Made by a program: the position numbers and the translations under genes. Positions 1 through 64,000 of a stretch of 64,000 bases of DNA are shown here, in pieces. This DNA comes from Hyphomicrobiales bacterium. Its GTDB lineage: Bacteria > Pseudomonadota > Alphaproteobacteria > Rhizobiales > Rhizobiaceae. The stretch covers positions 1 through 64,000 of the forward strand of contig UBMP01000008.1 of NCBI GenBank assembly GCA_900466575.1. Direction: 5' to 3'. A model generated the notes under the pieces. That model was not told the origin of the DNA. It was given only the letters and a program-made list of their open reading frames with translations, and did no database searches. Each line of letters begins with the position of its first letter. Positions within the stretch are counted from its first letter, which is position 1.

Positions 1-122
1 GATAAGATAGATTATGGAACATGCAGGCTAATAGAAATGGGCAAATTGGGGCTTTTGGCCATCTGGTCCTTGAGTCCTCTCGCAATCTCTCCGACTTGGA
101 AATGCCGACGTCCTGCGCTTCA

Positions 123-1562
123 TCAGGTGCAAACATGGGAAAGGCTGGCATCAGACATTTGCTGCACGTCGTCCTTGGCTTTATGGAGGCGCCCGATGGC
201 TGCGGCCAGCGCGTCGAAGCAATCGGGATCCAGTCCGGAGCCGACTTCCTCGCTCATGATCGACAAGGCCCTGGCGGTCGGCATGGCGGCCCGATATGGC
301 CGGTCGGCACTCAAGGCGTCGAAAATGTCAGCGACCGTAACGATGCGGGTTTCAAGGTCCAGTTCATCCGCGCCGATGCCGTTCGGATAACCTTTTCCGT
401 TCAGCTTCTCGTGGTGGTTCCTGGCGATCGAAGCGATGCCGGAGAACGCTTCGATCTTCGAGAGAATATGCTCACCGAGAACCGGATGGTTCTTCATAGC
501 GCGCCATTCGTCTTCATCCAGTTTGCCGGTCTTGTCGAGAATCTCATTGGAAATACCGAGCTTTCCGATGTCATGCAACAGCGCGCCGCGCACGAGCCAG
601 CGCTTGCGGCTTGCTTCCATGCCCAGTTCTTCGGCGATCATGTCGCTATAAAGTGCCACACGCTTGCTGTGGCCGCTGGTGAACGGGCTTTTGGCGTCAA
701 CCACCTGGGCAAAGCCATCCGCAATGTCATCCAGCAGATCGTCGTCCAGTGGCGTCCGGTTGGCAGTCGGTTCGAGCGCAAAGACGCGCGCCTCGATGTC
801 CTGCCCCTCCAGAACAGCCCAGAAGGAAAGATCTTTCGCCAGTATCTCGAAGAGCGCGGCAAGCTGTGGGTCGAACCAGGTCCCTGCCCGTCTGCGGACC
901 TCGTTGACCGCCGCCTGACGTCCCCCGGTAATGTGAAAGACGTCAATGACCTGTGCGAGAAGCGCAATGCGCGCCATCAGCGATATGTCGCTTTCCTTGC
1001 GGCCCAAGGGATGACCGCGTCCGTCCCAGTGTTCATCCAGATCCAGAATGCCTTTCGCCACGCGCTCGGGAAAGCGCATGGTGCGGGCAATTTCCGCGCC
1101 GCGCTCACAGCGCGTCTCTATGAGATCACGCGTGATATTGCCGGCGCTTCTGGCGATATTCAGGATCGTTTTCAGCTTGGTGGCGAGGCCGGATTTGACC
1201 GCTGTATTGGTGGCCACAAAATGCAGGACCTGACCAAGGCTGTGGTCCATCAGTTTGGAATTGCGTTTGAAGTCGTGGTCGTTCGTCGCATAGAGCTGAC
1301 AGATGCGTGCGGCATTGCTGCTGCAGCCCAGGTCTTTCAGGAAGAGCATGTAGAAAAGATCGTGGAGCTCGGCGGCATCAAGTCCCAGCCGCTTGCCGAT
1401 ATGCATGCCGATCCAGCAGCAACGCGCGCTGTGGCCGACCGGCTGGCCGTCCGTCATGTCGAGAGCGGCGCTCAGCGCGCTGACGACTTCAGCCAGTTGC
1501 AGCATGTCGGCGCGCGGGGCCATCACAGCCGAACGTGGAGCCAAGTTGGCGGTCTTCATCAT
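123..1562 (-). CDS. tandem HD-GYP domain phosphohydrolase
   Basis: Predicted cyclic-di-GMP phosphodiesterase or related HD-GYP phosphohydrolase of about 479 residues with no membrane segment. The C-terminal half has an intact HD motif (LLHDIGKLG, about residue 327) and the diagnostic HHEKLNGKGYP motif (about residue 381). The N-terminal half looks like a second, decayed copy: GHSARC, FLKDLG where HD is expected (about residue 73) and HWDGRGHP (about residue 176). Start: two adjacent ATG codons at 1562 and 1559 follow a CGGAG ribosome-binding sequence by 4 and 7 bases; a GTG at 1595 has no such site. It stands alone, divergent from hspQ. Enzymatic activity is inferred from the C-terminal motifs; the substrate is not shown by sequence. 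Confidence 0.88.
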   Translation of the reverse strand: MMKTANLAPRSAVMAPRADMLQLAEVVSALSAALDMTDGQPVGHSARCCWIGMHIGKRLGLDAAELHDLFYMLFLKDLGCSSNAARICQLYATNDHDFKRNSKLMDHSLGQVLHFVATNTAVKSGLATKLKTILNIARSAGNITRDLIETRCERGAEIARTMRFPERVAKGILDLDEHWDGRGHPLGRKESDISLMARIALLAQVIDVFHITGGRQAAVNEVRRRAGTWFDPQLAALFEILAKDLSFWAVLEGQDIEARVFALEPTANRTPLDDDLLDDIADGFAQVVDAKSPFTSGHSKRVALYSDMIAEELGMEASRKRWLVRGALLHDIGKLGISNEILDKTGKLDEDEWRAMKNHPVLGEHILSKIEAFSGIASIARNHHEKLNGKGYPNGIGADELDLETRIVTVADIFDALSADRPYRAAMPTARALSIMSEEVGSGLDPDCFDALAAAIGRLHKAKDDVQQMSDASLSHVCT

Positions 1563-1653
1563 CGCACTCCGGTTCAAAACCGGGCTATTATCCACAGTCG
1601 GAGTTAAAATATGGCAAGCATGCTAGGTGTGGCCCCACGGCAACGCCTCCCCT

Positions 1654-1684
1654 CTTGCACTTTGCGAAATTTGTACCAAATATT
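1654..1684 (+). promoter_or_regulatory. possible heat-shock sigma-32-type promoter of hspQ
   Basis: CTTG at 1654-1657 is followed after 18 bases by CCAAATATT. This partly fits the alphaproteobacterial sigma-32 pattern CTTG-N17/18-CYTATNT. The -10 half matches only partly, so this is a suggestion that fits the gene's heat-shock family. Confidence 0.25.
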
Positions 1685-1704
1685 CCTGTGAAAGGAATAT
1701 GACA

Positions 1705-2034
1705 ATGAAACAAGGTATCGCGAAGTATCAGATTGGTCAGGTTGTGCGCCATCGGATCTTTCCCTTCCGCGGCGTGATCTTTGATGTCGATCCGGAATAT
1801 GCCAACACCGAGGAATGGTGGAATTCCATTCCGGCGGAAGTCAGGCCAACCCGTGAGCAACCGTTCTATCATCTCCTCGCAGAGAATGACGAAACGGAAT
1901 ATGTCGCCTACGTCTCAGAGCAGAACCTCGTGGCGGACGAAAGTGGCATGCCACTGAGGCACCCGCAGATCACCCAGATCTTCGAGGCCGCCGATCCCGG
2001 GCACTACAAGCCAAAGGCGATCGTAGCGCACTGA
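1705..2034 (+). CDS. hspQ: HspQ / hemimethylated-DNA-binding (YccV-like) protein
   Basis: Small protein of about 109 residues of the YccV/HspQ family, which in enterobacteria affects DnaA stability and acts as a specificity factor for Lon. Family landmarks seen are the opening KYQIGQVVRHRIFPFRGVIF, the WW pair after DPEY, QPFYHLLAE, and the YVSEQNL stretch. Two ATG codons compete: AAAGGA lies only 2 bases before 1699 but 8 bases before 1705, so 1705 is preferred. A strong bidirectional terminator follows 46 bases downstream. The family call is firm; the functions named come from other bacteria. Confidence 0.85.
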   Translation: MKQGIAKYQIGQVVRHRIFPFRGVIFDVDPEYANTEEWWNSIPAEVRPTREQPFYHLLAENDETEYVAYVSEQNLVADESGMPLRHPQITQIFEAADPGHYKPKAIVAH

Positions 2035-2080
2035 GCTGACTGACACGAACCGGACGGAAATTCTGGTTCTGACAAAAAAC

Positions 2081-2110
2081 AAAAAGCCCGGAACGTGTTC
2101 CGGGCTTTTT
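2081..2110. terminator. bidirectional intrinsic terminator (hspQ / ialB)
   Basis: Near-perfect 14-bp stem (AAAAAGCCCGGAAC pairing with GTTCCGGGCTTTTT) with a two-base GT loop, A-rich on the left and T-rich on the right. It lies between two convergent genes and should work in both directions. Confidence 0.9.
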
Positions 2111-2129
2111 CGTATGGATCGGCTGAACC

Positions 2130-2768
2130 TTACTTCGGGTTCTGCGTGGCAGCCTTCTGGGCGTCTTCCAGCTTCTTGCGGCGCGCTTCGGCTTCCTTGA
2201 GCGTCTTTTCCTGCAGAGCGCGCTGAGTTTCCTCAAGCTTGGACTGCTCGACCGGTGCACCATCGAAGGAGGTGCCGAAACCTTCAAGAGCGATCTTGAT
2301 CGGGTTCGGAGCGCGCTGGAAGTTGATCGACGTGAACACGACTTCGTTGCCCTTCTTGAGAGCGGCGATCAGGCCATCGGTCAGCGGGGCTTCGGCAATG
2401 CACTTGTCGGGCATGCAGACTGCATAGTCGAGCTTCTGGCCCTTGCCGCCGTCGATCTGCATCAGGATGCCCGGTGCGATGGCGCGAGCGGACGGAACCG
2501 AAACCTGGATAAGCTTGCGGTTGACCTTGCCGGAAACGGTGATGAGGCCGACAGCCGTCAGAAGCTGGCCGTTGGCGGCCTGCTGAAGGTTCTGCACGAT
2601 GCAGACGTCATTGTCTTCCTGCTTGGTGCAGACCTTGAACCAGCCCTGCGGAAGAGCCGGCGGTGCACCTTCCGGCGCTGCGTCCTGTGCGTTCACGGCA
2701 GTGCCGGCAACCATCAGGGACAGGGTGCCTACAGCGGCAGCGGCGAACTTCTTCAGTGAGATATTCAT
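2130..2768 (-). CDS. invasion-associated locus B (IalB) family protein
   Basis: Periplasmic protein of about 212 residues of the IalB family, named after the Bartonella erythrocyte-invasion locus and common in Rhizobiales, where its role is not settled. Start at 2768 gives a clean signal peptide (MNISLKKFAAAAVGTLSLMV, cleavage near VNA-QD) with GGGAG 11 bases upstream; an upstream ATG at 2792 would bury the signal. The core holds conserved cysteines (FKVCTKQ, DVCIVQN, YAVCMPDKC). The last 40 residues are a charged helical tail (EETQRALQEKTLKEAEARRK), probably coiled coil. It ends at the terminator shared with hspQ. Confidence 0.85.
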   Translation of the reverse strand: MNISLKKFAAAAVGTLSLMVAGTAVNAQDAAPEGAPPALPQGWFKVCTKQEDNDVCIVQNLQQAANGQLLTAVGLITVSGKVNRKLIQVSVPSARAIAPGILMQIDGGKGQKLDYAVCMPDKCIAEAPLTDGLIAALKKGNEVVFTSINFQRAPNPIKIALEGFGTSFDGAPVEQSKLEETQRALQEKTLKEAEARRKKLEDAQKAATQNPK

Positions 2769-3027
2769 TCGGATCTGGTCTCCCGGTGTCATCGTTCCAC
2801 AAGCCCGGCGTCTCGCGCCCGGCTCGTTCAAATCTCGTCGCGGTGTCTGTGTGCCAAATAAGGCATTTGAATGGCCCGCGCAATTTCACTTCCTGTTACA
2901 GAAGTGAATACCGTTTTTCCAGCCCTACAATCCGTTTTTTGCGGCGTTCGAAGCGCTCGTGCCGCGTTTTTGGCCCATTGCGTGGTAACCTCGCCCGCGA
3001 ATCGATGACGTGTGGAAGGGCCTGTAT

Positions 3028-4854
3028 TTGAGATTGCTGCTCGCATTTGCTGCCGTGTTGAATGCTGCTGCCTTTTGTCTTGCGGCGACAGTCACGCATG
3101 CGGAGCCTGTTCATGCCATTGCCATGCATGGCCAACCTGCCCTGCCAGCAGATTTCGATCACTTCCCTTATGCAGACCCCAAGGCGCCCGAGGGCGGATC
3201 GGTGACATATGGCGTGGTCGGCACGTTCGACAGCCTCAATCCTTTTGTCTTGAAGGGCATGCGCACCACGGCCCGCGGGCTGTGGGATCCGCAATATGGC
3301 AGTCTTGTCTTCGAACCGCTGATGTTGCGTTCCGCAGACGAGCCGTTCACGCTCTACGGTCTTCTCGCCAAATCCGTCGAAATCGACGATGACCGCACCT
3401 TCATGCAGTTCAATCTCGATTCGCGCGCGCGCTGGTCGGACGGCAAGCCGGTGACTGCGGACGACGTCATCTTCACCTTCGAACTTCTGCGCGACCACGG
3501 TCGCCCACCCTTCTCCAATCGGCTGAAGAAGGTCGAAAAGATGGAGAAGGTCGGCGACAACAGCGTCCGTTTCACGTTCACCAAGGATGCCGACCGCGAG
3601 TTTCCACTTCTGTTGGCGCTTTCTCCGGTGCTGCCGAAACACGCGATTGACCCGAAAAAGTTCGAGCAGTCCGGCCTCACCCAGATGATCGGCTCGGGCC
3701 CCTATCTTTTTGATCGGGTAAAGCCGGGCGAGAAGATCGTCTACAAGCGTAATCCGAACTATTGGGGCAACGACCTGCCCGCGATGCGTGGCCTCGCCAA
3801 TTACGATCGCATTACCATCAACTACTATCTTCAGGATCAGACGCTTTTCGAAGCCTTCAAGAAGGGCGATGTGGATATCTATGGCGACGGCAGCCCGACC
3901 CACTGGCGCGACGCCTATAATTTTCCGGCCGTTCGCTCAGGGGAAATCGTCCGCGAAGAGTTCAAGCCGAAGCTGCCATCAGGCATGTTCGGTTTCGTCT
4001 TCAACACCCGCCGCCCGCTTTTTCAGGACGTGCGGGTCAGAGAGGCGCTGACACTCGCCTTCGACTTTGAATGGGTGAACCGCAATCTCTTCGGCGATGT
4101 CTATGCCAGGACAGAGAGCTTTTGGCAGAATTCGGATCTTTCCAGCTATGGGGTTCCCGCCAGCGACAAAGAACTCGCATTGATTGGCGATCTGAAGAAG
4201 GACATGGAGCCCGAGTTCCTGGACGGTAGCTATAAGCTGCCGGTGACCGACGGCTCCGGACGCGACCGCAAGGTTCTCAAGCGTTCCGTCGATCTGTTGA
4301 AAGATGCCGGCTATGTGATCCGCGATGGGAAGATGGTCGACAACAAGGGTAAGCCGCTGACCTTCGAGATCATGACTCAGAGCCCGGACCAGGAAAAGGT
4401 GGCGCTGGCGTATCAACGATTTCTGACCGCCATCGGCGTCGACGTCGCGGTTCGAACGGTCGATGACAGTTCGTATCAGCAGCGCTCACAATCTTTCGAT
4501 TATGATATGGTTCTAAAATCGTACAGTTCATCCCTGTCACCCGGCGCGGAACAGGTCGGCCGCTGGGGCTCGGCCAGCAAGGGCGTTCAGGGCACAGACA
4601 GCTTTGCCGGTGTCGCCGATCCGGGGATTGACCGCATTCTATCGGCCATTGTCAGCGCTCGCGGCCAGGAGGATTTCGTCGCCTCGGTCCGCGCGCTCGA
4701 CCGTGTATTGATGTCGCGATACTATGTCATCCCCCTCTATCACATCGCCCAGCAATGGGTAGCCCATCGGAAGAACCTCATGCATCCACCCATCACACCT
4801 CTCTACGGCTATTCGCTTCCCGCCTGGTGGGATGCGACAGCCAAGGCGCAGTAG
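3028..4854 (+). CDS. extracellular solute-binding protein, family 5 (YejA-like)
   Basis: Periplasmic substrate-binding protein of an oligopeptide-type ABC importer, about 608 residues. A signal peptide (LLLAFAAVLNAAAFCLAATV, ending THA-EP) is followed by the family-5 fold: FPYADPKAPEGGSVTYG, a WSDGKPVTADDVIFTFE segment typical of the family, and GSGPYLFDRVKPGEKIVYKR. The length and the PKAPEGG opening resemble YejA, the binding protein of the YejABEF system that imports microcin C and peptides in Escherichia coli. Start: a TTG at 3028 is preceded by GGAAGGG with 7 bases spacing, while the GTG at 3010 has no ribosome-binding site. No permease or ATPase gene is adjacent, so its partners are elsewhere or it is an orphan. 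Confidence 0.87.
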   Translation: MRLLLAFAAVLNAAAFCLAATVTHAEPVHAIAMHGQPALPADFDHFPYADPKAPEGGSVTYGVVGTFDSLNPFVLKGMRTTARGLWDPQYGSLVFEPLMLRSADEPFTLYGLLAKSVEIDDDRTFMQFNLDSRARWSDGKPVTADDVIFTFELLRDHGRPPFSNRLKKVEKMEKVGDNSVRFTFTKDADREFPLLLALSPVLPKHAIDPKKFEQSGLTQMIGSGPYLFDRVKPGEKIVYKRNPNYWGNDLPAMRGLANYDRITINYYLQDQTLFEAFKKGDVDIYGDGSPTHWRDAYNFPAVRSGEIVREEFKPKLPSGMFGFVFNTRRPLFQDVRVREALTLAFDFEWVNRNLFGDVYARTESFWQNSDLSSYGVPASDKELALIGDLKKDMEPEFLDGSYKLPVTDGSGRDRKVLKRSVDLLKDAGYVIRDGKMVDNKGKPLTFEIMTQSPDQEKVALAYQRFLTAIGVDVAVRTVDDSSYQQRSQSFDYDMVLKSYSSSLSPGAEQVGRWGSASKGVQGTDSFAGVADPGIDRILSAIVSARGQEDFVASVRALDRVLMSRYYVIPLYHIAQQWVAHRKNLMHPPITPLYGYSLPAWWDATAKAQ

Positions 4855-4958
4855 CGCTCGAACCGGAAACAGTCTGTTTCTTGGTTTTTGTGCAATTCCG
4901 GATCAAAAGCCGCTATAGGCTGATCCCAAATTGTCTTGTCCTGCGAAAGGAACCCGCT

Positions 4959-5621
4959 TTGAGAACCGTTTCCATCGATATCGTCTCCGACGTCGTCTGC
5001 CCGTGGTGCTATCTCGGCAAGGCGCGGCTGGAACAGGCGCTGGCCATGACTGCCGGTCAGGCCGATGTCGCCATCACCTGGCGTCCCTATCGCCTGAACC
5101 CCGACATACCGGCTGAAGGCATCGACCATCAGGCCTGGCTCGCCTCCAAATTCGGCGGCAAGGACAAGGTCGATAGCGCGCATGCGCAGATCGCCCAATA
5201 TGGCAAGGAAGCCGGGATCGAGTATAATTTCGACGCCATCAAGGTGGGTCCGAACACGCTCGATGCACACCGCCTCCTGCATTGGGCCCTGCAGCACGGC
5301 CGCGACATCCAGAACAAGGTCGCCGACCTGCTCTTCAAGGCGAATTTCACGGAAGGCCGCAATGTCGGCGACCATAAGGTGCTTGTGGAGATCGCCCGCG
5401 AAGCCGGCATGGATGGCGATGTGATCGCCAGGCTGCTGGAGAGCGACGCCGATAAGGACGAGGTCCTCGGCGAGATCGAAGCCGCGCAGAAAATGGGTGT
5501 CTCTGGCGTTCCGTTCTTTATCCTCGACGGAAAATATGCGGTCTCTGGCGCGCAGATGCCGGAAACGCTGGCGGGCGCGATTTTGCAGCTGTCGAATGAT
5601 GAGATTGGTGAGGAAGGCTGA
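4959..5621 (+). CDS. DsbA-family oxidoreductase (FrnE-like)
   Basis: Thioredoxin-fold protein of about 220 residues, likely cytoplasmic because no signal peptide is seen. The active-site CPWC is at residues 14-17 (SDVVCPWCYLG) and the cis-proline loop is in GVSGVPFFIL near the C terminus. This fits the FrnE / 2-hydroxychromene-2-carboxylate isomerase-like branch of the DsbA family; FrnE of Deinococcus is a disulfide isomerase linked to oxidative stress. The start is a TTG at 4959 preceded by AAAGGA with 7 bases spacing. It lies about 100 bases after the peptide-binding protein gene. Substrate is unknown. Confidence 0.85.
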   Translation: MRTVSIDIVSDVVCPWCYLGKARLEQALAMTAGQADVAITWRPYRLNPDIPAEGIDHQAWLASKFGGKDKVDSAHAQIAQYGKEAGIEYNFDAIKVGPNTLDAHRLLHWALQHGRDIQNKVADLLFKANFTEGRNVGDHKVLVEIAREAGMDGDVIARLLESDADKDEVLGEIEAAQKMGVSGVPFFILDGKYAVSGAQMPETLAGAILQLSNDEIGEEG

Positions 5622-5649
5622 ACCAGACCTTCGCCTGGAACTCTTCAGG

Positions 5650-5670
5650 GGCCGGCGTCAGCCGGCCTTT
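5650..5670 (+). terminator. intrinsic terminator of the frnE-like gene
   Basis: A perfect 7-bp stem GGCCGGC-GTCA-GCCGGCC begins 28 bases after the stop codon and is followed by TTTGTCGTTT. The T tract is broken, so termination strength is uncertain. Confidence 0.6.
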
Positions 5671-5713
5671 GTCGTTTCAGCGTCTCGCGAGGCTGACCGT
5701 CCTGTCTCGGAAC

Positions 5714-5908
5714 TCAGCCGCGCTGGCCAAGCGCCTTTTCGATCTTCTTGTCGGTGTTGTACTGGCCGAGCGCATAAACGGCCCAGATCGCAGCTGGCAG
5801 CCAGCCGATCAGCGTGATCTGGAGGATCAGGCAGATGATGCCTGCAATGGGTCTTCCGATGGTGAAGAAGGTGAGCCAGGGCAGGATCAGGGCAATCAGC
5901 AGGCGCAT
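5714..5908 (-). CDS. small YqaE/Pmp3-like membrane protein
   Basis: 64-residue protein made almost wholly of two hydrophobic segments (residues 3-28 and 31-47) with a short charged tail (NTDKKIEKALGQRG). The pattern ALILPWLTFF...GRPIAGIICLILQITLIGWLPAAIWAVYAL resembles the YqaE/Pmp3 family, whose yeast member affects membrane potential and salt tolerance. The start ATG at 5908 has GGAGAG 7 bases upstream. It is a single gene, convergent with the frnE-like gene. Family assignment is moderate and function is unknown. Confidence 0.75.
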   Translation of the reverse strand: MRLLIALILPWLTFFTIGRPIAGIICLILQITLIGWLPAAIWAVYALGQYNTDKKIEKALGQRG

Positions 5909-5995
5909 GTCTGTTCTCTCCGTTGAAGGATGCGATCTATCTGGTGAGCAGGGCTCGCCTTGGCAAGAGCGATACGCCTCGATGCAAAGCTTGAA

Positions 5996-6032
5996 CGAAA
6001 AAGGCCGGAAGCGCGTGACGCTTGCCGGCCTT
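5996..6032 (-). terminator. gyrA intrinsic terminator
   Basis: A long stem lies about 90 bases past the gyrA stop: AAGGCCGGAAGCG at 6001-6013 pairs with CGCTTGCCGGCCTT at 6019-6032 with one mismatch, loop CGTGA. Read on the minus strand it is followed directly by a T run (5996-6000). Confidence 0.85.
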
Positions 6033-6120
6033 CATTACAATCGTGAGATCGTTTGACAAACTTGCAAGCGATCCCACTGTGGTTTGGGTTGCTCGCCCAA
6101 CCACGAGCAACCCGTCTTTG

Positions 6121-8904
6121 TCATTCGGCAGTATCCGAAGGCGCTTCACCACCCTCGCCTGCCTCAACCGATGCATCCACCTCATCGTCACCCTCCGGCT
6201 CGCTGATACGCTCGACCGAGACGACCTTTTCGTCGGCTGCTGTCGAGAAGATCGTGACGCCCTTGGTGGCTCGGCTGGCGATGCGGATACCGTTGACCGG
6301 CACGCGGATCAGCTGGCCGCCATCGGAGACGAGCATGATCTGATCACTCTCCTCGATCGGGAAGGCAGCGACAAGAACGCCGATCTCGCCGGTCTTGGAG
6401 GTGTCGGTGGCGCGGATGCCCTTGCCGCCGCGACCCGAGATGCGGAAGTCGTAGGACGACGAGCGTTTGCCGAAGCCGCGCTCCGAGACGGTGAGCACGA
6501 ACTGCTCGCGCGCCTTCAGCTCCTGATAACGCTCTTCCGGCAGTTCGGTGATCTCGCCGGCTTCTTCACCGACGAGCGCAATGTCGTCCTCTTCCACGCC
6601 CATGGCGCGACGTTCGGCTGCCGAGCGCTTGAGATAGGCCGCGCGCTCTGCCGGATCGGCATCGACATGGCTCAGGATCGTCATCGAGATCAGGCTGTCT
6701 CCCTCCGCCATCGTCATGCCGCGCACGCCGATCGAGTTGCGACCGGCAAAGACGCGGACCTCATCGACGGGGAAACGGATCGCCTGGCCGAGGGCCGTTG
6801 TGAGCAACACGTCGTCACGGTCGGTGCAGGTCTCGACGGAGAGGATTTCGTCACCCTCCTCCTCGAGCTTCATCGCGATCTTGCCGTTGCGGTTGACCTG
6901 GACGAAATCGCCGAGCTTGTTTCGGCGAACCGTGCCGCGGGTCGTGGCGAACATGACGTCGAGGTTTTCCCACGTCGTCTCGTCCTCGGGCAGCGGCATG
7001 ATCGTCGTGATGCGTTCGCCGGGCTCCAGTGGCAGCATGTTGATCATGGCCTTGCCGCGCGACTGCGGCGTGCCGATCGGCAGGCGCCAGACCTTTTCCT
7101 TGTAGACGATGCCACGCGAGGAGAAGAACAGGACCGGCGTGTGCGTGTTGGCGACGAACAGCCGTGTCACGAAATCCTCGTCGCGCGTCGCCATGCCGGA
7201 TCGGCCCTTGCCGCCGCGGCGCTGGGCGCGATAGGTAGTCAGCGGCACGCGCTTGATGTAACCGGCATGGCTGACGGTGACGACCATGTCCTCGCGGGCA
7301 ATCAGGTCCTCATCTTCCATGTCCGGACCGCCTTCGACGATCTCGGAGCGGCGCGGCGTGCCGAATTCGTCGCGGATGGCGATCAGCTCGTCCTTGACGA
7401 TGGTCTGGATGCGCAGGCGCGACGACAGGATGTCGAGGTAATCGGTGATTTCCTCGCCGATCTTGTTCAGTTCGTCGCCGATTTCGTCGCGGCCAAGCGC
7501 CGTGAGGCGAGCGAGACGCAGTTCGAGGATCGCGCGGGCCTGCTCTTCCGAGAGATTATAGGTCAGGTCCTCGTTGATCTTGTGGCGCGGGTCGTCGATC
7601 AGGCGGATCAGCGACTCGACGTCATGGGCCGGCCAGCGGCGCTCCATCAACTGCTCGCGCGCCGTCTGCGGATCGGGTGCCCGGCGGATCAGGTTGATGA
7701 TCTCATCGATATTGGCAACCGCGATAGCAAGACCGACCAAGACATGGGCTCGGTCACGCGCCTTGCGCAACAGATACTTGGTACGACGGCTGACGACCTC
7801 TTCGCGGAAGGACACGAAGGCCTTCAGCATGTCGATGAGGATCATCTGTTCCGGCTTGCCGCCGTTCAGCGCCACCATGTTGCAGCCGAAGGAGGTCTGC
7901 AGCGGCGTGTAGCGGTAGAACTGGTTGAGGATAACCTCGGCATTGGCATCGCGCTTCAGCTCGATGACGACGCGATAGCCTTCGCGGTCGGACTCGTCGC
8001 GAATGTCGGAGACGCCCTCGACGCGCTTTTCGCGTACGAGTTCCGCCATCTTCTCGATCATCGTCGACTTGTTCACCTGATACGGGATCTCGGTGATGAT
8101 GATCTGCTCGCGGTCGCCGCGCATCGGCTCGATGCGGGCGCGGCCGCGCATGATCACAGAGCCCCTGCCCGTCTCATAAGCCGAGCGGATGCCGGCGCGG
8201 CCAAGGATCAACGCTCCTGTCGGGAAATCCGGACCCGGAATATGTTCCATGAGCTGCAGCAGTTCGATGGCCGGATTGTCCATCACGGCGATGCAGCCGT
8301 TGATGACTTCGGACAGGTTATGCGGCGGAATGTTTGTCGCCATGCCGACCGCGATGCCGCCGGCACCGTTGACGAGCAGGTTCGGGAACTTCGCCGGGAT
8401 GACGACCGGTTCGGAGAGCGTGCCGTCATAGTTGTCGCGGAAATCGACGGTGTCCTTGTCGAGATCGTCGAGCAGCGAATGCGCGACCTTCTGCAGGCGG
8501 CATTCGGTGTAACGCTGGGCCGCCGGCGGGTCGCCGTCGACCGAGCCGAAATTGCCCTGACCGTCGATCAGCGGCAGGCGCAGCGACCAGTCCTGCGCCA
8601 TGCGGGCCAGCGCGTCGTAGATCGCGGCGTCGCCATGGGGGTGATACTTACCCATGACGTCGCCGGTGACGCGGGCGCACTTGACGTATTTCTTGTTCCA
8701 GTCAACGCCGAGCTCGGACATGCCGTAGAGAATTCGGCGATGCACCGGCTTCATGCCGTCGCGCACGTCGGGCAGCGCTCGGCTCACGATCACGCTCATC
8801 GCGTAATCGAGATAGGAACGCTGCATTTCTTCAATGATGGAAATGGGCTCGATTTCGCTCGGGCCCCTGCCGCCGGGTGTCATTTGCGCTGTCAATTCGG
8901 TCAC
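6121..8904 (-). CDS. gyrA: DNA gyrase subunit A
   Basis: Breakage-reunion subunit of gyrase (927 residues), which introduces negative supercoils with GyrB. Seen: the opening [39 protein letters not shown] around residue 90, the catalytic tyrosine in [10 protein letters not shown], and the C-terminal GyrA-box form RRGGKGRSG (beta-pinwheel). The tail is acidic. The position equal to Ser83 of E. coli is alanine here (residue 93 in GDAAIYD), a state associated in Bartonella and Brucella with low intrinsic quinolone susceptibility. Monocistronic, with its own terminator downstream. Confidence 0.98.
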
Positions 8905-9087
8905 ATTCTCTGTTCGGAATCAGTGGTTTTTTATAGCGGAAAGCACCGCCAACCGCCAATTTTCGGGCCCGTTCTCAACAGGTTTTGCGCCGATTTCGTG
9001 GAAAAGCTTGAAACTTTCGACAATCTGCGATCAAGGTCAGGACAAAGGCCGCGCCGCGCCGGGCGAAATGGCCAAATGGGGGACGAC

Positions 9088-9711
9088 ATGGCGGGGTATG
9101 AACAACTGGTCAATGCCTTCACGACCCTTGTCGTGACCATCGATCCGCCGGGCCTTGCCCCGATTTTCCTAGGGTTGACGCACGGCATGACCGGGCTGGA
9201 GCGGCGACGCACGGCGCTCCGCGGCGCTCTCATCGCCTTCGGCATTCTGACCGTCTTTGCGATTGCTGGTGAAGCGATTTTGAACACGATGGGTATCTCC
9301 ATCGGCGCGTTCCGCATCGCAGGTGGGCTGCTGCTCTTTGCAATTTCCTTTGAGATGATTTTCGATCGCCGCGAGGCGCGCAAGCAGAAGACGTCGGAGA
9401 CCGCGGTGGTCGAGGACCATGTGCACAATCTCTCGGTCTTTCCGCTGGCCCTGCCCCTCATCGCAGGCCCGGGCGCAATTTCCGCAACGATCCTGCTGGC
9501 CGGCTCGTTTCACACGCCGGTCGACCGGATCGAACTGATCGGGGTTATCGGCATCTGTATCCTGCTGGTTCTGGTCTCGCTGACGGTCGCAAGCCGCATC
9601 GACCGCTTCCTAGGCCGCTCCGGGCGCGCCATCCTGACGCGCCTGCTGGGCGTGCTGCTTGCGGCGCTATCAGTGCAGTTCGTGATCGACGGATTGAAGT
9701 CTGTGCTGTGA
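9088..9711 (+). CDS. MarC/YhgN family integral membrane protein
   Basis: About 207 residues with six hydrophobic segments (TTLVVTIDPPGLAPIFLGL, ALIAFGILTVFAIAGEAIL, AFRIAGGLLLFAISFEMIF, FPLALPLIAGPGAISATILL, ELIGVIGICILLVLVSLTVA, LLGVLLAALSVQFVIDG). The DPPGLAP and P-L-x-A-GPGAI motifs are the MarC signature; the family is membrane-bound and of unproven function despite the old name for multiple antibiotic resistance. ATG at 9088 has GGGGGA 4 bases upstream; an in-frame ATG at 9076 is possible. It diverges from gyrA and converges with the VOC gene with a 5-base gap. Confidence 0.88.
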   Translation: MAGYEQLVNAFTTLVVTIDPPGLAPIFLGLTHGMTGLERRRTALRGALIAFGILTVFAIAGEAILNTMGISIGAFRIAGGLLLFAISFEMIFDRREARKQKTSETAVVEDHVHNLSVFPLALPLIAGPGAISATILLAGSFHTPVDRIELIGVIGICILLVLVSLTVASRIDRFLGRSGRAILTRLLGVLLAALSVQFVIDGLKSVL

Positions 9712-9716
9712 ACCGG

Positions 9717-10148
9717 TCAGCGGCCGGCAACGGCGAGCGGATGGCCGCCCGCGAACTGCACAAGATCCCAGAGATTGCCGTATAGGTCTGAAAAGACCGC
9801 CACCTTTCCATAGGGCATCACCTGCGGCTCGCGCACGAAAGTTACGCCCTTGCCGCGGTAGTCTGCGAAGTCGCGGTCGAAATTGTCGGTCGCCAGAAAC
9901 ATGAAGACCCGGCCGCCGCCCTGCTGGCCAATGAAGGGCTCCTGCCCGGCATTCGAGGGACGGGCCAGCACAATGCCGGTCCCGCTGTTGCCGGAGACGT
10001 CGCGCGGGCGCACGACAACCCAGCGCTTGTCCTGCTCCGGCTGATAGGTGTCCTCCTGCAACTCGAAGCCGAGGACACCACAGTAGAAGGCTATCGCCTC
10101 GTCGTAATCGCGCACAATGAGCGCCACGTTGGAAATACGCTGCGCCAT
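9717..10148 (-). CDS. VOC superfamily (glyoxalase/bleomycin-resistance fold) protein
   Basis: 143-residue protein with one vicinal-oxygen-chelate domain: it opens with ISNVALIVRDYDEAIAFYCGVLGFEL and closes with AVFSDLYGNLWDLVQF, as in glyoxalase/dioxygenase-like members. The fold binds a metal and acts on small molecules, but the substrate cannot be told from sequence. It lies about 50 bases upstream of no other minus-strand gene and 53 bases downstream of ssb, so ssb read-through is possible. Confidence 0.85.
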   Translation of the reverse strand: MAQRISNVALIVRDYDEAIAFYCGVLGFELQEDTYQPEQDKRWVVVRPRDVSGNSGTGIVLARPSNAGQEPFIGQQGGGRVFMFLATDNFDRDFADYRGKGVTFVREPQVMPYGKVAVFSDLYGNLWDLVQFAGGHPLAVAGR

Positions 10149-10200
10149 CAGCCGGCAGCCCCCTGAAATATTCGACTAGGCCCGTGCAAGTCCCCGGCGA

Positions 10201-10719
10201 TCAGAACGGAATGTCGTCGTCCATGTCGCGCGAAAAATTGCCGGCCGGCTGCGACGAGCCGCGACCGCCGCCGCTACTGCGCGGTGCCGGCGCTGACGAA
10301 CCGTAATCGTTGCCACCGCCATAATCGCCACCGAAATCGCCGCCCTGGCCGCGACCGCCGCCTTCACCACGGCCATCCAGCATGGTCAGCGTCGAATTGA
10401 AGCCCTGCAGCACGACTTCCGTCGAATAGCGATCATTGCCGTTCTGGTCCTGCCACTTGCGGGTCTGCAGCGCACCTTCGATGTAAAGCTTCGCGCCCTT
10501 CTTCACATATTGTTCGACCACCTTGCAGAGGCCTTCGTTGAAGACCACGACATTGTGCCACTCGGTCTTTTCCTTGCGTTCGCCGGAATTACGGTCGCGC
10601 CACTGTTCCGACGTCGCGATGCGCAGGTTGGCGATCGGGCGGCCGTCCTGCGTGCGACGGATTTCGGGATCGGCCCCGACGTTGCCGATGAGAATAACCT
10701 TGTTCACGCTGCCAGCCAT
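10201..10719 (-). CDS. ssb: single-stranded DNA-binding protein
   Basis: 172 residues. The N-terminal OB fold ([43 protein letters not shown]) is followed by a glycine-rich disordered linker and the acidic protein-docking tail DMDDDIPF that recruits repair and replication partners. It protects single-stranded DNA in replication, recombination and repair. The gene diverges from uvrA, and the shared upstream region carries a GTTC-N7-GTTC LexA box, so SOS control of both genes is likely. The ribosome-binding site is weak (AACAGGG about 12 bases upstream). Confidence 0.97.
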
Positions 10720-11073
10720 ACTACCAAACCCTGTTCTTAAAGATCATTGTCGGGCTCTTCTGCCCGAAAGATTTGCCACCTTAAACCCTGCAGGCTGGCT
10801 TTGCCCCCGCCGTCAAAGCCAATCCACAACTCATTTCCCCGGGCCCGACACATGCTGCCACAGACTGACAGCGTGTTGCACTTTATCGACTTGGTCGAAT
10901 AAATCGTGCTTCCCGGAGAATGTTCTTTATTTGTTCTATTGAAGTTGTTAATGATTGTCAACAGATTCGGGAACATGAGTTGGGCAAGGAGGCGCCGCGC
11001 GTCTGATCTGCCTCGACAGGCCCGCCGTAAATTCGGCATAAGGCATCATCTCCCCTTCTAGCCGGTGGATTCC
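10720..11073. promoter_or_regulatory. ssb-uvrA divergent control region
   Basis: A 354-base intergenic region between divergent repair genes. It holds the LexA box at 10922-10936, about 140 bases before the uvrA start and about 200 before the ssb start. No convincing short gene is seen. Core promoter hexamers could not be assigned with confidence. Confidence 0.7.
10922..10936. promoter_or_regulatory. LexA (SOS) box, GTTC-N7-GTTC
   Basis: GTTC at 10922-10925 and GTTC at 10933-10936 are separated by exactly seven bases (TTTATTT). This is the direct-repeat LexA operator known in alphaproteobacteria. Its place between ssb and uvrA, both classical SOS genes, supports function. Confidence 0.88.
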
Positions 11074-13995
11074 ATGAGTGAACTGAAGACGATTTCCATT
11101 CGCGGCGCGCGCGAGCACAATCTGAAGGGGGTTGACCTCGATCTGCCGCGCAACAAGCTGATCGTGATGACCGGCCTTTCCGGCTCCGGCAAGTCTTCGC
11201 TTGCCTTCGACACGATCTATGCCGAGGGCCAGCGGCGCTATGTCGAGAGCCTGTCGGCCTATGCGCGGCAGTTCCTCGAAATGATGCAGAAGCCGGATGT
11301 CGACCAGATCGACGGCCTCTCACCAGCCATCTCCATCGAGCAGAAGACGACGTCGCGCAACCCCCGCTCGACCGTTGGCACGGTAACGGAAATCTACGAT
11401 TACATGCGCCTGCTCTTTGCGCGCGCCGGCGTCCCCTATTCCCCGGCCACAGGCCTGCCGATCGAGAGCCAGACGGTCAGCCAGATGGTGGACCGGATCC
11501 TCGCTTTTCCTGAAGGCACGCGCCTCTATATTCTCGCACCGATGGTGCGGGGCCGTAAGGGCGAGTACAAGAAGGAACTCGCCGAGCTCATGAAAAAGGG
11601 CTTCCAGCGCGTCAAGATTGACGGGCAGTTCTACGAGATCGCAGACGCCCCGGCACTCGACAAAAAGTACAAGCACGATATCGACGTCGTCGTGGACCGC
11701 GCCGTCGTCCGCCCCGATATGGCGTCGCGCCTGGCGGACAGTCTGGAGACCTGCCTCAAACTCGCCGACGGTCTGGCTATTGCCGAGTTCGCCGACAAGC
11801 CGCTACCGCCGGAAGAAACATCCGCTGGAGGCTCGGCCAACAAATCTCTGAACGAAACGCATGAACGCGTTCTTTTTTCTGAGAAATTCGCCTGCCCGGT
11901 GTCAGGATTCACGATTCCGGAAATCGAGCCGCGACTGTTCTCGTTCAACAATCCGTTCGGCGCCTGCCCGACCTGTGACGGACTTGGTTTCCAGCAGAAG
12001 ATCGACCCGATGTTGATCGTACCGGAGCCCCATCGCACGCTTCGCGACGGTGCGATTGCGCCCTGGGCCAAGTCCTCATCGCCCTATTACGGCCAGACGC
12101 TCGAAGCGCTCGGCAAGCATTACGGTTTCAAGCTTGGACAGAAGTGGTCCGACCTGCCGGAGGAGGCGCAGAAGGCGATCCTTTTCGGCACCAAGGAGAA
12201 GATCAAGTTCGAGTACAAGGACGGCTCGCGGGCCTATACGACGGAGAAGACCTTCGAGGGCGTGGTGACCAATCTGGAGCGCCGCTGGAAGGAAACGGAC
12301 AGCGCCTGGGCGCGCGAGGAGATCGAGCGCTTCATGGCTGACAGCCCCTGCCCGGCCTGTAACGGCTTCCGCCTGAAGCCGGAGGCGCTGGCGGTGAAGA
12401 TTGCCGGGCTGCATATCGGCGAAGTCACGCAAATGTCGATCCGCAATGCGCGCAACTGGTTCGAGGAGCTGCCGGCGCTTCTGAGCGCCAAGCAGAACGA
12501 GATCGCCGTGCGCATCCTGAAGGAAATCCGCGAGCGCCTGCGCTTCCTGAACGACGTCGGCCTCGAATATCTCAGCATGTCACGAAACTCGGGCACACTG
12601 TCGGGCGGCGAAAGCCAGCGCATCCGGCTGGCTTCGCAGATCGGTTCGGGCCTGACGGGTGTGCTTTACGTCCTGGACGAGCCGTCCATCGGCCTGCATC
12701 AGCGGGACAATGCACGGCTGCTCGATACGCTGAAGCATTTGCGTGATATCGGGAATACCGTGATCGTGGTCGAACATGACGAAGACGCCATTCTGACGGC
12801 GGATTACGTGGTCGATATCGGTCCCGCCGCTGGCATTCATGGCGGTCAGGTTATTGCGCAGGGCACGCCGGCCGACATCATGGCCAGCCCGAAATCGCTG
12901 ACCGGCAAATATCTGACCGGTGAGCTCGGCGTTGCCGTGCCCGAGACGCGGCGCAAGCCGAAGAAGGGCAAGGAAATCAAGGTTCATGGCGCGCGTGGCA
13001 ACAATCTGAAGGACATCACGGCGTCCATCCCGCTGGGTGTCTTTACTGCCGTGTCGGGTGTTTCGGGCGGCGGCAAGTCCACCTTCCTGATCGAAACGCT
13101 CTACAAGGCGGCGGCGCGGCGCATCATGGGCGCGCGCGAACATCCGGCCGAACATGACCGCATCGACGGCTTCGAGCATATCGACAAGGTGATCGATATC
13201 GACCAGTCGCCGATCGGCCGCACACCGCGTTCGAACCCTGCGACCTATACCGGCGCCTTCACGCCGATCCGAGACTGGTTCGCCGGGCTGCCGGAGGCGA
13301 AGGCGCGCGGCTACCAGCCGGGCCGCTTCTCCTTCAACGTCAAGGGCGGGCGCTGCGAAGCCTGCCAGGGCGATGGCGTGATCAAGATCGAGATGCACTT
13401 CCTGCCGGACGTCTATGTCACCTGCGACGTCTGCCACGGCAAACGTTACAATCGCGAGACGCTGGACGTGCATTTCAAGGGCAAGTCGATTGCCGATGTG
13501 CTCGACATGACGGTCGAGGAAGGCGTCGAGTTCTTTGATGCCGTGCCCTCGGTGCGGGACAAGCTTCAGGCGCTGTTTGACGTGGGGCTTGGTTATATCA
13601 AGGTTGGACAGCAGGCCAATACGCTCTCGGGTGGCGAGGCGCAGCGCGTCAAGCTGGCGAAGGAGTTGTCCAAGCGTTCGACGGGTCGCACGCTCTATAT
13701 TCTGGATGAGCCCACGACAGGCCTGCATTTCCACGATGTCGCCAAGCTTCTCGAAATGCTGCACGAACTGGTCAACCAGGGCAATTCGGTCATCGTCATC
13801 GAGCACAATCTCGAGGTAATCAAGACCGCCGACTGGATCCTCGATTTCGGTCCGGAAGGTGGCGATGGCGGCGGACGCATCGTGGCGGAAGGTACACCGG
13901 AGGATATAGTGAAGGTCGAGGCCTCGCATACCGGACATTTCCTCAAGGAACTGCTGGCGCGCCGGCCGGTTCGGCGTAACCAGGCGGCCGAGTAA
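11074..13995 (+). CDS. uvrA: excinuclease ABC subunit A
   Basis: Damage-recognition ATPase of nucleotide excision repair, about 973 residues, loading UvrB on lesions. Two ABC modules are seen: Walker [16 protein letters not shown] near residue 30 and [15 protein letters not shown] near residue 660, with signature motifs [11 protein letters not shown] and [11 protein letters not shown]. The C-terminal zinc module [20 protein letters not shown]...CDVCHGKRY is complete. The first module reads [18 protein letters not shown]...CPTCDGLG, so one of the four expected cysteines is serine. ATG at 11074 (with GGTGGA just upstream) is preferred to the GTG at 11065. Transcription is probably under LexA. 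Confidence 0.98.
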
Positions 13996-14013
13996 ACGAA
14001 GGAGTATCTGCCA

Positions 14014-14817
14014 ATGACTGAGACCGGAACGATCCGCACGGGCATTGGCGGCTGGACCTTCGATCCCTGGAAGAACCATTTTTATCCGGGGACGCTGAAG
14101 ATCAAGGATGAGCTCTCCTATGCGAGCGGCAAGCTGCGCGCCATTGAGGTCAACGGCACCTATTATTCCAGCCAGAAGCCGGCCACCTTTTCGAAATGGG
14201 CTGCGGAGACGCCGGATGATTTCGTCTTCTCCCTGAAGGCAAGCCGGTTCTGCACCAATCGGCGTGTTCTCGCCGAAGGGGGCGAGTCGGTCATGAAGTT
14301 CGTGACGTCCGGGATCACGCAACTGGGACCGAAGCTCGGGCCCGTTCTGTGGCAATTCATGCCGACGAAACAGTTTGATGCGGAGGATTTCGGCGCCTTC
14401 CTGTCATTGCTTCCGGGAGAGCAGGACGGCGTGCGGCTCAAGCATGTCGTCGAAGTCCGGCATCCGTCTTTTGTGACGCCGGAATTCGTCGATCTGTTGC
14501 GGAAACACAAGACAGCCTGCGTCGTCGCCGATCATGCCGAGTATCCCATGATTGCCGACATCACAGGCGATTTCGTCTATCTGCGTCTGCAGAAGGGCGA
14601 GGACGACAATCCGCACTGCTATCCCGATGACGCCTTCGCATCGTGGGCCGAGCGGTTGAAATCCTATGCTGCGGGTCGCCTGCCGAAGGACCTTCCGGCG
14701 CTTTCACCCGAGAGCGCGCCCTCGCCTGCGCCGCGCGATGTGTTCGCCTATTTCATTACAGGCGGGAAGGTCAACGCGCCGTTCGGAGCGATTGAGATGC
14801 AGAAGCGCGTGTCCTGA
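14014..14817 (+). CDS. DUF72 domain protein (YecE-like)
   Basis: 267-residue soluble protein of the DUF72/YecE family, which has a TIM-barrel fold and no settled function. Visible family features are the opening GTIRTGIGGWTFDPWKNHFY, the EVNGTYYSSQKPATFSKWA segment, FVFSLKASRF, GPVLWQFMP and the late DFVYLRLQKG. AAGGAG lies 10 bases before the ATG. It starts 18 bases after the uvrA stop, so it is probably cotranscribed with uvrA; a link to DNA repair is only suggested by that position. Confidence 0.85.
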   Translation: MTETGTIRTGIGGWTFDPWKNHFYPGTLKIKDELSYASGKLRAIEVNGTYYSSQKPATFSKWAAETPDDFVFSLKASRFCTNRRVLAEGGESVMKFVTSGITQLGPKLGPVLWQFMPTKQFDAEDFGAFLSLLPGEQDGVRLKHVVEVRHPSFVTPEFVDLLRKHKTACVVADHAEYPMIADITGDFVYLRLQKGEDDNPHCYPDDAFASWAERLKSYAAGRLPKDLPALSPESAPSPAPRDVFAYFITGGKVNAPFGAIEMQKRVS

Positions 14818-14997
14818 CAAGGAAGGCGGCGCGAAATCTCCCTTTGGCTGCAGTGAGATTGAGCGTCGGGACATCCACGACCGGGCTTGCGTTCGCGCTG
14901 CTGCACCAGTAGAGCGAAGGGTAAACGTGGGCGCGTGATTGCTGTCCCGCTTAGCACGATCTGCCGGCGCGCCGGCGACACATCCGGAAGATTTCCC

Positions 14998-15954
14998 ATG
15001 GCCGACATGCCCGTCCTTGCCGACGCCACGATCCCCGAACTGCCGAACCACTACAAGGGCAAGGTGCGGGAGAATTACGACCTCCCCGGTAATCGCCGCA
15101 TCATCATCGCCACGGACAGGCTCAGCGCCTTCGACCGTATCCTCACCTGTATTCCGTACAAGGGGCAGATCCTCACGCAGATCGCGCGTTATTGGTTCGA
15201 CAAGACAGGCGACATCTGCCCAAACCATGTCATCGAATACCCGGACCCGAATGTCGTCATCGGAAAGCGCCTCGATATCCTGCCGGTTGAGATCGTTGTG
15301 CGCGGCTATCTCGCGGGAACGACAAGCACGTCGATCCTGACGCTCTACAAGAACGGCCAACGCGCGATGTACGGCATCACCCTGCCGGATGGCCTGAAGG
15401 CGAACCAGAAGCTGCCGGAGGCGATCATCACGCCGACCAGCAAGGCCTTCGATGGCGGCCACGACGAGCCGCTGACGCCGGACGAGATCGTCAGCCGCGG
15501 TCTTCTGACCGCCGAGCAGTGGGCGACGCTGAAGGATTATGCGCTGAAGCTCTTCGCCCGCGGCCAGCAGATGGCGGCCGAGCGTGGGTTGATCCTCGTC
15601 GATACGAAGTATGAATTCGGCACAGACGAGAACGGCAAGATTATCCTGGCCGATGAAATCCACACGCCGGATTCCAGCCGCTACTGGATTGCCGAAAGCT
15701 ACCCGGCCCGGTTTGAAACAGGCGAACGGCCTGAAAGCTTCGACAAGGATTTCGTGCGTGCCTGGGTCAACGAGCGTTGCGATCCTTACAAGGACGACAT
15801 TCCGGAAATCCCGGCGGAACTGATCCGCGAAACCTCGGCCGTCTACATGAAGGCATTCGAGGCAATCACGGGCAAGGCGTTCGATCCCGAGACGGTCGAA
15901 GCACCCGTTCTGGATCGCGTGCGAAAAAACCTCGCGCCTTACTTCACCCGCTGA
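14998..15954 (+). CDS. purC: phosphoribosylaminoimidazole-succinocarboxamide synthase
   Basis: SAICAR synthetase of purine synthesis: joins CAIR and aspartate with ATP. About 318 residues. Seen: GKVRENYDL near the start, the nucleotide-contact [23 protein letters not shown] in the middle, [20 protein letters not shown], and the DSSRYW motif. The length matches the long (about 300 residue) form rather than the 240-250 residue form; several rhizobia carry both, so this may be one of two paralogues. The ATG at 14998 is chosen because homology begins at MADMPVL; the upstream 110 codons look non-coding. It overlaps the MBL gene end to end by 11 bases. Confidence 0.93.
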
Positions 15955-16774
15955 CCGTTTCGGTCACATCAACCTCCACCCGGAGCCCGTCATAAGCGGG
16001 CTCCACATGCGACGGCGTTTCCGCCATCACCGTCTCGTAATCGAGCGGAATATGCATGTGGGTGAGGATCGCATGACGCGGCGCGAAGCGCTCGATCCAG
16101 CCAAGGGCCTGTTCCATCGAGAGGTGGCTCGGATGGAAACGGTACTGAAGGCAATCGATCACGAGGGTGTCGAGGCCTTTCAGCTTGTGGTGAGACGCTT
16201 CGGGAAAATCGCTGACATCGCTGCAATAGGCAAAGTCGCCGACACGGAAACCGAGCGACATGATATCGCCGTGCACCTGAAGGATCGGATGGAAGGTGAT
16301 CGGTCCGCCTGGACCTGAAATCGTGACCGGTGTGTCCGGTGTCGCAATCACGTGTGGTTCGACGATCGGCGGATAATTGCTGCCGACCGGGGTTTCCAGG
16401 CAGTAGCCGAAACCCATGCGGATCCTGTCCATGGTGAACGCATCAGCATGGATCGGGATGCGCTGGCGCTGCGAATGAAAATAGCCGCGCACATCGTCGA
16501 TCCCGTGGAGATGATCGGCATGGGCATGGGTGTAGATTACGGCGTCGAGACGCTGCACGCCGGCGGAGATCATCTGCTCGCGGAAATCGGGGCCGGTATC
16601 GACCACAACCGTTGTCTTTCCCCCATCAGCGCCGATCTGCTCGACAAGAAGAGCGGCGCGGCTTCTGCGGTTCTTCGGATTTGCCGGATCGCAGGCTCCC
16701 CAATCGCCATTGATGCGCGGAACGCCGGGCGAAGAGGCGCAGCCGAGAATGGTAAAACGCCGCTTGATCGCCAC
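15944..16774 (-). CDS. MBL-fold metallohydrolase (PhnP-like)
   Basis: 276-residue metallo-beta-lactamase-fold protein with the metal motif [10 protein letters not shown] at about residues 82-91, an aspartate in CSDVSDF and the histidines of ILTHMHIP. The opening [21 protein letters not shown] and the cysteine near DWGACDP resemble PhnP-like phosphodiesterases. Likely a phosphodiesterase acting on cyclic or ester phosphates; the substrate is unknown. The start codon is 4 bases from the tatD stop, so it is translated from the tatD transcript. Confidence 0.87.
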
Positions 16775-16778
16775 GCCG

Positions 16779-17558
16779 TCAGACCCTCGTCATGCGGGAG
16801 AAACAGCGAAAGGCATTGTCCGTCGTCAGCCGGGCTGTCTCCTCGACGCTGAGGCCGATGGTTTCCGCAAGCACAGCCGCCGTATGGGCGACATAGGCGG
16901 GCTCGTTGCGCTTGCCGCGGAACGGCTTCGGCGCCAGATAGGGTGCATCCGTCTCAACCAGAATCCGGTCATGTGGCACGGTCGCCGCGATATCGCGCAG
17001 GTCCTGCGACTTCGGAAAGGTCAGAATGCCGGAGAATGAAACGTAGCCACCCAGTTCCACGCCGACACGGGCCAGTTCCGGACCAGACGAGAAGCAGTGC
17101 AGAATGAAGCCGAAAGCGCCCTTCCCCATCTCATCCTTCAGGATCGCCGCCATGTCGTCATCAGCGCTGCGGGCGTGGATGACAAGCGGAAGGCCGGTCC
17201 GGCGCGCTGCTTCGATCTGCCGGCGGAAAACCGGCTTCTGCACCTCAGGCGTTGCGTAGTCATAATGATAGTCGAGGCCCGCTTCGCCAATGGCAACGCA
17301 TTTCACGTAGCGCGCCGCCTCCACATAAGCCTCAACCGGCAGATCAGGTTCGTCGGCAGCGTTGTTGGGATGCGTGCCGGCTGAGCAGAAGACGTTGAGA
17401 TAGGTGTCCGCGATCGCCCGCACCTGGTCGAACTTGCCCACCCGCGTGGATATGGTCACCATCTGCTTGACGCCAGCCTCGCCGGCTCGCGCGACAAGCG
17501 CATCACGCTCGTCGGCGAAATCGGCAAAATCGAGGTGGCAATGGGTGTCGATCAGCAT
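16779..17558 (-). CDS. TatD-family metal-dependent hydrolase
   Basis: 259-residue TIM-barrel metal-dependent DNase/hydrolase. Family motifs seen are DTHCHLDF at the N terminus, IGEAGLDYHYDY, LPLVIHARSADDD, GFILHCFSSG and LVETDAPYLAP. TatD enzymes are 3'-exonucleases or deoxyribonucleases in bacteria and were named for the twin-arginine locus. It sits 15 bases after metG and 4 bases before the MBL gene, the usual metG-tatD-MBL order of Rhizobiales. Confidence 0.92.
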   Translation of the reverse strand: MLIDTHCHLDFADFADERDALVARAGEAGVKQMVTISTRVGKFDQVRAIADTYLNVFCSAGTHPNNAADEPDLPVEAYVEAARYVKCVAIGEAGLDYHYDYATPEVQKPVFRRQIEAARRTGLPLVIHARSADDDMAAILKDEMGKGAFGFILHCFSSGPELARVGVELGGYVSFSGILTFPKSQDLRDIAATVPHDRILVETDAPYLAPKPFRGKRNEPAYVAHTAAVLAETIGLSVEETARLTTDNAFRCFSRMTRV

Positions 17559-17573
17559 CCTGCGATGTCCCTC

Positions 17574-19124
17574 TCAAGCCGTCGCTTCCGGCGCGACGTA
17601 ACGGGGGAACACCGGTGTCGGCTGGTCGATGGCCGTGCCGGAAACGAGACGGCCGGCGCTGCCAAGCGAGCCGAAGCCGCGCTGATCGGCGGGAACGGCC
17701 ACGAGGTCGAGCAGCTTTGCGGAAGAGGTTGGCATGAAGGGCTGCAGAAGGATGGCGATCTGGCGCACGGTCTCGGCCGTGACGTAAAGCACGGTTTCCA
17801 TGCGCTTCGGGTCGGTCTTCTTCAATGCCCACGGCTCCTGGCCAGCGAAGTAACGGTCGCCCTCGGCAACGGCGGCGATGATCGCGGTGACGGCCTTATG
17901 GATGGCGAAATTGCCCATTTCGGCGCGCGCCGTTTCGATCACGCCGTCGATATGGGCAAGCATTGCCTTGTCTTCGTCGGAAAGCGGTCCGCATTCGGGG
18001 ATCTTGCCGTCACAGTTCTTGAAGATCATGGACAGCGACCGGCTAGCAAGGTTGCCGATGCCATTGGCCAGATCGGAATTGATGCGGGTGGCGATCGCCT
18101 CATCGCTATAGCTCCCATCCTGGCCGAACGACACTTCGCGCATGAAGAAATAGCGGATCTGGTCCAGGCCGAAATGGTCGATCAGGTTGAACGGATCGAC
18201 TACGTTTCCCACCGACTTCGACATCTTCTCCCCCTTGTTGAGGAGGAAGCCGTGGGCATAGACCCGCTTTGGCAGCTCGACGCCCGCAGACATCAGGAAT
18301 GCGGGCCAGTAAACTGCATGGAAGCGGATGATGTCCTTGCCGATGATATGAACCGCAGGCCAGAATTTCCAAAGCGGCGCATTCTCGTCGGGATAGCCGG
18401 CGGCCGTGATGTAGTTGGTCAGGGCGTCAACCCAGACATACATGACATGGGCCGGGTTGCCGGGAACCGGGATACCCCAGTTGAAGGTCGTGCGCGATAC
18501 AGATAGGTCCTTCAAGCCGGACTTGACAAAGGAAATCACTTCGTTGCGGCGCTCGGACGGGCCGATGAACTCGGGATGCGCCTCATAGTAGGCGAGCAGC
18601 TTTTCCCCATAAGCGGAAAGGCGGAAGAAATAGCTTTCCTCCTCCACCCATTCGACCGGCGACCCCAGCGGTTCGCGACGGACGCCGTCCGTGCCGACGG
18701 TGGTTTCGCTTTCATCGAAATAGGCTTCCTGGCGCACCGAATACCAGCCACCATAGGTGTCGAGATAGATGTCGCCATTGGCTTCCATCTTTTTCCACAG
18801 CGCCTGCACCGCGATGCGGTGGCGCTCCTCGGTGGTACGAATGAAGTCGTCATTTGAACAATTCAACCGCTTCAGGAGGTCCCGGAAAACGGCGGAGTTG
18901 CGATCAGCGAGCGCGAGCGGGATGATGCCCTCCTTCTCAGCCGTCTGCTGCATCTTCTGGCCGTGCTCATCCGTGCCGGACAGGAAATGAACCTCGCGAC
19001 CCTCCAGACGCTGGAAGCGCGCCATCACATCCGTCGCAATCGCCGTATAGGCGTGGCCGATATGCGGCGCGCCATTGGGATAGAAGATCGGTGTGGTGAT
19101 GTAAAAGCGCTCTTTGTCCGTCAT
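17574..19124 (-). CDS. metG: methionyl-tRNA synthetase
   Basis: Class I synthetase of about 516 residues that charges tRNA-Met. HIGHA is near residue 20 ([17 protein letters not shown]) and the KMSKS loop is near residue 298 ([12 protein letters not shown]). The length shows the short form without a C-terminal tRNA-binding OB domain. ATG at 19124 ([11 protein letters not shown]) is chosen because the family homology begins there; codons back to 19202 form no recognisable extension. In relatives metG usually follows holB directly; here a plus-strand exporter gene lies between them. Confidence 0.96.
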
Positions 19125-19304
19125 GTCTTTGTATCTGCCTTGAAACGTTGGCTTGGCTTCTAAACCAGTTTGGCCGCAAACGAAACAACCGTTTTTCTCC
19201 ATGGGGCGCGATACGTTGACAGCGCTCGCCCCCAGACGCTATCGAGAGCGCCAGGATATAAAGATGCCGGCTTCCAGCCGGCGAACTCTCCGGAGGGTGA
19301 GCCG

Positions 19305-20096
19305 CTGGGCCCGACCGACAGTTTCGATTTTCTCTATACGTTGTCCGGTCTTGTGGTCGGCTTCCTGATTGGCCTGACAGGTGTCGGCGGCGGCTCGCTC
19401 ATGACGCCGATCCTCGTGCTTTTCTTCGGCGTGCATCCGGCTTCCGCGGTCGGGACCGACCTGCTCTTTGCGGCCGCGACCAAGATCGTCGGAACAGGTA
19501 TCCATGGGTGGAAGGGGACGATCGACTGGAAGATCGTGCGCAATCTGGCGCTTGGCAGCGTGCCCGCCTCTATCTTGACGCTCTATTTCATCTCCGGTGT
19601 CGATCACGGCGCGCAGTCCAAGATGCTGACGCTCATCCTCGGCATCGTGCTGGTTATCGTCGCCGTCGTGCTGGTGCTGCGTCCCTTGATCGTGCGCCTG
19701 TCGCTGAACATCCAACGGGAGCGGGCGCCGCTGACGCCTATGCAGAGAGCCGTCGCGACGACCATTCTCGGGCTGACGCTGGGCGTCATGGTGACGGCAT
19801 CGTCGGTGGGTGCCGGCGCGATGGGGGTGACGATCCTGCTGATCCTCTACCCGTTCCTGAAGCTGAGCGATCTCGTCGGCTCGGATATCGTGCATGCCGT
19901 GCCGCTGACCCTGATTGCCGGGGCCGGCTACTGGTATCTCGGCGAGGTCAAGCCGCTGATGCTGGCTGCCCTGCTCGTGGGCTCCATCCCCGGCGTGATC
20001 GGCGGCAGCCTTCTCGCACCGCGCCTGCCGGATCATTACCTGCGACCGGCGCTTGCTGCCGTTCTGGCAGCCGCCGGCCTCAAGATGCTGTTCTGA
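19305..20096 (+). CDS. TauE/SafE family sulfite/anion exporter
   Basis: Membrane protein of about 263 residues with roughly eight hydrophobic segments in two similar halves, each with a G-rich motif: GVGGGSLMTPIL near the start and SSVGAGAMGVTILL in the second half. The family exports sulfite, sulfoacetate or similar anions. No ATG lies near the homology start. A CTG at 19305 has GGAGGG 7 bases upstream, the best ribosome-binding site here; a TTG at 19341 and a distant TTG at 19170 lack one. The gene is convergent with holB (3-base gap) and breaks an otherwise minus-strand block, suggesting later insertion. Gene call firm, start uncertain. Confidence 0.82.
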   Translation: MGPTDSFDFLYTLSGLVVGFLIGLTGVGGGSLMTPILVLFFGVHPASAVGTDLLFAAATKIVGTGIHGWKGTIDWKIVRNLALGSVPASILTLYFISGVDHGAQSKMLTLILGIVLVIVAVVLVLRPLIVRLSLNIQRERAPLTPMQRAVATTILGLTLGVMVTASSVGAGAMGVTILLILYPFLKLSDLVGSDIVHAVPLTLIAGAGYWYLGEVKPLMLAALLVGSIPGVIGGSLLAPRLPDHYLRPALAAVLAAAGLKMLF

Positions 20097-20099
20097 ACC

Positions 20100-21131
20100 T
20101 CAGCCAGCGAGATAGGCTTCAACCGCGTTCATGACGACCTGCTTGCGATCGAGATTATAGGCGACAGAGGTCTCGATACGTTCTTTCAGAGCCGAGGAAA
20201 GCTCGGATTTGCGGGCCGCGCGGGCGATGTCACCATCCAGCGCCGCGTTGCGCGCATCGCTTTCGATGCGCCGAATGAGATTCTCCGTGAAGAAGGCAAA
20301 GATCGTCTCGCCACCCTTGGCCGAAAGGGCATCGGCGAGCTTGATGAGGTCTTGCCGCTGCTGTCCGCCGGGCGTTTGCGAAAGCACTTTTTCAAAAGCA
20401 CTCAGGATTTCCAAACCGCCATAATTGACGAGCTTGAGTGCTTCAGAAACGCTGCCACCGGCTTGGGCGAAGAGCGCGGCGCGGCTTTCCGGGTTGATCT
20501 CGAAGCCAAGCGCCTTGAGCGCACTTTCGAGATCCCGATCGGCCAACGGACGTAACGGGAGCGGCAGGCAGCGCGAGCGGATCGTCGGCAAAAGCTTGCC
20601 AGGCGCGTGCGACAGGACGAGGAACATCGCTCGCTTCGGCGGCTCCTCCAGCATCTTGAGAATGGCGTTGGCGGCGTTGCGGTTGAGATCGTCCGCCGTG
20701 TCGACGATGACGATACGCCAATTGTCGGAGCCAGAGGTCTGAGCGAAGAAGCGCCCTGCCCGCCGGACCTCATCGATCGTGATAGCACTCTTGAACCGGC
20801 CCGCCTTCTCATCGAAGGGCCGCGTCAGGTGGATAAGATTATGCGAAGCGCCCGAAGCGATCTGCCGGAAATGCGTGGAGGCCGGATCGGGCTCTCCCAC
20901 CGCCTCGGGCGCGAATTGCGCTTCGGGATGCGCCAGAACGTGATTGGCGAATCGAAAAGCCAACGTCGCCTTGCCTATCCCTTCCGGTCCTTCGATCAGA
21001 ATGGCATGATGGCTTTTGCCGGACCTGTAGGCTCGGCCCAGAAACGCAAGCGCGGCATCATGGCCGAAGAGCGAAGTGGTCTCGGCAGGTGAACGCGCGC
21101 CATCGAGAATGGCGTCTTCCGGACCGCTCAT
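20100..21131 (-). CDS. holB: DNA polymerase III delta-prime subunit
   Basis: 343-residue clamp-loader subunit. Walker A-like GPEGIGKAT is near residue 48, followed by the DnaX/HolB AAA fold ([55 protein letters not shown]). It opens the sliding clamp together with DnaX and HolA. Its ATG overlaps the tmk stop by 4 bases (ATGA), so translation is coupled. The zinc-binding cysteines seen in some HolB proteins are not apparent. Confidence 0.93.
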
Positions 21132-21820
21132 CGGGCGGCACTCGCCCTGTTGCTGACAGGCCGGCTCCTGATGGGAAGCATCGGTTCCACGATCCGGAAG
21201 ACCGCCTCCGCGATCGCGTCAACCTCTCCGGCCGCATCGACGACACGGCAGCGGAACGGTTCCGCAGCCGCGATATCAAGAAAGGCCTCGCGTCGGGTCT
21301 TGTGTGTCTCCAGTTCTTCCTTCTCGAAGCGATCGGGAGAGGCTTCGCTGTCGATCGCATCGAGCCGCTTGCGGGCCCGGGCAAGCCCAAGCTCCGCCGG
21401 CAGGTCGAAGATGATCGTGCAATCGGGGACAGTGCCATTGATTGCGACTCGCTCAAGATTCGCGACGAAGTCATGCGGAAGGTTGCCGGTGACGCCCTGA
21501 TAGACGCGCGAGGAATCCATGAAGCGATCACAGAGGACCACCGAGCCGGCGGCCAGTGCGGGCTTGATCAGTTCTTCGACATGGTCATTGCGGGCCGCGG
21601 CGAAGAGGATCGCCTCCATGCGCACGCCGAACTCTTCGGCGGCGCCAGAGAGGATCACGTGACGGACGGCTTCGGCGCCGGTGGAGCCCCCTGGCTCGCG
21701 CGTCATGATGACCTCGTAACCCGACGCGCGCAGGCGCTCCGCCAGCAGTCGAATCTGAGTCGACTTGCCGGCGCCCTCGCCGCCTTCAAAGGTCACGAAC
21801 AGTCCGTTGTTTGCCGCCAA
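21128..21820 (-). CDS. tmk: thymidylate kinase
   Basis: 230-residue dTMP kinase. P-loop [10 protein letters not shown] at residues 12-21, the DR motif in [10 protein letters not shown], and TREPGG for substrate contact are all present. The start appears to be a TTG at 21820 with GGGA 7 bases upstream; homology begins at [11 protein letters not shown]. The C-terminal part ([13 protein letters not shown]) is a short low-complexity extension. It leads the tmk-holB pair and lies 93 bases after dacC. Confidence 0.94.
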
Positions 21821-21912
21821 AGCCTTTTCCCGATCAGACGTTCACCGCCTGAAACTCCATTTTTGTCGCGCCGGTTCAGCGAGAAACCGGAATCCACCTT
21901 TCGACCGGCGCT

Positions 21913-23079
21913 TTAGAGCCAGAAGAACAACAGCTCCCACACCGCGTCAAGAGCGCGGCCGGTCAGTGACCCGCCTCGCACATCGTTCTGCGCGTAAACC
22001 GGAACTTCCTGCAGCACTTCCTCGCCGTTGTACAGTCTGAGCGCGCCCACCTTCGCGCCTTTTTCCACCGGTGCCTTGAAAGGCCAGTCATAGGCAATGC
22101 GCGCCGTCACACGATCCGGCAGTCTCTTGTCCTGGAAGATGGAAACCGGCGCCTTGGCGGCAACAGGAACACGCGAATCAGCACCGCCATAAACCGGCAC
22201 GTCCCCAATCACCTCGCCAGCTGCGAAGATCTGCCGCTTCTCGAAGGCGCTCAGGCCCCATTCGAGGATGTTGCGTGCCTCGTCCTCGCGTTCCTTCGGG
22301 CTGCCAAGGCCGCTCATGGCGAGATACAGACGAACACCGTTGCGCTCGACGGTCGCGACGATTCCGTAGCCCGCATCCTCCGAGTAGCCAGTCGCGAAGC
22401 CGTCACTGCCCTCGACGCTCGCGAAAAGCGGATAGCGATTGCGCTGCCTGATCTTGTTCCATTCGAAATCGCGGATGGCGAAGTAGGGGAAAAAATCGGG
22501 ATAGTTGTCATGCAGGTCGCGCGAGAGAAGCACCAGTTCCCGCATCGTCATCCGGTTGCCGGCGTCCGGCAGGCCCGATGAGTTGGCAAATGTCGACTTC
22601 TTCAGACCGATTTCCCTGGCGCGCTCATTCAACTTCTCGGTAAAGGCCGCATCGCTGCCGGCAATGCCTTCAGCCAGGATGATGCAGGCATCGTTCGCCT
22701 GCTGGACGATGACGCCCTTCAACAGGTCGTCCACCCGAATGCGCGATTTCAGCGCCGCGAACATGGTGGAGGTGCGGGACAGAGCCCCACCCGTGCGCCA
22801 GGCATATTCGGAGACCGGAAATTCGGTGTCGATCTTCAGCGATCCCGCCTTGAGCAGATGAAAGACATATTCCGACGTCATCAGCTTCATCAACGAGGCG
22901 GACTGAACAAGCTGATCGGCATTCTTGTTCAAGAGGATCGTGCCGGTCTCGGCTTCGATCATGAAGGCCTGCTTGGCCTTTGTAGCAAAGGGCTCGCCGG
23001 CAATTGCCAGCGTCAGGCTCGACAGCCAAAGCCCGACGATCGCCGTCAGGATAAAAGCAGCCCTTGCCCAGCAGTTCAT
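21913..23079 (-). CDS. D-alanyl-D-alanine carboxypeptidase family protein with divergent active site
   Basis: 388-residue low-molecular-mass penicillin-binding protein of the DacC/DacF family with an N-terminal signal segment (AAFILTAIVGLWLSSLTLAI) and a C-terminal amphipathic helix (ALDAVWELLFFWL) typical of membrane-tethered members. The nucleophile motif SxxK is present (S62-L-M-K65). The SxN motif position holds Q127-A-N129 and the KTG position holds A229-T-G231 (DGFATGYSED), so two of three motifs are changed. It may have low or altered activity. It lies between rlpA and tmk on the same strand. Confidence 0.9.
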   Translation of the reverse strand: MNCWARAAFILTAIVGLWLSSLTLAIAGEPFATKAKQAFMIEAETGTILLNKNADQLVQSASLMKLMTSEYVFHLLKAGSLKIDTEFPVSEYAWRTGGALSRTSTMFAALKSRIRVDDLLKGVIVQQANDACIILAEGIAGSDAAFTEKLNERAREIGLKKSTFANSSGLPDAGNRMTMRELVLLSRDLHDNYPDFFPYFAIRDFEWNKIRQRNRYPLFASVEGSDGFATGYSEDAGYGIVATVERNGVRLYLAMSGLGSPKEREDEARNILEWGLSAFEKRQIFAAGEVIGDVPVYGGADSRVPVAAKAPVSIFQDKRLPDRVTARIAYDWPFKAPVEKGAKVGALRLYNGEEVLQEVPVYAQNDVRGGSLTGRALDAVWELLFFWL

Positions 23080-23131
23080 GGTCTTAAGCCCTGTTTCAAT
23101 CTCTCGGAGGGCAGACCGAGTGTCCGCTGCC

Positions 23132-24163
23132 TCAGCCGCCGTTATCGCTTACATAGGATGCGCGAATCTTGTCCGCGTTCAATTCATACTTTTCACCGAC
23201 CAATGCCCGGAAAGGTGCCTCTGCGCCAGTGCGTTCTTCGACATCCACATAGCCGGAGGCAAGACTGCGACTATGACCGGAGGCAAGTTCGAAAGAGCCC
23301 GGGCGGATTCGCGGCACCGGCCCGACTTCCGGGAGGAGCACGAAAGCCGGCGACTGAACCTGGAACGGGATCGGCTCGTTTGCGGGTTCGCTGAGAGCAA
23401 GGGTCGGCGCGCGCTTCGGAGCCGGAGCTGAAACGGGCATCGGCGCCGCCACCGGCATTGGCATGCGCTGGGGCATGGCGCTTGCCGGCAGGCGCGTATC
23501 GTTGGAGGCAACCATCACACCGGGAGCGACCTGGCTCGGAATGCCCCGGCTACCCTTCGGAATATACGAGGCCATGAGGAAGGCCTGATCCTGACCGTCC
23601 AGGCGGGCCCGTCCGACATACTGTACGCGAACCTTTGCGGTGCCATGGCCCTTCATATCAAGCATTTCGGCGGTCTTGCTCGACAGATCTATGATGCGGC
23701 CGCGTTCATACGGGCCGCGATCGTTAACACGTACGATAATGGAAGCGCCGTTGGTCGTATTGGTGACGCGGGCGTAGCTCGGCAACGGGAACGTCGGATG
23801 CGCGGCGGTCAGCGCGCTGGTGTCATAGATTTCACCGTTGGCAGTGTAGCGTCCATGAAACGCCGAGCCGTACCAGGAGGCAAAGCCGACGCGGTCATAG
23901 TTGCGATCTTCCTTGGGATAGTAGACCTGCCCCTTCACGACATAAGGCTTGCCAACCATATCGCGACCGCCACCCTTCGGCACAGGGCCATGGAAGACGA
24001 CGCGCGGACTTGCCTTAACGCCGTATTTCGATTCCGCGAAATATTCCTTGCCGTGCCTGGATGATGTCTTCGTTGCGGTCGTGGTGCCGCAGGCCGCAAG
24101 AGACCCCATGGCAAAAGAAAGCGTAAGCAGACGCAGTCCCGTTTTGACGCGGCGATCCACCAT
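23132..24163 (-). CDS. rlpA: RlpA-family septal ring lipoprotein
   Basis: 343-residue lipoprotein with lipobox SLAACG at about residues 20-25, then a double-psi beta-barrel domain: GFASWYGSAFHGRYTANGE, VRVNDRGPY and IIDLSSKTAE. The barrel aspartate and glutamate regions fit lytic transglycosylase activity seen in Pseudomonas RlpA. The C-terminal third is proline/methionine rich (AMPQRMPMPVAAPMPVSAPA) and no SPOR domain is clearly seen. AGGGG lies 10 bases before the ATG. It leads a cell-wall pair with dacC, 52 bases downstream. Confidence 0.9.
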   Translation of the reverse strand: MVDRRVKTGLRLLTLSFAMGSLAACGTTTATKTSSRHGKEYFAESKYGVKASPRVVFHGPVPKGGGRDMVGKPYVVKGQVYYPKEDRNYDRVGFASWYGSAFHGRYTANGEIYDTSALTAAHPTFPLPSYARVTNTTNGASIIVRVNDRGPYERGRIIDLSSKTAEMLDMKGHGTAKVRVQYVGRARLDGQDQAFLMASYIPKGSRGIPSQVAPGVMVASNDTRLPASAMPQRMPMPVAAPMPVSAPAPKRAPTLALSEPANEPIPFQVQSPAFVLLPEVGPVPRIRPGSFELASGHSRSLASGYVDVEERTGAEAPFRALVGEKYELNADKIRASYVSDNGG

Positions 24164-24617
24164 ACTCGATTGTCCCCTTGCAACGCTACACAGTACAAAA
24201 ACGTTCGCGGGACGAGTGGCGACGCCTGTTTCCCCGCGCCGCCGCTTATGCCGCTTTTTAATCTAACTGTTCCTTAATCATGACAGGAAAAGGGCTGAAT
24301 ACCCAGGCAAAGCGGCAACAGGGGCACGATCTTTTACATTATGGTTACCAAATGGTTATTGCAAAAGCGAGCAAGCGGCGCAACGGAACCATGTCGGGCA
24401 AGAAATCATAATATATTCAATATACAATAAGCTTTGGGCAAGCCTGGAAAAGGTTGAAGCCATAGCCTTGCGCTGTAAATTGACGAGCGTGGCGGAATAC
24501 GGGGGCGTTTCCTGCTCGGCGTCGATGCTTCGTCCTTTCGGATGCGGCATCTTTACTCCATTTAGATCAAATCGGCCGCGGGACTTCAAACGCCCTCGGC
24601 AGAGGGCGGGACTTTGA
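24164..24617. other. intergenic control region between rlpA and the autotransporter
   Basis: 454 bases without a credible gene. The middle is AT-rich (about 24330-24440). It holds two tandem ATGGTTA copies at 24341-24347 and 24352-24358, which resemble half-sites of the cell-cycle regulator CtrA, and a hairpin next to the autotransporter start (24591-24608). Confidence 0.6.
24591..24608 (+). promoter_or_regulatory. hairpin covering the autotransporter ribosome-binding site
   Basis: A perfect 7-bp stem CGCCCTC-GGCA-GAGGGCG ends 9 bases before the ATG at 24618. Its right arm contains GAGGG, the best ribosome-binding sequence, so the fold could hide it. Regulation is inference. Confidence 0.45.
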
Positions 24618-26558
24618 ATGAACAGACAGCTTCTCTGGCAATCCGTGGCGCTTGGGGTGCTGATTGCAACCGCACCCCATGACGCGGCACTCGCCGCCTG
24701 CTTTGCCAGCGGCACCTGCACCAACAACGGAACCCTGAGCGGTTCAGGCGCGCACACGATCGACTCCAGTGCTCCGCTGGATCTCACCAATAACGGGACG
24801 ATCATCGGTCCGGCTGGCTGGAGCGCCATTGCGGCTTCGGGCGGACTGAACGTCACGAACTTCAACACGATCACCGGCGGCAATACCGGAATTTTCGTCA
24901 CGGGTTCCAGCGCGACCATCACCAACAAGAGCAGCGGAAGCATTTCCGGCTCGGCGTTTTTCGGTATCCATGCAACAAACGGCGCCTCTTCCGTTACCAT
25001 CGTCAACGATGGCTCGATCTCCGGCAAATCCGGCTTCCTCAGCCAGGTTACGGGCGCGGCGACGGTGACCAACCGTGGAACGATCAGCAGCACGACCGCG
25101 TGGAGCGCCGGCGAGACTTTTGCCGGCTACGGCATTAACTTCGAAAGCGGCCACGCGACGCTCAACAACTACGGAACGATCTCCGGCCTGACGTCTGCCG
25201 TCATCATCGGGGCCGGTGGCAACACGTTCAATATCTATGACGGCTCCGTCTTCACCAACGGCATCGACTACAACAACAAAACCGGAAACACGACCAATTT
25301 CTACACCGGCAGTTATACGCTGGGCGTGAAGAACTACCAGCTGAATACCAACACGATCAACCTGCGGGGAACCGGCCAGACGCTGATCACGTCAGGCGTC
25401 GTCAACGGTAACGGCAATGTCGTGATTATCGATAACAGCGCGAGCTTGTCCACCAACAGCGCGGGCCCTATCATAGCTAGCTACACATCTTCGGTGGTGA
25501 GTGACCTCCTGAGCAACGATGTCATCGTGCAGGACATCGGGATCGGCGACGTGTTTCCGCGCGACTCGATCAATGACAAGCCCCAATCTTCGGCGCGGGC
25601 AGGCTTCTACCCGGATCGGCTGAAGCTGAGAACGAGCAAGGCGCAGGCCGCTTTCGCCAATGTTCTCACAAGCTCCGCAGCGGCCAACGCGACCGGCGCG
25701 CTGCTGATCGGGTCGGGTCAGACCGTCGACCGGTACGGCAATCTCGTCTGGTCGCGCAGCTTCGGAGGCGCCTATTTCCAGGATCCTTTCGGCAGCATGA
25801 GTGGGCAGCGTACCTACTCAGGCGGCACGATGGTCGGCTATGACTGGAGCAACACGACCTGGCGTGTCGGGGGCTTCTTCGGGCTCGGGCGGATGCGCAC
25901 CAATCGCTCGCTGTCGCCCGATCATGTCACAACGGACACGTTCTTCGGCGGGCTTTATGGCCGCTACCGCTTCGACAAGTTCAATCTGGACGCAACGCTG
26001 TCCGGCGGCTCGATCAACGCGACGACGCAGCGTTATATCAACAACGGCTCCGAAGTGGCGACCGGCAAGGTCAACGGCTTCTTCCTGTCCCCGGAAGTGG
26101 CGCTCGGCTACAACATGGGCGTTGCCGATGGCTGGGTGCTTACCCCCACCGGACGCCTGCGTTATGTCGGGGCCTTCAGCGATCCCTATACCGAAACCGG
26201 TTCGAGCCAGAATGTCAGCTACGGCAGGAGTGCGTCACAGTCCTTCGAAGAACATCTGGAGTTCCGCCTGACGCATAATGTGAAGGACGACCGCGGCCTG
26301 ACGTCCAGCTACTACATCCAGGCAGCGGCCATTGCAGCACAGCGTGTCGGGCCTGACGGGTTCGCGGCCAATCTGGCGGGAACGGACTTCACGGTCGGCA
26401 ACGGCGCGGCGCGCGCCAAGGCTGGTGGTTCGCTCAGCGTTGGCTTGAATTACAAGGTGACGCAGCAATTCGATCTCTTCGGCAGCGTCGAAGCCGCGGC
26501 CTTCAGCGACAAGTCTTATTCGATCGCCGCCCGCGGCGGGATCAAGGTATCGTTCTGA
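24618..26558 (+). CDS. autotransporter-domain outer-membrane protein
   Basis: 646-residue type Va secretion protein. A signal peptide (to about ALA-AC, residue 26) precedes a passenger of about 330 residues built of short repeats around NNGTI / NKSSGSI / NDGSISG / NRGTIS / NYGTISG, the pattern of a right-handed beta-helix. From about residue 385 comes a 12-strand beta-barrel with alternating aromatic strands, ending GGIKVSF with the terminal phenylalanine recognised by the Bam machinery. There is no visible protease triad. Likely a surface-exposed adhesin-like protein; the ligand is unknown. A monocistronic gene with its own terminator. Confidence 0.88.
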   Translation: MNRQLLWQSVALGVLIATAPHDAALAACFASGTCTNNGTLSGSGAHTIDSSAPLDLTNNGTIIGPAGWSAIAASGGLNVTNFNTITGGNTGIFVTGSSATITNKSSGSISGSAFFGIHATNGASSVTIVNDGSISGKSGFLSQVTGAATVTNRGTISSTTAWSAGETFAGYGINFESGHATLNNYGTISGLTSAVIIGAGGNTFNIYDGSVFTNGIDYNNKTGNTTNFYTGSYTLGVKNYQLNTNTINLRGTGQTLITSGVVNGNGNVVIIDNSASLSTNSAGPIIASYTSSVVSDLLSNDVIVQDIGIGDVFPRDSINDKPQSSARAGFYPDRLKLRTSKAQAAFANVLTSSAAANATGALLIGSGQTVDRYGNLVWSRSFGGAYFQDPFGSMSGQRTYSGGTMVGYDWSNTTWRVGGFFGLGRMRTNRSLSPDHVTTDTFFGGLYGRYRFDKFNLDATLSGGSINATTQRYINNGSEVATGKVNGFFLSPEVALGYNMGVADGWVLTPTGRLRYVGAFSDPYTETGSSQNVSYGRSASQSFEEHLEFRLTHNVKDDRGLTSSYYIQAAAIAAQRVGPDGFAANLAGTDFTVGNGAARAKAGGSLSVGLNYKVTQQFDLFGSVEAAAFSDKSYSIAARGGIKVSF

Positions 26559-26607
26559 GGACGAAGTCGGATCGGCTCTCGTTTGAGACAACTATAGCCC
26601 CAGCAAC

Positions 26608-26636
26608 AAAAAGACGCCCTTTGCGGCGTCTTTTTT
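26608..26636. terminator. bidirectional terminator (autotransporter / tgt)
   Basis: AAAAAGACGCC at 26608-26618 pairs with GGCGTCTTTTT at 26625-26635, loop CTTTGC, T run on the right and matching A run on the left. It lies between convergent genes. Confidence 0.9.
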
Positions 26637-26661
26637 ATTCGCAGACGAGTGTTGAGTCTTC

Positions 26662-27792
26662 TCACACCGGGTCGATATCGCCCCTCGCCCAGTTCTCCAT
26701 CGTCTCCGCATAGAAATCCGCAAAGCGGTTTTCGGCGATCGCTGCGCGGATGCCCTGCATCAGTTCCTGGTAATAGGCCAGATTGTGCCAGGAGAGCAGC
26801 ATGCCGCCCAGCGCCTCGTTGGCCCGGACAAGATGGTGGAGATAGGCCCGGGAATAGTCGCGCGAAGCCGGGCAGGACGAGGCTTCGTCAAGCGGGCGCA
26901 GGTCTTCGGCGTGGCGGGCGTTGCGGATGTTGACCTTGCCACGGCGGGTGAAGGCGAGGCCGTGGCGGCCGGAACGGGTCGGCATGACGCAGTCGAACAT
27001 GTCGACGCCGACGGCGACCGACTTCAGGATGTCCTCCGGTGTGCCAACACCCATCAGATAGCGCGGCTTTTCCGACGGCAGCACGGGCAGTGTCGTTTCC
27101 AGCATCTGCAGCATCACCGCCTGCGGCTCGCCGACGGCCAGACCGCCGATGGCGTAGCCCTTGAGGTCGAGCGCCTTCAGGGCTTCCGCGGAGCGGATGC
27201 GCAGGTCCGGCTGATCGCCGCCCTGGACGATGCCGAACATGGCCTTGCCGGGCTGGTTGCCGAAAGCGACCCTGCAGCGCTCGGCCCAGCGGATCGACAT
27301 TTCCATCGCGCGCTCGATTTCCTTGCGCTCGGCGGGCAGAGCCACGCATTCATCGAGCTGCATCTGGATATCGCTATCGAGCAGGCCTTGAATTTCGATC
27401 GAGCGTTCCGGCGACATGTGATGCAGCGAGCCGTCGACGTGGCTCTTGAAGGTGACGCCCTGCTCGTCGAGCTTGCGGAGCCCGGAGAGCGACATGACCT
27501 GGAAGCCGCCGCTGTCGGTCAGGATCGGCTTTTCCCAGCGGATGAGGTTGTGCAGGCCGCCGAGGCGCGCGACGCGCTCCGCACCCGGCCGCAGCATCAG
27601 GTGATAGGTGTTGCCGAGAATGATATCAGCGCCGAGATCGCGGACCTGATCGAGATACATGGCCTTGACCGTTCCGACCGTGCCGACCGGCATGAAGGCG
27701 GGCGTGCGGATCTCGCCGCGCGGCATCGAAATCTGGCCAAGGCGCGCCTTGCCATCGGTGTTTTTCAGCTCGAATTGGAAGGGTTGGCTCAT
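26662..27792 (-). CDS. tgt: queuine tRNA-ribosyltransferase
   Basis: 376-residue tRNA-guanine transglycosylase, exchanging G34 for preQ1 in tRNAs with GUN anticodons. The substrate-binding loops [10 protein letters not shown] and [12 protein letters not shown], the catalytic aspartate segment [13 protein letters not shown] and GGLAVGEP are present. In the zinc site only C307 and H336 remain: the positions of E. coli Cys302 and Cys307 are S305 and S310 ([17 protein letters not shown]). Its start overlaps the queA stop by 4 bases, so the two queuosine genes are translationally coupled. Confidence 0.96.
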
Positions 27793-28871
27793 CGGTCATT
27801 CCTGAAAAGCAGGCTCGAATCCCCGTAGGAATAGAAGCGGTAGCCGTTTTCGATCGCGTGTTCATAGGCCGCATGCATGGTCTCGAAGCCGGCGAAGGCG
27901 GAGACGAGCATGAAGAGCGTCGATTTCGGTAGGTGGAAATTGGTCATCAGCACATCGATGGCGCGGAAGCGGTAGCCCGGCGTGATGAAGATATCGGTGG
28001 CGCCGGACCAGGCTTCGATCACACCATCCTCGCGGGCGGCGCTTTCCAGCAGGCGCAGCGACGTCGTCCCGACGGAAACGATGCGGCCACCGCGCGCGCG
28101 GACAGCGTTCAAGGCCGCAGCAGTCTCGGCGCTGACATAGCCGCGCTCCTCGTGCATCTTGTGGTCGGCGGTATCATCGGCCTTGACCGGCAGGAAGGTC
28201 CCCGCTCCCACGTGCAGCGTCACGAAATGCCGCTCGATGCCGCGCTTGTCGAGCGCCTCGAAGAGACGAGGCGTGAAATGCAGGCCGGCGGTCGGGGCTG
28301 CGACCGCGCCATTCTCGCGGGCGTAGATAGTCTGGTAGTCGGTCTTGTCCTTCTCGTCCTCCGCGCGCTTGGCGGCGATATAGGGCGGCAGTGGAATATG
28401 GCCTGCGGAGAAGATCGCCTCGTCCAGCATTGGACCGGAAAGATCGAAGAGAAGCGTCACTTCCGCCTCGTCGCGCGCCTCCACGGTCGCATCGAGCGTG
28501 CCAAGCATGCAGGTTTCGCCGGCATGGCCGAACTGGATTCGGTCACCGGGCTTCAGACGCTTGGCCGGACGGGCGAACGCCTTCCAGCGCGAGGCATCGA
28601 CGCGCATGTGGAGCGTGACGGAAACGCTCGCACCCTCGCCGCCTTCCCGGGTGCGGAAACCTTCAAGCTGCGCGGGAATGACCTTCGTGTCGTTGAAGAC
28701 CAGCGCATCGCCGGGCTGAAGAAAATTCGGCAGATCGAGCACTCCGTGGTCGGCCAGAACCGGGTCAGCATTCGCATTGACGACGAGCATGCGCGCGCTG
28801 TCGCGCGGATCGGCGGGCCGCAGCGCAATGTTTTCCTCAGGGAGATCGAAGTCGAACAGGTCTACACGCAT
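27789..28871 (-). CDS. queA: S-adenosylmethionine:tRNA ribosyltransferase-isomerase
   Basis: About 360 residues. Transfers the ribosyl part of SAM to preQ1-tRNA to make epoxyqueuosine. Family segments seen: [20 protein letters not shown] at the start, [33 protein letters not shown] and [16 protein letters not shown]. The ATG at 28871 matches the family start; the ORF can be extended to a TTG at 28895 without a ribosome-binding site. First gene of queA-tgt. Confidence 0.96.
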
Positions 28872-28920
28872 GGCACTTGTCGGAACTGTGGGCAATTTTG
28901 GACGCCCTTAAACATGAAAA

Positions 28921-28945
28921 CGCCCCGGCAGCAAAGGCCGGGGCG
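28921..28945 (-). terminator. terminator after ppiB
   Basis: CGCCCCGGC and GCCGGGGCG form a perfect 9-bp stem with loop AGCAAAG. On the minus strand it is followed by TTTT. It closes the coaD-ppi-ppi operon before queA. Confidence 0.85.
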
Positions 28946-28969
28946 CGATTTTGATGTCGCCGGAGGCGA

Positions 28970-29479
28970 TCAGACGTCTGCAGCGACCTTGAAGGACGTG
29001 ATCGTGTCGGGATTGCGAACGGGTTCGCCGCGCTCGATCTTGTCAACGTTGTCCATGCCTTCGATGACCTGGCCCCAGACGGAATACTGGCGGTTCAGCC
29101 ACGGTGCATCGGTGAAGCAGATGAAGAACTGCGAGTTGGCGGAGTTCGGGTTCTGCGAACGGGCCATGGAGCAGGTGCCGCGTACGTGGCTCATGTTGGA
29201 GAACTCGGCCTTCAGGTCCGGCTTCTCGGAGCCGCCCATGCCGGCGCGGGCCGGGTTGAAGTCCTTGCCGCCGGTCTTGCCGAACTTCACGTCGCCCGTC
29301 TGGGCCATGAAGTCTTCGATGACGCGGTGGAAGACGACGCCGTCGTAAGCGCCTTCGCGGGCCAGTTCCTTGATGCGCGCGACATGGCCTGGGGCCAGAT
29401 CCGGCAGAAGCTGGATGACGACCTTACCCTTGGTCGTTTCCATGATGATGGTGTTTTCCGGATCCTTGATCTCGGCCAT
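28970..29479 (-). CDS. ppiB: cytoplasmic cyclophilin-type peptidylprolyl isomerase
   Basis: 169-residue cyclophilin that speeds proline cis-trans isomerisation. Active-site segments seen are GVVFHRVIEDFMAQTGD, GTCSMARSQNPNSANSQFFI and the C-terminal YSVWGQVIEGMD. No signal peptide, so it is cytoplasmic. It follows the periplasmic paralogue by 43 bases and is the last gene before a terminator. The two cyclophilins share most catalytic residues and look like a tandem duplication with different cell addresses. Confidence 0.94.
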   Translation of the reverse strand: MAEIKDPENTIIMETTKGKVVIQLLPDLAPGHVARIKELAREGAYDGVVFHRVIEDFMAQTGDVKFGKTGGKDFNPARAGMGGSEKPDLKAEFSNMSHVRGTCSMARSQNPNSANSQFFICFTDAPWLNRQYSVWGQVIEGMDNVDKIERGEPVRNPDTITSFKVAADV

Positions 29480-29522
29480 TGGGTCTCTCCTTCAGTCTAA
29501 CGGTTCAGAACAGTCGAGCCGA

Positions 29523-30092
29523 TCAGGGCTTGCCGACCGTTACCTTGATCATCTTGTCGGGGTTCGAAACTTCACCATTGCTGCCTTCGCCACGCTTGAT
29601 CTTGTCGACGAATTCCATACCCGAAACCACCTTACCGACAACCGTGTACTGGCCGTTGAGGAAAGAGCCGGGGGCGAACATGATGAAGAACTGGGAGTTG
29701 GCGGAATCCGGGTTCTGCGAGCGGGCCATGCCAACCGTGCCGCGCTCGAAGGGAACCTTGGAGAACTCGGCCTTCAGGTCCGGGAGGCTGGAGCCGCCCA
29801 TGCCGGCCATCTTGGGCTGGTAGCTCTTGGCCGAATTCCCGTATTGCACGTCGCCGGTCTGCGCCATGAAGCCATCGATCACACGGTGGAAGACGACACC
29901 GTCATACTCGCCCTTCTTCGCAAGCTCCTCGAGGCGCTTGACATGATTGGGTGCAACATCGTTGGCGAGCTTGATGACGACCGGGCCGTCCTTGAGCTGG
30001 ATCGTCAGGAATTCGTCAGCCGCGCGGGCGACGGAAGCCGAGAAAGCGGCGATCGACACGAGGCCGGCTGCGAAGATATGAGAGAGTTTCAT
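29523..30092 (-). CDS. ppiA: periplasmic cyclophilin-type peptidylprolyl isomerase
   Basis: 189-residue cyclophilin with a signal peptide (LSHIFAAGLVSIAAFSASV, cleavage ARA-AD). Catalytic segments GVVFHRVIDGFMAQTGD and GTVGMARSQNPDSANSQFFI are intact, and a short insert (EGSNGEVSNPDKM) near the C terminus differs from the cytoplasmic copy. It helps fold secreted proteins. It follows coaD by 21 bases and precedes ppiB by 43 bases. Confidence 0.94.
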   Translation of the reverse strand: MKLSHIFAAGLVSIAAFSASVARAADEFLTIQLKDGPVVIKLANDVAPNHVKRLEELAKKGEYDGVVFHRVIDGFMAQTGDVQYGNSAKSYQPKMAGMGGSSLPDLKAEFSKVPFERGTVGMARSQNPDSANSQFFIMFAPGSFLNGQYTVVGKVVSGMEFVDKIKRGEGSNGEVSNPDKMIKVTVGKP

Positions 30093-30113
30093 GAAAGCTC
30101 CGTGAGAAGAAAA

Positions 30114-30611
30114 TCAGTTGCGCGCCGTCTTGGCGGCAAGCGCGTTCAGAACGGCGGCAGGAACGAAAGCGCTGACATCGCCGCCCATAAGGGCGATCTG
30201 CCTGACCAATGTGGCGGTAATGGGCCGCGAGGTTGCACCCGCTGGCACGAACACCGTCTGGATGTCGGGCGCCATCTGGCTGTTCATCCCGGCCATCTGC
30301 ATTTCATAGTCGAGATCGGTCCCGTCGCGCAGCCCGCGGATCAGCACCGAGGCTCCGGCCTGCCGCGTCGCGTCAACCGCAAGATTGGCAAAGGAGATCA
30401 CCTCGATCCGCGCTGCCGCCTTTGGCAGCACCGCCATGACGGAACTGCGGATGAGTTCGGATCGTTCCTCGAAGGTGAAAAGCGGCGCCTTGCCGGGATG
30501 AATGCCGATTCCGACGATCACCCGTTCGCACAGGTTCAGCGACTGAAGAAGTACATCGAGATGACCGTTGGTCATCGGATCGAATGAACCTGGATAGAAA
30601 GCGACGGTCAT
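30114..30611 (-). CDS. coaD: pantetheine-phosphate adenylyltransferase
   Basis: 165-residue PPAT, the fourth step of coenzyme A synthesis, adding AMP to 4'-phosphopantetheine. The nucleotidyltransferase motif [13 protein letters not shown] is at residues 8-20; [19 protein letters not shown] and a TLVRQIA segment near the end are conserved. First gene of the coaD-ppiA-ppiB operon. Length is normal. Confidence 0.96.
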
Positions 30612-30808
30612 CGGGGTCCCAAGAGTGTTCGCCGCCTTTTGTCACGGATGCCCTCCGGCTGCAAGCAAAATGGCCCGCGCCGGGGCATCCCGGAAGCTGA
30701 ACACCATGTGAATGCTCCATTCAAGGACGCTTCAGCCCCTCTCTCATAATCTGTCAACCATGCCGGACGATGGAACCAAATTGAAGTTCCGGCGTTGAGG
30801 ATTTGGAA

Positions 30809-30946
30809 ATGCTTGCCGTGTTCATGATAGCCGCAGCAATCGCCGCTCTTGGACTTGAGTTGCTTCTCGAAAGCCAACTTGGGACAGAATTGAAGAGGCG
30901 GATTGTTACTGTTGTAACTGCGTCAACCCGGCGAACCGTACGATAA
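30809..30946 (+). CDS. unrecognised 45-residue membrane protein 1
   Basis: Short reading frame of exactly 45 codons. GAGGA lies 7 bases before the ATG. The first 20 residues (MLAVFMIAAAIAALGLELLL) form one hydrophobic segment, followed by a basic tail ending TASTRRTVR. No family is recognised. It is followed after 29 bases by a second 45-codon frame of the same layout, probably on the same message. The strong ribosome-binding site and the charge pattern favour a real gene; short frames can arise by chance. Confidence 0.55.
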   Translation: MLAVFMIAAAIAALGLELLLESQLGTELKRRIVTVVTASTRRTVR

Positions 30947-30975
30947 CCGGACACGGACCCTGAAGGAGAACTGAA

Positions 30976-31113
30976 ATGCTCATCATGTCAGCGCTTGCCG
31001 GATTGATCGCCGCCATGTTCACGGCCTCCGTGGCTGCAAGTATTGTTGCCATGCGTCACGAAGATGTGAGCGGCGATGACGCGAAAAACGGGTATAATCG
31101 ACCCGTATTCTGA
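30976..31113 (+). CDS. unrecognised 45-residue membrane protein 2
   Basis: 45 codons with GAAGGAG 7 bases before the ATG, the best ribosome-binding site in this interval. Residues 4-26 (SALAGLIAAMFTASVAASIV) are hydrophobic; the tail is polar (EDVSGDDAKNGYNRPVF). No family recognised. A strong intrinsic terminator begins 34 bases after the stop, giving a compact two-gene unit with the preceding frame. Confidence 0.62.
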   Translation: MLIMSALAGLIAAMFTASVAASIVAMRHEDVSGDDAKNGYNRPVF

Positions 31114-31147
31114 AATTTACCTAGGGCCTCCAGCCTTGGTCGATGAA

Positions 31148-31179
31148 GTCGGATGGGTTCCCTGCCCATCCGGCTTTTT
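31148..31179 (+). terminator. intrinsic terminator after small protein 2
   Basis: Ten-pair stem (31148-31157 with 31165-31174, one GU pair), loop TTCCCTG, then TTTTT. The loop and stem closely resemble the terminator at 31497-31527. Confidence 0.88.
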
Positions 31180-31326
31180 CTTTGTCCGTTTCTTGCGATA
31201 GACCTTGGGAGTTTTCTGAACGCCAGATGAACGAGCCGTTCAAGCAGGTTTCAGTTGCACTGCAGTAAAACCGTTACCAATGGCGCTGGAACCTCCCATT
31301 CGGCGCGCAAGACATGAGGTGACGAG

Positions 31327-31464
31327 ATGTTTGCAGTTCACATGATCCTTTCCGTTATCGTTCCCGTTGGGCTGATCGCGACGATCGCCATCATCGGTGA
31401 ACAGCGCAATGTCCGCCGCATCAGCGCGCGCAACATGAAGTTCGCTGCCGCCGCTGCCAAGTGA
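31327..31464 (+). CDS. unrecognised 45-residue membrane protein 3
   Basis: Again exactly 45 codons, with AGGTGA 4 bases before the ATG. Residues 5-24 (HMILSVIVPVGLIATIAIIG) form one hydrophobic segment; the tail is basic and alanine rich (RNVRRISARNMKF, AAAAAK). No family recognised. It is followed 33 bases later by its own terminator. Sequence likeness to proteins 1 and 2 is limited to layout, length and the shared terminator style. Confidence 0.6.
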   Translation: MFAVHMILSVIVPVGLIATIAIIGEQRNVRRISARNMKFAAAAAK

Positions 31465-31496
31465 GTTTTGAATACTGATTGACCCCAGTCTTCTAG

Positions 31497-31527
31497 CCGG
31501 ATGGTTTCCCCGACCATCCGGTTTTTT
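31497..31527 (+). terminator. intrinsic terminator after small protein 3
   Basis: Perfect 9-bp stem CCGGATGGT-TTCCCCG-ACCATCCGG followed by six T. A near copy of the terminator at 31148-31179. Confidence 0.9.
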
Positions 31528-31612
31528 CTGTGTCATGAAGAGAAGGTCTCTATCTTGACGCCTTTACGCAATTCGGGACGCAAAACTGCTTCGCACTTTA
31601 CCGGAATCGCTG

Positions 31613-34600
31613 CTAGCCCTTCGCGAAGCCCGCGAGCTGGGTCATGATCTGGGCCGCGGCGACAAGCCGACGTTCAGGTTGCGGCAAGTCGCGCATCAGG
31701 AACACGCTCTGGTCAGGCCTGATCTTCGCCATGGAACCCTGTTTGGCGATATAGCCGACCAGCGCCGCCGGGTTCGGGAATTCCTTGTTGCGGAACTGGA
31801 TGACGATGCCCTTCGGTCCCGCATCGAGCTTCTCGACATTGGCGACCCGGCAAAGTCCCTTGATATAGACGACCTTGAGGAGATGCTGGACCTCCATGGG
31901 GAGGGGACCGAAGCGGTCGATGAGTTCCGCACCGAAGGCGTCAATCTCGGACGGTTCGGAAAGTTCGCCAAGACGTCGATAAAGTCCGAGGCGCAGATGC
32001 AGGTCCGGGACGTAATCTTCCGGAATCATGACAGACGCGCCGACGGAAATCTGCGGTGACCAGCCGGTGTCGGCGATCTCGTCTATGCCCTTCACTTCCG
32101 CGACCGCCTCTTCCAGCATCTGCTGGTACAGCTCGAAGCCGACTTCCTTGATATGGCCGGACTGCTCTTCGCCGAGCAGATTGCCCGCGCCGCGGATATC
32201 GAGGTCGTGGCTCGCCAGTTGGAAGCCGGCGCCCAGCGTGTCGAGCGACTGCAGAACCTTCAGACGGCGTTCGGCCGTCTGCGTCAGCACCTTGTTGACC
32301 GGCAGCGTGAAAAGGGCGAAGGCGCGCACCTTGGAACGGCCGACTCGGCCGCGGAGCTGATAAAGCTGCGCCAGCCCGAACATATCGGCGCGATGCACGA
32401 TCATCGTGTTGGCGGTCGGCACATCGAGGCCCGATTCGACGATGGTGGTGGACAGCAGCACGTCGTACTGCCCGTCATAGAAGGCGTTCATCACGTCTTC
32501 GAGTTCACTCGCCGCCATCTGGCCATGGGCAACGGCGACCTTCAGTTCCGGCACGTTCTCTCGCAGGAAGTCCTGGATTTCCGACAGATCCGAGAGACGC
32601 GGGCAGACATAGAAGCTCTGGCCGCCGCGATAATGCTCCCGCATCAGCGTCTCGCGGATGACGAGACCGTCAAAGGGCGAGATGAAGGTGCGCACCGCCA
32701 TGCGGTCGACCGGCGGCGTGGTGATGAGCGAGAGTTCGCGCACGCCGGTCATGGCAAGCTGCATGGTGCGCGGGATCGGCGTGGCGGAGAGCGTCAGGAC
32801 GTGGATATCCGACTTGAGCTCCTTCAGGCGCTCCTTGTGCTTGACGCCGAAATGCTGCTCCTCATCGATGATCAAGAGGCCCAGATTGGCGAACTTGATG
32901 CCGCTGCCGAGCAACGCGTGGGTCCCGACCACGATATCAGTCTTGCCGCTCGCAAGCTCTTCCTTGGTCAGCGCCAGTTCCCTGGACGTGACCAGACGCG
33001 AGGCCTGATTGATACGGACCGGCAGACCACGGAAACGCTCGACAAAGGTCTTGTAATGCTGGCGGGCCAGCAGCGTTGTCGGCACGACAACGGCAACCTG
33101 AACGCCATTCATCGCGGCGATGAAGGCGGCGCGGAGCGCCACTTCCGTCTTGCCGAAGCCGACATCGCCGCAGACGAGACGATCCATCGGCTTGCCGGCA
33201 CCTAAATCCTCACGCACGGCCTCGATGGCCGTCAGCTGGTCGTCTGTCTCGTCATAGGGGAAGCGGGCGGCGAATTCGTCATAAACGCCATCGGGGGCCG
33301 CAAGCACAGTGGCATGCCGCGTCAGCCGTTCGGCGGCGATGCGGATGAGATGGCCCGCCATATCAAGCAGGCGCTTCTTGAGCTTGGCCTTGCGCGCCTG
33401 CCAGGCGACCCCGCCGAGCTTGTCGAGCGGCACTTCCGTGCCCTCGCCGCCGAAGCGGGAAAGAAGATCGATATTTTCGACCGGCAGGAAGAGCTTGGCG
33501 CCCTCGGCATATTGCAGCTCGAGGCAGGCATGCGGCGCACCGGCGGCCTCGATGGTGCGAAGACCGACGAAGCGGCCGATGCCGTGTTCGGCGTGGACGA
33601 CGATTGCTCCCTCATCCAGACCGGCAACTTCCGAGATGTAATCGGCGCCGCGCTTCCGACGCTTGGAGCGGCGCACCATGCGGTCGCCGAGAATATCCTG
33701 TTCGCCGACGATGACAACATCGCCCGCCTCGAAGCCGCTTTCAAGCGAGAGCACGGCAGCAGCCGCCTCGCCCTTGTCGAGCGATCTCAGTTCGGAAAAG
33801 GCCTTGATCGGCTTGATGCGTGCGAGACCGTGTTCGCTCAAAACCTGTAGCAGGCGATCAAGCGAACCTTCCGACCAGCCGGCAATCACGACCTTGCGCC
33901 CTGCCGCGCGCTTGTCGGCGATATGCTTGACGGCGAGTTCGAAGACGTTGACGCGCTCGCCCGTCTCTTCGGTCCCTTGCGCCTTCGCCCAGCGAGGACC
34001 GGGCCGGGCATCGGGCGTCATGACCTTGCGGCCGGCAAGCTCATCCTCGGCAAAGGGCGTGATGCGGATTGCGCCGCGTGCGTTGAGCATCTGCGACAGG
34101 CGGTCGGCGTTCACATAGAGCTGGTCCGGCGGCACAGGCTTGTAGGGGGCGGATTGCGCCGTCTTGCCCTTGCCCGTTTCGCCGGCGGCCTTGCGGGCTT
34201 CGTAATAGTCTTCGATCAGACTGGAACGTTCGCGTGCCGCTTCTTCCAGCGTATGGTCGGTGACGATGCGGAAGTTTTCGATCTGGTCGAGAACGGTGTC
34301 GAGCTTCTCGTAATAGAGCGGCAGCCAGTGCTCCATGCCGGCATAGCGCCGGCCCTCCGAGACGGCCTGATAAAGCGCGTCGTCGCGGGTCGCAGCGCCG
34401 AACATCGAAAGGTAGTTGGTGCGAAACCGGCTGATCGTTTCCGGCGTGAGCGTGACTTCGCTCATCGGGTTGAGATCGAGCGAGCGGGCCTGTCCCGTCG
34501 TCCGCTGGCTTGCGGGGTCGAAATGGCGGATGGTTTCGAGTGTATCGCCGAAGAAGTCGAGACGCACCGGCTCCGCCTCGCCCGGCACATAGACGTCCAG

Positions 34601-35116
34601 AATGCCGCCGCGCACGGCGAATTCGCCGACCTCGCGCACCGTCGGCACGCGCTCGAAACCGTTGCGCTCCAGCCGCGCGGCGATGTCTTCCATGCGGATG
34701 ACCTGGCCTGGCCGCGCCGAAAAGGCCAGCGCTTCGATGACCTCGCGCGGCGGCACCTTCTGCAGGACTGCGTTGGCGGTGGCCAGCAGGATCGCCGCAT
34801 GCGGTTGCTTGGCGTGACGCGCCAGAGCCGCAAGCGTGGACAGCCGTTCGGCGGCGACATCGGCGCCGGGCGACACGCGGTCGTAAGGCAGGCAGTCCCA
34901 GCCGGGCAGCGTCAGCACCGGAATGTCGGGCGCGAAGAAGGAGAGCAATTGCGTGAGATCGGCGAGCCGCTGACCGTCCGAGACGAGATAGGCAATCGCC
35001 GCACCCGAACGCGCCATGTCAGCGAGGATCATCGCCTCCATGCCGGGCGGCACGGCCGCAACGGCAGCCGGGCCGTCTGCGGCCAGAAGCTTTTTCACGT
35101 CCAGCGGAGATGTCAT
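31613..35116 (-). CDS. mfd: transcription-repair coupling factor
   Basis: 1167-residue SF2 translocase that removes RNA polymerase stalled at lesions and recruits UvrA. Domains in order: UvrB-like N-terminal region, RNA-polymerase-interacting domain (GAIVVHAEHGIGRFVGLRTI around residue 510), helicase motifs (Walker A GDVGFGKTEVALRAAF, DEEQHFGVKHKERLK, TLSATPIPRTMQLA, QLRGRVGRSKVRAF) and the C-terminal TRCF domain (DLHLRLGLYRRL). Length is normal. It ends 86 bases after the small-protein terminator region on the opposite strand, and is followed upstream by sdhE. Confidence 0.98.
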   Translation of the reverse strand: MTSPLDVKKLLAADGPAAVAAVPPGMEAMILADMARSGAAIAYLVSDGQRLADLTQLLSFFAPDIPVLTLPGWDCLPYDRVSPGADVAAERLSTLAALARHAKQPHAAILLATANAVLQKVPPREVIEALAFSARPGQVIRMEDIAARLERNGFERVPTVREVGEFAVRGGILDVYVPGEAEPVRLDFFGDTLETIRHFDPASQRTTGQARSLDLNPMSEVTLTPETISRFRTNYLSMFGAATRDDALYQAVSEGRRYAGMEHWLPLYYEKLDTVLDQIENFRIVTDHTLEEAARERSSLIEDYYEARKAAGETGKGKTAQSAPYKPVPPDQLYVNADRLSQMLNARGAIRITPFAEDELAGRKVMTPDARPGPRWAKAQGTEETGERVNVFELAVKHIADKRAAGRKVVIAGWSEGSLDRLLQVLSEHGLARIKPIKAFSELRSLDKGEAAAAVLSLESGFEAGDVVIVGEQDILGDRMVRRSKRRKRGADYISEVAGLDEGAIVVHAEHGIGRFVGLRTIEAAGAPHACLELQYAEGAKLFLPVENIDLLSRFGGEGTEVPLDKLGGVAWQARKAKLKKRLLDMAGHLIRIAAERLTRHATVLAAPDGVYDEFAARFPYDETDDQLTAIEAVREDLGAGKPMDRLVCGDVGFGKTEVALRAAFIAAMNGVQVAVVVPTTLLARQHYKTFVERFRGLPVRINQASRLVTSRELALTKEELASGKTDIVVGTHALLGSGIKFANLGLLIIDEEQHFGVKHKERLKELKSDIHVLTLSATPIPRTMQLAMTGVRELSLITTPPVDRMAVRTFISPFDGLVIRETLMREHYRGGQSFYVCPRLSDLSEIQDFLRENVPELKVAVAHGQMAASELEDVMNAFYDGQYDVLLSTTIVESGLDVPTANTMIVHRADMFGLAQLYQLRGRVGRSKVRAFALFTLPVNKVLTQTAERRLKVLQSLDTLGAGFQLASHDLDIRGAGNLLGEEQSGHIKEVGFELYQQMLEEAVAEVKGIDEIADTGWSPQISVGASVMIPEDYVPDLHLRLGLYRRLGELSEPSEIDAFGAELIDRFGPLPMEVQHLLKVVYIKGLCRVANVEKLDAGPKGIVIQFRNKEFPNPAALVGYIAKQGSMAKIRPDQSVFLMRDLPQPERRLVAAAQIMTQLAGFAKG

Positions 35117-35147
35117 CAGGCTTGCTCGTTTAATGGAATCAACAAGA

Positions 35148-35453
35148 TCAGGATTGCGTTTTCAGGATCGGGTCGAAGTCGGGGCGATATGAGGCGATGC
35201 GTTCGAAGAGTGGCGTCTGATAAACCTCGGGCACCGGCTTTTCACCCGTGATGAATTTCACGAGATCCGCATCCTCTTCGGCCATAATGCGTTCCAGCTC
35301 GTCGAGTTCCTCATCCGACAGCGTTGCGATCTCGTCATCGGCGAACTGGCCGAGGATCAGGTCCATCTCGCGAATGCCGCGATGCCAGGCGCGAAAGAGA
35401 ATGCGCTTGCGGCGCGGCGAGATGTCGGCGCTCGAACGTGTCGTTCCGGTCAT
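35148..35453 (-). CDS. sdhE: FAD assembly factor SdhE
   Basis: 101-residue member of the SdhE/SDH5 (YgfY, DUF339) family that helps attach FAD covalently to succinate dehydrogenase. The RGxxE signature is at RAWHRGIREMDLILGQFAD, followed by the acidic helix ELERIMAEEDADLVKFITG. ATG at 35453 has GAGGA 7 bases upstream, which rejects the longer frame starting at 35699. It lies 31 bases before mfd and diverges from recG, the usual order in rhizobia. Confidence 0.9.
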   Translation of the reverse strand: MTGTTRSSADISPRRKRILFRAWHRGIREMDLILGQFADDEIATLSDEELDELERIMAEEDADLVKFITGEKPVPEVYQTPLFERIASYRPDFDPILKTQS

Positions 35454-35545
35454 GCTTCGTTCCTCAACAATGAGGTCTCTATAGTCCTTGGAAATCGCCT
35501 TGTCAGCCTTGCATTTGCGCGAATTTGAAGGGCATGGTTCGGACC

Positions 35546-37651
35546 ATGAGACCTGCGATCCTCGATCCGCTTTTTGCGCCCCTGTCCACGCTGCCCGGCA
35601 TCGGGCCGCGCACGGGCGATCTTTATGCGAAGCTTCTCGATCGCGAAAACATAGACGATTGCAGGGTCTTGGACCTCGTTCTTCATATTCCGTCTTCATT
35701 GATCGACCGACGCAACCAGCCGGGCATCGCGCTGGCGCCAGAAGGTGCGATCGTTACGATCAAGGGTTTCGTGGACCGCCATCAACCGGCGCCGCGCGGC
35801 AATGCTTCAGCCCCCTATCGGGTTTTCATCCATGACGACACGGGTGAACTTGCGCTCACGTATTTCCGCGTCAAGGGCAACTGGCTGGAAAAGGCCCTGC
35901 CCGTCGGCGAGGATGTCATCGTTTCCGGCAAGGTCAACTGGTTCAATGGCCGCCCTTCCATGGTTCACCCCGATTATGCGGCAACGGTGGAAGACATGGA
36001 CAAGCTGCCGCTGGTCGAGCCGGTCTATCCGATGACGGCGGGCCTGTCGCCCAAGGCGCTGCGAAAGACCATCGAGGCGGCTGTCGAGCGCCTGCCCGAT
36101 CTCCCCGAATGGCTGGATCCGGCTCTGACTGCCAAGCACAGTTTTCCCTCGGTCAGGGAGAGCTTCGAGCGTCTCCACCATCCGCGCGACGCCGCCGATC
36201 TCGACTTGCAGGCTCCGGCCCGGCGCAGGCTCGCCTATGATGAATTCCTCGCGGGGCAGATTTCGCTTGCGCTCGTCCGGCAAAGGCTGCGCAAGGCGGC
36301 GGGCATTCCCGTTCATGCAACGGGTAAGCTATCCGTGCAAATCCGCCAAGCCATGCCCTTCTCGCTCACCGGCAGCCAGGAGGCCGCCGTTAAAGCCGTG
36401 CTTGAAGACATGGCGGGCGAGCAGCGGATGCTCAGGCTTTTGCAGGGTGATGTCGGCTCGGGCAAGACGGCCGTGGCGCTGATGGCGATGGCGGCGGCGG
36501 TCGAGGCCGGCGGCCAGGCCGTGCTGATGGCCCCGACGGAAATTCTGGCAAGGCAACACCTTGAAACGATTCAAAAATATACCGCCAATACAGATATTTC
36601 CGTTCTTCTTCTCACAGGAAAAATGAAGACTGCCGAGCGGCGCGAGGCACTGGAACGCATTGAAAGTGGCGAAGCGAATATCGTGATCGGCACGCATGCG
36701 CTGTTTCAGGATAACGTCAATTATTCCAATCTCCTGCTGGCCGTCGTGGACGAACAGCATCGTTTCGGCGTCCATCAGCGTTTGCGGCTGACTGCCAAGG
36801 GCCTGTCGCCACACATGCTGGTCATGACCGCGACGCCGATCCCGCGCACGCTCGTGCTTGCCGCCTTTGGCGACATGGACGTGTCCAAGCTCACCGAGAA
36901 GCCGGCGGGCCGCAAACCGATCCAGACTGCGGTCATTCCCATGGAGCGCCTGAGCGATATTGTCGAGCGACTGCGCGCAGCCACCGCCGAGGGCAAGAAA
37001 GCCTATTGGATCTGCCCGCTGGTAGAGGAGTCCGATGTCTCCGATCTGATGTCGGCCGAGGAGCGCCATGCGGTTCTCACCAAGGCGCTAGGGCAACGGA
37101 TCGGCCTCGTCCATGGCCGCATGAGCGCGGCGGAGAAGGACGAAGCCATGGTGCTCTTCAAGAGCGGCCAGACGCGCCTTCTCGTCGCCACCACGGTCAT
37201 CGAGGTCGGTGTCGACGTGCCGGATGCCACGATCATGGTGATCGAGCACGCCGAGCGTTTCGGCCTTGCGCAGCTTCACCAGTTGCGCGGCCGTGTCGGG
37301 CGCGGCGACGAGGCCTCCACCTGCCTGCTACTCTACAAAGGGCCATTGAGCGAGAATGGCCGAGCGCGGCTCAACATCATGCGCGAGACCGAGGACGGGT
37401 TCCTCATCGCCGAGGAAGACCTGAAGCTGCGCGGCGAAGGCGAACTTCTCGGCACCCGCCAATCCGGCACGCCGGGCTTTCATCTGGCAAGCCTCGAGGC
37501 GCATGGGGATCTTCTGGAGATGGCGCGCAAGGATGCGGCCTATATCCTGACGAAGGACCCGAACCTTGAAGGCGAACGCGGCGACCGCATCCGCGAGTTG
37601 CTCTATTTCCACCGGCGCGACGAAGCGATCCGGTTTCTCCGCGCCGGCTGA
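35546..37651 (+). CDS. recG: ATP-dependent DNA helicase RecG
   Basis: 701-residue branch-migration helicase for stalled forks and recombination intermediates. Seen: the N-terminal wedge OB fold (IVTIKGFVDRHQPAPRGNAS, TGELALTYFRVKGNWLEKAL), Walker A LLQGDVGSGKTAVAL, motif II VVDEQHRFGVHQR, MTATPIPRTLVLAAFGD and LHQLRGRVGRG. The ATG at 35546 (MRPAILDPLF) fits the family start; ATG 35534 and TTG 35525 lie just upstream and the ribosome-binding site is ambiguous. Divergent from sdhE; converges with the FIST gene with 12 bases between. Confidence 0.97.
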   Translation: MRPAILDPLFAPLSTLPGIGPRTGDLYAKLLDRENIDDCRVLDLVLHIPSSLIDRRNQPGIALAPEGAIVTIKGFVDRHQPAPRGNASAPYRVFIHDDTGELALTYFRVKGNWLEKALPVGEDVIVSGKVNWFNGRPSMVHPDYAATVEDMDKLPLVEPVYPMTAGLSPKALRKTIEAAVERLPDLPEWLDPALTAKHSFPSVRESFERLHHPRDAADLDLQAPARRRLAYDEFLAGQISLALVRQRLRKAAGIPVHATGKLSVQIRQAMPFSLTGSQEAAVKAVLEDMAGEQRMLRLLQGDVGSGKTAVALMAMAAAVEAGGQAVLMAPTEILARQHLETIQKYTANTDISVLLLTGKMKTAERREALERIESGEANIVIGTHALFQDNVNYSNLLLAVVDEQHRFGVHQRLRLTAKGLSPHMLVMTATPIPRTLVLAAFGDMDVSKLTEKPAGRKPIQTAVIPMERLSDIVERLRAATAEGKKAYWICPLVEESDVSDLMSAEERHAVLTKALGQRIGLVHGRMSAAEKDEAMVLFKSGQTRLLVATTVIEVGVDVPDATIMVIEHAERFGLAQLHQLRGRVGRGDEASTCLLLYKGPLSENGRARLNIMRETEDGFLIAEEDLKLRGEGELLGTRQSGTPGFHLASLEAHGDLLEMARKDAAYILTKDPNLEGERGDRIRELLYFHRRDEAIRFLRAG

Positions 37652-37663
37652 ACTCTCGTTCGT

Positions 37664-39742
37664 TCATCCCTCGATACGGCGCAGCCGGTTCAGGTCCTGA
37701 TCCACCTGGGCCATCATCTGCTTCTGACGACTGGCGATGGCTTCCGCCTGCCCCATGATGGCATTGATGGACTCGAAGCCCTTGAAAAGCCCTGTCAGTT
37801 CCTGCGCCATTCCCGAATATCCGTCCTGCGCGCGCAGCAACTTGTCCTCGGACATCTGAATGCGCTCGCCCAGAACCTTCATGGAGGCCTCAACCTGGTC
37901 GAGCGACGAGCGGCTCTTGTCGAGTGTCGTCTTGGTATCGGTCGCCAGATTGCGGACCTCGTTGGCGACGATGGCGAAGGCCTTGCCCGCCTCGCCCGCG
38001 CGCGCAGCCTCAATCGTGGCATTCAGCGACAAGAGGTTGGTCTGCATGGTGATCTTGTCGATGACGCGAACGATGTCATTCAGCTGACGCATCATGTCGT
38101 TGACCTTGCCGAATTCCTCTTCCAGCTGACCCCGATCGTCGCCGGTCGCGACTTCGGCTATGCGTCCGGCAATGCCGTCCCGCATGCCGGCGACACTCTC
38201 GCGCACATGGTTGGTCTCGCCGATCACCGTATCGATCTGATCCGTGAGATGCGACGACTGGCCGATGAAATCCGTGAGACGCCCGATGACCTTGCGGCGG
38301 ACGCCGTCGATCATCATCTGCTGGTTCAGCCGGCACTGGACAAAATAGCGGGCGAACCGCGCATACTGGATCGCGAAATTGCTGACGAAGGGATCATAGA
38401 AGGACTGGCCTTCCTCCACCCGGTAGAAGACAACCGCCGTCAGTGTCTGGTTGACGTTGATGCCGAGCAATTCCCCGAAGGTCGAGAAGCCAGCGGCGGG
38501 AACGTTCCAGAAGCCATCGAGGCCATGCAGGGCGCGGCCGTTGTTGAGTCGGCGAAGGATGCAATCATTGAGGACGGCTGCCACAGGGGCCGGCTTTCCC
38601 CTGGCAAATTCGGCATAGTCGCGCCGTGTCTGTTCGGCGAAGTCCGTCGCCTTCAACAGATGCAGTTCGTCGCCCGGATTGACGTCGCAATAGAAGTTGA
38701 CCGTTCCGGCTTGCGGATCGATGCCGGAGACGGAACGGACGAAATATTCGTCGCCCATTCGGATCGCGAATGTGTAACCGTCCAACCGCGCCTGGAGCTC
38801 CTCCGGGCGGCAGCGCATCATGGCCGCCATGGCCTCGGTGATCGGCTTGATCTCCGTCGTGCGGACGTCGATGGCGGAGCGGACCTGTCGTGTCTCCGGG
38901 CTCGCCTCCATGATGGCGAGGCTCTGGCCGGTCGGTGTGAAATTCTGGCTCTTGAAGATTCCGAAGCGGATGCCCGCGGCCATCTTCGCGAAGATGATCA
39001 GCGCATGGCCCTGCAGAAAGCGCTCGCCGTCGAAGATGCCGGTCGTCTGGAAGTCGAGCTTCCCGCCGGAGGAGCCTCCGACGAAGAGACACGGAAAGCG
39101 CCCCGCCTCGTAGACGGCTTCCATGAAATAGTTTTCCGAAGCCGAAAGCCCGTCGATCAGGGTCAGGGCGATCGTGTCCTCCGGGTGGATCGAGAATTGG
39201 GGGCGCACATTGGCAATGTTGCGGACGATCTCGGCGACGCGCACCTGCTGCGACTTTGTGGGTGCGCCTTTGCGGATGTCTTCATTGGCCAGGGGAACCG
39301 CGTGGACGGAAATTCGATCGATGATGTCCGGGCTGAAAGCCTGGATGACGACATTGTCCCAGCTTCCATCAGCGGAGCAGTAAAGCGGCGCGGCGCTCTG
39401 GCCGTCCGCGCAGAGTTCGCCCGCCGTTACGACGGCAATCAGGTTCCGAGTGCCGCATCGGCTCGAAATCAGTCGGCATGCTGCCTGAAAGTCGACATGG
39501 GGCGATATGTAAGCCATGACGAGGCTGGCGGGACGCCCGGCGAAATCCCAGAACTCAGGCGATATCCCGTCCAGCCGCGAATTCGTTCGCCCGACGTGCA
39601 TAGCGTCGAAGCTGGTCTTATCGGGACGCTGATCGAAGGTCTCGTCCTCCGGTTCGTAGGCCAGCGGCGGGGCAACGACATGCTCCCGGACAGTGTCTGG
39701 CGCACGCTCGCCCTTGTCGCTCTTTCTGCTCAGCCCGAACAT
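37664..39742 (-). CDS. soluble FIST-domain chemoreceptor-like protein
   Basis: About 692 residues without a membrane segment. The N-terminal half is a FIST sensor: residues about 60-260 FIST_N ([53 protein letters not shown]) and FIST_C ([15 protein letters not shown]). The C-terminal part is a methyl-accepting signalling coiled coil whose hairpin tip reads [20 protein letters not shown] with [22 protein letters not shown] domains are predicted to bind small ligands such as amino acids. It probably signals to a CheA array or related kinase from the cytoplasm. ATG at 39742 follows GGGGGA; a TTG at 39769 is less likely. Confidence 0.9.
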
Positions 39743-39901
39743 GTTTCCCCCACAGATTGCCAACAGCAAGTGCGAGAATTCGCGCCAAGTCTTTAAGGAA
39801 CTATAAATTTAGAAAGCGAGCATTCCCGGATCTGTCACACACTTGAGACATGTCAATTCCAGCGCCCCTTCCGCGCCGTGAAACCGCTCAAACGGCATTT
39901 C

Positions 39902-40567
39902 CTACTTCGGAACGCTCGGCACCAAACCGTAGTCCGGCGTCACCAGGCCACCTGAGATCAGGAACTTGGTCGCGTCCTCGACGCTCATGTCCAGCATCCG
40001 GATCTTCGACTTCGGGACGAAGAGCAGAAAGCCGGCTGTCGGCACGGGTGTCGGGGGTATGAAGACCGTGACAATTTCCTCTCCGGCATCAGACAGCCGG
40101 AATGCGATCTCACCCTTCACGTCGGATGACAGGAACCCGAGGGTCCACATTCCGGCAGACGGAAACTCGACGAGGCCAACCTTGCGGAAGGATGTCGACT
40201 GCTCATTCAGCACGGTTTCGAAAATCTGCTTCAGGCTCTTGTAGAGCGTGCGCACCAGCGGCATCCGATGCAGGATGGACTCGCCGAAGCGGACGATGGA
40301 GCGGCCAATGAGGTTCTTCGCAAGGAACCCGACCATCGTGATGAAAATCACCGCCACCAGCAGGCCGAATCCGGGAATGGCAAAGGGCAGGAATTGCTCG
40401 GGATTGTAGCGCGCCGGGATATATGGGTTGACCCAGCTATCAGCCCACTGGACGAAGGACCAGGTGAGCCAGATCGTGATGGCAAGGGGTGCGCAGATGA
40501 TAAGCCCGGTCAGGAAGTTGTTTCTGATGCGGGTCGCGACGAATTCGCGTTGGGGAGCTTCGGACAT
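39902..40567 (-). CDS. DUF502 family membrane protein
   Basis: About 221 residues with two N-terminal hydrophobic segments (NFLTGLIICAPLAITIWLTW and FAIPGFGLLVAVIFITMVGF) and a soluble beta-rich domain (PLVRTLYKSLKQIFETVLN, VFIPPTPVPTAGFLLFVPKS). This is the DUF502 pattern; the function is unknown, though plant relatives (LCV/COV) act in vesicle or vascular patterning. The gene lies between recG and glmS as in other rhizobia. ATG at 40567 is chosen as the residue before SEAPQREF; upstream codons look unrelated. Confidence 0.88.
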   Translation of the reverse strand: MSEAPQREFVATRIRNNFLTGLIICAPLAITIWLTWSFVQWADSWVNPYIPARYNPEQFLPFAIPGFGLLVAVIFITMVGFLAKNLIGRSIVRFGESILHRMPLVRTLYKSLKQIFETVLNEQSTSFRKVGLVEFPSAGMWTLGFLSSDVKGEIAFRLSDAGEEIVTVFIPPTPVPTAGFLLFVPKSKIRMLDMSVEDATKFLISGGLVTPDYGLVPSVPK

Positions 40568-40696
40568 CGCGCGTCGGGAGCCTTTCAGGATGCTTGGAGC
40601 GCCGCGGCAAATCATGCCGCGTCGCACAAACAATGCCCCACGTCGGCACGCCGTGGCAAGCGCGAGGCTGACGATTTTCAAACTGGCTGCGCGCTA

Positions 40697-40719
40697 GCAC
40701 GGAGGGCGAACCTCCGTGC
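40697..40719 (-). terminator. hairpin after glmS
   Basis: A perfect 9-bp stem GCACGGAGG-GCGAA-CCTCCGTGC starts 10 bases after the glmS stop. No T run follows on the minus strand, so it may be a stability hairpin rather than an intrinsic terminator. Confidence 0.45.
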
Positions 40720-40729
40720 CGGTGAACCG

Positions 40730-42556
40730 TCATTCCACGGTGACCGATTTCGCAAGGTTGCGCGGCTGGTCGACATCCGTGCCCATGATCACGGCCGTGT
40801 GGTAGGCAATCAGCTGGACCGGCAGCGAATAGATCATCGGGGAAATCATCTCATCGACTTCAGGGAGCACGATCGTGGCCATCGTGTCGAGTGTCGAGGC
40901 CGCAGCCCCCTTGGAGTCGGTGATGAACACGATGCGGCCGCCGCGGGCAGCGACTTCCTGCATGTTGGAGACGGTCTTTTCGAAGAATCGGTCATGCGGC
41001 GCAATGACGATAACCGGCATTTCCTCATCAATGAGAGCGATCGGGCCGTGCTTCAGTTCGCCGGCGGCATAGCCTTCGGCATGGATGTAGGAGATTTCCT
41101 TGAGCTTCAGCGCCCCTTCCATCGCCAGCGGATAGCTGGTGCCGCGGCCGAGATAGAGAACATCCTTGCACTTCGACAGTTCGCGGGCGAGCGTCTCCAT
41201 CTGCGGCTGGATCGAGTTGAGCACGGCGCTCATGACGCGCGGCATTTCGATCAGATGCTTGACGGTTGCCATCTCCTCGGCCTCGCTCATCGTGCCGCGC
41301 TGACGCGCCGCGCCGATGGCAAGCGCTGCGAGCGCGGTCAATTGGCAGGTGAAGGCCTTGGTGGATGCGACGCCGATTTCCGGGCCCGCCATGATCGGGA
41401 AGACAGCATCGGATTCGCGTGCAATCGTCGATTCCTTGACGTTGACCACGGCGCCTATCTTCAGGCCTTCCTGCCTGCAGTAGCGCAGCGACGCGAGCGT
41501 ATCTGCCGTTTCGCCGGATTGCGAGATGAAGAGCGCCGCACCGTTCTTTGAGAGCGGCATCTCGCGATAGCGGAATTCGGAAGCGACATCGATTTCGACA
41601 GGCAGGCGCGCCAGCCGTTCGAACCAGTATTTGGATACCAGGCCGGCAAGATAGGCCGTGCCGCAAGCGGAAATCGCAAGCCGATCGATCGCGGCAAAGT
41701 CGATATTGCCGGTGATGTCGCGAACCTTTGTCGCGCCGAAGTCCACATAGTGGCCAAGGGCATGGGAAATGACCTCCGGCTGCTCGTAGATTTCCTTTTC
41801 CATGAAGTGGCGGTGGTTGCCCTTGTCAACGACAAAGGCCGTGGCCGACGAAATCTGCTTCGGGCGCTCGACCGGATTGCCATCGAAATCCATGATGTCG
41901 ACGCCACCGGCCGTCAGGATCGCCCAGTCGCCATCGTGCAGATAAGAGATCTCGTTGGTGAAGGGCGAGAGTGCGATCGCATCCGACCCCATATACATCT
42001 CGCCCTTGCCGTAGCCGACCGCAAGCGGCGGACCGGAACGGGCAGCCATGATCGTATCCGGTTCATCAGCGAAGATCAGTGCCAGCGCATAGGCGCCCGT
42101 CAGCCGCTTGAGGACCGACTGCACGGCATCACGCTTCGACTTGCCGGCAGCGATTTCGCGAGCCACCAGTTGGGCGACAACTTCCGTATCGGTCTGCGAG
42201 GAAAAGACCGCGCCACCGGCGATCAGCTCTTCCTTCAGTTCGGCGAAATTCTCGATGATGCCATTGTGGACGATGGCCACACCGCCCACAAAATGCGGAT
42301 GGGCATTGCCCTCGGTGGGAGCGCCATGGGTTGCCCAGCGCGTGTGGGCGATGCCGATATTGCCGGACAGAGGATTCTGGTCGAGAACCTTCTCCAGATT
42401 GAAGAGCTTGCCTTCTGCGCGACGGCGGTCGAGCTTGCCATTGTCGATCGTCGCGACGCCTGCGGAGTCGTAGCCGCGATATTCAAGGCGCTTGAGCGCA
42501 TCGACCAATCGAGCAGCAACAGGTTCACGACCGACAATTCCAACAATTCCGCACAT
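40730..42556 (-). CDS. glmS: glucosamine-fructose-6-phosphate aminotransferase
   Basis: 608-residue enzyme making glucosamine-6-phosphate from fructose-6-phosphate and glutamine, the entry to cell-wall and LPS amino sugars. The start is fixed by the catalytic N-terminal cysteine: MCGIVGIVG. The glutaminase domain (LEYRGYDSAGVA, HTRWATHGAPTEGNAHPH) is followed by two SIS domains (SACGTAYLAGLVSKYWFE, FISQSGETADTLASLRY) and the C-terminal PRNLAKSVTVE. It follows glmU by about 105 bases, forming a glmU-glmS pathway unit. No glmS ribozyme structure is apparent upstream. Confidence 0.98.
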   Translation of the reverse strand: MCGIVGIVGREPVAARLVDALKRLEYRGYDSAGVATIDNGKLDRRRAEGKLFNLEKVLDQNPLSGNIGIAHTRWATHGAPTEGNAHPHFVGGVAIVHNGIIENFAELKEELIAGGAVFSSQTDTEVVAQLVAREIAAGKSKRDAVQSVLKRLTGAYALALIFADEPDTIMAARSGPPLAVGYGKGEMYMGSDAIALSPFTNEISYLHDGDWAILTAGGVDIMDFDGNPVERPKQISSATAFVVDKGNHRHFMEKEIYEQPEVISHALGHYVDFGATKVRDITGNIDFAAIDRLAISACGTAYLAGLVSKYWFERLARLPVEIDVASEFRYREMPLSKNGAALFISQSGETADTLASLRYCRQEGLKIGAVVNVKESTIARESDAVFPIMAGPEIGVASTKAFTCQLTALAALAIGAARQRGTMSEAEEMATVKHLIEMPRVMSAVLNSIQPQMETLARELSKCKDVLYLGRGTSYPLAMEGALKLKEISYIHAEGYAAGELKHGPIALIDEEMPVIVIAPHDRFFEKTVSNMQEVAARGGRIVFITDSKGAAASTLDTMATIVLPEVDEMISPMIYSLPVQLIAYHTAVIMGTDVDQPRNLAKSVTVE

Positions 42557-42661
42557 GCGGGGCATACTCCAGCGAATAATATCGAGGCGATTTCCTAGCG
42601 GATTTCGCCGTTTGTGCAATCGGCATCGCGGTCACTTTCCGCAACGCCTGGTAATATGAAA

Positions 42662-44035
42662 TCAGCTCTTTGCGGCTTTCAGTGCGGCGCGAATGGCAGC
42701 AATGCGCTCGCGGATCAGCTTCGCCCTGCCGGGCTTGGTTTCCTGCCGTGCGCGCCCCAGCGCTAGTGCATCGTCGGGAACGTCCGAGGTGATGACGCTG
42801 CCGGAAGCCACGTAGGCGCCGTTGCCGATCTTGACCGGCGCGACAAGTGCCGAGTTCGAGCCGACAAAGGCGTTTTCGCCGATCTCGGTCAGATGTTTGT
42901 TCATGCCGTCATAGTTGCAGGTAATGGTCCCCGCCCCGATATTGGCACCGGCACCGATGACAGCATCGCCAATATAGGTGAGATGGTTGACCTTGGCGCC
43001 CTTGCCAATCTCACCCTTCTTCACTTCGCAGAAATTGCCGACCTTGGAGTCCCGACCGAGATTTGCACCGGGCCTCAGCCGCGCAAAGGGGCCGACGGTC
43101 GCGCCTGTGGAAACATAAGCGCCTTCGAGGTGGCTGAAAGCGTGGATGACCGCACCGCCCTCAACCGTCACGCCGGGGCCGAAGACAACGTTCGGCTCGA
43201 TCAGCGCATCCTGACCGATCACCGTATCATGCGACAGGAAAATGGTTTCCGGAGCGATCATCGTCACACCGGACAGCATGATTTCGAGGCGCCGGCGCTT
43301 CTGCCAGAGCGCCTCCAGTTCAGCAAGTTCGGCGCGCGTGTTGCAGCCAGCTAGCTCTTCCTCCGGCGCCACGATCGCCCTGGCCTTGCCGCCATTGGCG
43401 CGTGCGACTTCGACGAGGTCGGTGAGGTAGTATTCACCCTTGGCATTGGCATTGCCGATCTTGCCCAGCAGTTCCAGCGCACGCCGTCCGTTGATCGCCA
43501 TCATGCCACCGTTGCAGAGCGTCACCTCACGCTCCTCATCGCTCGCATCCTTGTGCTCCCGGATCGCCAGCAGTTCGCCATCCCTGGTGAGCAACCGGCC
43601 ATAGCCAGTGGGATCGGCAGCCTCGAAGCCGATCACGACGACATCATAGCCGTCAGCCAGCCCGGCACGGGCGCGGGTCAGGGTCTCCGGCTCAACAAGG
43701 GGCGTATCACCGAACACGACGACGACATCGTCGTAACCGCGCGCGATGGCCTCCCTGGCAGCCAGCACGGCATGGCCCGTGCCAAGCCTCTCCGTCTGCA
43801 CATGGCTTTCCACACTGATCCCGGCCTGCTTTGCAGCGGCTTCCACCTTTTCCGCATCACGCCCGACGACAAGCGCCACATCAGCAATGCCAGCAGCCTT
43901 CAATTTGGCCGCGACATGGCCGATCATCGGCAGTCCGCCGATCGGATGCAGGACCTTGCTGAGCGAAGACTTCATGCGGGTGCTTTCGCCAGCGGCGAGA
44001 ACAACGGCGAGGCAGGTACGGGTCATGGCTGTCAT
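42662..44035 (-). CDS. glmU: bifunctional UDP-GlcNAc pyrophosphorylase / GlcN-1-P acetyltransferase
   Basis: 457 residues. The N-terminal uridyltransferase has [19 protein letters not shown] (G-to-S at the usual GTRM), [17 protein letters not shown] and the YLTDLV segment. The C-terminal left-handed beta-helix has hexapeptide repeats ([42 protein letters not shown]). It makes UDP-GlcNAc for peptidoglycan and lipid A. ATG at 44035 has GGAG close upstream; ATG 44026 is possible. With glmS downstream, two consecutive steps are encoded together. Confidence 0.97.
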
Positions 44036-44110
44036 GGGCTCCGGTCGGTTTTTATCGGGTCCGCTCTAGCAGACTCGGTCCGGATTGCAAAATCTGCGGA
44101 GACTTCCTCG

Positions 44111-45202
44111 TTACTGGGCCGTCTTCGGAATATCGCCGACGACGCCGAGCACGAAGAAATCCATAGAGAGAAGAACGTTGTCGGGCGCGGTTTCGTTCTT
44201 CTTCAGCCAAGTCTTGCTAGCCTGCGTCCGGACAGGACCATGGAAAGGCGTCAGTGCACCGCTTGCAATCTTCTGCTCGCTCGACTGCGCGAATTTCACG
44301 ACGTCGGCTGGCATGTTCCTGTAAGGTGCCATGGTGATGATCCCAGACGAAAGGCCGTCCCAGTTGACCTCACCCGCCCAGCTTCCATCGAGATAGGCCT
44401 TCACACGGGCGACATCATAGGCGCCCCAGTTGTAGACGATCGCCGTGAGTTGGGCGAGCTGACCGATACGGCTCATGTCACTGCCGTAACCGAAGGCTCG
44501 CAGATTTCCCGTCTCGGCAACCTGCATCGGCGCGGTGGAATCCGTCTGCTGCGTGATGATATCGATGCCGTCGGCAGCAGCGGCTCGCGCGGCTTTTGCT
44601 TCCTTTTCCGGATCGAACCAGCTTCCCGTCCAATAGACCTTCGTCTTGAAGCGAGGGTCGACCGACTGCGCGCCGAGCTCGAAGGCATTTATGCCCTGCA
44701 TGACCTCCGGTATCGGGAATGGCGCGATATAGGCCGCCTGCCCCGACTTCGACATCTTGGCGGCAATGCGCCCTGTCAGAAAGCGGCCTTCGTAGAAGCG
44801 CGCGTTATAGACGGCCACGTTGCGCGTCGTCTTGAAGCCCGCCAGATGCTCGAACCTGACGGCAGGGTACTTGGCCGCAGCGGCGAGCACCGCATCCATG
44901 TAGCCGAAGGCCGTGGCAAAGATCATGTTGCAGCCCGATGCGGCGAGCTTGTCGAAGACCGGCAGTGCGGCTGCACTTTCCGGCACGCTCTCCGCAAAGG
45001 CCGTCTCGACGCGATCGCCGAACTGCTTCTCGACCTCAAGACGCCCGCGCTCCTGCGCCTCGGACCAGCCGCCGTCGGTTTTCAATCCCGGATAGACGAA
45101 ACAGACCTTTGGCTTGTCAGCAGCCTGTGCGAGACCCGCGGACAGGACAAGCGCTGCAAGAAAGACAGCTTTCGTCAACAGGCCCATTTTCGACATGCAC
45201 AT
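44111..45202 (-). CDS. BMP-family (Bmp/Med/PnrA-like) substrate-binding protein
   Basis: About 363 residues. A signal peptide (LLTKAVFLAALVLSAGLAQA) and the basic-membrane-protein fold are seen: VCFVYPGLKTDGGWSEAQER, CNMIFATAFGYMDAVLAAA, GRIAAKMSKSGQAAYIAP and DIITQQTDSTAPMQVAE. Family members bind nucleosides or similar ligands for ABC importers. No importer genes are adjacent. The start at 45202 has GGAGG 7 bases upstream. It follows pcs after 16 bases, so the two are very probably one operon, which is an unusual pairing. Confidence 0.88.
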   Translation of the reverse strand: MCMSKMGLLTKAVFLAALVLSAGLAQAADKPKVCFVYPGLKTDGGWSEAQERGRLEVEKQFGDRVETAFAESVPESAAALPVFDKLAASGCNMIFATAFGYMDAVLAAAAKYPAVRFEHLAGFKTTRNVAVYNARFYEGRFLTGRIAAKMSKSGQAAYIAPFPIPEVMQGINAFELGAQSVDPRFKTKVYWTGSWFDPEKEAKAARAAAADGIDIITQQTDSTAPMQVAETGNLRAFGYGSDMSRIGQLAQLTAIVYNWGAYDVARVKAYLDGSWAGEVNWDGLSSGIITMAPYRNMPADVVKFAQSSEQKIASGALTPFHGPVRTQASKTWLKKNETAPDNVLLSMDFFVLGVVGDIPKTAQ

Positions 45203-45218
45203 GGCCTCGCCTCCCCGA

Positions 45219-45950
45219 TCAGCCGTCGCGGCGCCCGAGTGACGGAAAAGCCTGCAGGACGGCACCGATGACGTAGAGATAAAGACCGCTGATCACGACG
45301 CCCCAAACCAGCCATTGCGGCGATTCGAAATGCAAAAGCAGCGCCACGACGCTGAGGACCGACCAGATCGCAAATACGGTCAGATTTAGCGGCCGCAACC
45401 GCTTTACCCGAACCGGATGGAGGAAGTTGATCGGAAGGAAGGTGAGGAAGACCGACACGACCACGACGGCGAAGGCGGTCGCCTCACTGGCCTTGATGAC
45501 AAAGAGCGTAAAGACAACCATGTTCCAGACGACCGGGAAGCCCGAGAAAAAATTCTCATCCGTCTTCATTCCCATGTCCGCATAATAGATGGCGCTCGAC
45601 ACCACGATCAGGCCGGCGGCGACAAATGACCAGGGCTCCCCTATCATATGGCTTTGATAGAGCGCGAAGGCCGGCAGAAGCACATAGGTGACGTAGTCGA
45701 TCACGTTGTCCAGCGTGTCGCCCGACCAGTTCGGGAGCACCTCCTTGACGCGCACCTTGCGTGCGATCGGTCCGTCAATGCCATCCACGGCCAAAGCAAG
45801 GCCGAGCCACCAGAACATGTCGACGAAGCGGCTTTCGGCAGCAGCAACCACACCCAGAAAGGCAAGAAACGATCCGGACGCCGTCAGAATGTGCACGGAG
45901 AATGCGCGGATTTCCGCGTAAGGAACGCGCCGGTAATTGAAGATCTTCAT
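45219..45950 (-). CDS. pcs: phosphatidylcholine synthase
   Basis: 243-residue integral membrane enzyme that condenses choline with CDP-diacylglycerol to phosphatidylcholine, a route found in rhizobia, Brucella and Legionella. The CDP-alcohol phosphotransferase signature spans about residues 55-85 (DGIDGPIARKV, then SGDTLDNVIDYVTYV). Several hydrophobic segments follow. The opening KIFNYRRVPYAEIRAFSVHI matches the Sinorhizobium enzyme as remembered. ATG at 45950 is chosen over the longer frame to 46052. The BMP-type binding protein gene lies 16 bases downstream. Confidence 0.95.
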   Translation of the reverse strand: MKIFNYRRVPYAEIRAFSVHILTASGSFLAFLGVVAAAESRFVDMFWWLGLALAVDGIDGPIARKVRVKEVLPNWSGDTLDNVIDYVTYVLLPAFALYQSHMIGEPWSFVAAGLIVVSSAIYYADMGMKTDENFFSGFPVVWNMVVFTLFVIKASEATAFAVVVVSVFLTFLPINFLHPVRVKRLRPLNLTVFAIWSVLSVVALLLHFESPQWLVWGVVISGLYLYVIGAVLQAFPSLGRRDG

Positions 45951-46114
45951 TGATTCGCCGTTTCCACCTCGAACAACATCTGCATTGTCCCAATTCGGGG
46001 GACCGATACAAGATGTCGCAGAAAATAAGTTTGCCGGGTTTCCAAAAAGCATGGAAGCAAGGCAGTCGCGTCTTTATATGTCTTGCGGGACTGTGAATCT
46101 GAAGGTTTGTGCTC

Positions 46115-47326
46115 ATGGAACGCTTTGATATCGCCGTTGTCGGCAATGGCCTCGCCGGACGCATTGCGGCAATCGCGCTTTCAAGACTGGGCTATTCGAT
46201 CGCCCTTGTCGGACCGGCTCCGGAAAATCAGGATGGGCGGACAACGGCGCTCATGGACCAGTCGATCGCCTTCCTCGAAGGTCTGGGCGTCTGGGACACG
46301 CTGGGGAACAAATCGGCGGCGCTGCAGACCATGCAGATCATCGATGGTACCGGACGGCTTTTCCGGGCACCTACCGTACCCTTCCGGGCATCGGAAATCG
46401 GACTTGACGCTTTCGGCTACAACTTTCCGAACTCCGCGGCGCTTGAGGTTCTGGGCGATCTCATCCGTCTGGACGACAACATTCATCCGATCGAAGGAAA
46501 GATTTCAGGCGCGGAGTTTCGTGAGGATGCGATCCTGATGAGACTGGAAGACGGACGTGACATTGAAGCCGGCTTTGTCGCCGCTGCTGACGGTCGCAAG
46601 TCTATCCTGCGCGAGGCGGCCGGAATCACCGTCCGGCGCTGGTCCTATCCGCAGACCGCTGTGGTGCTGAACTTCGCCCACACCATTCCCCACGGCAATG
46701 TTTCAACCGAGTTCCATACCCCGACCGGGCCGTTCACGCAGGTTCCGCTGCCCGGCATGCGTTCCAGCCTCGTCTGGGTTCAGGCGCCGGCCGAAGCCGA
46801 GGCGTTTCTTGCTCTCTCCAATGACGAGATTGGACGGCGCATCGAGGCACGCATGCAATCGATGCTGGGTAAAGTGACGGTCGAAGGGAAGCCTCAGGGA
46901 TGGCCCCTGTCCGGAATGACGGCCCAACAATTCGGCAAGGGCCGTCTGGCCCTGATCGGTGAGGCATCGCACGCCTTCCCGCCCATTGGTGCACAGGGGT
47001 TGAATTTGAGCCTGCGCGATATCATCGCACTTTGCGATCTTCTCGGCATGAAGCGTGACCATGAAGGGCCCCGCGCCGTCGGTGATGCCTTCGACCGCAA
47101 ACGCCGGCCGGATGTCCTGAGCCGCACCGCGAGCGTGGACCTGCTGAACCGTTCGCTTCTGTCGAATTTCCTGCCGGTGCAGATGTTGCGTGCGGCCGGA
47201 CTTCATCTGCTTGGCCTGCTGCCGCCGCTGCGCAATCTCGTCATGCAGGAAGGTGTCGCACCGGGACGCGGTTTCCGGGGGCTATCATCAAACTTACGGG
47301 AAAAGATCACCCGGAAGCGTGCCTGA
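46115..47326 (+). CDS. UbiH/Coq6-family FAD monooxygenase
   Basis: About 403 residues. The FAD-binding GxGxxG-type motif is DIAVVGNGLAGRIAAIALSR at the N terminus; later DGRKSILREAAGI and RLALIGEASHAFPPIGAQGLNL hold the GD-like FAD contact and the family motif. This is the UbiH/UbiF/VisC class, usually hydroxylating the ubiquinone ring. Which ring position is acted on cannot be told. ATG at 46115 has GAAGG 9 bases upstream. It diverges from pcs and overlaps the AEC gene end to end by 33 bases. Confidence 0.9.
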   Translation: MERFDIAVVGNGLAGRIAAIALSRLGYSIALVGPAPENQDGRTTALMDQSIAFLEGLGVWDTLGNKSAALQTMQIIDGTGRLFRAPTVPFRASEIGLDAFGYNFPNSAALEVLGDLIRLDDNIHPIEGKISGAEFREDAILMRLEDGRDIEAGFVAAADGRKSILREAAGITVRRWSYPQTAVVLNFAHTIPHGNVSTEFHTPTGPFTQVPLPGMRSSLVWVQAPAEAEAFLALSNDEIGRRIEARMQSMLGKVTVEGKPQGWPLSGMTAQQFGKGRLALIGEASHAFPPIGAQGLNLSLRDIIALCDLLGMKRDHEGPRAVGDAFDRKRRPDVLSRTASVDLLNRSLLSNFLPVQMLRAAGLHLLGLLPPLRNLVMQEGVAPGRGFRGLSSNLREKITRKRA

Positions 47327-48256
47327 ACGCATGAGGTAAAGCAGCGTAGACACCGTCAGCACCGAAAAGAGCGTGGTGATCAGGACGGATGCAGACGCCT
47401 TTTCCTGCCAGACATCATATTGCTGTCCGATGACGAAGACATTGGTGGCGGTCGGCAAAGCCGCGAGAAGCACCGCCGTCTGTATCCAGACATGATCGAA
47501 ATTTCCGGCCGCGCTGAGTGAAAGATACATGAGCGTTGGCAGCAGGATCAGCTTCGCCGGAACGATGTAGACGATATCCGCAGGAATGCGTTTCAGCGGG
47601 CGCAGCGCAAGGGTCACGCCCATTGCGAACAGTGCGCAAGGGGCTGCTGCCTGTGCCAGATAGTCGATGAGCCTTTGAAGCGGTATCGGCGGCTCGAAAT
47701 GGACCCAGGCGGCAACAAAGCCGATCGCCGTGGCGATGATGAAGGGGTGCAGCACGATCCGAAGCACAATGTCGCGCGCCACCAGCGCGGCAGACCTTCT
47801 CTCCTTGCCGCCGAGAGCGATCAGTGCCGGCGCAACAATGAAATGCAGCATGTTTTCGAAGCAGAAGATCAGCGCGACCGGGACTGCAGCCCGCTCTCCG
47901 AACGCCAGAAGTGCAAGTCCCGGCCCCATATACCCGATATTGCCATAGGCAGCCGCCAATCCCTGCAAGGTCGCCTCCGGAATGGACGCGTCGCGCCCCA
48001 GCCATCCGATGAAGAAGATCACCCCAAAGACCATATAGGTCGTGCCGATATCGGCGACGATGAAATCGAATCGCGTCAGCTGTTCGATGGGTGTCTTGGA
48101 AATGAGCTTGAAGAAGAGCGCCGGTAGAGAGACATATATGATGAATATATTGAGCCACCCCAACGCGTCGGCGGGCATCCTTTTCCATCTGGCGACGACG
48201 TAGCCGATCAGAATAAGCCCGAAGAATGGCAGTACAAGTCCGGTAATATCCGCCAT
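47294..48256 (-). CDS. AEC-family (auxin efflux carrier) transporter
   Basis: 320-residue membrane protein with about ten hydrophobic segments. The AEC/MdcF pattern is seen: FIIYVSLPALFFKLISK in the first half, YGNIGYMGPGLALLAFG in the middle and LPTATNVFVIGQQYDVW near the end. Such carriers move malonate, malate or similar small anions. Its 3' end overlaps the 3' end of the UbiH-like gene by 33 bases. Downstream of ccdA with 33 bases between, possibly cotranscribed. Confidence 0.9.
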   Translation of the reverse strand: MADITGLVLPFFGLILIGYVVARWKRMPADALGWLNIFIIYVSLPALFFKLISKTPIEQLTRFDFIVADIGTTYMVFGVIFFIGWLGRDASIPEATLQGLAAAYGNIGYMGPGLALLAFGERAAVPVALIFCFENMLHFIVAPALIALGGKERRSAALVARDIVLRIVLHPFIIATAIGFVAAWVHFEPPIPLQRLIDYLAQAAAPCALFAMGVTLALRPLKRIPADIVYIVPAKLILLPTLMYLSLSAAGNFDHVWIQTAVLLAALPTATNVFVIGQQYDVWQEKASASVLITTLFSVLTVSTLLYLMRSGTLPGDLFP

Positions 48257-48289
48257 GTCTAAGCCTCGACCGGTTGCGATATTGCCGAG

Positions 48290-49042
48290 TTAGCCGATTT
48301 GTCCCAGGATTGGGAAGGTCTGCTGAAACCAGATTGCGACGTTGGCGACGAATCCCGTCAAAAAAGCGATCCCGGTCAGGACCAGCAGGCCACCCATCAC
48401 CTTTTCCACAGCGCCGAGATGACGACGGAAGCGCGACAGGAAGCGCATGAACGCCCCGGAAAAGAAGGCAGCGATCCAGAAGGGCACGGCGAGGCCGAGC
48501 GAATAGACGGCCAGCAGGAAGGCCCCGGAACCCGCCGTGTCGGAGGCTGCCGCAATGCCGAGGATTGCCCCGAGGACGGGGCCGATGCAGGGCGTCCAGC
48601 CGAAGGCAAAGGCCAAGCCCATGATGTAGGCGCCGGACAGCGTTGCCGGTTTTGCGGAGGACTGGAAGCGTGCTTCGCGCGCCAGAAAGCCAATGCGGAA
48701 TAGGCCGAGGAAGTTCAGGCCCATGATGATGATGATCACGCCGCCGATCTTTGCCAAAACATCGATATATTGGCGCAAAAGAAGCCCGATCGCGGATGCC
48801 CCCGCCCCCAAAGCGACGAAGACCGTCGCAAACCCGAGCGTGAAAAACAGCGATGACAGGATGACCGCGTTGCGCGACCGTGTCGTAGCCATCCCCTGTC
48901 CACCGTTACGGAAATCCTCGACCGACACGCCCGCCATGTAACACAGATAAGGCGGCACGAGCGGAAGCACGCAGGGCGACAGGAATGACAACGCGCCCGC
49001 GACGAGTGCGCTGAAGAGCGAGATACCGGCAACCGTCAGCAT
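48290..49042 (-). CDS. ccdA: cytochrome c biogenesis protein CcdA
   Basis: 250-residue membrane protein with six hydrophobic segments. The redox cysteines lie in FLSPCVLPLVPPYLCYM (first half) and in FGWTPCIGPVLGA (second half). CcdA passes electrons from cytoplasmic thioredoxin to periplasmic thiol proteins for cytochrome c maturation. It is the first gene of a minus-strand pair with the AEC transporter. The FrnE-like DsbA-family protein at 4959 is not linked to it. Confidence 0.92.
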   Translation of the reverse strand: MLTVAGISLFSALVAGALSFLSPCVLPLVPPYLCYMAGVSVEDFRNGGQGMATTRSRNAVILSSLFFTLGFATVFVALGAGASAIGLLLRQYIDVLAKIGGVIIIIMGLNFLGLFRIGFLAREARFQSSAKPATLSGAYIMGLAFAFGWTPCIGPVLGAILGIAAASDTAGSGAFLLAVYSLGLAVPFWIAAFFSGAFMRFLSRFRRHLGAVEKVMGGLLVLTGIAFLTGFVANVAIWFQQTFPILGQIG

Positions 49043-49189
49043 GAAAACTCCTTGACGCCACCGACGTTGAATGCCGGAGAAGGCTGAAAACCGTGGCTCA
49101 TATAGCCCCCGCCCTCCTCACCCGCCAATCATCTTTTCGGCATCATTGGAAAAAGCGCCAAATGGTCGCAGAAATGGCGATTTTCCGGG

Positions 49190-49218
49190 TTGACCCGGCA
49201 GGGCCTCCTGCATATGTT
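49190..49218 (+). promoter_or_regulatory. tRNA-Lys promoter
   Basis: TTGACC at 49190-49195 and TATGTT at 49213-49218 are spaced by exactly 17 bases, placing transcription start about 40 bases before the mature tRNA. Confidence 0.75.
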
Positions 49219-49265
49219 CCGCGCACTTTCCGGACCGGTTCGCTTATCAAACCGGGCAGACGCGG

Positions 49266-49341
49266 GAGCGCGTAGCTCAGCCGGTAGAGCAACTGACTTT
49301 TAATCAGTAGGTCCAGGGTTCGAATCCCTGCGCGCTCACCA
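49266..49341 (+). tRNA. tRNA-Lys (UUU)
   Basis: 76 bases. Acceptor arms GAGCGCG and CGCGCTC pair fully, followed by A and an encoded CCA. D arm GTAGCTCAGCCGGTAGAGCA, anticodon stem ACTGA/TCAGT with loop CTTTTAA giving anticodon TTT, and T arm with GGTTCGAATCC are all present. It reads lysine AAA/AAG codons. It lies about 375 bases from the left end of the Mu-like element; no duplicated tRNA 3' end is seen, so it is not an integrase attachment site. Confidence 0.97.
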
Positions 49342-49715
49342 TCTAAACATCCAAAATATGTTATTTTCGCACCATGTTGATCCGTGGCGGCCCTAGATCA
49401 CTACGAGGTGGTGGAGCGGAAGAGTGACATTTCTACCCGAGGCTTTTACGTCGGGAGCTATGTTCCACTCAATCGCCTCGCATCCCGGTCTCGCGACATA
49501 AGCAACATGGTCTGGCCTCTCGAACGCCCCCTTCTGGACATTCCTGTCTCGTTGCGTCTCAGGTGATCGAGCTTTAACCGTGCAGCCTCACCTGTCCCAC
49601 CCAGTCGGCCGCAGACGCTGTAGCGCTGCGCCCCGACAGTCTTCGCCGTTTCCGTCTGATGGTCGATCCGGAAAAATATCGCCACTGGACATGTTATTGA
49701 TATTCTGGAATGGAC
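49342..49715. other. interval between tRNA-Lys and the Mu-like element
   Basis: About 370 bases in which no gene is supported. Short open frames on both strands have no ribosome-binding site and no recognisable product. The right edge approaches the TGGGAATG-type repeat of the element; the exact junction is not resolved. Confidence 0.5.
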
Positions 49716-49732
49716 ACGATTTTATGGGAATG
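49716..49732 (+). repeat. left-end repeat, probable transposase site
   Basis: ACGATTTTATGGGAATG. Differs from the right-end copy (58788-58803, opposite strand) by a single inserted base over 17 positions. Probably a MuA-type binding site. Confidence 0.6.
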
Positions 49733-49763
49733 TGAAGTTGTTCCCAACAACGATCGATTGTTA

Positions 49764-50081
49764 TCAGTTTCCTCTGAGTTGCTGAAGGAAACGAAAAATT
49801 GCCGACCTCGACGGCGCGCGCTCCATCCCGAACCTTGCCAAACATGCCTCACGGATTTGCTGACCGATCATGGTATCGGAACACTCCACTATGAAACTGG
49901 CAAGTTCCGCATCGCGGGCAATGCGTGACCTCGATTTGGCGCGGTAGAGATTGATTTCGCGGCGTTGTCGCCCGATTGTTGCTTCCGCTTGTAACGCTTC
50001 GAATTCCCCGGCGCTTATTGTCACCATATCGCCCTCAAGAGCCAGTTTTCCGCAATCTTGGCATCTTTTCAGTTCGTTCAT
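49764..50081 (-). CDS. phage-associated small HTH-like protein with CxxC
   Basis: 105 residues, not assigned to a family. The N terminus holds a CxxC pair (RCQDCGKL) that could be half of a zinc site. The C terminus (QQIREACLARFGMERAPSRS, then AIFRFLQQL) looks like a helix-turn-helix recognition unit, resembling small-terminase-type or regulator DNA-binding helices. GAGG and AAGGG precede the ATG. It is the last element gene, only about 30 bases inside the left repeat. It might be a remnant packaging protein or a late regulator. Confidence 0.6.
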   Translation of the reverse strand: MNELKRCQDCGKLALEGDMVTISAGEFEALQAEATIGRQRREINLYRAKSRSRIARDAELASFIVECSDTMIGQQIREACLARFGMERAPSRSAIFRFLQQLRGN

Positions 50082-50116
50082 CGCCTCACCCTTCGAACCG
50101 TCGTCGTATCGTGTGT

Positions 50117-50146
50117 GCGGGCCGCATCCTGCCAGAGGCGGCCCGC
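50117..50146. repeat. GC-rich hairpin in late region
   Basis: GCGGGCCGC and GCGGCCCGC form a perfect 9-bp stem with a 12-base loop. No T run follows on either side. Confidence 0.5.
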
Positions 50147-50206
50147 TAGGCTATTCGTCCCACCACGAACGAACGGCCGCCGTGCGAGGATCACACACGG
50201 CAATAT

Positions 50207-50230
50207 GCGCCCCGTCGCCAACCGGGGCGC
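50207..50230 (-). terminator. possible terminator after the decoration gene
   Basis: GCGCCCCG-TCGCCAAC-CGGGGCGC, 8-bp perfect stem, begins 4 bases after the stop of the DUF2190 gene on the minus strand. No T run, so termination is uncertain. Confidence 0.4.
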
Positions 50231-50234
50231 AAGC

Positions 50235-50654
50235 TCAGCGCCGGAGCAGAACTTCGACCACGTCGCCAGCGCTGCCATCGTCAATGGCATCCGCAAAGAC
50301 GTATTCCGGCAAGTCCGCGCCGCTGAGAATGGTGGACCCGTTCGCGCCCGTGCTCGTGACGGCCGTCGCGCCCGCCTTGACTGCAAGACTTCCTGTCGCT
50401 GCGATCGCCTTGCCAGCATTATTCACGATCAGGCTCTGTCCCTTCGTCACATTGCCACCGAGCTCGATCAGCGTCGTGCCCATAACGTCGGCGTCGGAAT
50501 AGTCGCCACTGACGACGGCGCGCGGCGATACGCCCAATACCTTCTGACCCTGGACAGACGCCTGTGCGCCGTCGAAGCCAACGGCACGATAGGCCGAAAC
50601 CGCGCCGGATGCCTTGAAGGTCAGGGCCATGATCGAAATTTTCTGTCTTGCCAT
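50235..50654 (-). CDS. DUF2190-type capsid decoration (cement) protein
   Basis: 139 residues, matching the small capsid-cement family that sits on phage heads next to the major capsid gene. Features: MALTFKASGAVSAYRAVGFD near the start, repeated glycine-bounded beta stretches (GQKVLGVSPRAVVSGDYSD, GTTLIELGGNVTKGQSLIVN) and an end with VVEVLLRR. AGGGA lies 8 bases before ATG 50654. It follows the protease gene by 19 bases, the usual protease-capsid-decoration cluster, here in the order capsid-protease-decoration. Confidence 0.75.
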   Translation of the reverse strand: MARQKISIMALTFKASGAVSAYRAVGFDGAQASVQGQKVLGVSPRAVVSGDYSDADVMGTTLIELGGNVTKGQSLIVNNAGKAIAATGSLAVKAGATAVTSTGANGSTILSGADLPEYVFADAIDDGSAGDVVEVLLRR

Positions 50655-50673
50655 GTTCGTGTTCCCTACGGTT

Positions 50674-51534
50674 TCAGCGTTTGGAGACGGACAAAACCGC
50701 CTGCTGATAGCTGACCTTGTGCTGTCTCTGGTAGGCCGTGGCCTGCCGGTGAAGTTCCATCCGATCGGCATTCACCGACGTGTGTTCCGGGCTGGAGAAG
50801 TCCGCCGAATCGGAGAAATCTCCCGTGCAGATTTCGCCCGTGACGACTGGCAATGGCAGCCGCTCCAGGAACTCGCGGAAGCTCGCGACTTGGCTCTTCG
50901 TAACGGCGGTTCCATCGTCTTCGGAGAAGTTGACAACAGCATCATCCGAAAGCGTTTCCATGAACGCAGCCGTCTCTTCCTTCAACCCGATGGGCAGAAC
51001 GCCCTTTCGAACCATGGCGTCGACAAAGGTGGCATTGTCCCTCCGGCGCATGTCTCGCTCACGGGCGGCAAGGCGTTCCTCGCGAAGGTCCATGATCCCT
51101 TCCTCGAAATCCACGAAGCCTTCCGAACTGCCCGCGAAGTTTACCGGTGTCAGGCCTTTCACGGCAGGCGGTTGCGCACCCAGGAAGCCGACATGCCGGA
51201 GATACCATTTGCCCTTCACCGGATTTCCAGCCGTGTTGTCCGGCCTGTAGAAGCTTGCGGATACCTTCTTGAACGCGCCCTGGCGAACCAGATCGGAGAA
51301 CTCGGCATTGACCTGCTTCGGCACGGCAAACAGACCTTCCTTGCGGACTTCAAGCCGGTCGATCCAGCCATATGCCGGAGCGTTGTCCTTCGGATGCCCG
51401 ACGACGATAGGCGCTTCGTGCTTGGCCGGATCATAGACGGCAGCGATGTCGCGGAAATCTTGTTCCGTGAAACTCGTCTCCGCCCCGTCGTTCGAGGTCT
51501 GCCGACCGGCCTTCATGATGTGAATTGCGTTCAT
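50674..51534 (-). CDS. phage head maturation protease (Mu gpI-like)
   Basis: About 286 residues. The N-terminal half resembles Mu-type head protease: EQDFRDIAAVYDPAKHEAPI, VVGHPKDNAPAYGWIDRLEV, GAFKKVSASFY. The C-terminal part is charged and helical (LREERLAARERDMRRRDNAT), as in scaffolds made from an internal start in Mu (gpZ). ATG at 51534 has GGAG 8 bases upstream; a GTG overlapping the capsid stop at 51543 is the other option. It lies directly after the capsid gene. Confidence 0.75.
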   Translation of the reverse strand: MNAIHIMKAGRQTSNDGAETSFTEQDFRDIAAVYDPAKHEAPIVVGHPKDNAPAYGWIDRLEVRKEGLFAVPKQVNAEFSDLVRQGAFKKVSASFYRPDNTAGNPVKGKWYLRHVGFLGAQPPAVKGLTPVNFAGSSEGFVDFEEGIMDLREERLAARERDMRRRDNATFVDAMVRKGVLPIGLKEETAAFMETLSDDAVVNFSEDDGTAVTKSQVASFREFLERLPLPVVTGEICTGDFSDSADFSSPEHTSVNADRMELHRQATAYQRQHKVSYQQAVLSVSKR

Positions 51535-51539
51535 GCCCT

Positions 51540-52460
51540 TCACTCCGCAACCACGTCGGTGAAGAGGAAGCCCGCAACCATGCCGGACAGTACAGGTTGC
51601 CGTTCGAAGGTAATCGGATAGATGTCGCTCTTGGCGTTGTGGTCATAATACGCCTGCTCGACGGCGGGATTGCCTCGCATGGTGTACGTGTAGCCATAGC
51701 TCGGCTGTTCGTAGCCTGACGGGGTTTGCGGTGCATAGGCGAGGATGCAGTAGTTGCCCCAGACATCGCTGAACGTGCCGTTGTCGCTGGCAAAGACGGC
51801 CTTGCCTTCCACGACCTTGTCGATCTCGAACAGACTGGCCAGCATCGAAGCCGTGATGATGTCGGTATTGCGGAACTTCGCCGCAATCTTCTCGTTGGTC
51901 CGCAGCCCGCCATAGGGCCGTGAACCGCAAAGCATCACGTTCGGATACATGCCGCAGGTCGCGCGGATCGCCTGCCGCGCTTCCTCGATATCAACGATCG
52001 GATCGCTGTCGGCATGGCTCCACTGCGAAGCGCCGGAGAGCTGGAGCTTGTGATTGCTGTCATAGTTCGCCTCGTCGGTTGCAAGCTGCGCCTGCTCGTA
52101 TTCGAGGTTCAGTGTCAGCGTGTTCATGACCAGATTGGCCGAACGCATGCCGAGATCGATCCCTGCCGCGCCGCTGGCATCGCGTTGGTATTCGCGCGGA
52201 ACCTTGCCTTCAAGGCTGTCCTGGACAAGGCTGAACGGCTTTCCTTCATACCCGAAGTCAACCCGCTTCGTCGCTGCACCAGGCGCACGGCGGGCATTGT
52301 AAAGCATGAAGCTTTCCTTGCCGAATTCGATGATCTTCCCGGCACCGAGAAGAACCTCGACACGGGGAAACAGGAGGCTGCCGACGCGTTCGGCATGCTG
52401 GTAGCCCTGCACATGCGTTGTCAGGACGGGATCGATTACGCGGGCTTGGCTGAGGTTCAT
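51540..52460 (-). CDS. phage major capsid protein
   Basis: 306 residues. The opening MNLSQARVIDPVLTTHVQGY and GSLLFPRVEVLLGAGKIIEF fit the HK97-fold major capsid family found in Mu-like and related siphophages and myophages. Later segments NVMLCGSRPYGGL and AAKFRNTDIITASMLASLFE match the same family's back half. It is followed by the protease and decoration genes, an order reversed from Mu (I before T). The gene is intact with no frameshift. Confidence 0.75.
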   Translation of the reverse strand: MNLSQARVIDPVLTTHVQGYQHAERVGSLLFPRVEVLLGAGKIIEFGKESFMLYNARRAPGAATKRVDFGYEGKPFSLVQDSLEGKVPREYQRDASGAAGIDLGMRSANLVMNTLTLNLEYEQAQLATDEANYDSNHKLQLSGASQWSHADSDPIVDIEEARQAIRATCGMYPNVMLCGSRPYGGLRTNEKIAAKFRNTDIITASMLASLFEIDKVVEGKAVFASDNGTFSDVWGNYCILAYAPQTPSGYEQPSYGYTYTMRGNPAVEQAYYDHNAKSDIYPITFERQPVLSGMVAGFLFTDVVAE

Positions 52461-52591
52461 GTTGGCGGTTCCTTTGAGGTTTGGTTTTCAGTGTGGCGAG
52501 GAGAGCGGCGGGCGATCCACGCAGCCGGAAAGTTTCGGAGCATGTGATCTGCTGAGTGAGGCGCTGGCAGGATTCTGGCTGTTCGACATGA

Positions 52592-53014
52592 TCAGCGCTC
52601 CGGGCCGTAAAGCCGAGCCGAGCGCTCTATCGACTTGGAGCGTCGCGCTTCATCTGTTTGTAGGAGTTCCCGGACTGTGGTCGTGGTAATCCGCGCTTTT
52701 CTTCCTATCTCGGAAATGCCCATTCCTTGCGATCTGAGATATCGAGCGATGAAGGCGTTACCCATCGGGATCAGGGTCGGTCCAACACCAAGGATACTGG
52801 ACTTCTCAAGCTTCTCCAGGATTTCAAGGCCGACTGCCCGTGCAATCATCCCGCCCCGGCGCGCGCGGCCGGAAACGTAAACTTCGGACCCGCCGAAAGC
52901 CAAGAGGAAGGTGCAGGCGTCTTGCGCCCCCAAAGCCTCAACGAATGGCATCACGTGGGCGTCAATGCGCCCAGTGCGTTTCTGTCCGTTTGGCATGGTC
53001 CATGTAATTTGCAT
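52592..53014 (-). CDS. Mor-like late transcription activator, probable
   Basis: About 140 residues. The middle (CTFLLAFGGSEVYVSGRARR) and the C-terminal helix-turn-helix (FIARYLRSQGMGISEIGRKA) resemble the Mor/C class of Mu activators: a beta-strand dimer part then an HTH. It lies between GemA and the head genes, as Mor/C do in Mu. ATG at 53014 is the first plausible start; no clear ribosome-binding site is seen, so the start is uncertain. Expected to switch on the head genes; this is inference from place and fold. Confidence 0.55.
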   Translation of the reverse strand: MQITWTMPNGQKRTGRIDAHVMPFVEALGAQDACTFLLAFGGSEVYVSGRARRGGMIARAVGLEILEKLEKSSILGVGPTLIPMGNAFIARYLRSQGMGISEIGRKARITTTTVRELLQTDEARRSKSIERSARLYGPER

Positions 53015-53158
53015 ACAGGGACAGTAGTTTGGGGGAGAAATCAGAAATAGACCAAAACCCTTTGGGGGTACTATGGCGAGCAGGGTTCCGATTCGCCGGT
53101 TTCGGCGCAATCACCCCTTTTGTGGCTTCTATGGCAACACATTTCGGACGGATACACA

Positions 53159-53935
53159 ATGGCGAGAGTGGTTTTGAAGGATACGGGCCAGGTCGTGTTG
53201 CTTGCCAGCACGCCCGAGTACCAAGCTGAAATTGCGGCATGGCGCGCTGCCGAATGCACGGAACACAAACCGATCGTTTGCCGAGTTCCGATTGCAAATG
53301 GCGGTAAACAGGTCCGCCCCCAATGCCAGGTTTGCGGCAAGCTGGTTGGCAACTCACAGAAACACTCGTCCGACGACGACAAATATCCGATGTACCAGGA
53401 TCATTTGGCCGCAGACTACGAACGTCGCCGCGAAAACGAGTACAACCAAATCCTGCAGAAGCATGCTCGACTTCAAGTCGACAAAGAGAGCAGCTTCTTT
53501 CACGAATATAACGACTATCTGAAAAGCGATGTCTGGCGAGCGAAGCGTGAACGTGTCCTGAAGCGCGCGCAAGGAATCTGCGAAGGTTGCGGCATCCAGC
53601 CTGCAAGCCAAGTGCACCATCTGACTTACGAACATAAAATGGAGGAGTTTCTGTTCGAGCTGGTCGCTGTCTGCGACACCTGCCATGATCGACTGCACGC
53701 ACCAAAGACGGCAGGTCCGGAAGTCCCGGAGCCCATCAACACGCTGATGGGGCCGAAGTTGGAATACGGAGACTATGGACAGATTTACCTTGAGAAGCCG
53801 TGCGACGGGTGTCGATATGGCGGCGACGACAAGGGCATGAGCTACTGCGGAGTCGTGGGGGAACCTTCCGCTTTCGCTCTCTCACAAGACGGCGCGTGCG
53901 GTCCTGATCACCGGCTTTTCGAGCCTTTGAAATAG
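53159..53935 (+). CDS. HNH endonuclease-domain protein, cargo of the element
   Basis: About 258 residues, transcribed against the rest of the element. Two zinc-ribbon pairs are seen: CQVCGKL near residue 57 and an HNH core made of CEGCGIQPASQVHHLTYEHK and VAVCDTCHDRLHAP. A last cysteine cluster CDGCRYGG follows. Local GC is low (26 of 60 bases from 53461), unlike the flanking genes. Position and strand suggest a moron-type insertion gene, possibly for DNA cleavage in packaging, homing or competitor exclusion. The function is not proven. Confidence 0.72.
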   Translation: MARVVLKDTGQVVLLASTPEYQAEIAAWRAAECTEHKPIVCRVPIANGGKQVRPQCQVCGKLVGNSQKHSSDDDKYPMYQDHLAADYERRRENEYNQILQKHARLQVDKESSFFHEYNDYLKSDVWRAKRERVLKRAQGICEGCGIQPASQVHHLTYEHKMEEFLFELVAVCDTCHDRLHAPKTAGPEVPEPINTLMGPKLEYGDYGQIYLEKPCDGCRYGGDDKGMSYCGVVGEPSAFALSQDGACGPDHRLFEPLK

Positions 53936-54108
53936 AAGCTCGTCAGACGAGTTCGTGGGGGCTGGCTCAAGCACGATGGCCGGATGGGGATCAAAACGCG
54001 CCCACGACCTTCAAATCGGCTTCAAAAACGATTATAAATCTTCACGGAGCATGGAATTTTCACTTCGCGTCACTCCCCCCGCTGATCGGGATCGTAAAGG
54101 GTGGCGTT

Positions 54109-54136
54109 GCAGCGGCCTGGACAGCCGGGCCGCTGC
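54109..54136. repeat. 9-bp GC hairpin after gemA
   Basis: GCAGCGGCC at 54109-54117 pairs with GGCCGCTGC at 54128-54136. No T run follows on either strand. Confidence 0.4.
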
Positions 54137-54147
54137 CGTCAATTTGT

Positions 54148-54582
54148 TCACGCCTTTTTCCTCGCCGCCATCGCCTTGAGCGCGTAAATGACTTTGGAAG
54201 CCTTCTCCGCTCCGACGAAGCGAAGCGCTGTGATATGATGGTGTTTATCCAGCCACGCATTGAGACCGGAGTCGCCCGGATCGTCCGTGCCTGAGAATTG
54301 CCTCCATAGCGACCGGATCAGATCGACCTGGGCAGGGGTTGCCATCCCTGCCCTGTTGCCGAAGGTCCGCTTCGTCCAGGTGGAGCGAAAGCCCAGGGCC
54401 GTGAAATACCGCATGACGTAATCAAAGCCTTGCGCGTCCAGATCGGCCGCGCTGGCCACATTGCCATACCGGGCGAGGATCGTCCGATAATCTTCATCTT
54501 CAAGCTTCAGCTCCCGCTTGGCGACTTGGATAAGCCGGATCTGCTTTGCGGTGATGCCACCCGATCTTGCGCGCCCGGTCAT
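54148..54582 (-). CDS. gemA: GemA / Mu gp16-like regulatory protein
   Basis: About 144 residues of the gp16 family found in the middle region of Mu-like phages; in Mu, GemA alters host DNA supercoiling and gene expression. Seen: ITAKQIRLIQVAKRELKLED, EDYRTILARYG, and FGNRAGMATPAQVDLIRSLW, the family core. AAGG lies 7 bases before ATG 54582. It overlaps the stop of the preceding gene by 4 bases, so translation is coupled. Confidence 0.82.
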   Translation of the reverse strand: MTGRARSGGITAKQIRLIQVAKRELKLEDEDYRTILARYGNVASAADLDAQGFDYVMRYFTALGFRSTWTKRTFGNRAGMATPAQVDLIRSLWRQFSGTDDPGDSGLNAWLDKHHHITALRFVGAEKASKVIYALKAMAARKKA

Positions 54583-54929
54583 TGGTCGACCTTCTGCGTG
54601 AACGCCGAAACCCATCCCGCGCCATTGCCTCGGAAATTTTCAGTGCCGTGCATAAGGTCGCGCACGACGGCCTCATGAAGGACGGCACTCCGCGCCGCCA
54701 CCATTCGAAGCATGGCGACAGAAAAACGCGACAGGCGTTCATTGCTGTCCTTGGAATCATAGCCAAACTCATGATGCCAGAACTGCTCACATGCCCAGGA
54801 GATCGTCTGTAGATCGTCCTTGAACTCCCAAAGCAGATGGGCTGCGCCCTCGCTGGCCTTCAGCGCCGCGTCGGCGGCGGCGATTTCGATGGAAACGGAA
54901 CCGGCATGTTTTTCTGTCGCTTTTTGCAT
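54579..54929 (-). CDS. unknown phage early/middle protein
   Basis: 116 residues, not recognised. Mostly helical with no membrane segment; contains ACEQFWHHEFGY and a basic-aromatic central part (LSRFSVAMLRMVAARSAVLH). GAGGAAAG 5 bases before the ATG supports translation. It lies between the MuB-type ATPase and gemA, where Mu-like phages keep small accessory genes. No function is proposed. Confidence 0.65.
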   Translation of the reverse strand: MQKATEKHAGSVSIEIAAADAALKASEGAAHLLWEFKDDLQTISWACEQFWHHEFGYDSKDSNERLSRFSVAMLRMVAARSAVLHEAVVRDLMHGTENFRGNGAGWVSAFTQKVDQ

Positions 54930-55020
54930 CGTGACTTTCCTCTTTCAGGCATAGCTCCGCACGACGCCGGACAAGGGTACGGAGTGGGTTGATGATGGAT
55001 GATGTGAATGCGTGAAGCGG

Positions 55021-55806
55021 TTACGCCGCTTCGGACTTCAACAGACCGGCGTCCCCAAGCTTGGGATTACCGGCCATGGTAATTTGGATGTGGCGCAGTT
55101 GGATCGAGCCGGTCCCCGCCGTCAGCCTCTTGGCGTTCTCCAGCAGGCGGCCGAGCATTCGGGGCGTGGTCTTCGTGCCGAAATTTGCCAACGCCTGGTA
55201 AGCGTCCATGCCCTCGACGCCGTAGGCGGCTCCCATCAGCTCGCAATCCGTGCGGCTCAAGCCGGGGAGCTTGATTTCCATGCCGATCCGGCTGTCAATT
55301 TGCTCCCATGCTCCACGGTCCATTTTGGTCTTGGCGATGCGCTCGCCGTTGCCACTAATGACGAGACCGAATTGGCAGGTTTCCTGAATGCTGAGAAGCT
55401 CCCGCAACGCAGTCGCCTCAAGCGTTTGAACCTCGTCAACGATAATAAGCAGACGCCCCTTTTCAGAATGTTCCATGCGCCAAATGTTGCGACGTCCAAG
55501 GACATCTACCAAGGTGTTGAAAAGCTCACGGGTGTACTTGTCATCGTGATAGATTTCGCAGGCCGCGAGAAGCGTCCTGTACATATCGGGCGCGGACTTG
55601 TGGGCTTGTCCGATTTGGCAATAGTAGCCGCCCATGTCTTCAGCCAGGTAGTAAAGGCCAGTCGTCTTACCGAACCCGGCCTGGCTGGTGATCCGCACGG
55701 GCTCCCCAAACGCCATGGTATAGTTGATGCCTTCCCGAATGCGGGCAACCGAACCGATTTCCACAAACAGGTGCCGATCCGGCAAGCGGGGTTTGATCAG
55801 TTCCAT
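55021..55806 (-). CDS. MuB-type AAA transposition ATPase
   Basis: 261-residue ATPase. Walker A SQAGFGKTTG near residue 42, Walker B RLLIIVDEVQTLE near residue 120, and sensor-type VISGNGERIA. MuB/TniB proteins coat target DNA, pick insertion sites and activate the transposase. Its start overlaps the transposase stop by one base (TGATG), so the two are translationally coupled as in Mu A-B. The short N terminus lacks the DNA-binding domain of Mu B and looks more like TniB/IstB-size members. Confidence 0.85.
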   Translation of the reverse strand: MELIKPRLPDRHLFVEIGSVARIREGINYTMAFGEPVRITSQAGFGKTTGLYYLAEDMGGYYCQIGQAHKSAPDMYRTLLAACEIYHDDKYTRELFNTLVDVLGRRNIWRMEHSEKGRLLIIVDEVQTLEATALRELLSIQETCQFGLVISGNGERIAKTKMDRGAWEQIDSRIGMEIKLPGLSRTDCELMGAAYGVEGMDAYQALANFGTKTTPRMLGRLLENAKRLTAGTGSIQLRHIQITMAGNPKLGDAGLLKSEAA

Positions 55807-57866
55807 CAGCGTTTGCTCCCAGCGGCAACCATGCTCATAAAGAGCGAACGGGCTTCATCCTGCTTTCGGACTTCGTCTTCGATCTGCTGTTGCGTCTTCC
55901 GCTTCGTCATCGCCGGCCGGATCGCCAGCGACGTTTCACCGCGTCCAGCGCCAACGGACACAACGCCGTCTGGCTCGTTCGGGATGACGGGCAATTGCTT
56001 CCCGCCGTATTCGATCAGCTCGGCCTTCACGTCGATCGGCGGCTCTGACTTGGAGAGTTGCGTCAAGGCCTTCTCACGGATGGCGGTTCGGCGGGCGCTT
56101 TCCTGTGCGCCTCGCGGGTCGAAGTACGAATATTCCTGATCAGGAACAGCAACGCCGATTTCGCGGCCTTGCATGTCGAAGATCTTCAGCATGTTGAAGC
56201 CGAAGCCGTAGCGAGGAATGTGGACCTGCACCTTGTTCCCGAAAAACTGGCGTAGACCATCGCAACTCCATACGCGGCCATCCGCCTCGATCCCATGTTT
56301 ACGAACAGTGCGGGTTTCCGGCTTTGTGAAGACGGTCAGGAGGTCCATCGGGTCCAGAACGTTTGCGCGCCATCCGTCCGCGACGAAATTGCCGAACCGC
56401 TCGGCAGGCGACTTGCCCTTGAGAGCCCCGGTCTTCGGCATATAGGCGTAGGCCTGCATCAATTGCCGGAACTCAGCGCAGAAGGCATCGAATCCGCCCT
56501 CATAGGGCCTGTGGGCCTTCCCAAGTTCCCTGCCCTTCGGCTTCATGCGATCATCGTCAATCCAGCCGGGTATGTGGCGCTGGACGAACTGATTAAGCTC
56601 CCGGAAGCCGCCTTCGATCCGCTTGGCGGCGGCGTTGTAAGGCTTGGCTCGGTGGACACTCTTGACCTCGTCCAGATCGCGGAATTCCACACCGAGCTTG
56701 AGCGCGTCTTCGAGCTGATCGGCAAAGCGATATTCCGAGCCGTTGTCGAAATAGAGCTTCTTGGGCAGGCCAAAAGCCTTGTCCTGGCACATGTTGACGA
56801 ATGTGCCGATGACATCGATGTTGCGGACGCTTGCCCGGCCTTCAAACAAGACGAATTCGTAAAAGAACCGCTCCGTCGCCACATCGAAAAAGGCGATCAT
56901 CTTTGCGGTCGCTGTCGTGCCGTCATCGCGCAAAAGACGGATGTTTGCGTGATGAACGTCGGCCACGACCACATCCATAGGCAATAGGCCTTCGACCGTG
57001 CGGCGGATGCGAGGCTTGGCGTCTTCATGTGCCTTGCGGTCGGACCTGCGGCGGTAAACTGCCTTGTAGTGATGTTCATCCTTGACGAAATTGAAGGGGA
57101 TGGAAAAGACGATCCGTTCGCGCGCCCGGTCATTCACCCTGTAGCCATGGGCGGCGGAAAGCGCCTTCAGCTTCTCTGAGGCAAGGACGCGGGTTTGCTT
57201 CATCTGAGAACCGCCCATGATCAGGCCCCGCACATAGCGCTTCAGGTCTTCATGGATCGCAGCCTTTACGTCATCCCCGAACGGAACCGCGTTGTGCCAT
57301 TCCAGGCTGACCCAGCATTTCTTGCGACCCTTGCTCGAATAGACCGCGCGGGAAAGCGCCTGGAGGCCGTCGCGCTCGTAAGTTTCAACCCAGCGATAGA
57401 GGGCCGATTTCGTCAGGCGTAGCGGTTGGCCGCGCCAATCAAGCCGCATTTCGCCCGCGAGCTTGCCAAGACATTCGCCGCGCTGCCGCGAATTCTTCGG
57501 AAAGGCGAGCGCGGTGCGGATGACATCAAATTTCCAGTTGCGTTCGCGCTGCGCTGCCTCGCCTGTGCGAATGCTCGAACGGTCTTCATCGGTCCTTTGA
57601 AGGTCCTTCAAACTGTCCTGTAACTCAATTGGAAGGCTGGAAACCTTGACTTGATATTGGAGGCCAGAGCGCCCGCCGCGTCCGCCTATCGTGCGGACTT
57701 CGAGACGGTGGCCGTGCCATTCGCCCTTCCGACATGCTTTCCAAGCTGCTTGCCGTGTAAGCCCCGCTAACTGCGAAAATTCAAGGAGCCCAACAAATGT
57801 GGCAAGGTCACTCAAGGCCAGCTCCCCGAAACAGGGTATGACGAAGAGCCTGAGCCTTTGGGCCAT
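55806..57866 (-). CDS. MuA-type DDE transposase
   Basis: About 686 residues. The N-terminal part is a winged/HTH DNA-binding module (ATFVGLLEFSQLAGLTRQAA) followed by HTH-like segments (LTKSALYRWVETYERDGLQA). The RNase H-like core carries the catalytic triad as D about 301 (VVVADVHHANI), D about 376 (LYFDNGSEYR) and E about 418 (KRIEGGFRELNQFV). The C terminus ends with charged helices that should contact MuB. ATG 57866 has GAGG 8 bases upstream; an upstream GTG at 57923 is possible. All three acidic residues are present, so it may be active. Confidence 0.9.
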   Translation of the reverse strand: MAQRLRLFVIPCFGELALSDLATFVGLLEFSQLAGLTRQAAWKACRKGEWHGHRLEVRTIGGRGGRSGLQYQVKVSSLPIELQDSLKDLQRTDEDRSSIRTGEAAQRERNWKFDVIRTALAFPKNSRQRGECLGKLAGEMRLDWRGQPLRLTKSALYRWVETYERDGLQALSRAVYSSKGRKKCWVSLEWHNAVPFGDDVKAAIHEDLKRYVRGLIMGGSQMKQTRVLASEKLKALSAAHGYRVNDRARERIVFSIPFNFVKDEHHYKAVYRRRSDRKAHEDAKPRIRRTVEGLLPMDVVVADVHHANIRLLRDDGTTATAKMIAFFDVATERFFYEFVLFEGRASVRNIDVIGTFVNMCQDKAFGLPKKLYFDNGSEYRFADQLEDALKLGVEFRDLDEVKSVHRAKPYNAAAKRIEGGFRELNQFVQRHIPGWIDDDRMKPKGRELGKAHRPYEGGFDAFCAEFRQLMQAYAYMPKTGALKGKSPAERFGNFVADGWRANVLDPMDLLTVFTKPETRTVRKHGIEADGRVWSCDGLRQFFGNKVQVHIPRYGFGFNMLKIFDMQGREIGVAVPDQEYSYFDPRGAQESARRTAIREKALTQLSKSEPPIDVKAELIEYGGKQLPVIPNEPDGVVSVGAGRGETSLAIRPAMTKRKTQQQIEDEVRKQDEARSLFMSMVAAGSKR

Positions 57867-58029
57867 TGCGTTTGCCTCTAAGGGCATCAGACGCCCACAC
57901 TCGGCAAATACCTCGCGACGCACACCACTTGCTTAGGGAGGTGCCTTGCGCGATAAATCCCGCTCGAACGGCTGTGAGCAAATGGGGCGAGCACTGGGTT
58001 CTGATATTTTTTGTTGTCTCTGACTTCAT
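57808..58029 (-). CDS. Ner-like small DNA-binding regulator
   Basis: 73 residues. LTAVRAGFIAQGTSLSKWCA followed by GKRNGPKAQALRHTLFR is the Ner/Cro-like HTH pattern seen beside transposase genes of alphaproteobacterial Mu-like phages. It overlaps the transposase start region by about 59 bases in another frame. The start codon at 58029 lies inside the GACTTC operator array, and no ribosome-binding site is clear. In Mu, Ner lowers early transcription; that role is inferred here. Confidence 0.68.
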   Translation of the reverse strand: MKSETTKNIRTQCSPHLLTAVRAGFIAQGTSLSKWCASRGICRVWASDALRGKRNGPKAQALRHTLFRGAGLE

Positions 58030-58047
58030 GTAGAAGTCTGTGACTTC
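58022..58047. promoter_or_regulatory. triple half-site operator between ner and repressor
   Basis: GACTTC at 58022-58027, GAAGTC at 58033-58038 and GACTTC at 58042-58047, spaced by 5 and 3 bases, make two overlapping perfect inverted repeats. It lies between the divergent Ner-like and CI-like genes, the expected place for Mu-type operators. Confidence 0.72.
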
Positions 58048-58071
58048 TTTTTTCGTGAGTGTCAAGCTGAA

Positions 58072-58566
58072 ATGGAAGAGCCGGTTAGAGTTTTCATCGA
58101 GCGTGCAAAGGCTGCCCTGTCCATCGAAACCGACGAGCAATTGGCCTCCGAGCTTGGTTACTCAAAACAAACCATCGCAAATTGGCGACGCCGTGGCTCG
58201 GTCCCAGAGAAAGCGCGTGCGCTAATCGCTCACGTTGCCGGTCCCGAGTTTGCGCTTAATGAATGGCGTCAGCTTGCTCTTGAGCAGCGCGAGAAAACAA
58301 TCCTTTACGCCTGCCTTGCCAACGTCTACTCGCGCCTGCTGGAGGATCATAAAGCAGATCTTACTCCCGAAAACCTCGCGAAGCTCGGGCCTGCATTCAA
58401 CAACTTGGAAACCGGGATTCTCGGGCACATCAGGGCGATGGCTTTTCATGGCGTTCCCGAAGCGGAAGTAATTCGCCGCCTTCTGGATCGTATGGACGAC
58501 GAACGGATGATGGAACTCACTTGGTTCTTTATCGACGTCCGGAAATGTCTCCGCGAGCAAGGTTGA
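58072..58566 (+). CDS. CI-like phage repressor
   Basis: 164 residues. The N-terminal HTH is of the CI-repressor type (ERAKAALSIETDEQLASELG, YSKQTIANWRRRGSVPEKAR). The rest is helical, ending with a hydrophobic part (RMMELTWFFIDVRKCLREQ) that may oligomerise; no peptidase/cleavage domain as in LexA or lambda CI is seen. It is transcribed away from ner-A and is expected to hold early transcription off by binding the GACTTC array. Confidence 0.75.
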   Translation: MEEPVRVFIERAKAALSIETDEQLASELGYSKQTIANWRRRGSVPEKARALIAHVAGPEFALNEWRQLALEQREKTILYACLANVYSRLLEDHKADLTPENLAKLGPAFNNLETGILGHIRAMAFHGVPEAEVIRRLLDRMDDERMMELTWFFIDVRKCLREQG

Positions 58567-58657
58567 CCAATAGGTTTACCAATATCCGGATTATGGAACT
58601 TAAAAGCCTCTAAAGTTGCGCAAAAAACCTTTCAGAATCAACGCGGTGACTGATTGG

Positions 58658-58665
58658 TGGGAATG
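58658..58665 (+). repeat. TGGGAATG-core site, inner right copy
   Basis: Found in TTGGTGGGAATGA. The copy at 58754-58761 has the same TTGGTGGGAATGA on the other strand, a 13-base match. Confidence 0.6.
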
Positions 58666-58753
58666 AAGAATTTTTGATGTCACCATTTTGGTGATTGGGG
58701 ACCCGGACGAAGCGCGCTTTTTTTGAATTGTTTCAATAGCTTCAACCGTCCAT

Positions 58754-58761
58754 CATTCCCA
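58754..58761 (-). repeat. TGGGAATG-core site, middle right copy
   Basis: Complement reads TTGGTGGGAATGA, inverted relative to the inner copy. Probable transposase-binding site. Confidence 0.6.
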
Positions 58762-58787
58762 CCAAGCAATATCTGTTTTGCGCGCGC

Positions 58788-58803
58788 CATTCCCAAAAAT
58801 CGT
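58788..58803 (-). repeat. right-end repeat, probable transposase site
   Basis: Complement reads ACGATTTTTGGGAATG and matches the left-end repeat at 49716-49732 except for one missing base. Taken as the outermost site of the right end. Confidence 0.6.
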
Positions 58804-58855
58804 TAGCGCCTCCACCACAACGGCTTCCATCTTAATCGGACCTTAGGACCTTGCG

Positions 58856-58870
58856 GAACACAAATGGAAC
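58856..58870. promoter_or_regulatory. LexA (SOS) box of lexA
   Basis: GAAC at 58856-58859 and GAAC at 58867-58870, seven bases apart, are the reverse complement of GTTC-N7-GTTC. The lexA start is 49 bases downstream, and a -10-like TATAGT is at 58872-58877, so LexA bound here would block its own promoter. Confidence 0.88.
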
Positions 58871-58918
58871 ATATAGTGTCCGTTCTGGATTTGTTTCATT
58901 TGATTCTCGGGGTGACCC

Positions 58919-59629
58919 ATGCTGACGCGCAAACAACAAGAACTGCTTCTCTTCATCCACGAGCGGATGAAAGAGTCCGGTATCCCGCCGTCCTTCGATG
59001 AAATGAAGGATGCACTCGACCTTGCGTCGAAGTCGGGGATCCACAGGCTGATCACGGCGCTTGAGGAACGCGGCTTCATCAGGCGGCTTCCGAACCGGGC
59101 CCGCGCGCTCGAAGTCATCAAGCTTCCCGAGGCCTACACACCCAGCCTGCAGCCACGGCGCGGTTTCTCGCCGAGCGTGATCGAAGGCAGCCTCGGAAAG
59201 ATGCCGGAGCCGCCAAAGCCCCAGGTGCCCGCCAACGACGATGCCAGCGTCGCAGTTCCCGTCATGGGGCGCATTGCTGCGGGCGTACCGATTTCCGCCA
59301 TCCAGAACAACACCCATGAAATTGCCGTTCCTGCGCAGATGCTGGGAAATGGCGAACACTACGCGCTGGAGGTCAAGGGCGACTCGATGATCGATGCCGG
59401 CATCCTGGACGGCGACACGGTGATCATCCGCAACACGTCCAACGCCAGCCCCGGCGAGATCGTCGTTGCGCTCATCGATGACGAGGAAGCGACGCTGAAA
59501 CGTTTTCGCCGCAAGGGCGCCTCGATCGCGCTGGAAGCGGCCAATCCCGCCTATGAAACGCGCATCTTCGGACCCGACAGGGTCAAGATACAGGGCAAGC
59601 TGGTGGGCTTGATCCGCCGCTATCACTGA
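58919..59629 (+). CDS. lexA: SOS repressor LexA
   Basis: 236 residues. Winged HTH at the N terminus ([40 protein letters not shown]). Autocleavage site Ala121-Gly122 in GRIAAGVPI, with the serine-lysine dyad Ser156 (GDSMIDAG) and Lys194 (EATLKRF). It represses repair genes, including probably uvrA and ssb of this window, until RecA filaments trigger cleavage. A linker rich in proline ([15 protein letters not shown]) joins the domains. It is convergent with comEC and overlaps it by 7 bases. Confidence 0.97.
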
Positions 59630-62070
59630 TCGGGTTGATAAGCGTCGATATAGGAATTGCTTCGCCAGTTGTAGTATCGGTGGCGGAGCCAGGGGCGGTC
59701 ATAACCATCCAGCGCGCCAACCACGCGATATGGAGGGGAATGGGCGGATTGTTGGAGTTCGGCAGGCGTCCTTGCCGGAGCATCCAGGTAGATCGCGAGG
59801 GCGCCGCGTCTTCGCAATGCGTTTCGGTCAAAGATTTGCGCCTCGCCCTGCCCGCATGACGGGTCGCGCAGGAACGCGGCCGCGATGACGATTTGAGCCT
59901 GTCGACAGGCCGGCCCCTGGAATGCGAAATCGCTCAAGGTGGCAACCAGAAGGCCTTCGGTCAGCTTGCCGATACACCAGTCGCGTCCTGAGCAGAGAAA
60001 CCTCCCCGGCTCCACGGTCGCTGCTGCAGCCTCCATGGCATCTTCCACCTTCCACTCATCCGCTTCGGTCAACGGCTTTCGAACGCCCTGACGCTCGAGG
60101 GCAAGCCGGGGCAGCATCGTGGGTTTGAGCGTCTCGCTCGCGACAAGAGCCCGCGTCCATTGATCCATGATGAAAGTGGAGGGGCGAGCGCTGTTGGTAG
60201 CCAGGCGATGGGAGCGGAGAAGGCCGACGAGATCTCCGGTTTCGGCAATCACCATATCCGGTCTCTTGGCAGCCCCCAGAGCGACGATCAGGCCGAGCGT
60301 TACGGCAAAGAGACTTGCGCCCGCGAGTCTGAAAAGCCGACTATGGGGGAGGATTGCCAGCACGAAGGCAAGGCTTGCCGAGGGAAGCACCCACCTCGCC
60401 ATCTGCCCCGTCACGATATCTCCGCCGATTGAAGAGACGAGCCTGGCGACCGCCATCGTCCCATCCAGACCGAGCCCCATGACCCGCAGCGGATAGTAGT
60501 CCAGGCCGAACGGCATCAGAAGGACTGCGATAAAGCCCGCCGGCATGACGATGAAGGAAATGAAGGGCATGGCAGCCACATTGCCAAGCGTTCCCAGCAG
60601 GGTGAGGCGGTGGAAGTGCGTAACCGAGAAGATCGCCGTCGCGACGCCTGCAATCTCTGATGTGAGCATGACGCCGCCGACGGCCCGCACAGCGGGAAGA
60701 ACGGTCGCGTAGAACGGCAGCCCACTGAATCGCCGGAGTTCCAGCGGTCTCAGACGCCACAGTGAATAGCCGGAAATCAGAGCGGCCGCAGCGGCAAAAG
60801 ACATCTGGAAACTCGGGCCGAGCACGCTCGACGGCGATACGATCAGGATCGCGAACGTGGCCAGGGCCACGCTTCTCAGCGTCAGAACCGTCCGCGCGGC
60901 AATGACCCCACCCATCCCCACGGCAAGCATGATGAAGGAGCGCACAGCCGGCACCGGCATGCCAGAGATCAGCAGGTAGAGCCCGCTGGCCGTGATAGCG
61001 CCCAGCGCGGCATAGGTCTTGGCGGGACGCGACTGAATGAAGCCAGGAAACAGGCTGAACATCATGCGCATTCCGACGAAGGAAATGCCTGCGGCAAGAA
61101 CCATGTGGAGACCGGAAATCGAGATCACGTGGGCAAGGCCGGAGATGCGCAGCGCCTCCAGACCTTCCCTGGAGAATGCCGCCGTGTCGTTTGTCACCAG
61201 CGCGCTTGCAAAAGCGCCCGTGTCGCCGGGCAGAACGGAAAGAATGCGCTGGTTGATTGCGCTGCGGACAGAAGAAAGCCAAACTTGAAAGCGCGCAGCC
61301 ATCGATCCGTCAGAGGACGGATCTGCAGCAATCGCATGAGGCTGTCCCAGAAAGCCACCGATCGCACCTATTCCGTTAAAATAGCTGCTGAAAGCAAAAT
61401 CGTTCAGCCCGGGAATAGCAGGTCCGGCGGGTGGCTGGAGACGCGCCAGCCCTTTGATCGTCGTGCCCGGCGGAAACGCGGCGCCCTGCCCGCGCACACC
61501 GAGCAGTGCGGCTGTCGGCGGTCGCTTCAGCCGCGGCTTTTCGGTGCTGAGGATTTCGACCGTGTAGCGCCAACGCCCCGCCTCGCGCATTTCGACGTCA
61601 ACAACGCGCGCGGTGATCGTCGTGGATATGGGGCTATCTATGACGACGGTGTCGCTTCGCGACGTCTGAAACGCAGCAGCGAGCGCGCCCAACAAGATGA
61701 AGGCCGCCAGGCGCGCAGGAAACCGGATATGTTCGGCGGCATGCCGGGTGAGAAACACCAGCGGGAGCAAGAGCAGCGACCATGCCACCAGCCTTGTCAT
61801 CGGCGGGTCTTGCGACTGGCAGAACCAACAGACCGCGCCGATAATCATGAAGACCGGATAGAGCAGAAAAAGATGCCCATAGGCCTCCTCCTCTTCGAAT
61901 GCGGCCTTAAGGGCAAGACGCATGCGCGTCCCCATGCGCGGCATGTCCAGCCATTGCCGAGCGGGCCTGCGGCGGCCGCCAACGGGCTGAAAAACTGCAG
62001 GATTGCGCGCATCTGCGCGCTTTCGCTGCGGCGCGTCATCCAGTTCCAGAATGTCGTCTTCCGTCCCCAC
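59623..62070 (-). CDS. comEC: ComEC/Rec2-family DNA-uptake channel protein, no MBL domain
   Basis: 815 residues. N-terminal hydrophobic segments and a DUF4131-type soluble part (residues about 100-200) precede the competence core with [39 protein letters not shown] and [18 protein letters not shown]. ComEC forms the inner-membrane channel for transforming DNA. The C-terminal metallo-beta-lactamase domain found in many ComEC proteins, with its HxHxDH motif, is not seen; the end is a short soluble domain of about 200 residues. No other competence genes are in the window. Confidence 0.92.
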
Positions 62071-62176
62071 GCCGCCGCCCCCGGCCCCGCAACCACAAGA
62101 GATTGCAACCTAAATGGGACACGCGCAAGCCCCGCTTCAGACGGCATGAAAAATGCCAAGTTTTCAGCATCTTGTT

Positions 62177-62190
62177 TTCAATCGATTGAA
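62177..62190. promoter_or_regulatory. perfect 14-bp palindrome upstream of gltA/comEC
   Basis: TTCAATCGATTGAA reads the same on both strands and sits in the divergent region. It looks like an operator for a dimeric regulator; the protein is unknown. Confidence 0.45.
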
Positions 62191-62278
62191 TGAAAGTTGC
62201 ATTTTGAAAAATGCGACAACGGGGCATGAAACTTCCGAAAGTTGATTTCGCGCGTGCACAATTCGCCGCAAGGTGCGC

Positions 62279-62307
62279 TTGGCAGGGGCGAATAAATCGG
62301 ATAGCAA
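62279..62307 (+). promoter_or_regulatory. possible gltA promoter
   Basis: TTGGCA and TAGCAA spaced by 17 bases, about 70 bases before the gltA ATG. The -10 match is only moderate. Confidence 0.35.
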
Positions 62308-62375
62308 ATTCCTCATAGTCTCATTCTATGCCCGCGGCATCCGCCGTGGCTCCCATCGAACTCCCGGAGGCAAAC

Positions 62376-63662
62376 ATGGCCGATAATGCGGTTTTCTCTC
62401 TCGACGACAAAAAGGCGGAAATGACGGTCCGAAAGGGCACGATCGGGCCGGACGTCGTCGACATCGGCGCTCTCTACAAAAACACCGGCATGTTTACGTA
62501 TGACCCTGGCTTCACCTCGACGGCATCGTGCGAATCCAAGATCACCTATATCGACGGCGACGAAGGCATTCTGCTGCACCGCGGCTACCCGATCGAGCAG
62601 CTCGCAGAACAGGGTGACTTCCTTGAGACCTGCTACCTCCTTCTTTATGGCGAACTGCCCACGGCTGCGCAGAAGAAGGATTTCGACACGCGCGTGACGC
62701 GCCACACGATGGTTCACGAGCAGATGAGCCGATTCTTCACCGGCTATCGCCGCGACGCCCATCCGATGGCCGTCATGGTCGGTACGGTCGGCGCTCTGTC
62801 GGCCTTCTACCACGACTCGACCGACATTACCGATCCGCATCAGCGCATGGTTGCCTCGCTGCGCATGATCGCCAAGATGCCGACGATCGCCGCCATGGCC
62901 TACAAGTACCATATCGGCCAGCCCTTCGTTTATCCGAAGAACGATCTCGATTACGCTGCCAACTTCCTGCACATGTGCTTTGCCGTTCCGTGCGAAGAGT
63001 ACAAGGTGAACCCGGTTCTGGCCCGCGCCATGGACCGCATCTTCATCCTGCATGCAGACCATGAGCAGAACGCATCGACCTCGACCGTTCGTCTTGCCGG
63101 CTCTTCGGGTGCGAACCCGTTCGCCTGCATCGCGGCCGGCATTGCATGCCTCTGGGGTCCGGCGCACGGCGGTGCCAACGAAGCGGCTCTTAATATGCTG
63201 ATGGAGATCGGCACTGTTGACCGTATTCCGGAATACATCGCAAAGGCCAAGGACAAGAACGATCCGTTCCGCCTGATGGGCTTCGGTCACCGCGTCTACA
63301 AGAACTACGACCCCCGCGCCCGCATCATGCAGAAGACCATGTATGAGGTGCTGGAAGCCACCGGTCACGGCGACGACCCGCTGATGAAGGTTGCGCTCGA
63401 ACTCGAAAAGATCGCGCTCAACGACCCTTATTTTGTCGAGAAGAAGCTCTACCCGAACGTGGACTTCTATTCGGGCATCACGCTGCGTGCGCTCGGCTTC
63501 CCCACGACCATGTTCACGGTTCTCTTCGCGCTCGCCCGCACCGTCGGCTGGGTTGCCCAGTGGAACGAGATGATCGAAGATCCGCAGCAGCGTATCGGCC
63601 GTCCGCGCCAGCTCTACACCGGCGCTGCCCAGCGCGATTATGTGAAGGTCGAGAAGCGCTGA
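62376..63662 (+). CDS. gltA: citrate synthase
   Basis: 428-residue enzyme condensing acetyl-CoA and oxaloacetate at the entry of the TCA cycle. Family segments: [40 protein letters not shown] (catalytic histidine), [15 protein letters not shown] (second histidine) and [14 protein letters not shown] with the catalytic aspartate. This is the Gram-negative type II (long, hexameric, NADH-sensitive) class. ATG 62376 has GGAGG 6 bases upstream; the frame can be extended to 62328 but without support. Confidence 0.98.
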
Positions 63663-63689
63663 CGCGCTATCGAAGCCGATCGAGAATGG

Positions 63690-63717
63690 AAAAGCCGGCT
63701 TTCAGGCCGGCTTTTTT
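63690..63717. terminator. bidirectional terminator (gltA / lpxB)
   Basis: AAAAGCCGGC-TTTCAG-GCCGGCTTTT stem with T run on the plus side and A run that gives T on the minus side. The lpxB stop codon (63702-63704) lies inside the hairpin. Confidence 0.88.
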
Positions 63718-64000
63718 GTATCCAGAAGTTCGAGGACGGCCAGGGCCGCCAACTCGCCCGACGGTCGCGAAACGGACATCTTTTGCCAGACATCCGCATA
63801 GCCGGCCTGCATCGCCCTGCGCTGCGGCGTATCGCTGATCAGCCGGTCGATCCAGCGGACGGGGGCGCCGGGTCGAAGCAACTCGTTGATGTATTCCGGA
63901 ATCACCGGATAATCGGCAATCAGATTTGGAAGCGCGGCCGTCCAAACCTTGATCCGACTTGCCAGAAACTTGATGATCGGATCCGTCCTGTAAACAGAAA
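63702..64000 (-). CDS. lpxB: lipid-A-disaccharide synthase, C-terminal end (partial)
   Basis: Only the last 98 codons are in the window; the gene runs off the right edge. The visible part reads YRTDPIIKFLASRIKVWTAA, LPNLIADYPVIPEYINELLR and GELAALAVLELLDTKKPA, the C-terminal end of LpxB, which joins UDP-diacylglucosamine and lipid X in lipid A synthesis. Its final codons and stop form part of the shared terminator hairpin. Confidence 0.88.
   Translation of the reverse strand, partial: SVYRTDPIIKFLASRIKVWTAALPNLIADYPVIPEYINELLRPGAPVRWIDRLISDTPQRRAMQAGYADVWQKMSVSRPSGELAALAVLELLDTKKPA

Follow-up and report, generated by a model that had tools for sequence, protein, structure and literature searches.

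Compact Mu-type elements with capsid genes beside LexA operators as candidate transposable phage satellites

Phage Mu chooses its insertion targets nearly at random, and transposons of the Tn5053/Tn402 type combine a DDE transposase with an AAA+ ATPase. The latter, known as res-site hunters, favour one orientation and insert next to DNA occupied by a protein, the resolvase at res serving as their beacon; the available text of PMC7765201, which describes this insertion, does not mention virion genes in them. Phage satellites are represented by P4-like elements, PICIs, PLEs and PICMIs in a review whose accessible portion names no Mu-type transposable satellite (PMC11389934), while AH14b is a P4-like integrase element according to an excerpt of PMC4936722. 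Capsid-forming PICIs (cfPICIs) are satellites that supply their capsid protein and head protease themselves and, as stated in the consulted part of PMC10690885, also possess genes for portal, connectors and the two terminase subunits.

The element described here lies in a stretch of 64,000 nucleotides of a Hyphomicrobiales contig (UBMP01000008.1), referred to as the window. It is a compact Mu-type element of ~9.1 kb at about 49711-58814 (Table 1). Profile searches confirmed the genes listed in the initial annotation, namely repressor, Ner, DDE transposase, AAA+ ATPase, GemA, Mor, capsid, protease and decoration, as well as the reported absence of packaging, tail and lysis genes: the interval from 49.7 to 58.6 kb yielded no match to a portal, terminase, tail or lysis gene, and tblastn searches for portal and large terminase were also negative. 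The element is Mu-like in its Mu-type DDE transposase, MuB-like ATPase and Ner/repressor control region and does not have the full set of modules for packaging, head, tail and lysis that a Mu phage carries. Full Mu-like phages with similar capsids, which the initial annotation had suggested looking for, do exist: RcapMu, RR1-B and YPCBV-1 share the repressor, transposase, ATPase and GemA and have capsid proteins 44-53% identical to that of the window, and a late activator is annotated in RcapMu and RR1-B, as in the window element. However, these phages are 36-39 kb in size, carry packaging and tail genes (with lysis annotated in two of the three) and have transposases of a separate clade. Like cfPICIs, the element would be a satellite that supplies a capsid protein and head protease itself and needs helper tails, but it has only these two, with no portal, connectors or terminases detected, a Mu-type transposase instead of an integrase and, in addition, Mor, GemA and a LexA-operator site. 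With P4-like elements, PICIs, PLEs and PICMIs it would have in common its small size, its reliance on a helper and a regulation of its own.

Table 1. Features of the window element and its lexA flank (window coordinates).
Feature	Position	Strand or sequence	Basis or remark
Far end of element (approximate)	49711..49740	TGGACACGATTTTATGGGAATG	Local match to other end
Last gene, 105 aa	49764..50081	-	phrog_16319 (unknown function); family recurs in elements
Head/cement (DUF2190-like) protein, ORF as listed	50235..50771	-	phrog_673 E 2e-17
Head maturation protease-scaffold, 289 aa	50674..51543	-	phrog_976 E 3e-84
Major capsid protein (MCP), 306 aa, full length	51540..52460	-	phrog_1005 E 3e-87
Mor-type late transcription activator, ORF as listed	52592..53110	-	phrog_836 E 8e-14
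HNH-like ORF	53159..53935	+ (opposite strand inside element)	PF01844 18.1 bits, below cut-off
GemA	54148..54615	-	PF06252 E 5e-22
Small ORF between ATPase and GemA	54579..54929	-	ORF at equivalent position in several relatives
MuB-like AAA+ ATPase	55021..55806	-	PF13401 E 2.5e-8
Mu-type DDE transposase	55806..57923	-	phrog_310 E 4e-42
Ner-like HTH protein, ORF as listed	57808..58140	-	phrog_15281, phrog_925
Repressor	58072..58566	+	phrog_638 E 2e-8
Near (repressor-side) end	58780..58814	Reads TGGAGGCGCTAACG... inwards	Genus-mate similarity resumption
LexA operator of host lexA, SOS box GAACACAAATGGAAC	58856..58870	+	41 bp from element end
Host lexA	58919..59629	+	Adjoins element's repressor side

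The window MCP is 45-46% identical over about 300 columns to the solved phage protein 3bjq; its structure model was poor (mean pLDDT 51.9) and was used only alongside this sequence match. Aligned with eight homologues of 370-403 aa, the protease lacks about 80-115 aa between its protease and C-terminal parts. The head protein hit by phrog_673, a family named 'head scaffolding', is of the cement/DUF2190 kind, with the Pfam cement match PF09956 at 18.6 bits lying under the cut-off of 24, and its start is likely nearer 50645. The presumed DDE residues of the transposase (D322, D393, E437) are invariant across nine aligned relatives, and relatives of the last gene were identified by tblastn in five elements (L051, L052, L115, L065, L146). 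The HNH-like ORF, which had no PADLOC match and no tblastn match among the 12 relatives, is probably cargo.

Twelve further compact elements could be detected via the transposase, giving a total of 13 with sizes of about 8-10 kb. They are distributed over 11 genera and four families (12 genomes), with capsid-bearing sets found in 8 genera and one metagenome contig. Common to the elements is an early region of repressor, Ner, transposase, ATPase and mostly GemA, while Mor-like and capsid genes are present in 10 of the 11 elements with a readable downstream part (9 of 10 among the relatives, whose Mor and protease genes were compared by blastp). In the exception, L145, both capsid and Mor genes are missing and a CRISPR array adjoins the element. 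When portal and large terminase of RR1-B, YPCBV-1 and a Mu-like prophage resident in the genome of the window element were used as tblastn queries, none of the 13 elements was matched, and tail genes in the relatives are isolated single ones, including a tape measure in four elements; L146 retains two additional virion genes. Phylogenetically, the compact-element transposases form one clade apart from those of the compared Mu-like phages (ultrafast bootstrap 96, SH-aLRT 95), which was recovered in 97% of 200 bootstrap trees (12 of the 31 rows being compact elements) and with a support of 97 in a wider quick tree (9 compact of 55 rows). Three of the 13 transposases are damaged: L059 is missing most of the gene, L146 about 80 residues and L116 is split over two frames. 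A short transposase fragment in G188 (E 2.3e-17) was excluded from all counts as a relic, as were five weak matches (G123, G005, G124, G089 and G020, E 7.4e-6 to 6.9e-4; G020 and G089 uninspected). A 31.8-kb record, L134, proved to be the same as L066, and L152, a 55.8-kb record with a similar capsid gene order, has no transposase of the clade at E 1e-20. IMG/VR scans with single transposases or the end motif gave no new member, and among the 385 genomes of a class-wide draw no new one matched at E 1e-60.

The most striking property of these elements, missed by the initial annotation, is their insertion beside LexA operators. In all 13 cases, a LexA operator (GAAC-N7-GAAC) is located at a distance of 28-41 bp from the repressor end, and the SOS box, which is directional, has the same orientation relative to the element throughout. 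Eleven sites are at lexA, one is at recA (gap of 32 bp) and one at an SOS-box micro-ORF (31 bp). The SOS box of host lexA is also found in genus-mates without the element. The fetched DNA (484,654 bp) contains 40 boxes; subtracting 17 operators at lexA or at the site of L054 leaves 23 background boxes, which puts the chance of a correctly oriented box in the 14-bp range at about 3e-4 per element. Targeting beside LexA operators is thus well supported by position. This departs from the near-random choice of Mu and resembles the fixed-orientation insertion of Tn5053/Tn402 beside the binding site of a regulatory protein, which is however a resolvase site in those transposons and the operator of the SOS repressor here. 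Neither LexA-operator targeting by such elements nor their use of helpers was found in the literature searched. A lexA match in the viral locus L111 was traced to a segment of a LexA/CI-like repressor gene.

Element ends were picked by eye across the 13 elements, and three near ends start with TA instead of TG. On the lexA side of the window element, similarity to genus-mates restarts at 58825-58832 in three of four, and at 58786 in the fourth, G187, which has kept a relic of the element end. Related repeats had been reported at both ends; what stands is one 17-bp near-match, ACGATTTT-TGGGAATG, whose score of 27 is barely above the maximum from 100 shuffles (26). Far-end inverted repeats beat the best of 100 shuffles, narrowly, only in the window element, L051 and L117, and not in L052, L053, L115, L054 or L065. 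A search for a 5-bp target duplication at the end motif of the window element was negative, the single exact match being internal to the element and taken as chance. Exact 5-bp matches for L051 and L053 are likewise at positions inside the elements, the L115 candidate is at about chance expectation and none were found for L052, L117, L054 and L065.

The capsid module turned out not to be in Mu order, contrary to the initial description: the window element transcribes capsid, protease and decoration genes in that sequence, whereas the three full Mu-like phages have protease, decoration and then capsid. In two members, the capsid/protease order is reversed relative to these phages. Three capsid lineages occur inside the single transposase clade, capsid types having been swapped within it, and in the tree of T-type capsids the satellite capsids do not form one clade (5 label changes), with L115, L117 and L144 grouping together at 99. 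Capsid ORFs are open along their whole length and, judged from pN/pS values of 0.28-0.56 in six MCP pairs that are far apart, look constrained, although part of this constraint may stem from an earlier life in phages. A lack of constraint would have spoken against the satellite interpretation raised initially, as would a unique deletion of a full-length prophage; the transposase relatives are instead compact elements and, since 12 of them have the same design, a unique deletion remnant was rejected as the main reading. The satellite interpretation now leads on the strength of these relatives and the constrained capsids, minus its assumption of Mu gene order. On balance, we consider it somewhat more probable than not that the window element belongs to a clade of compact Mu-type transposable phage satellites with LexA operators as attachment sites: the elements have their own integration and regulation genes, an incomplete virion set and form a recurrent family, with far borders being approximate.

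Four other explanations have to be weighed. Insertion next to operators could be a general trait of the Mu-like phages of this order that the compact elements inherited. The full Mu-like prophage that shares its genome (G000) with the window element is accompanied by SOS boxes at 196 and 319 bp past the prophage repressor gene, and the operator link may therefore not be peculiar to satellites. However, the nearer box seems to lie inside the prophage because it is common to a related stretch in G187, and the 18-kb loci around two further Mu-like transposases (L118, L119) contain no SOS box, while a third (L120) has one that is not on the repressor side, as judged from these loci rather than from exact ends. 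We regard a general trait as unlikely, if still the strongest of the four. A somewhat smaller chance is given to a superinfection-exclusion device, an unpackaged element whose capsid, protease and tape-measure decoys poison the assembly of incoming Mu-like phages. Assembly-blocking defences carried by prophages or satellites are known, as far as the available parts of PMC10884400 and PMC11364771 go, and the virion genes retained here are the form-giving ones, with portal and large terminase not found. Yet the presence of a late activator, and of transposition genes that are mostly whole, points to a life cycle beyond defence, and none of five window proteins was matched by PADLOC.

Slightly less credible is the view that each element is a Mu-like prophage rendered defective by the loss of late genes, with lexA as no more than a tolerated place. 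The gene content is a subset of that of a Mu phage, L146 has two further virion genes whereas L145 is without a capsid part, clear target duplications are absent and the G188 fragment shows that relics exist; because of the three damaged transposases, we marginally raised our estimate for such remnants and lowered that for satellites. Against this stand the same kind of site in so many genera and families, one deep transposase clade, the rearranged and swapped capsid modules and the full-length, apparently constrained capsid ORFs. Least probable of all is that the DNA upstream of lexA, and not the LexA operator, is the target, with the recA and micro-ORF sites being coincidental. The preponderance of lexA sites and the box-flanking bases YGCAA common to them would fit, but the two other sites lack YGCAA, have the SOS box in common with lexA and show gaps within the lexA range.

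If the elements are indeed satellites, the transposase and ATPase would choose the target by meeting operator-bound LexA, or the operator DNA, by analogy with res-site hunters at a resolvase-bound site. The resident element would be kept silent by its own repressor. Upon induction of, or infection by, a helper Mu-like phage, the element would replicate by transposition, Mor would activate the element's genes for capsid, protease and (in some elements) tape measure, and its heads would be finished with portal, terminase and tails that we infer to be supplied by the helper. The spread of the family probably relies on components taken from full-sized phages. More tentatively, we propose that the satellites home to operator-bound LexA, which could act both as beacon and, upon cleavage after DNA damage or phage attack, as release signal, and that small heads are built from exchangeable capsid modules on a helper portal. 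If true, Mu transposition is a further platform on which phage satellites arose, these carrying a capsid gene while lacking portal and terminase, and the operator of a transcription repressor serves a family of DDE transposons as attachment site. Satellite, helper and SOS response would then be linked, offering a natural protein-guided, possibly LexA-guided, targeting system for study. As for potential helpers, the capsid type of the resident G000 prophage differs from that of the window element, and Mu portal genes are present in four of the nine element-bearing genomes searched (of 12).

No result of the analysis is stronger or more surprising than the preference of the compact elements for LexA operators. 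Their parts, positions, constraint and lineage are observed; they are Mu-type, capsid-bearing and probably satellites, with LexA operators as attachment sites. In the window element, profile searches identified a repressor, Ner-like HTH protein, DDE transposase, AAA+ ATPase, GemA, Mor-type activator, major capsid protein (MCP), head protease and cement-like protein, confirming the transposition and capsid gene set proposed in the initial annotation. The same searches, supplemented by tblastn for portal and large terminase, found no portal, terminase, tail or lysis genes, as had been claimed. The reported Mu order does not hold for the capsid module, which runs capsid, protease, cement, as opposed to protease, DUF2190, capsid in all three full Mu-like phages compared (RR1-B, YPCBV-1 and RcapMu). 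The protease is 289 residues long (290 in the related element of genome G118), and both proteins lack about 80-115 residues between the protease and C-terminal (scaffold) parts that are present in eight aligned homologues of 370-403 residues, three of them from these phages and five from fetched contigs. One guess is that this shortening alters head size. The HNH-like ORF had no tblastn match in 12 relatives and is probably cargo.

Features of the window element and of compared loci
Feature	Position	Strand	Context
Compact Mu-type element	about 49711-58814		window, between tRNA-Lys and lexA
HNH-like ORF	53159-53935	opposite to main genes (+)	inside window element
Small ORF	between ATPase and GemA		window element
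28-codon ORF, probably membrane-spanning	L054:13254-13400		G118, behind overlapping SOS boxes
Two SOS boxes	124632, 124755		contig 13 of the window genome (G000), 124074-124800 (L131), just past prophage repressor gene

Relatives were sought in overlapping genome draws. With the transposase as query, 12 matches came up among 297 genomes of the family. Six are strong (G000, G050, G015, G268 and G118, plus an incomplete copy in G120), five are weak, and the one in G188 is a short relic. A profile of five transposases gave four matches in 397 genomes of the order, three of them new and from other families (G326, G664, G358); in a draw of 385 genomes from the class, nothing but the window matched at E 1e-60. 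G1060 was added from two small families, those of G664 (20 genomes) and G358 (28 genomes), and a second draw of 394 genomes from the window's own family gave seven matches, two of them new (G1090, G1113). With the IMG/VR contig L065, this makes 13 elements including the window's, from 12 genomes (11 genera, four families) and one contig.

The repressor end adjoins lexA in constant relative orientation in 11 of the 13 elements. The L065 element lies upstream of recA. That of G118 sits upstream of an ORF of 28 codons, which has overlapping SOS boxes and a stretch resembling a ribosome-binding site and may be akin to SOS-induced division-inhibitor peptides such as SidA. All 13 ends have a directional LexA operator, GAAC-N7-GAAC, 28-41 bp away, always on the same side (41, 39, 37, 29, 28, 31, 31, 30, 31, 32, 34, 30 and 28 bp). 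Element-free genus-mates also carry the lexA operators, which are therefore the host's own, and since the searches used transposases only, insertion sites played no part in how the elements were picked. In 484,654 bp of fetched DNA there are 40 such boxes; leaving out 17 (11 at element-bearing lexA, four at genus-mate lexA, two at L054, the G118 locus), 23 remain, and the expected chance of finding one in the right orientation within any one 14-bp range is about 3e-4 per element. Both non-lexA sites would arise jointly by chance with a probability of about 1e-7, or about 5e-5 with a 300-bp zone, allowed because element ends were picked by eye. An element-free genus-mate, G187, carries an element-end relic, TGGAGGCACGAAGGATAATTGGGAAT, immediately before the lexA SOS box at 9988 of its locus L056; this decayed end at the same place suggests that the site was probably used more than once in the window's genus. 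Another genus-mate, G014, has a 1256-aa ORF between tRNA-Lys and lexA instead (L055:4645-8415), so insertions may favor this interval in general.

Early-gene order is common to the 13 elements, except that GemA was not found in L065 and L146, L059 is without Ner and most of its transposase, and the transposases of L146 and L116 lack about 80 residues and are readable in two frames, respectively. The contigs of L059 and L116 end after GemA. In L145 (G1090 C31:88500-108400), a lengthy array at 28-8119, which reads as CRISPR repeats and has ORFs resembling cas1/cas2 next to it, occupies the late-gene place and abuts GemA of the lexA-adjacent element, as cargo or chance neighbor. These three set aside, all ten remaining elements carry both a Mor-like and a capsid gene. 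The capsid is of the phrog_1005 type in the window and G118; G268 has a divergent phrog_1005 member that shares 20% identity with the window's, and the other seven have Mu T-type capsids. A protease gene is present in seven of the ten and a tape-measure-like gene in four (L065, L115, L117, L144), in lieu of which L146 has Mu G-like and J-like tail genes. In tblastn searches, no match in any of the 13 elements was found to the portal or large-terminase proteins of RR1-B, YPCBV-1 or the resident full Mu-like prophage of G000, and a PHROGs and Pfam scan of 38 of the 40 otherwise unassigned ORFs in the ten elements found no portal or terminase.

A carefully built tree of 31 transposases places the 12 usable compact ones in a single clade (96/95; recovered in 97% of 200 bootstrap trees), and a broader quick tree with 55 rows groups nine of them likewise (97). 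Within the clade, the window element is sister to that of G050 (T-type capsid), and G268 groups with G015 (T type). Neighbors in the tree thus carry different capsid types, indicating that capsid genes were exchanged, though one is nearly always kept. Across six MCP pairs pN/pS is 0.28-0.56, with synonymous changes near saturation; for L117 and L144, pN is 0.217 and pS 0.657. The nearest outsider in the 31-transposase tree, on a long branch, is L071, a short IMG/VR contig (12.4 kb) whose ORFs, read by eye, include Mu portal-, MuF- and tape-measure-like proteins and no noticed terminase. It is possibly a second compact design.

Judged from sequence, a satellite life style is likely. The target would be chosen through the LexA-bound operator or the operator DNA itself; the element's own repressor would keep it silent, replication would proceed by transposition, Mor would turn on late expression, and a helper phage would lend portal, terminase and tails. 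Several observations count against this reading: no target duplications were found, far ends are weak, three near ends are without TG, three transposases are damaged, satellite capsids do not form a single clade in capsid trees, and no Mu portal was found in five of nine element-bearing genomes searched. Elements serving as decoys with an anti-phage function would also fit. Integrase-type satellites are named in PMC11389934 and PMC4936722, Tn7-type target selectors in PMC10293859 (lexA and recA are absent from its main text) and res-site hunters in PMC7765201, as far as the accessible text of these papers goes. Capsid-forming PICIs, as described in the available part of PMC10690885, carry portal and terminase, whereas none was found in the 13 elements. 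Within literature exclusive of preprints and most subscription journals, and in the text accessible there, searches on Mu-like satellites, lexA/SOS-box insertion, LexA operators as targets and transposase-bearing capsid-forming satellites gave no paper describing elements of this kind.

Candidate helpers exist, given that Mu-like portal genes occur in four of the nine genomes searched, strongly in G000, G358 and G664 and weakly in G050 (G1060, G1090 and G1113 lay outside this search). The prophage on contig 13 of G000 has terminase, portal, tail and a T-type capsid, all read by eye except the portal. The first of its two listed SOS boxes is common to G187 and is probably inside the prophage.
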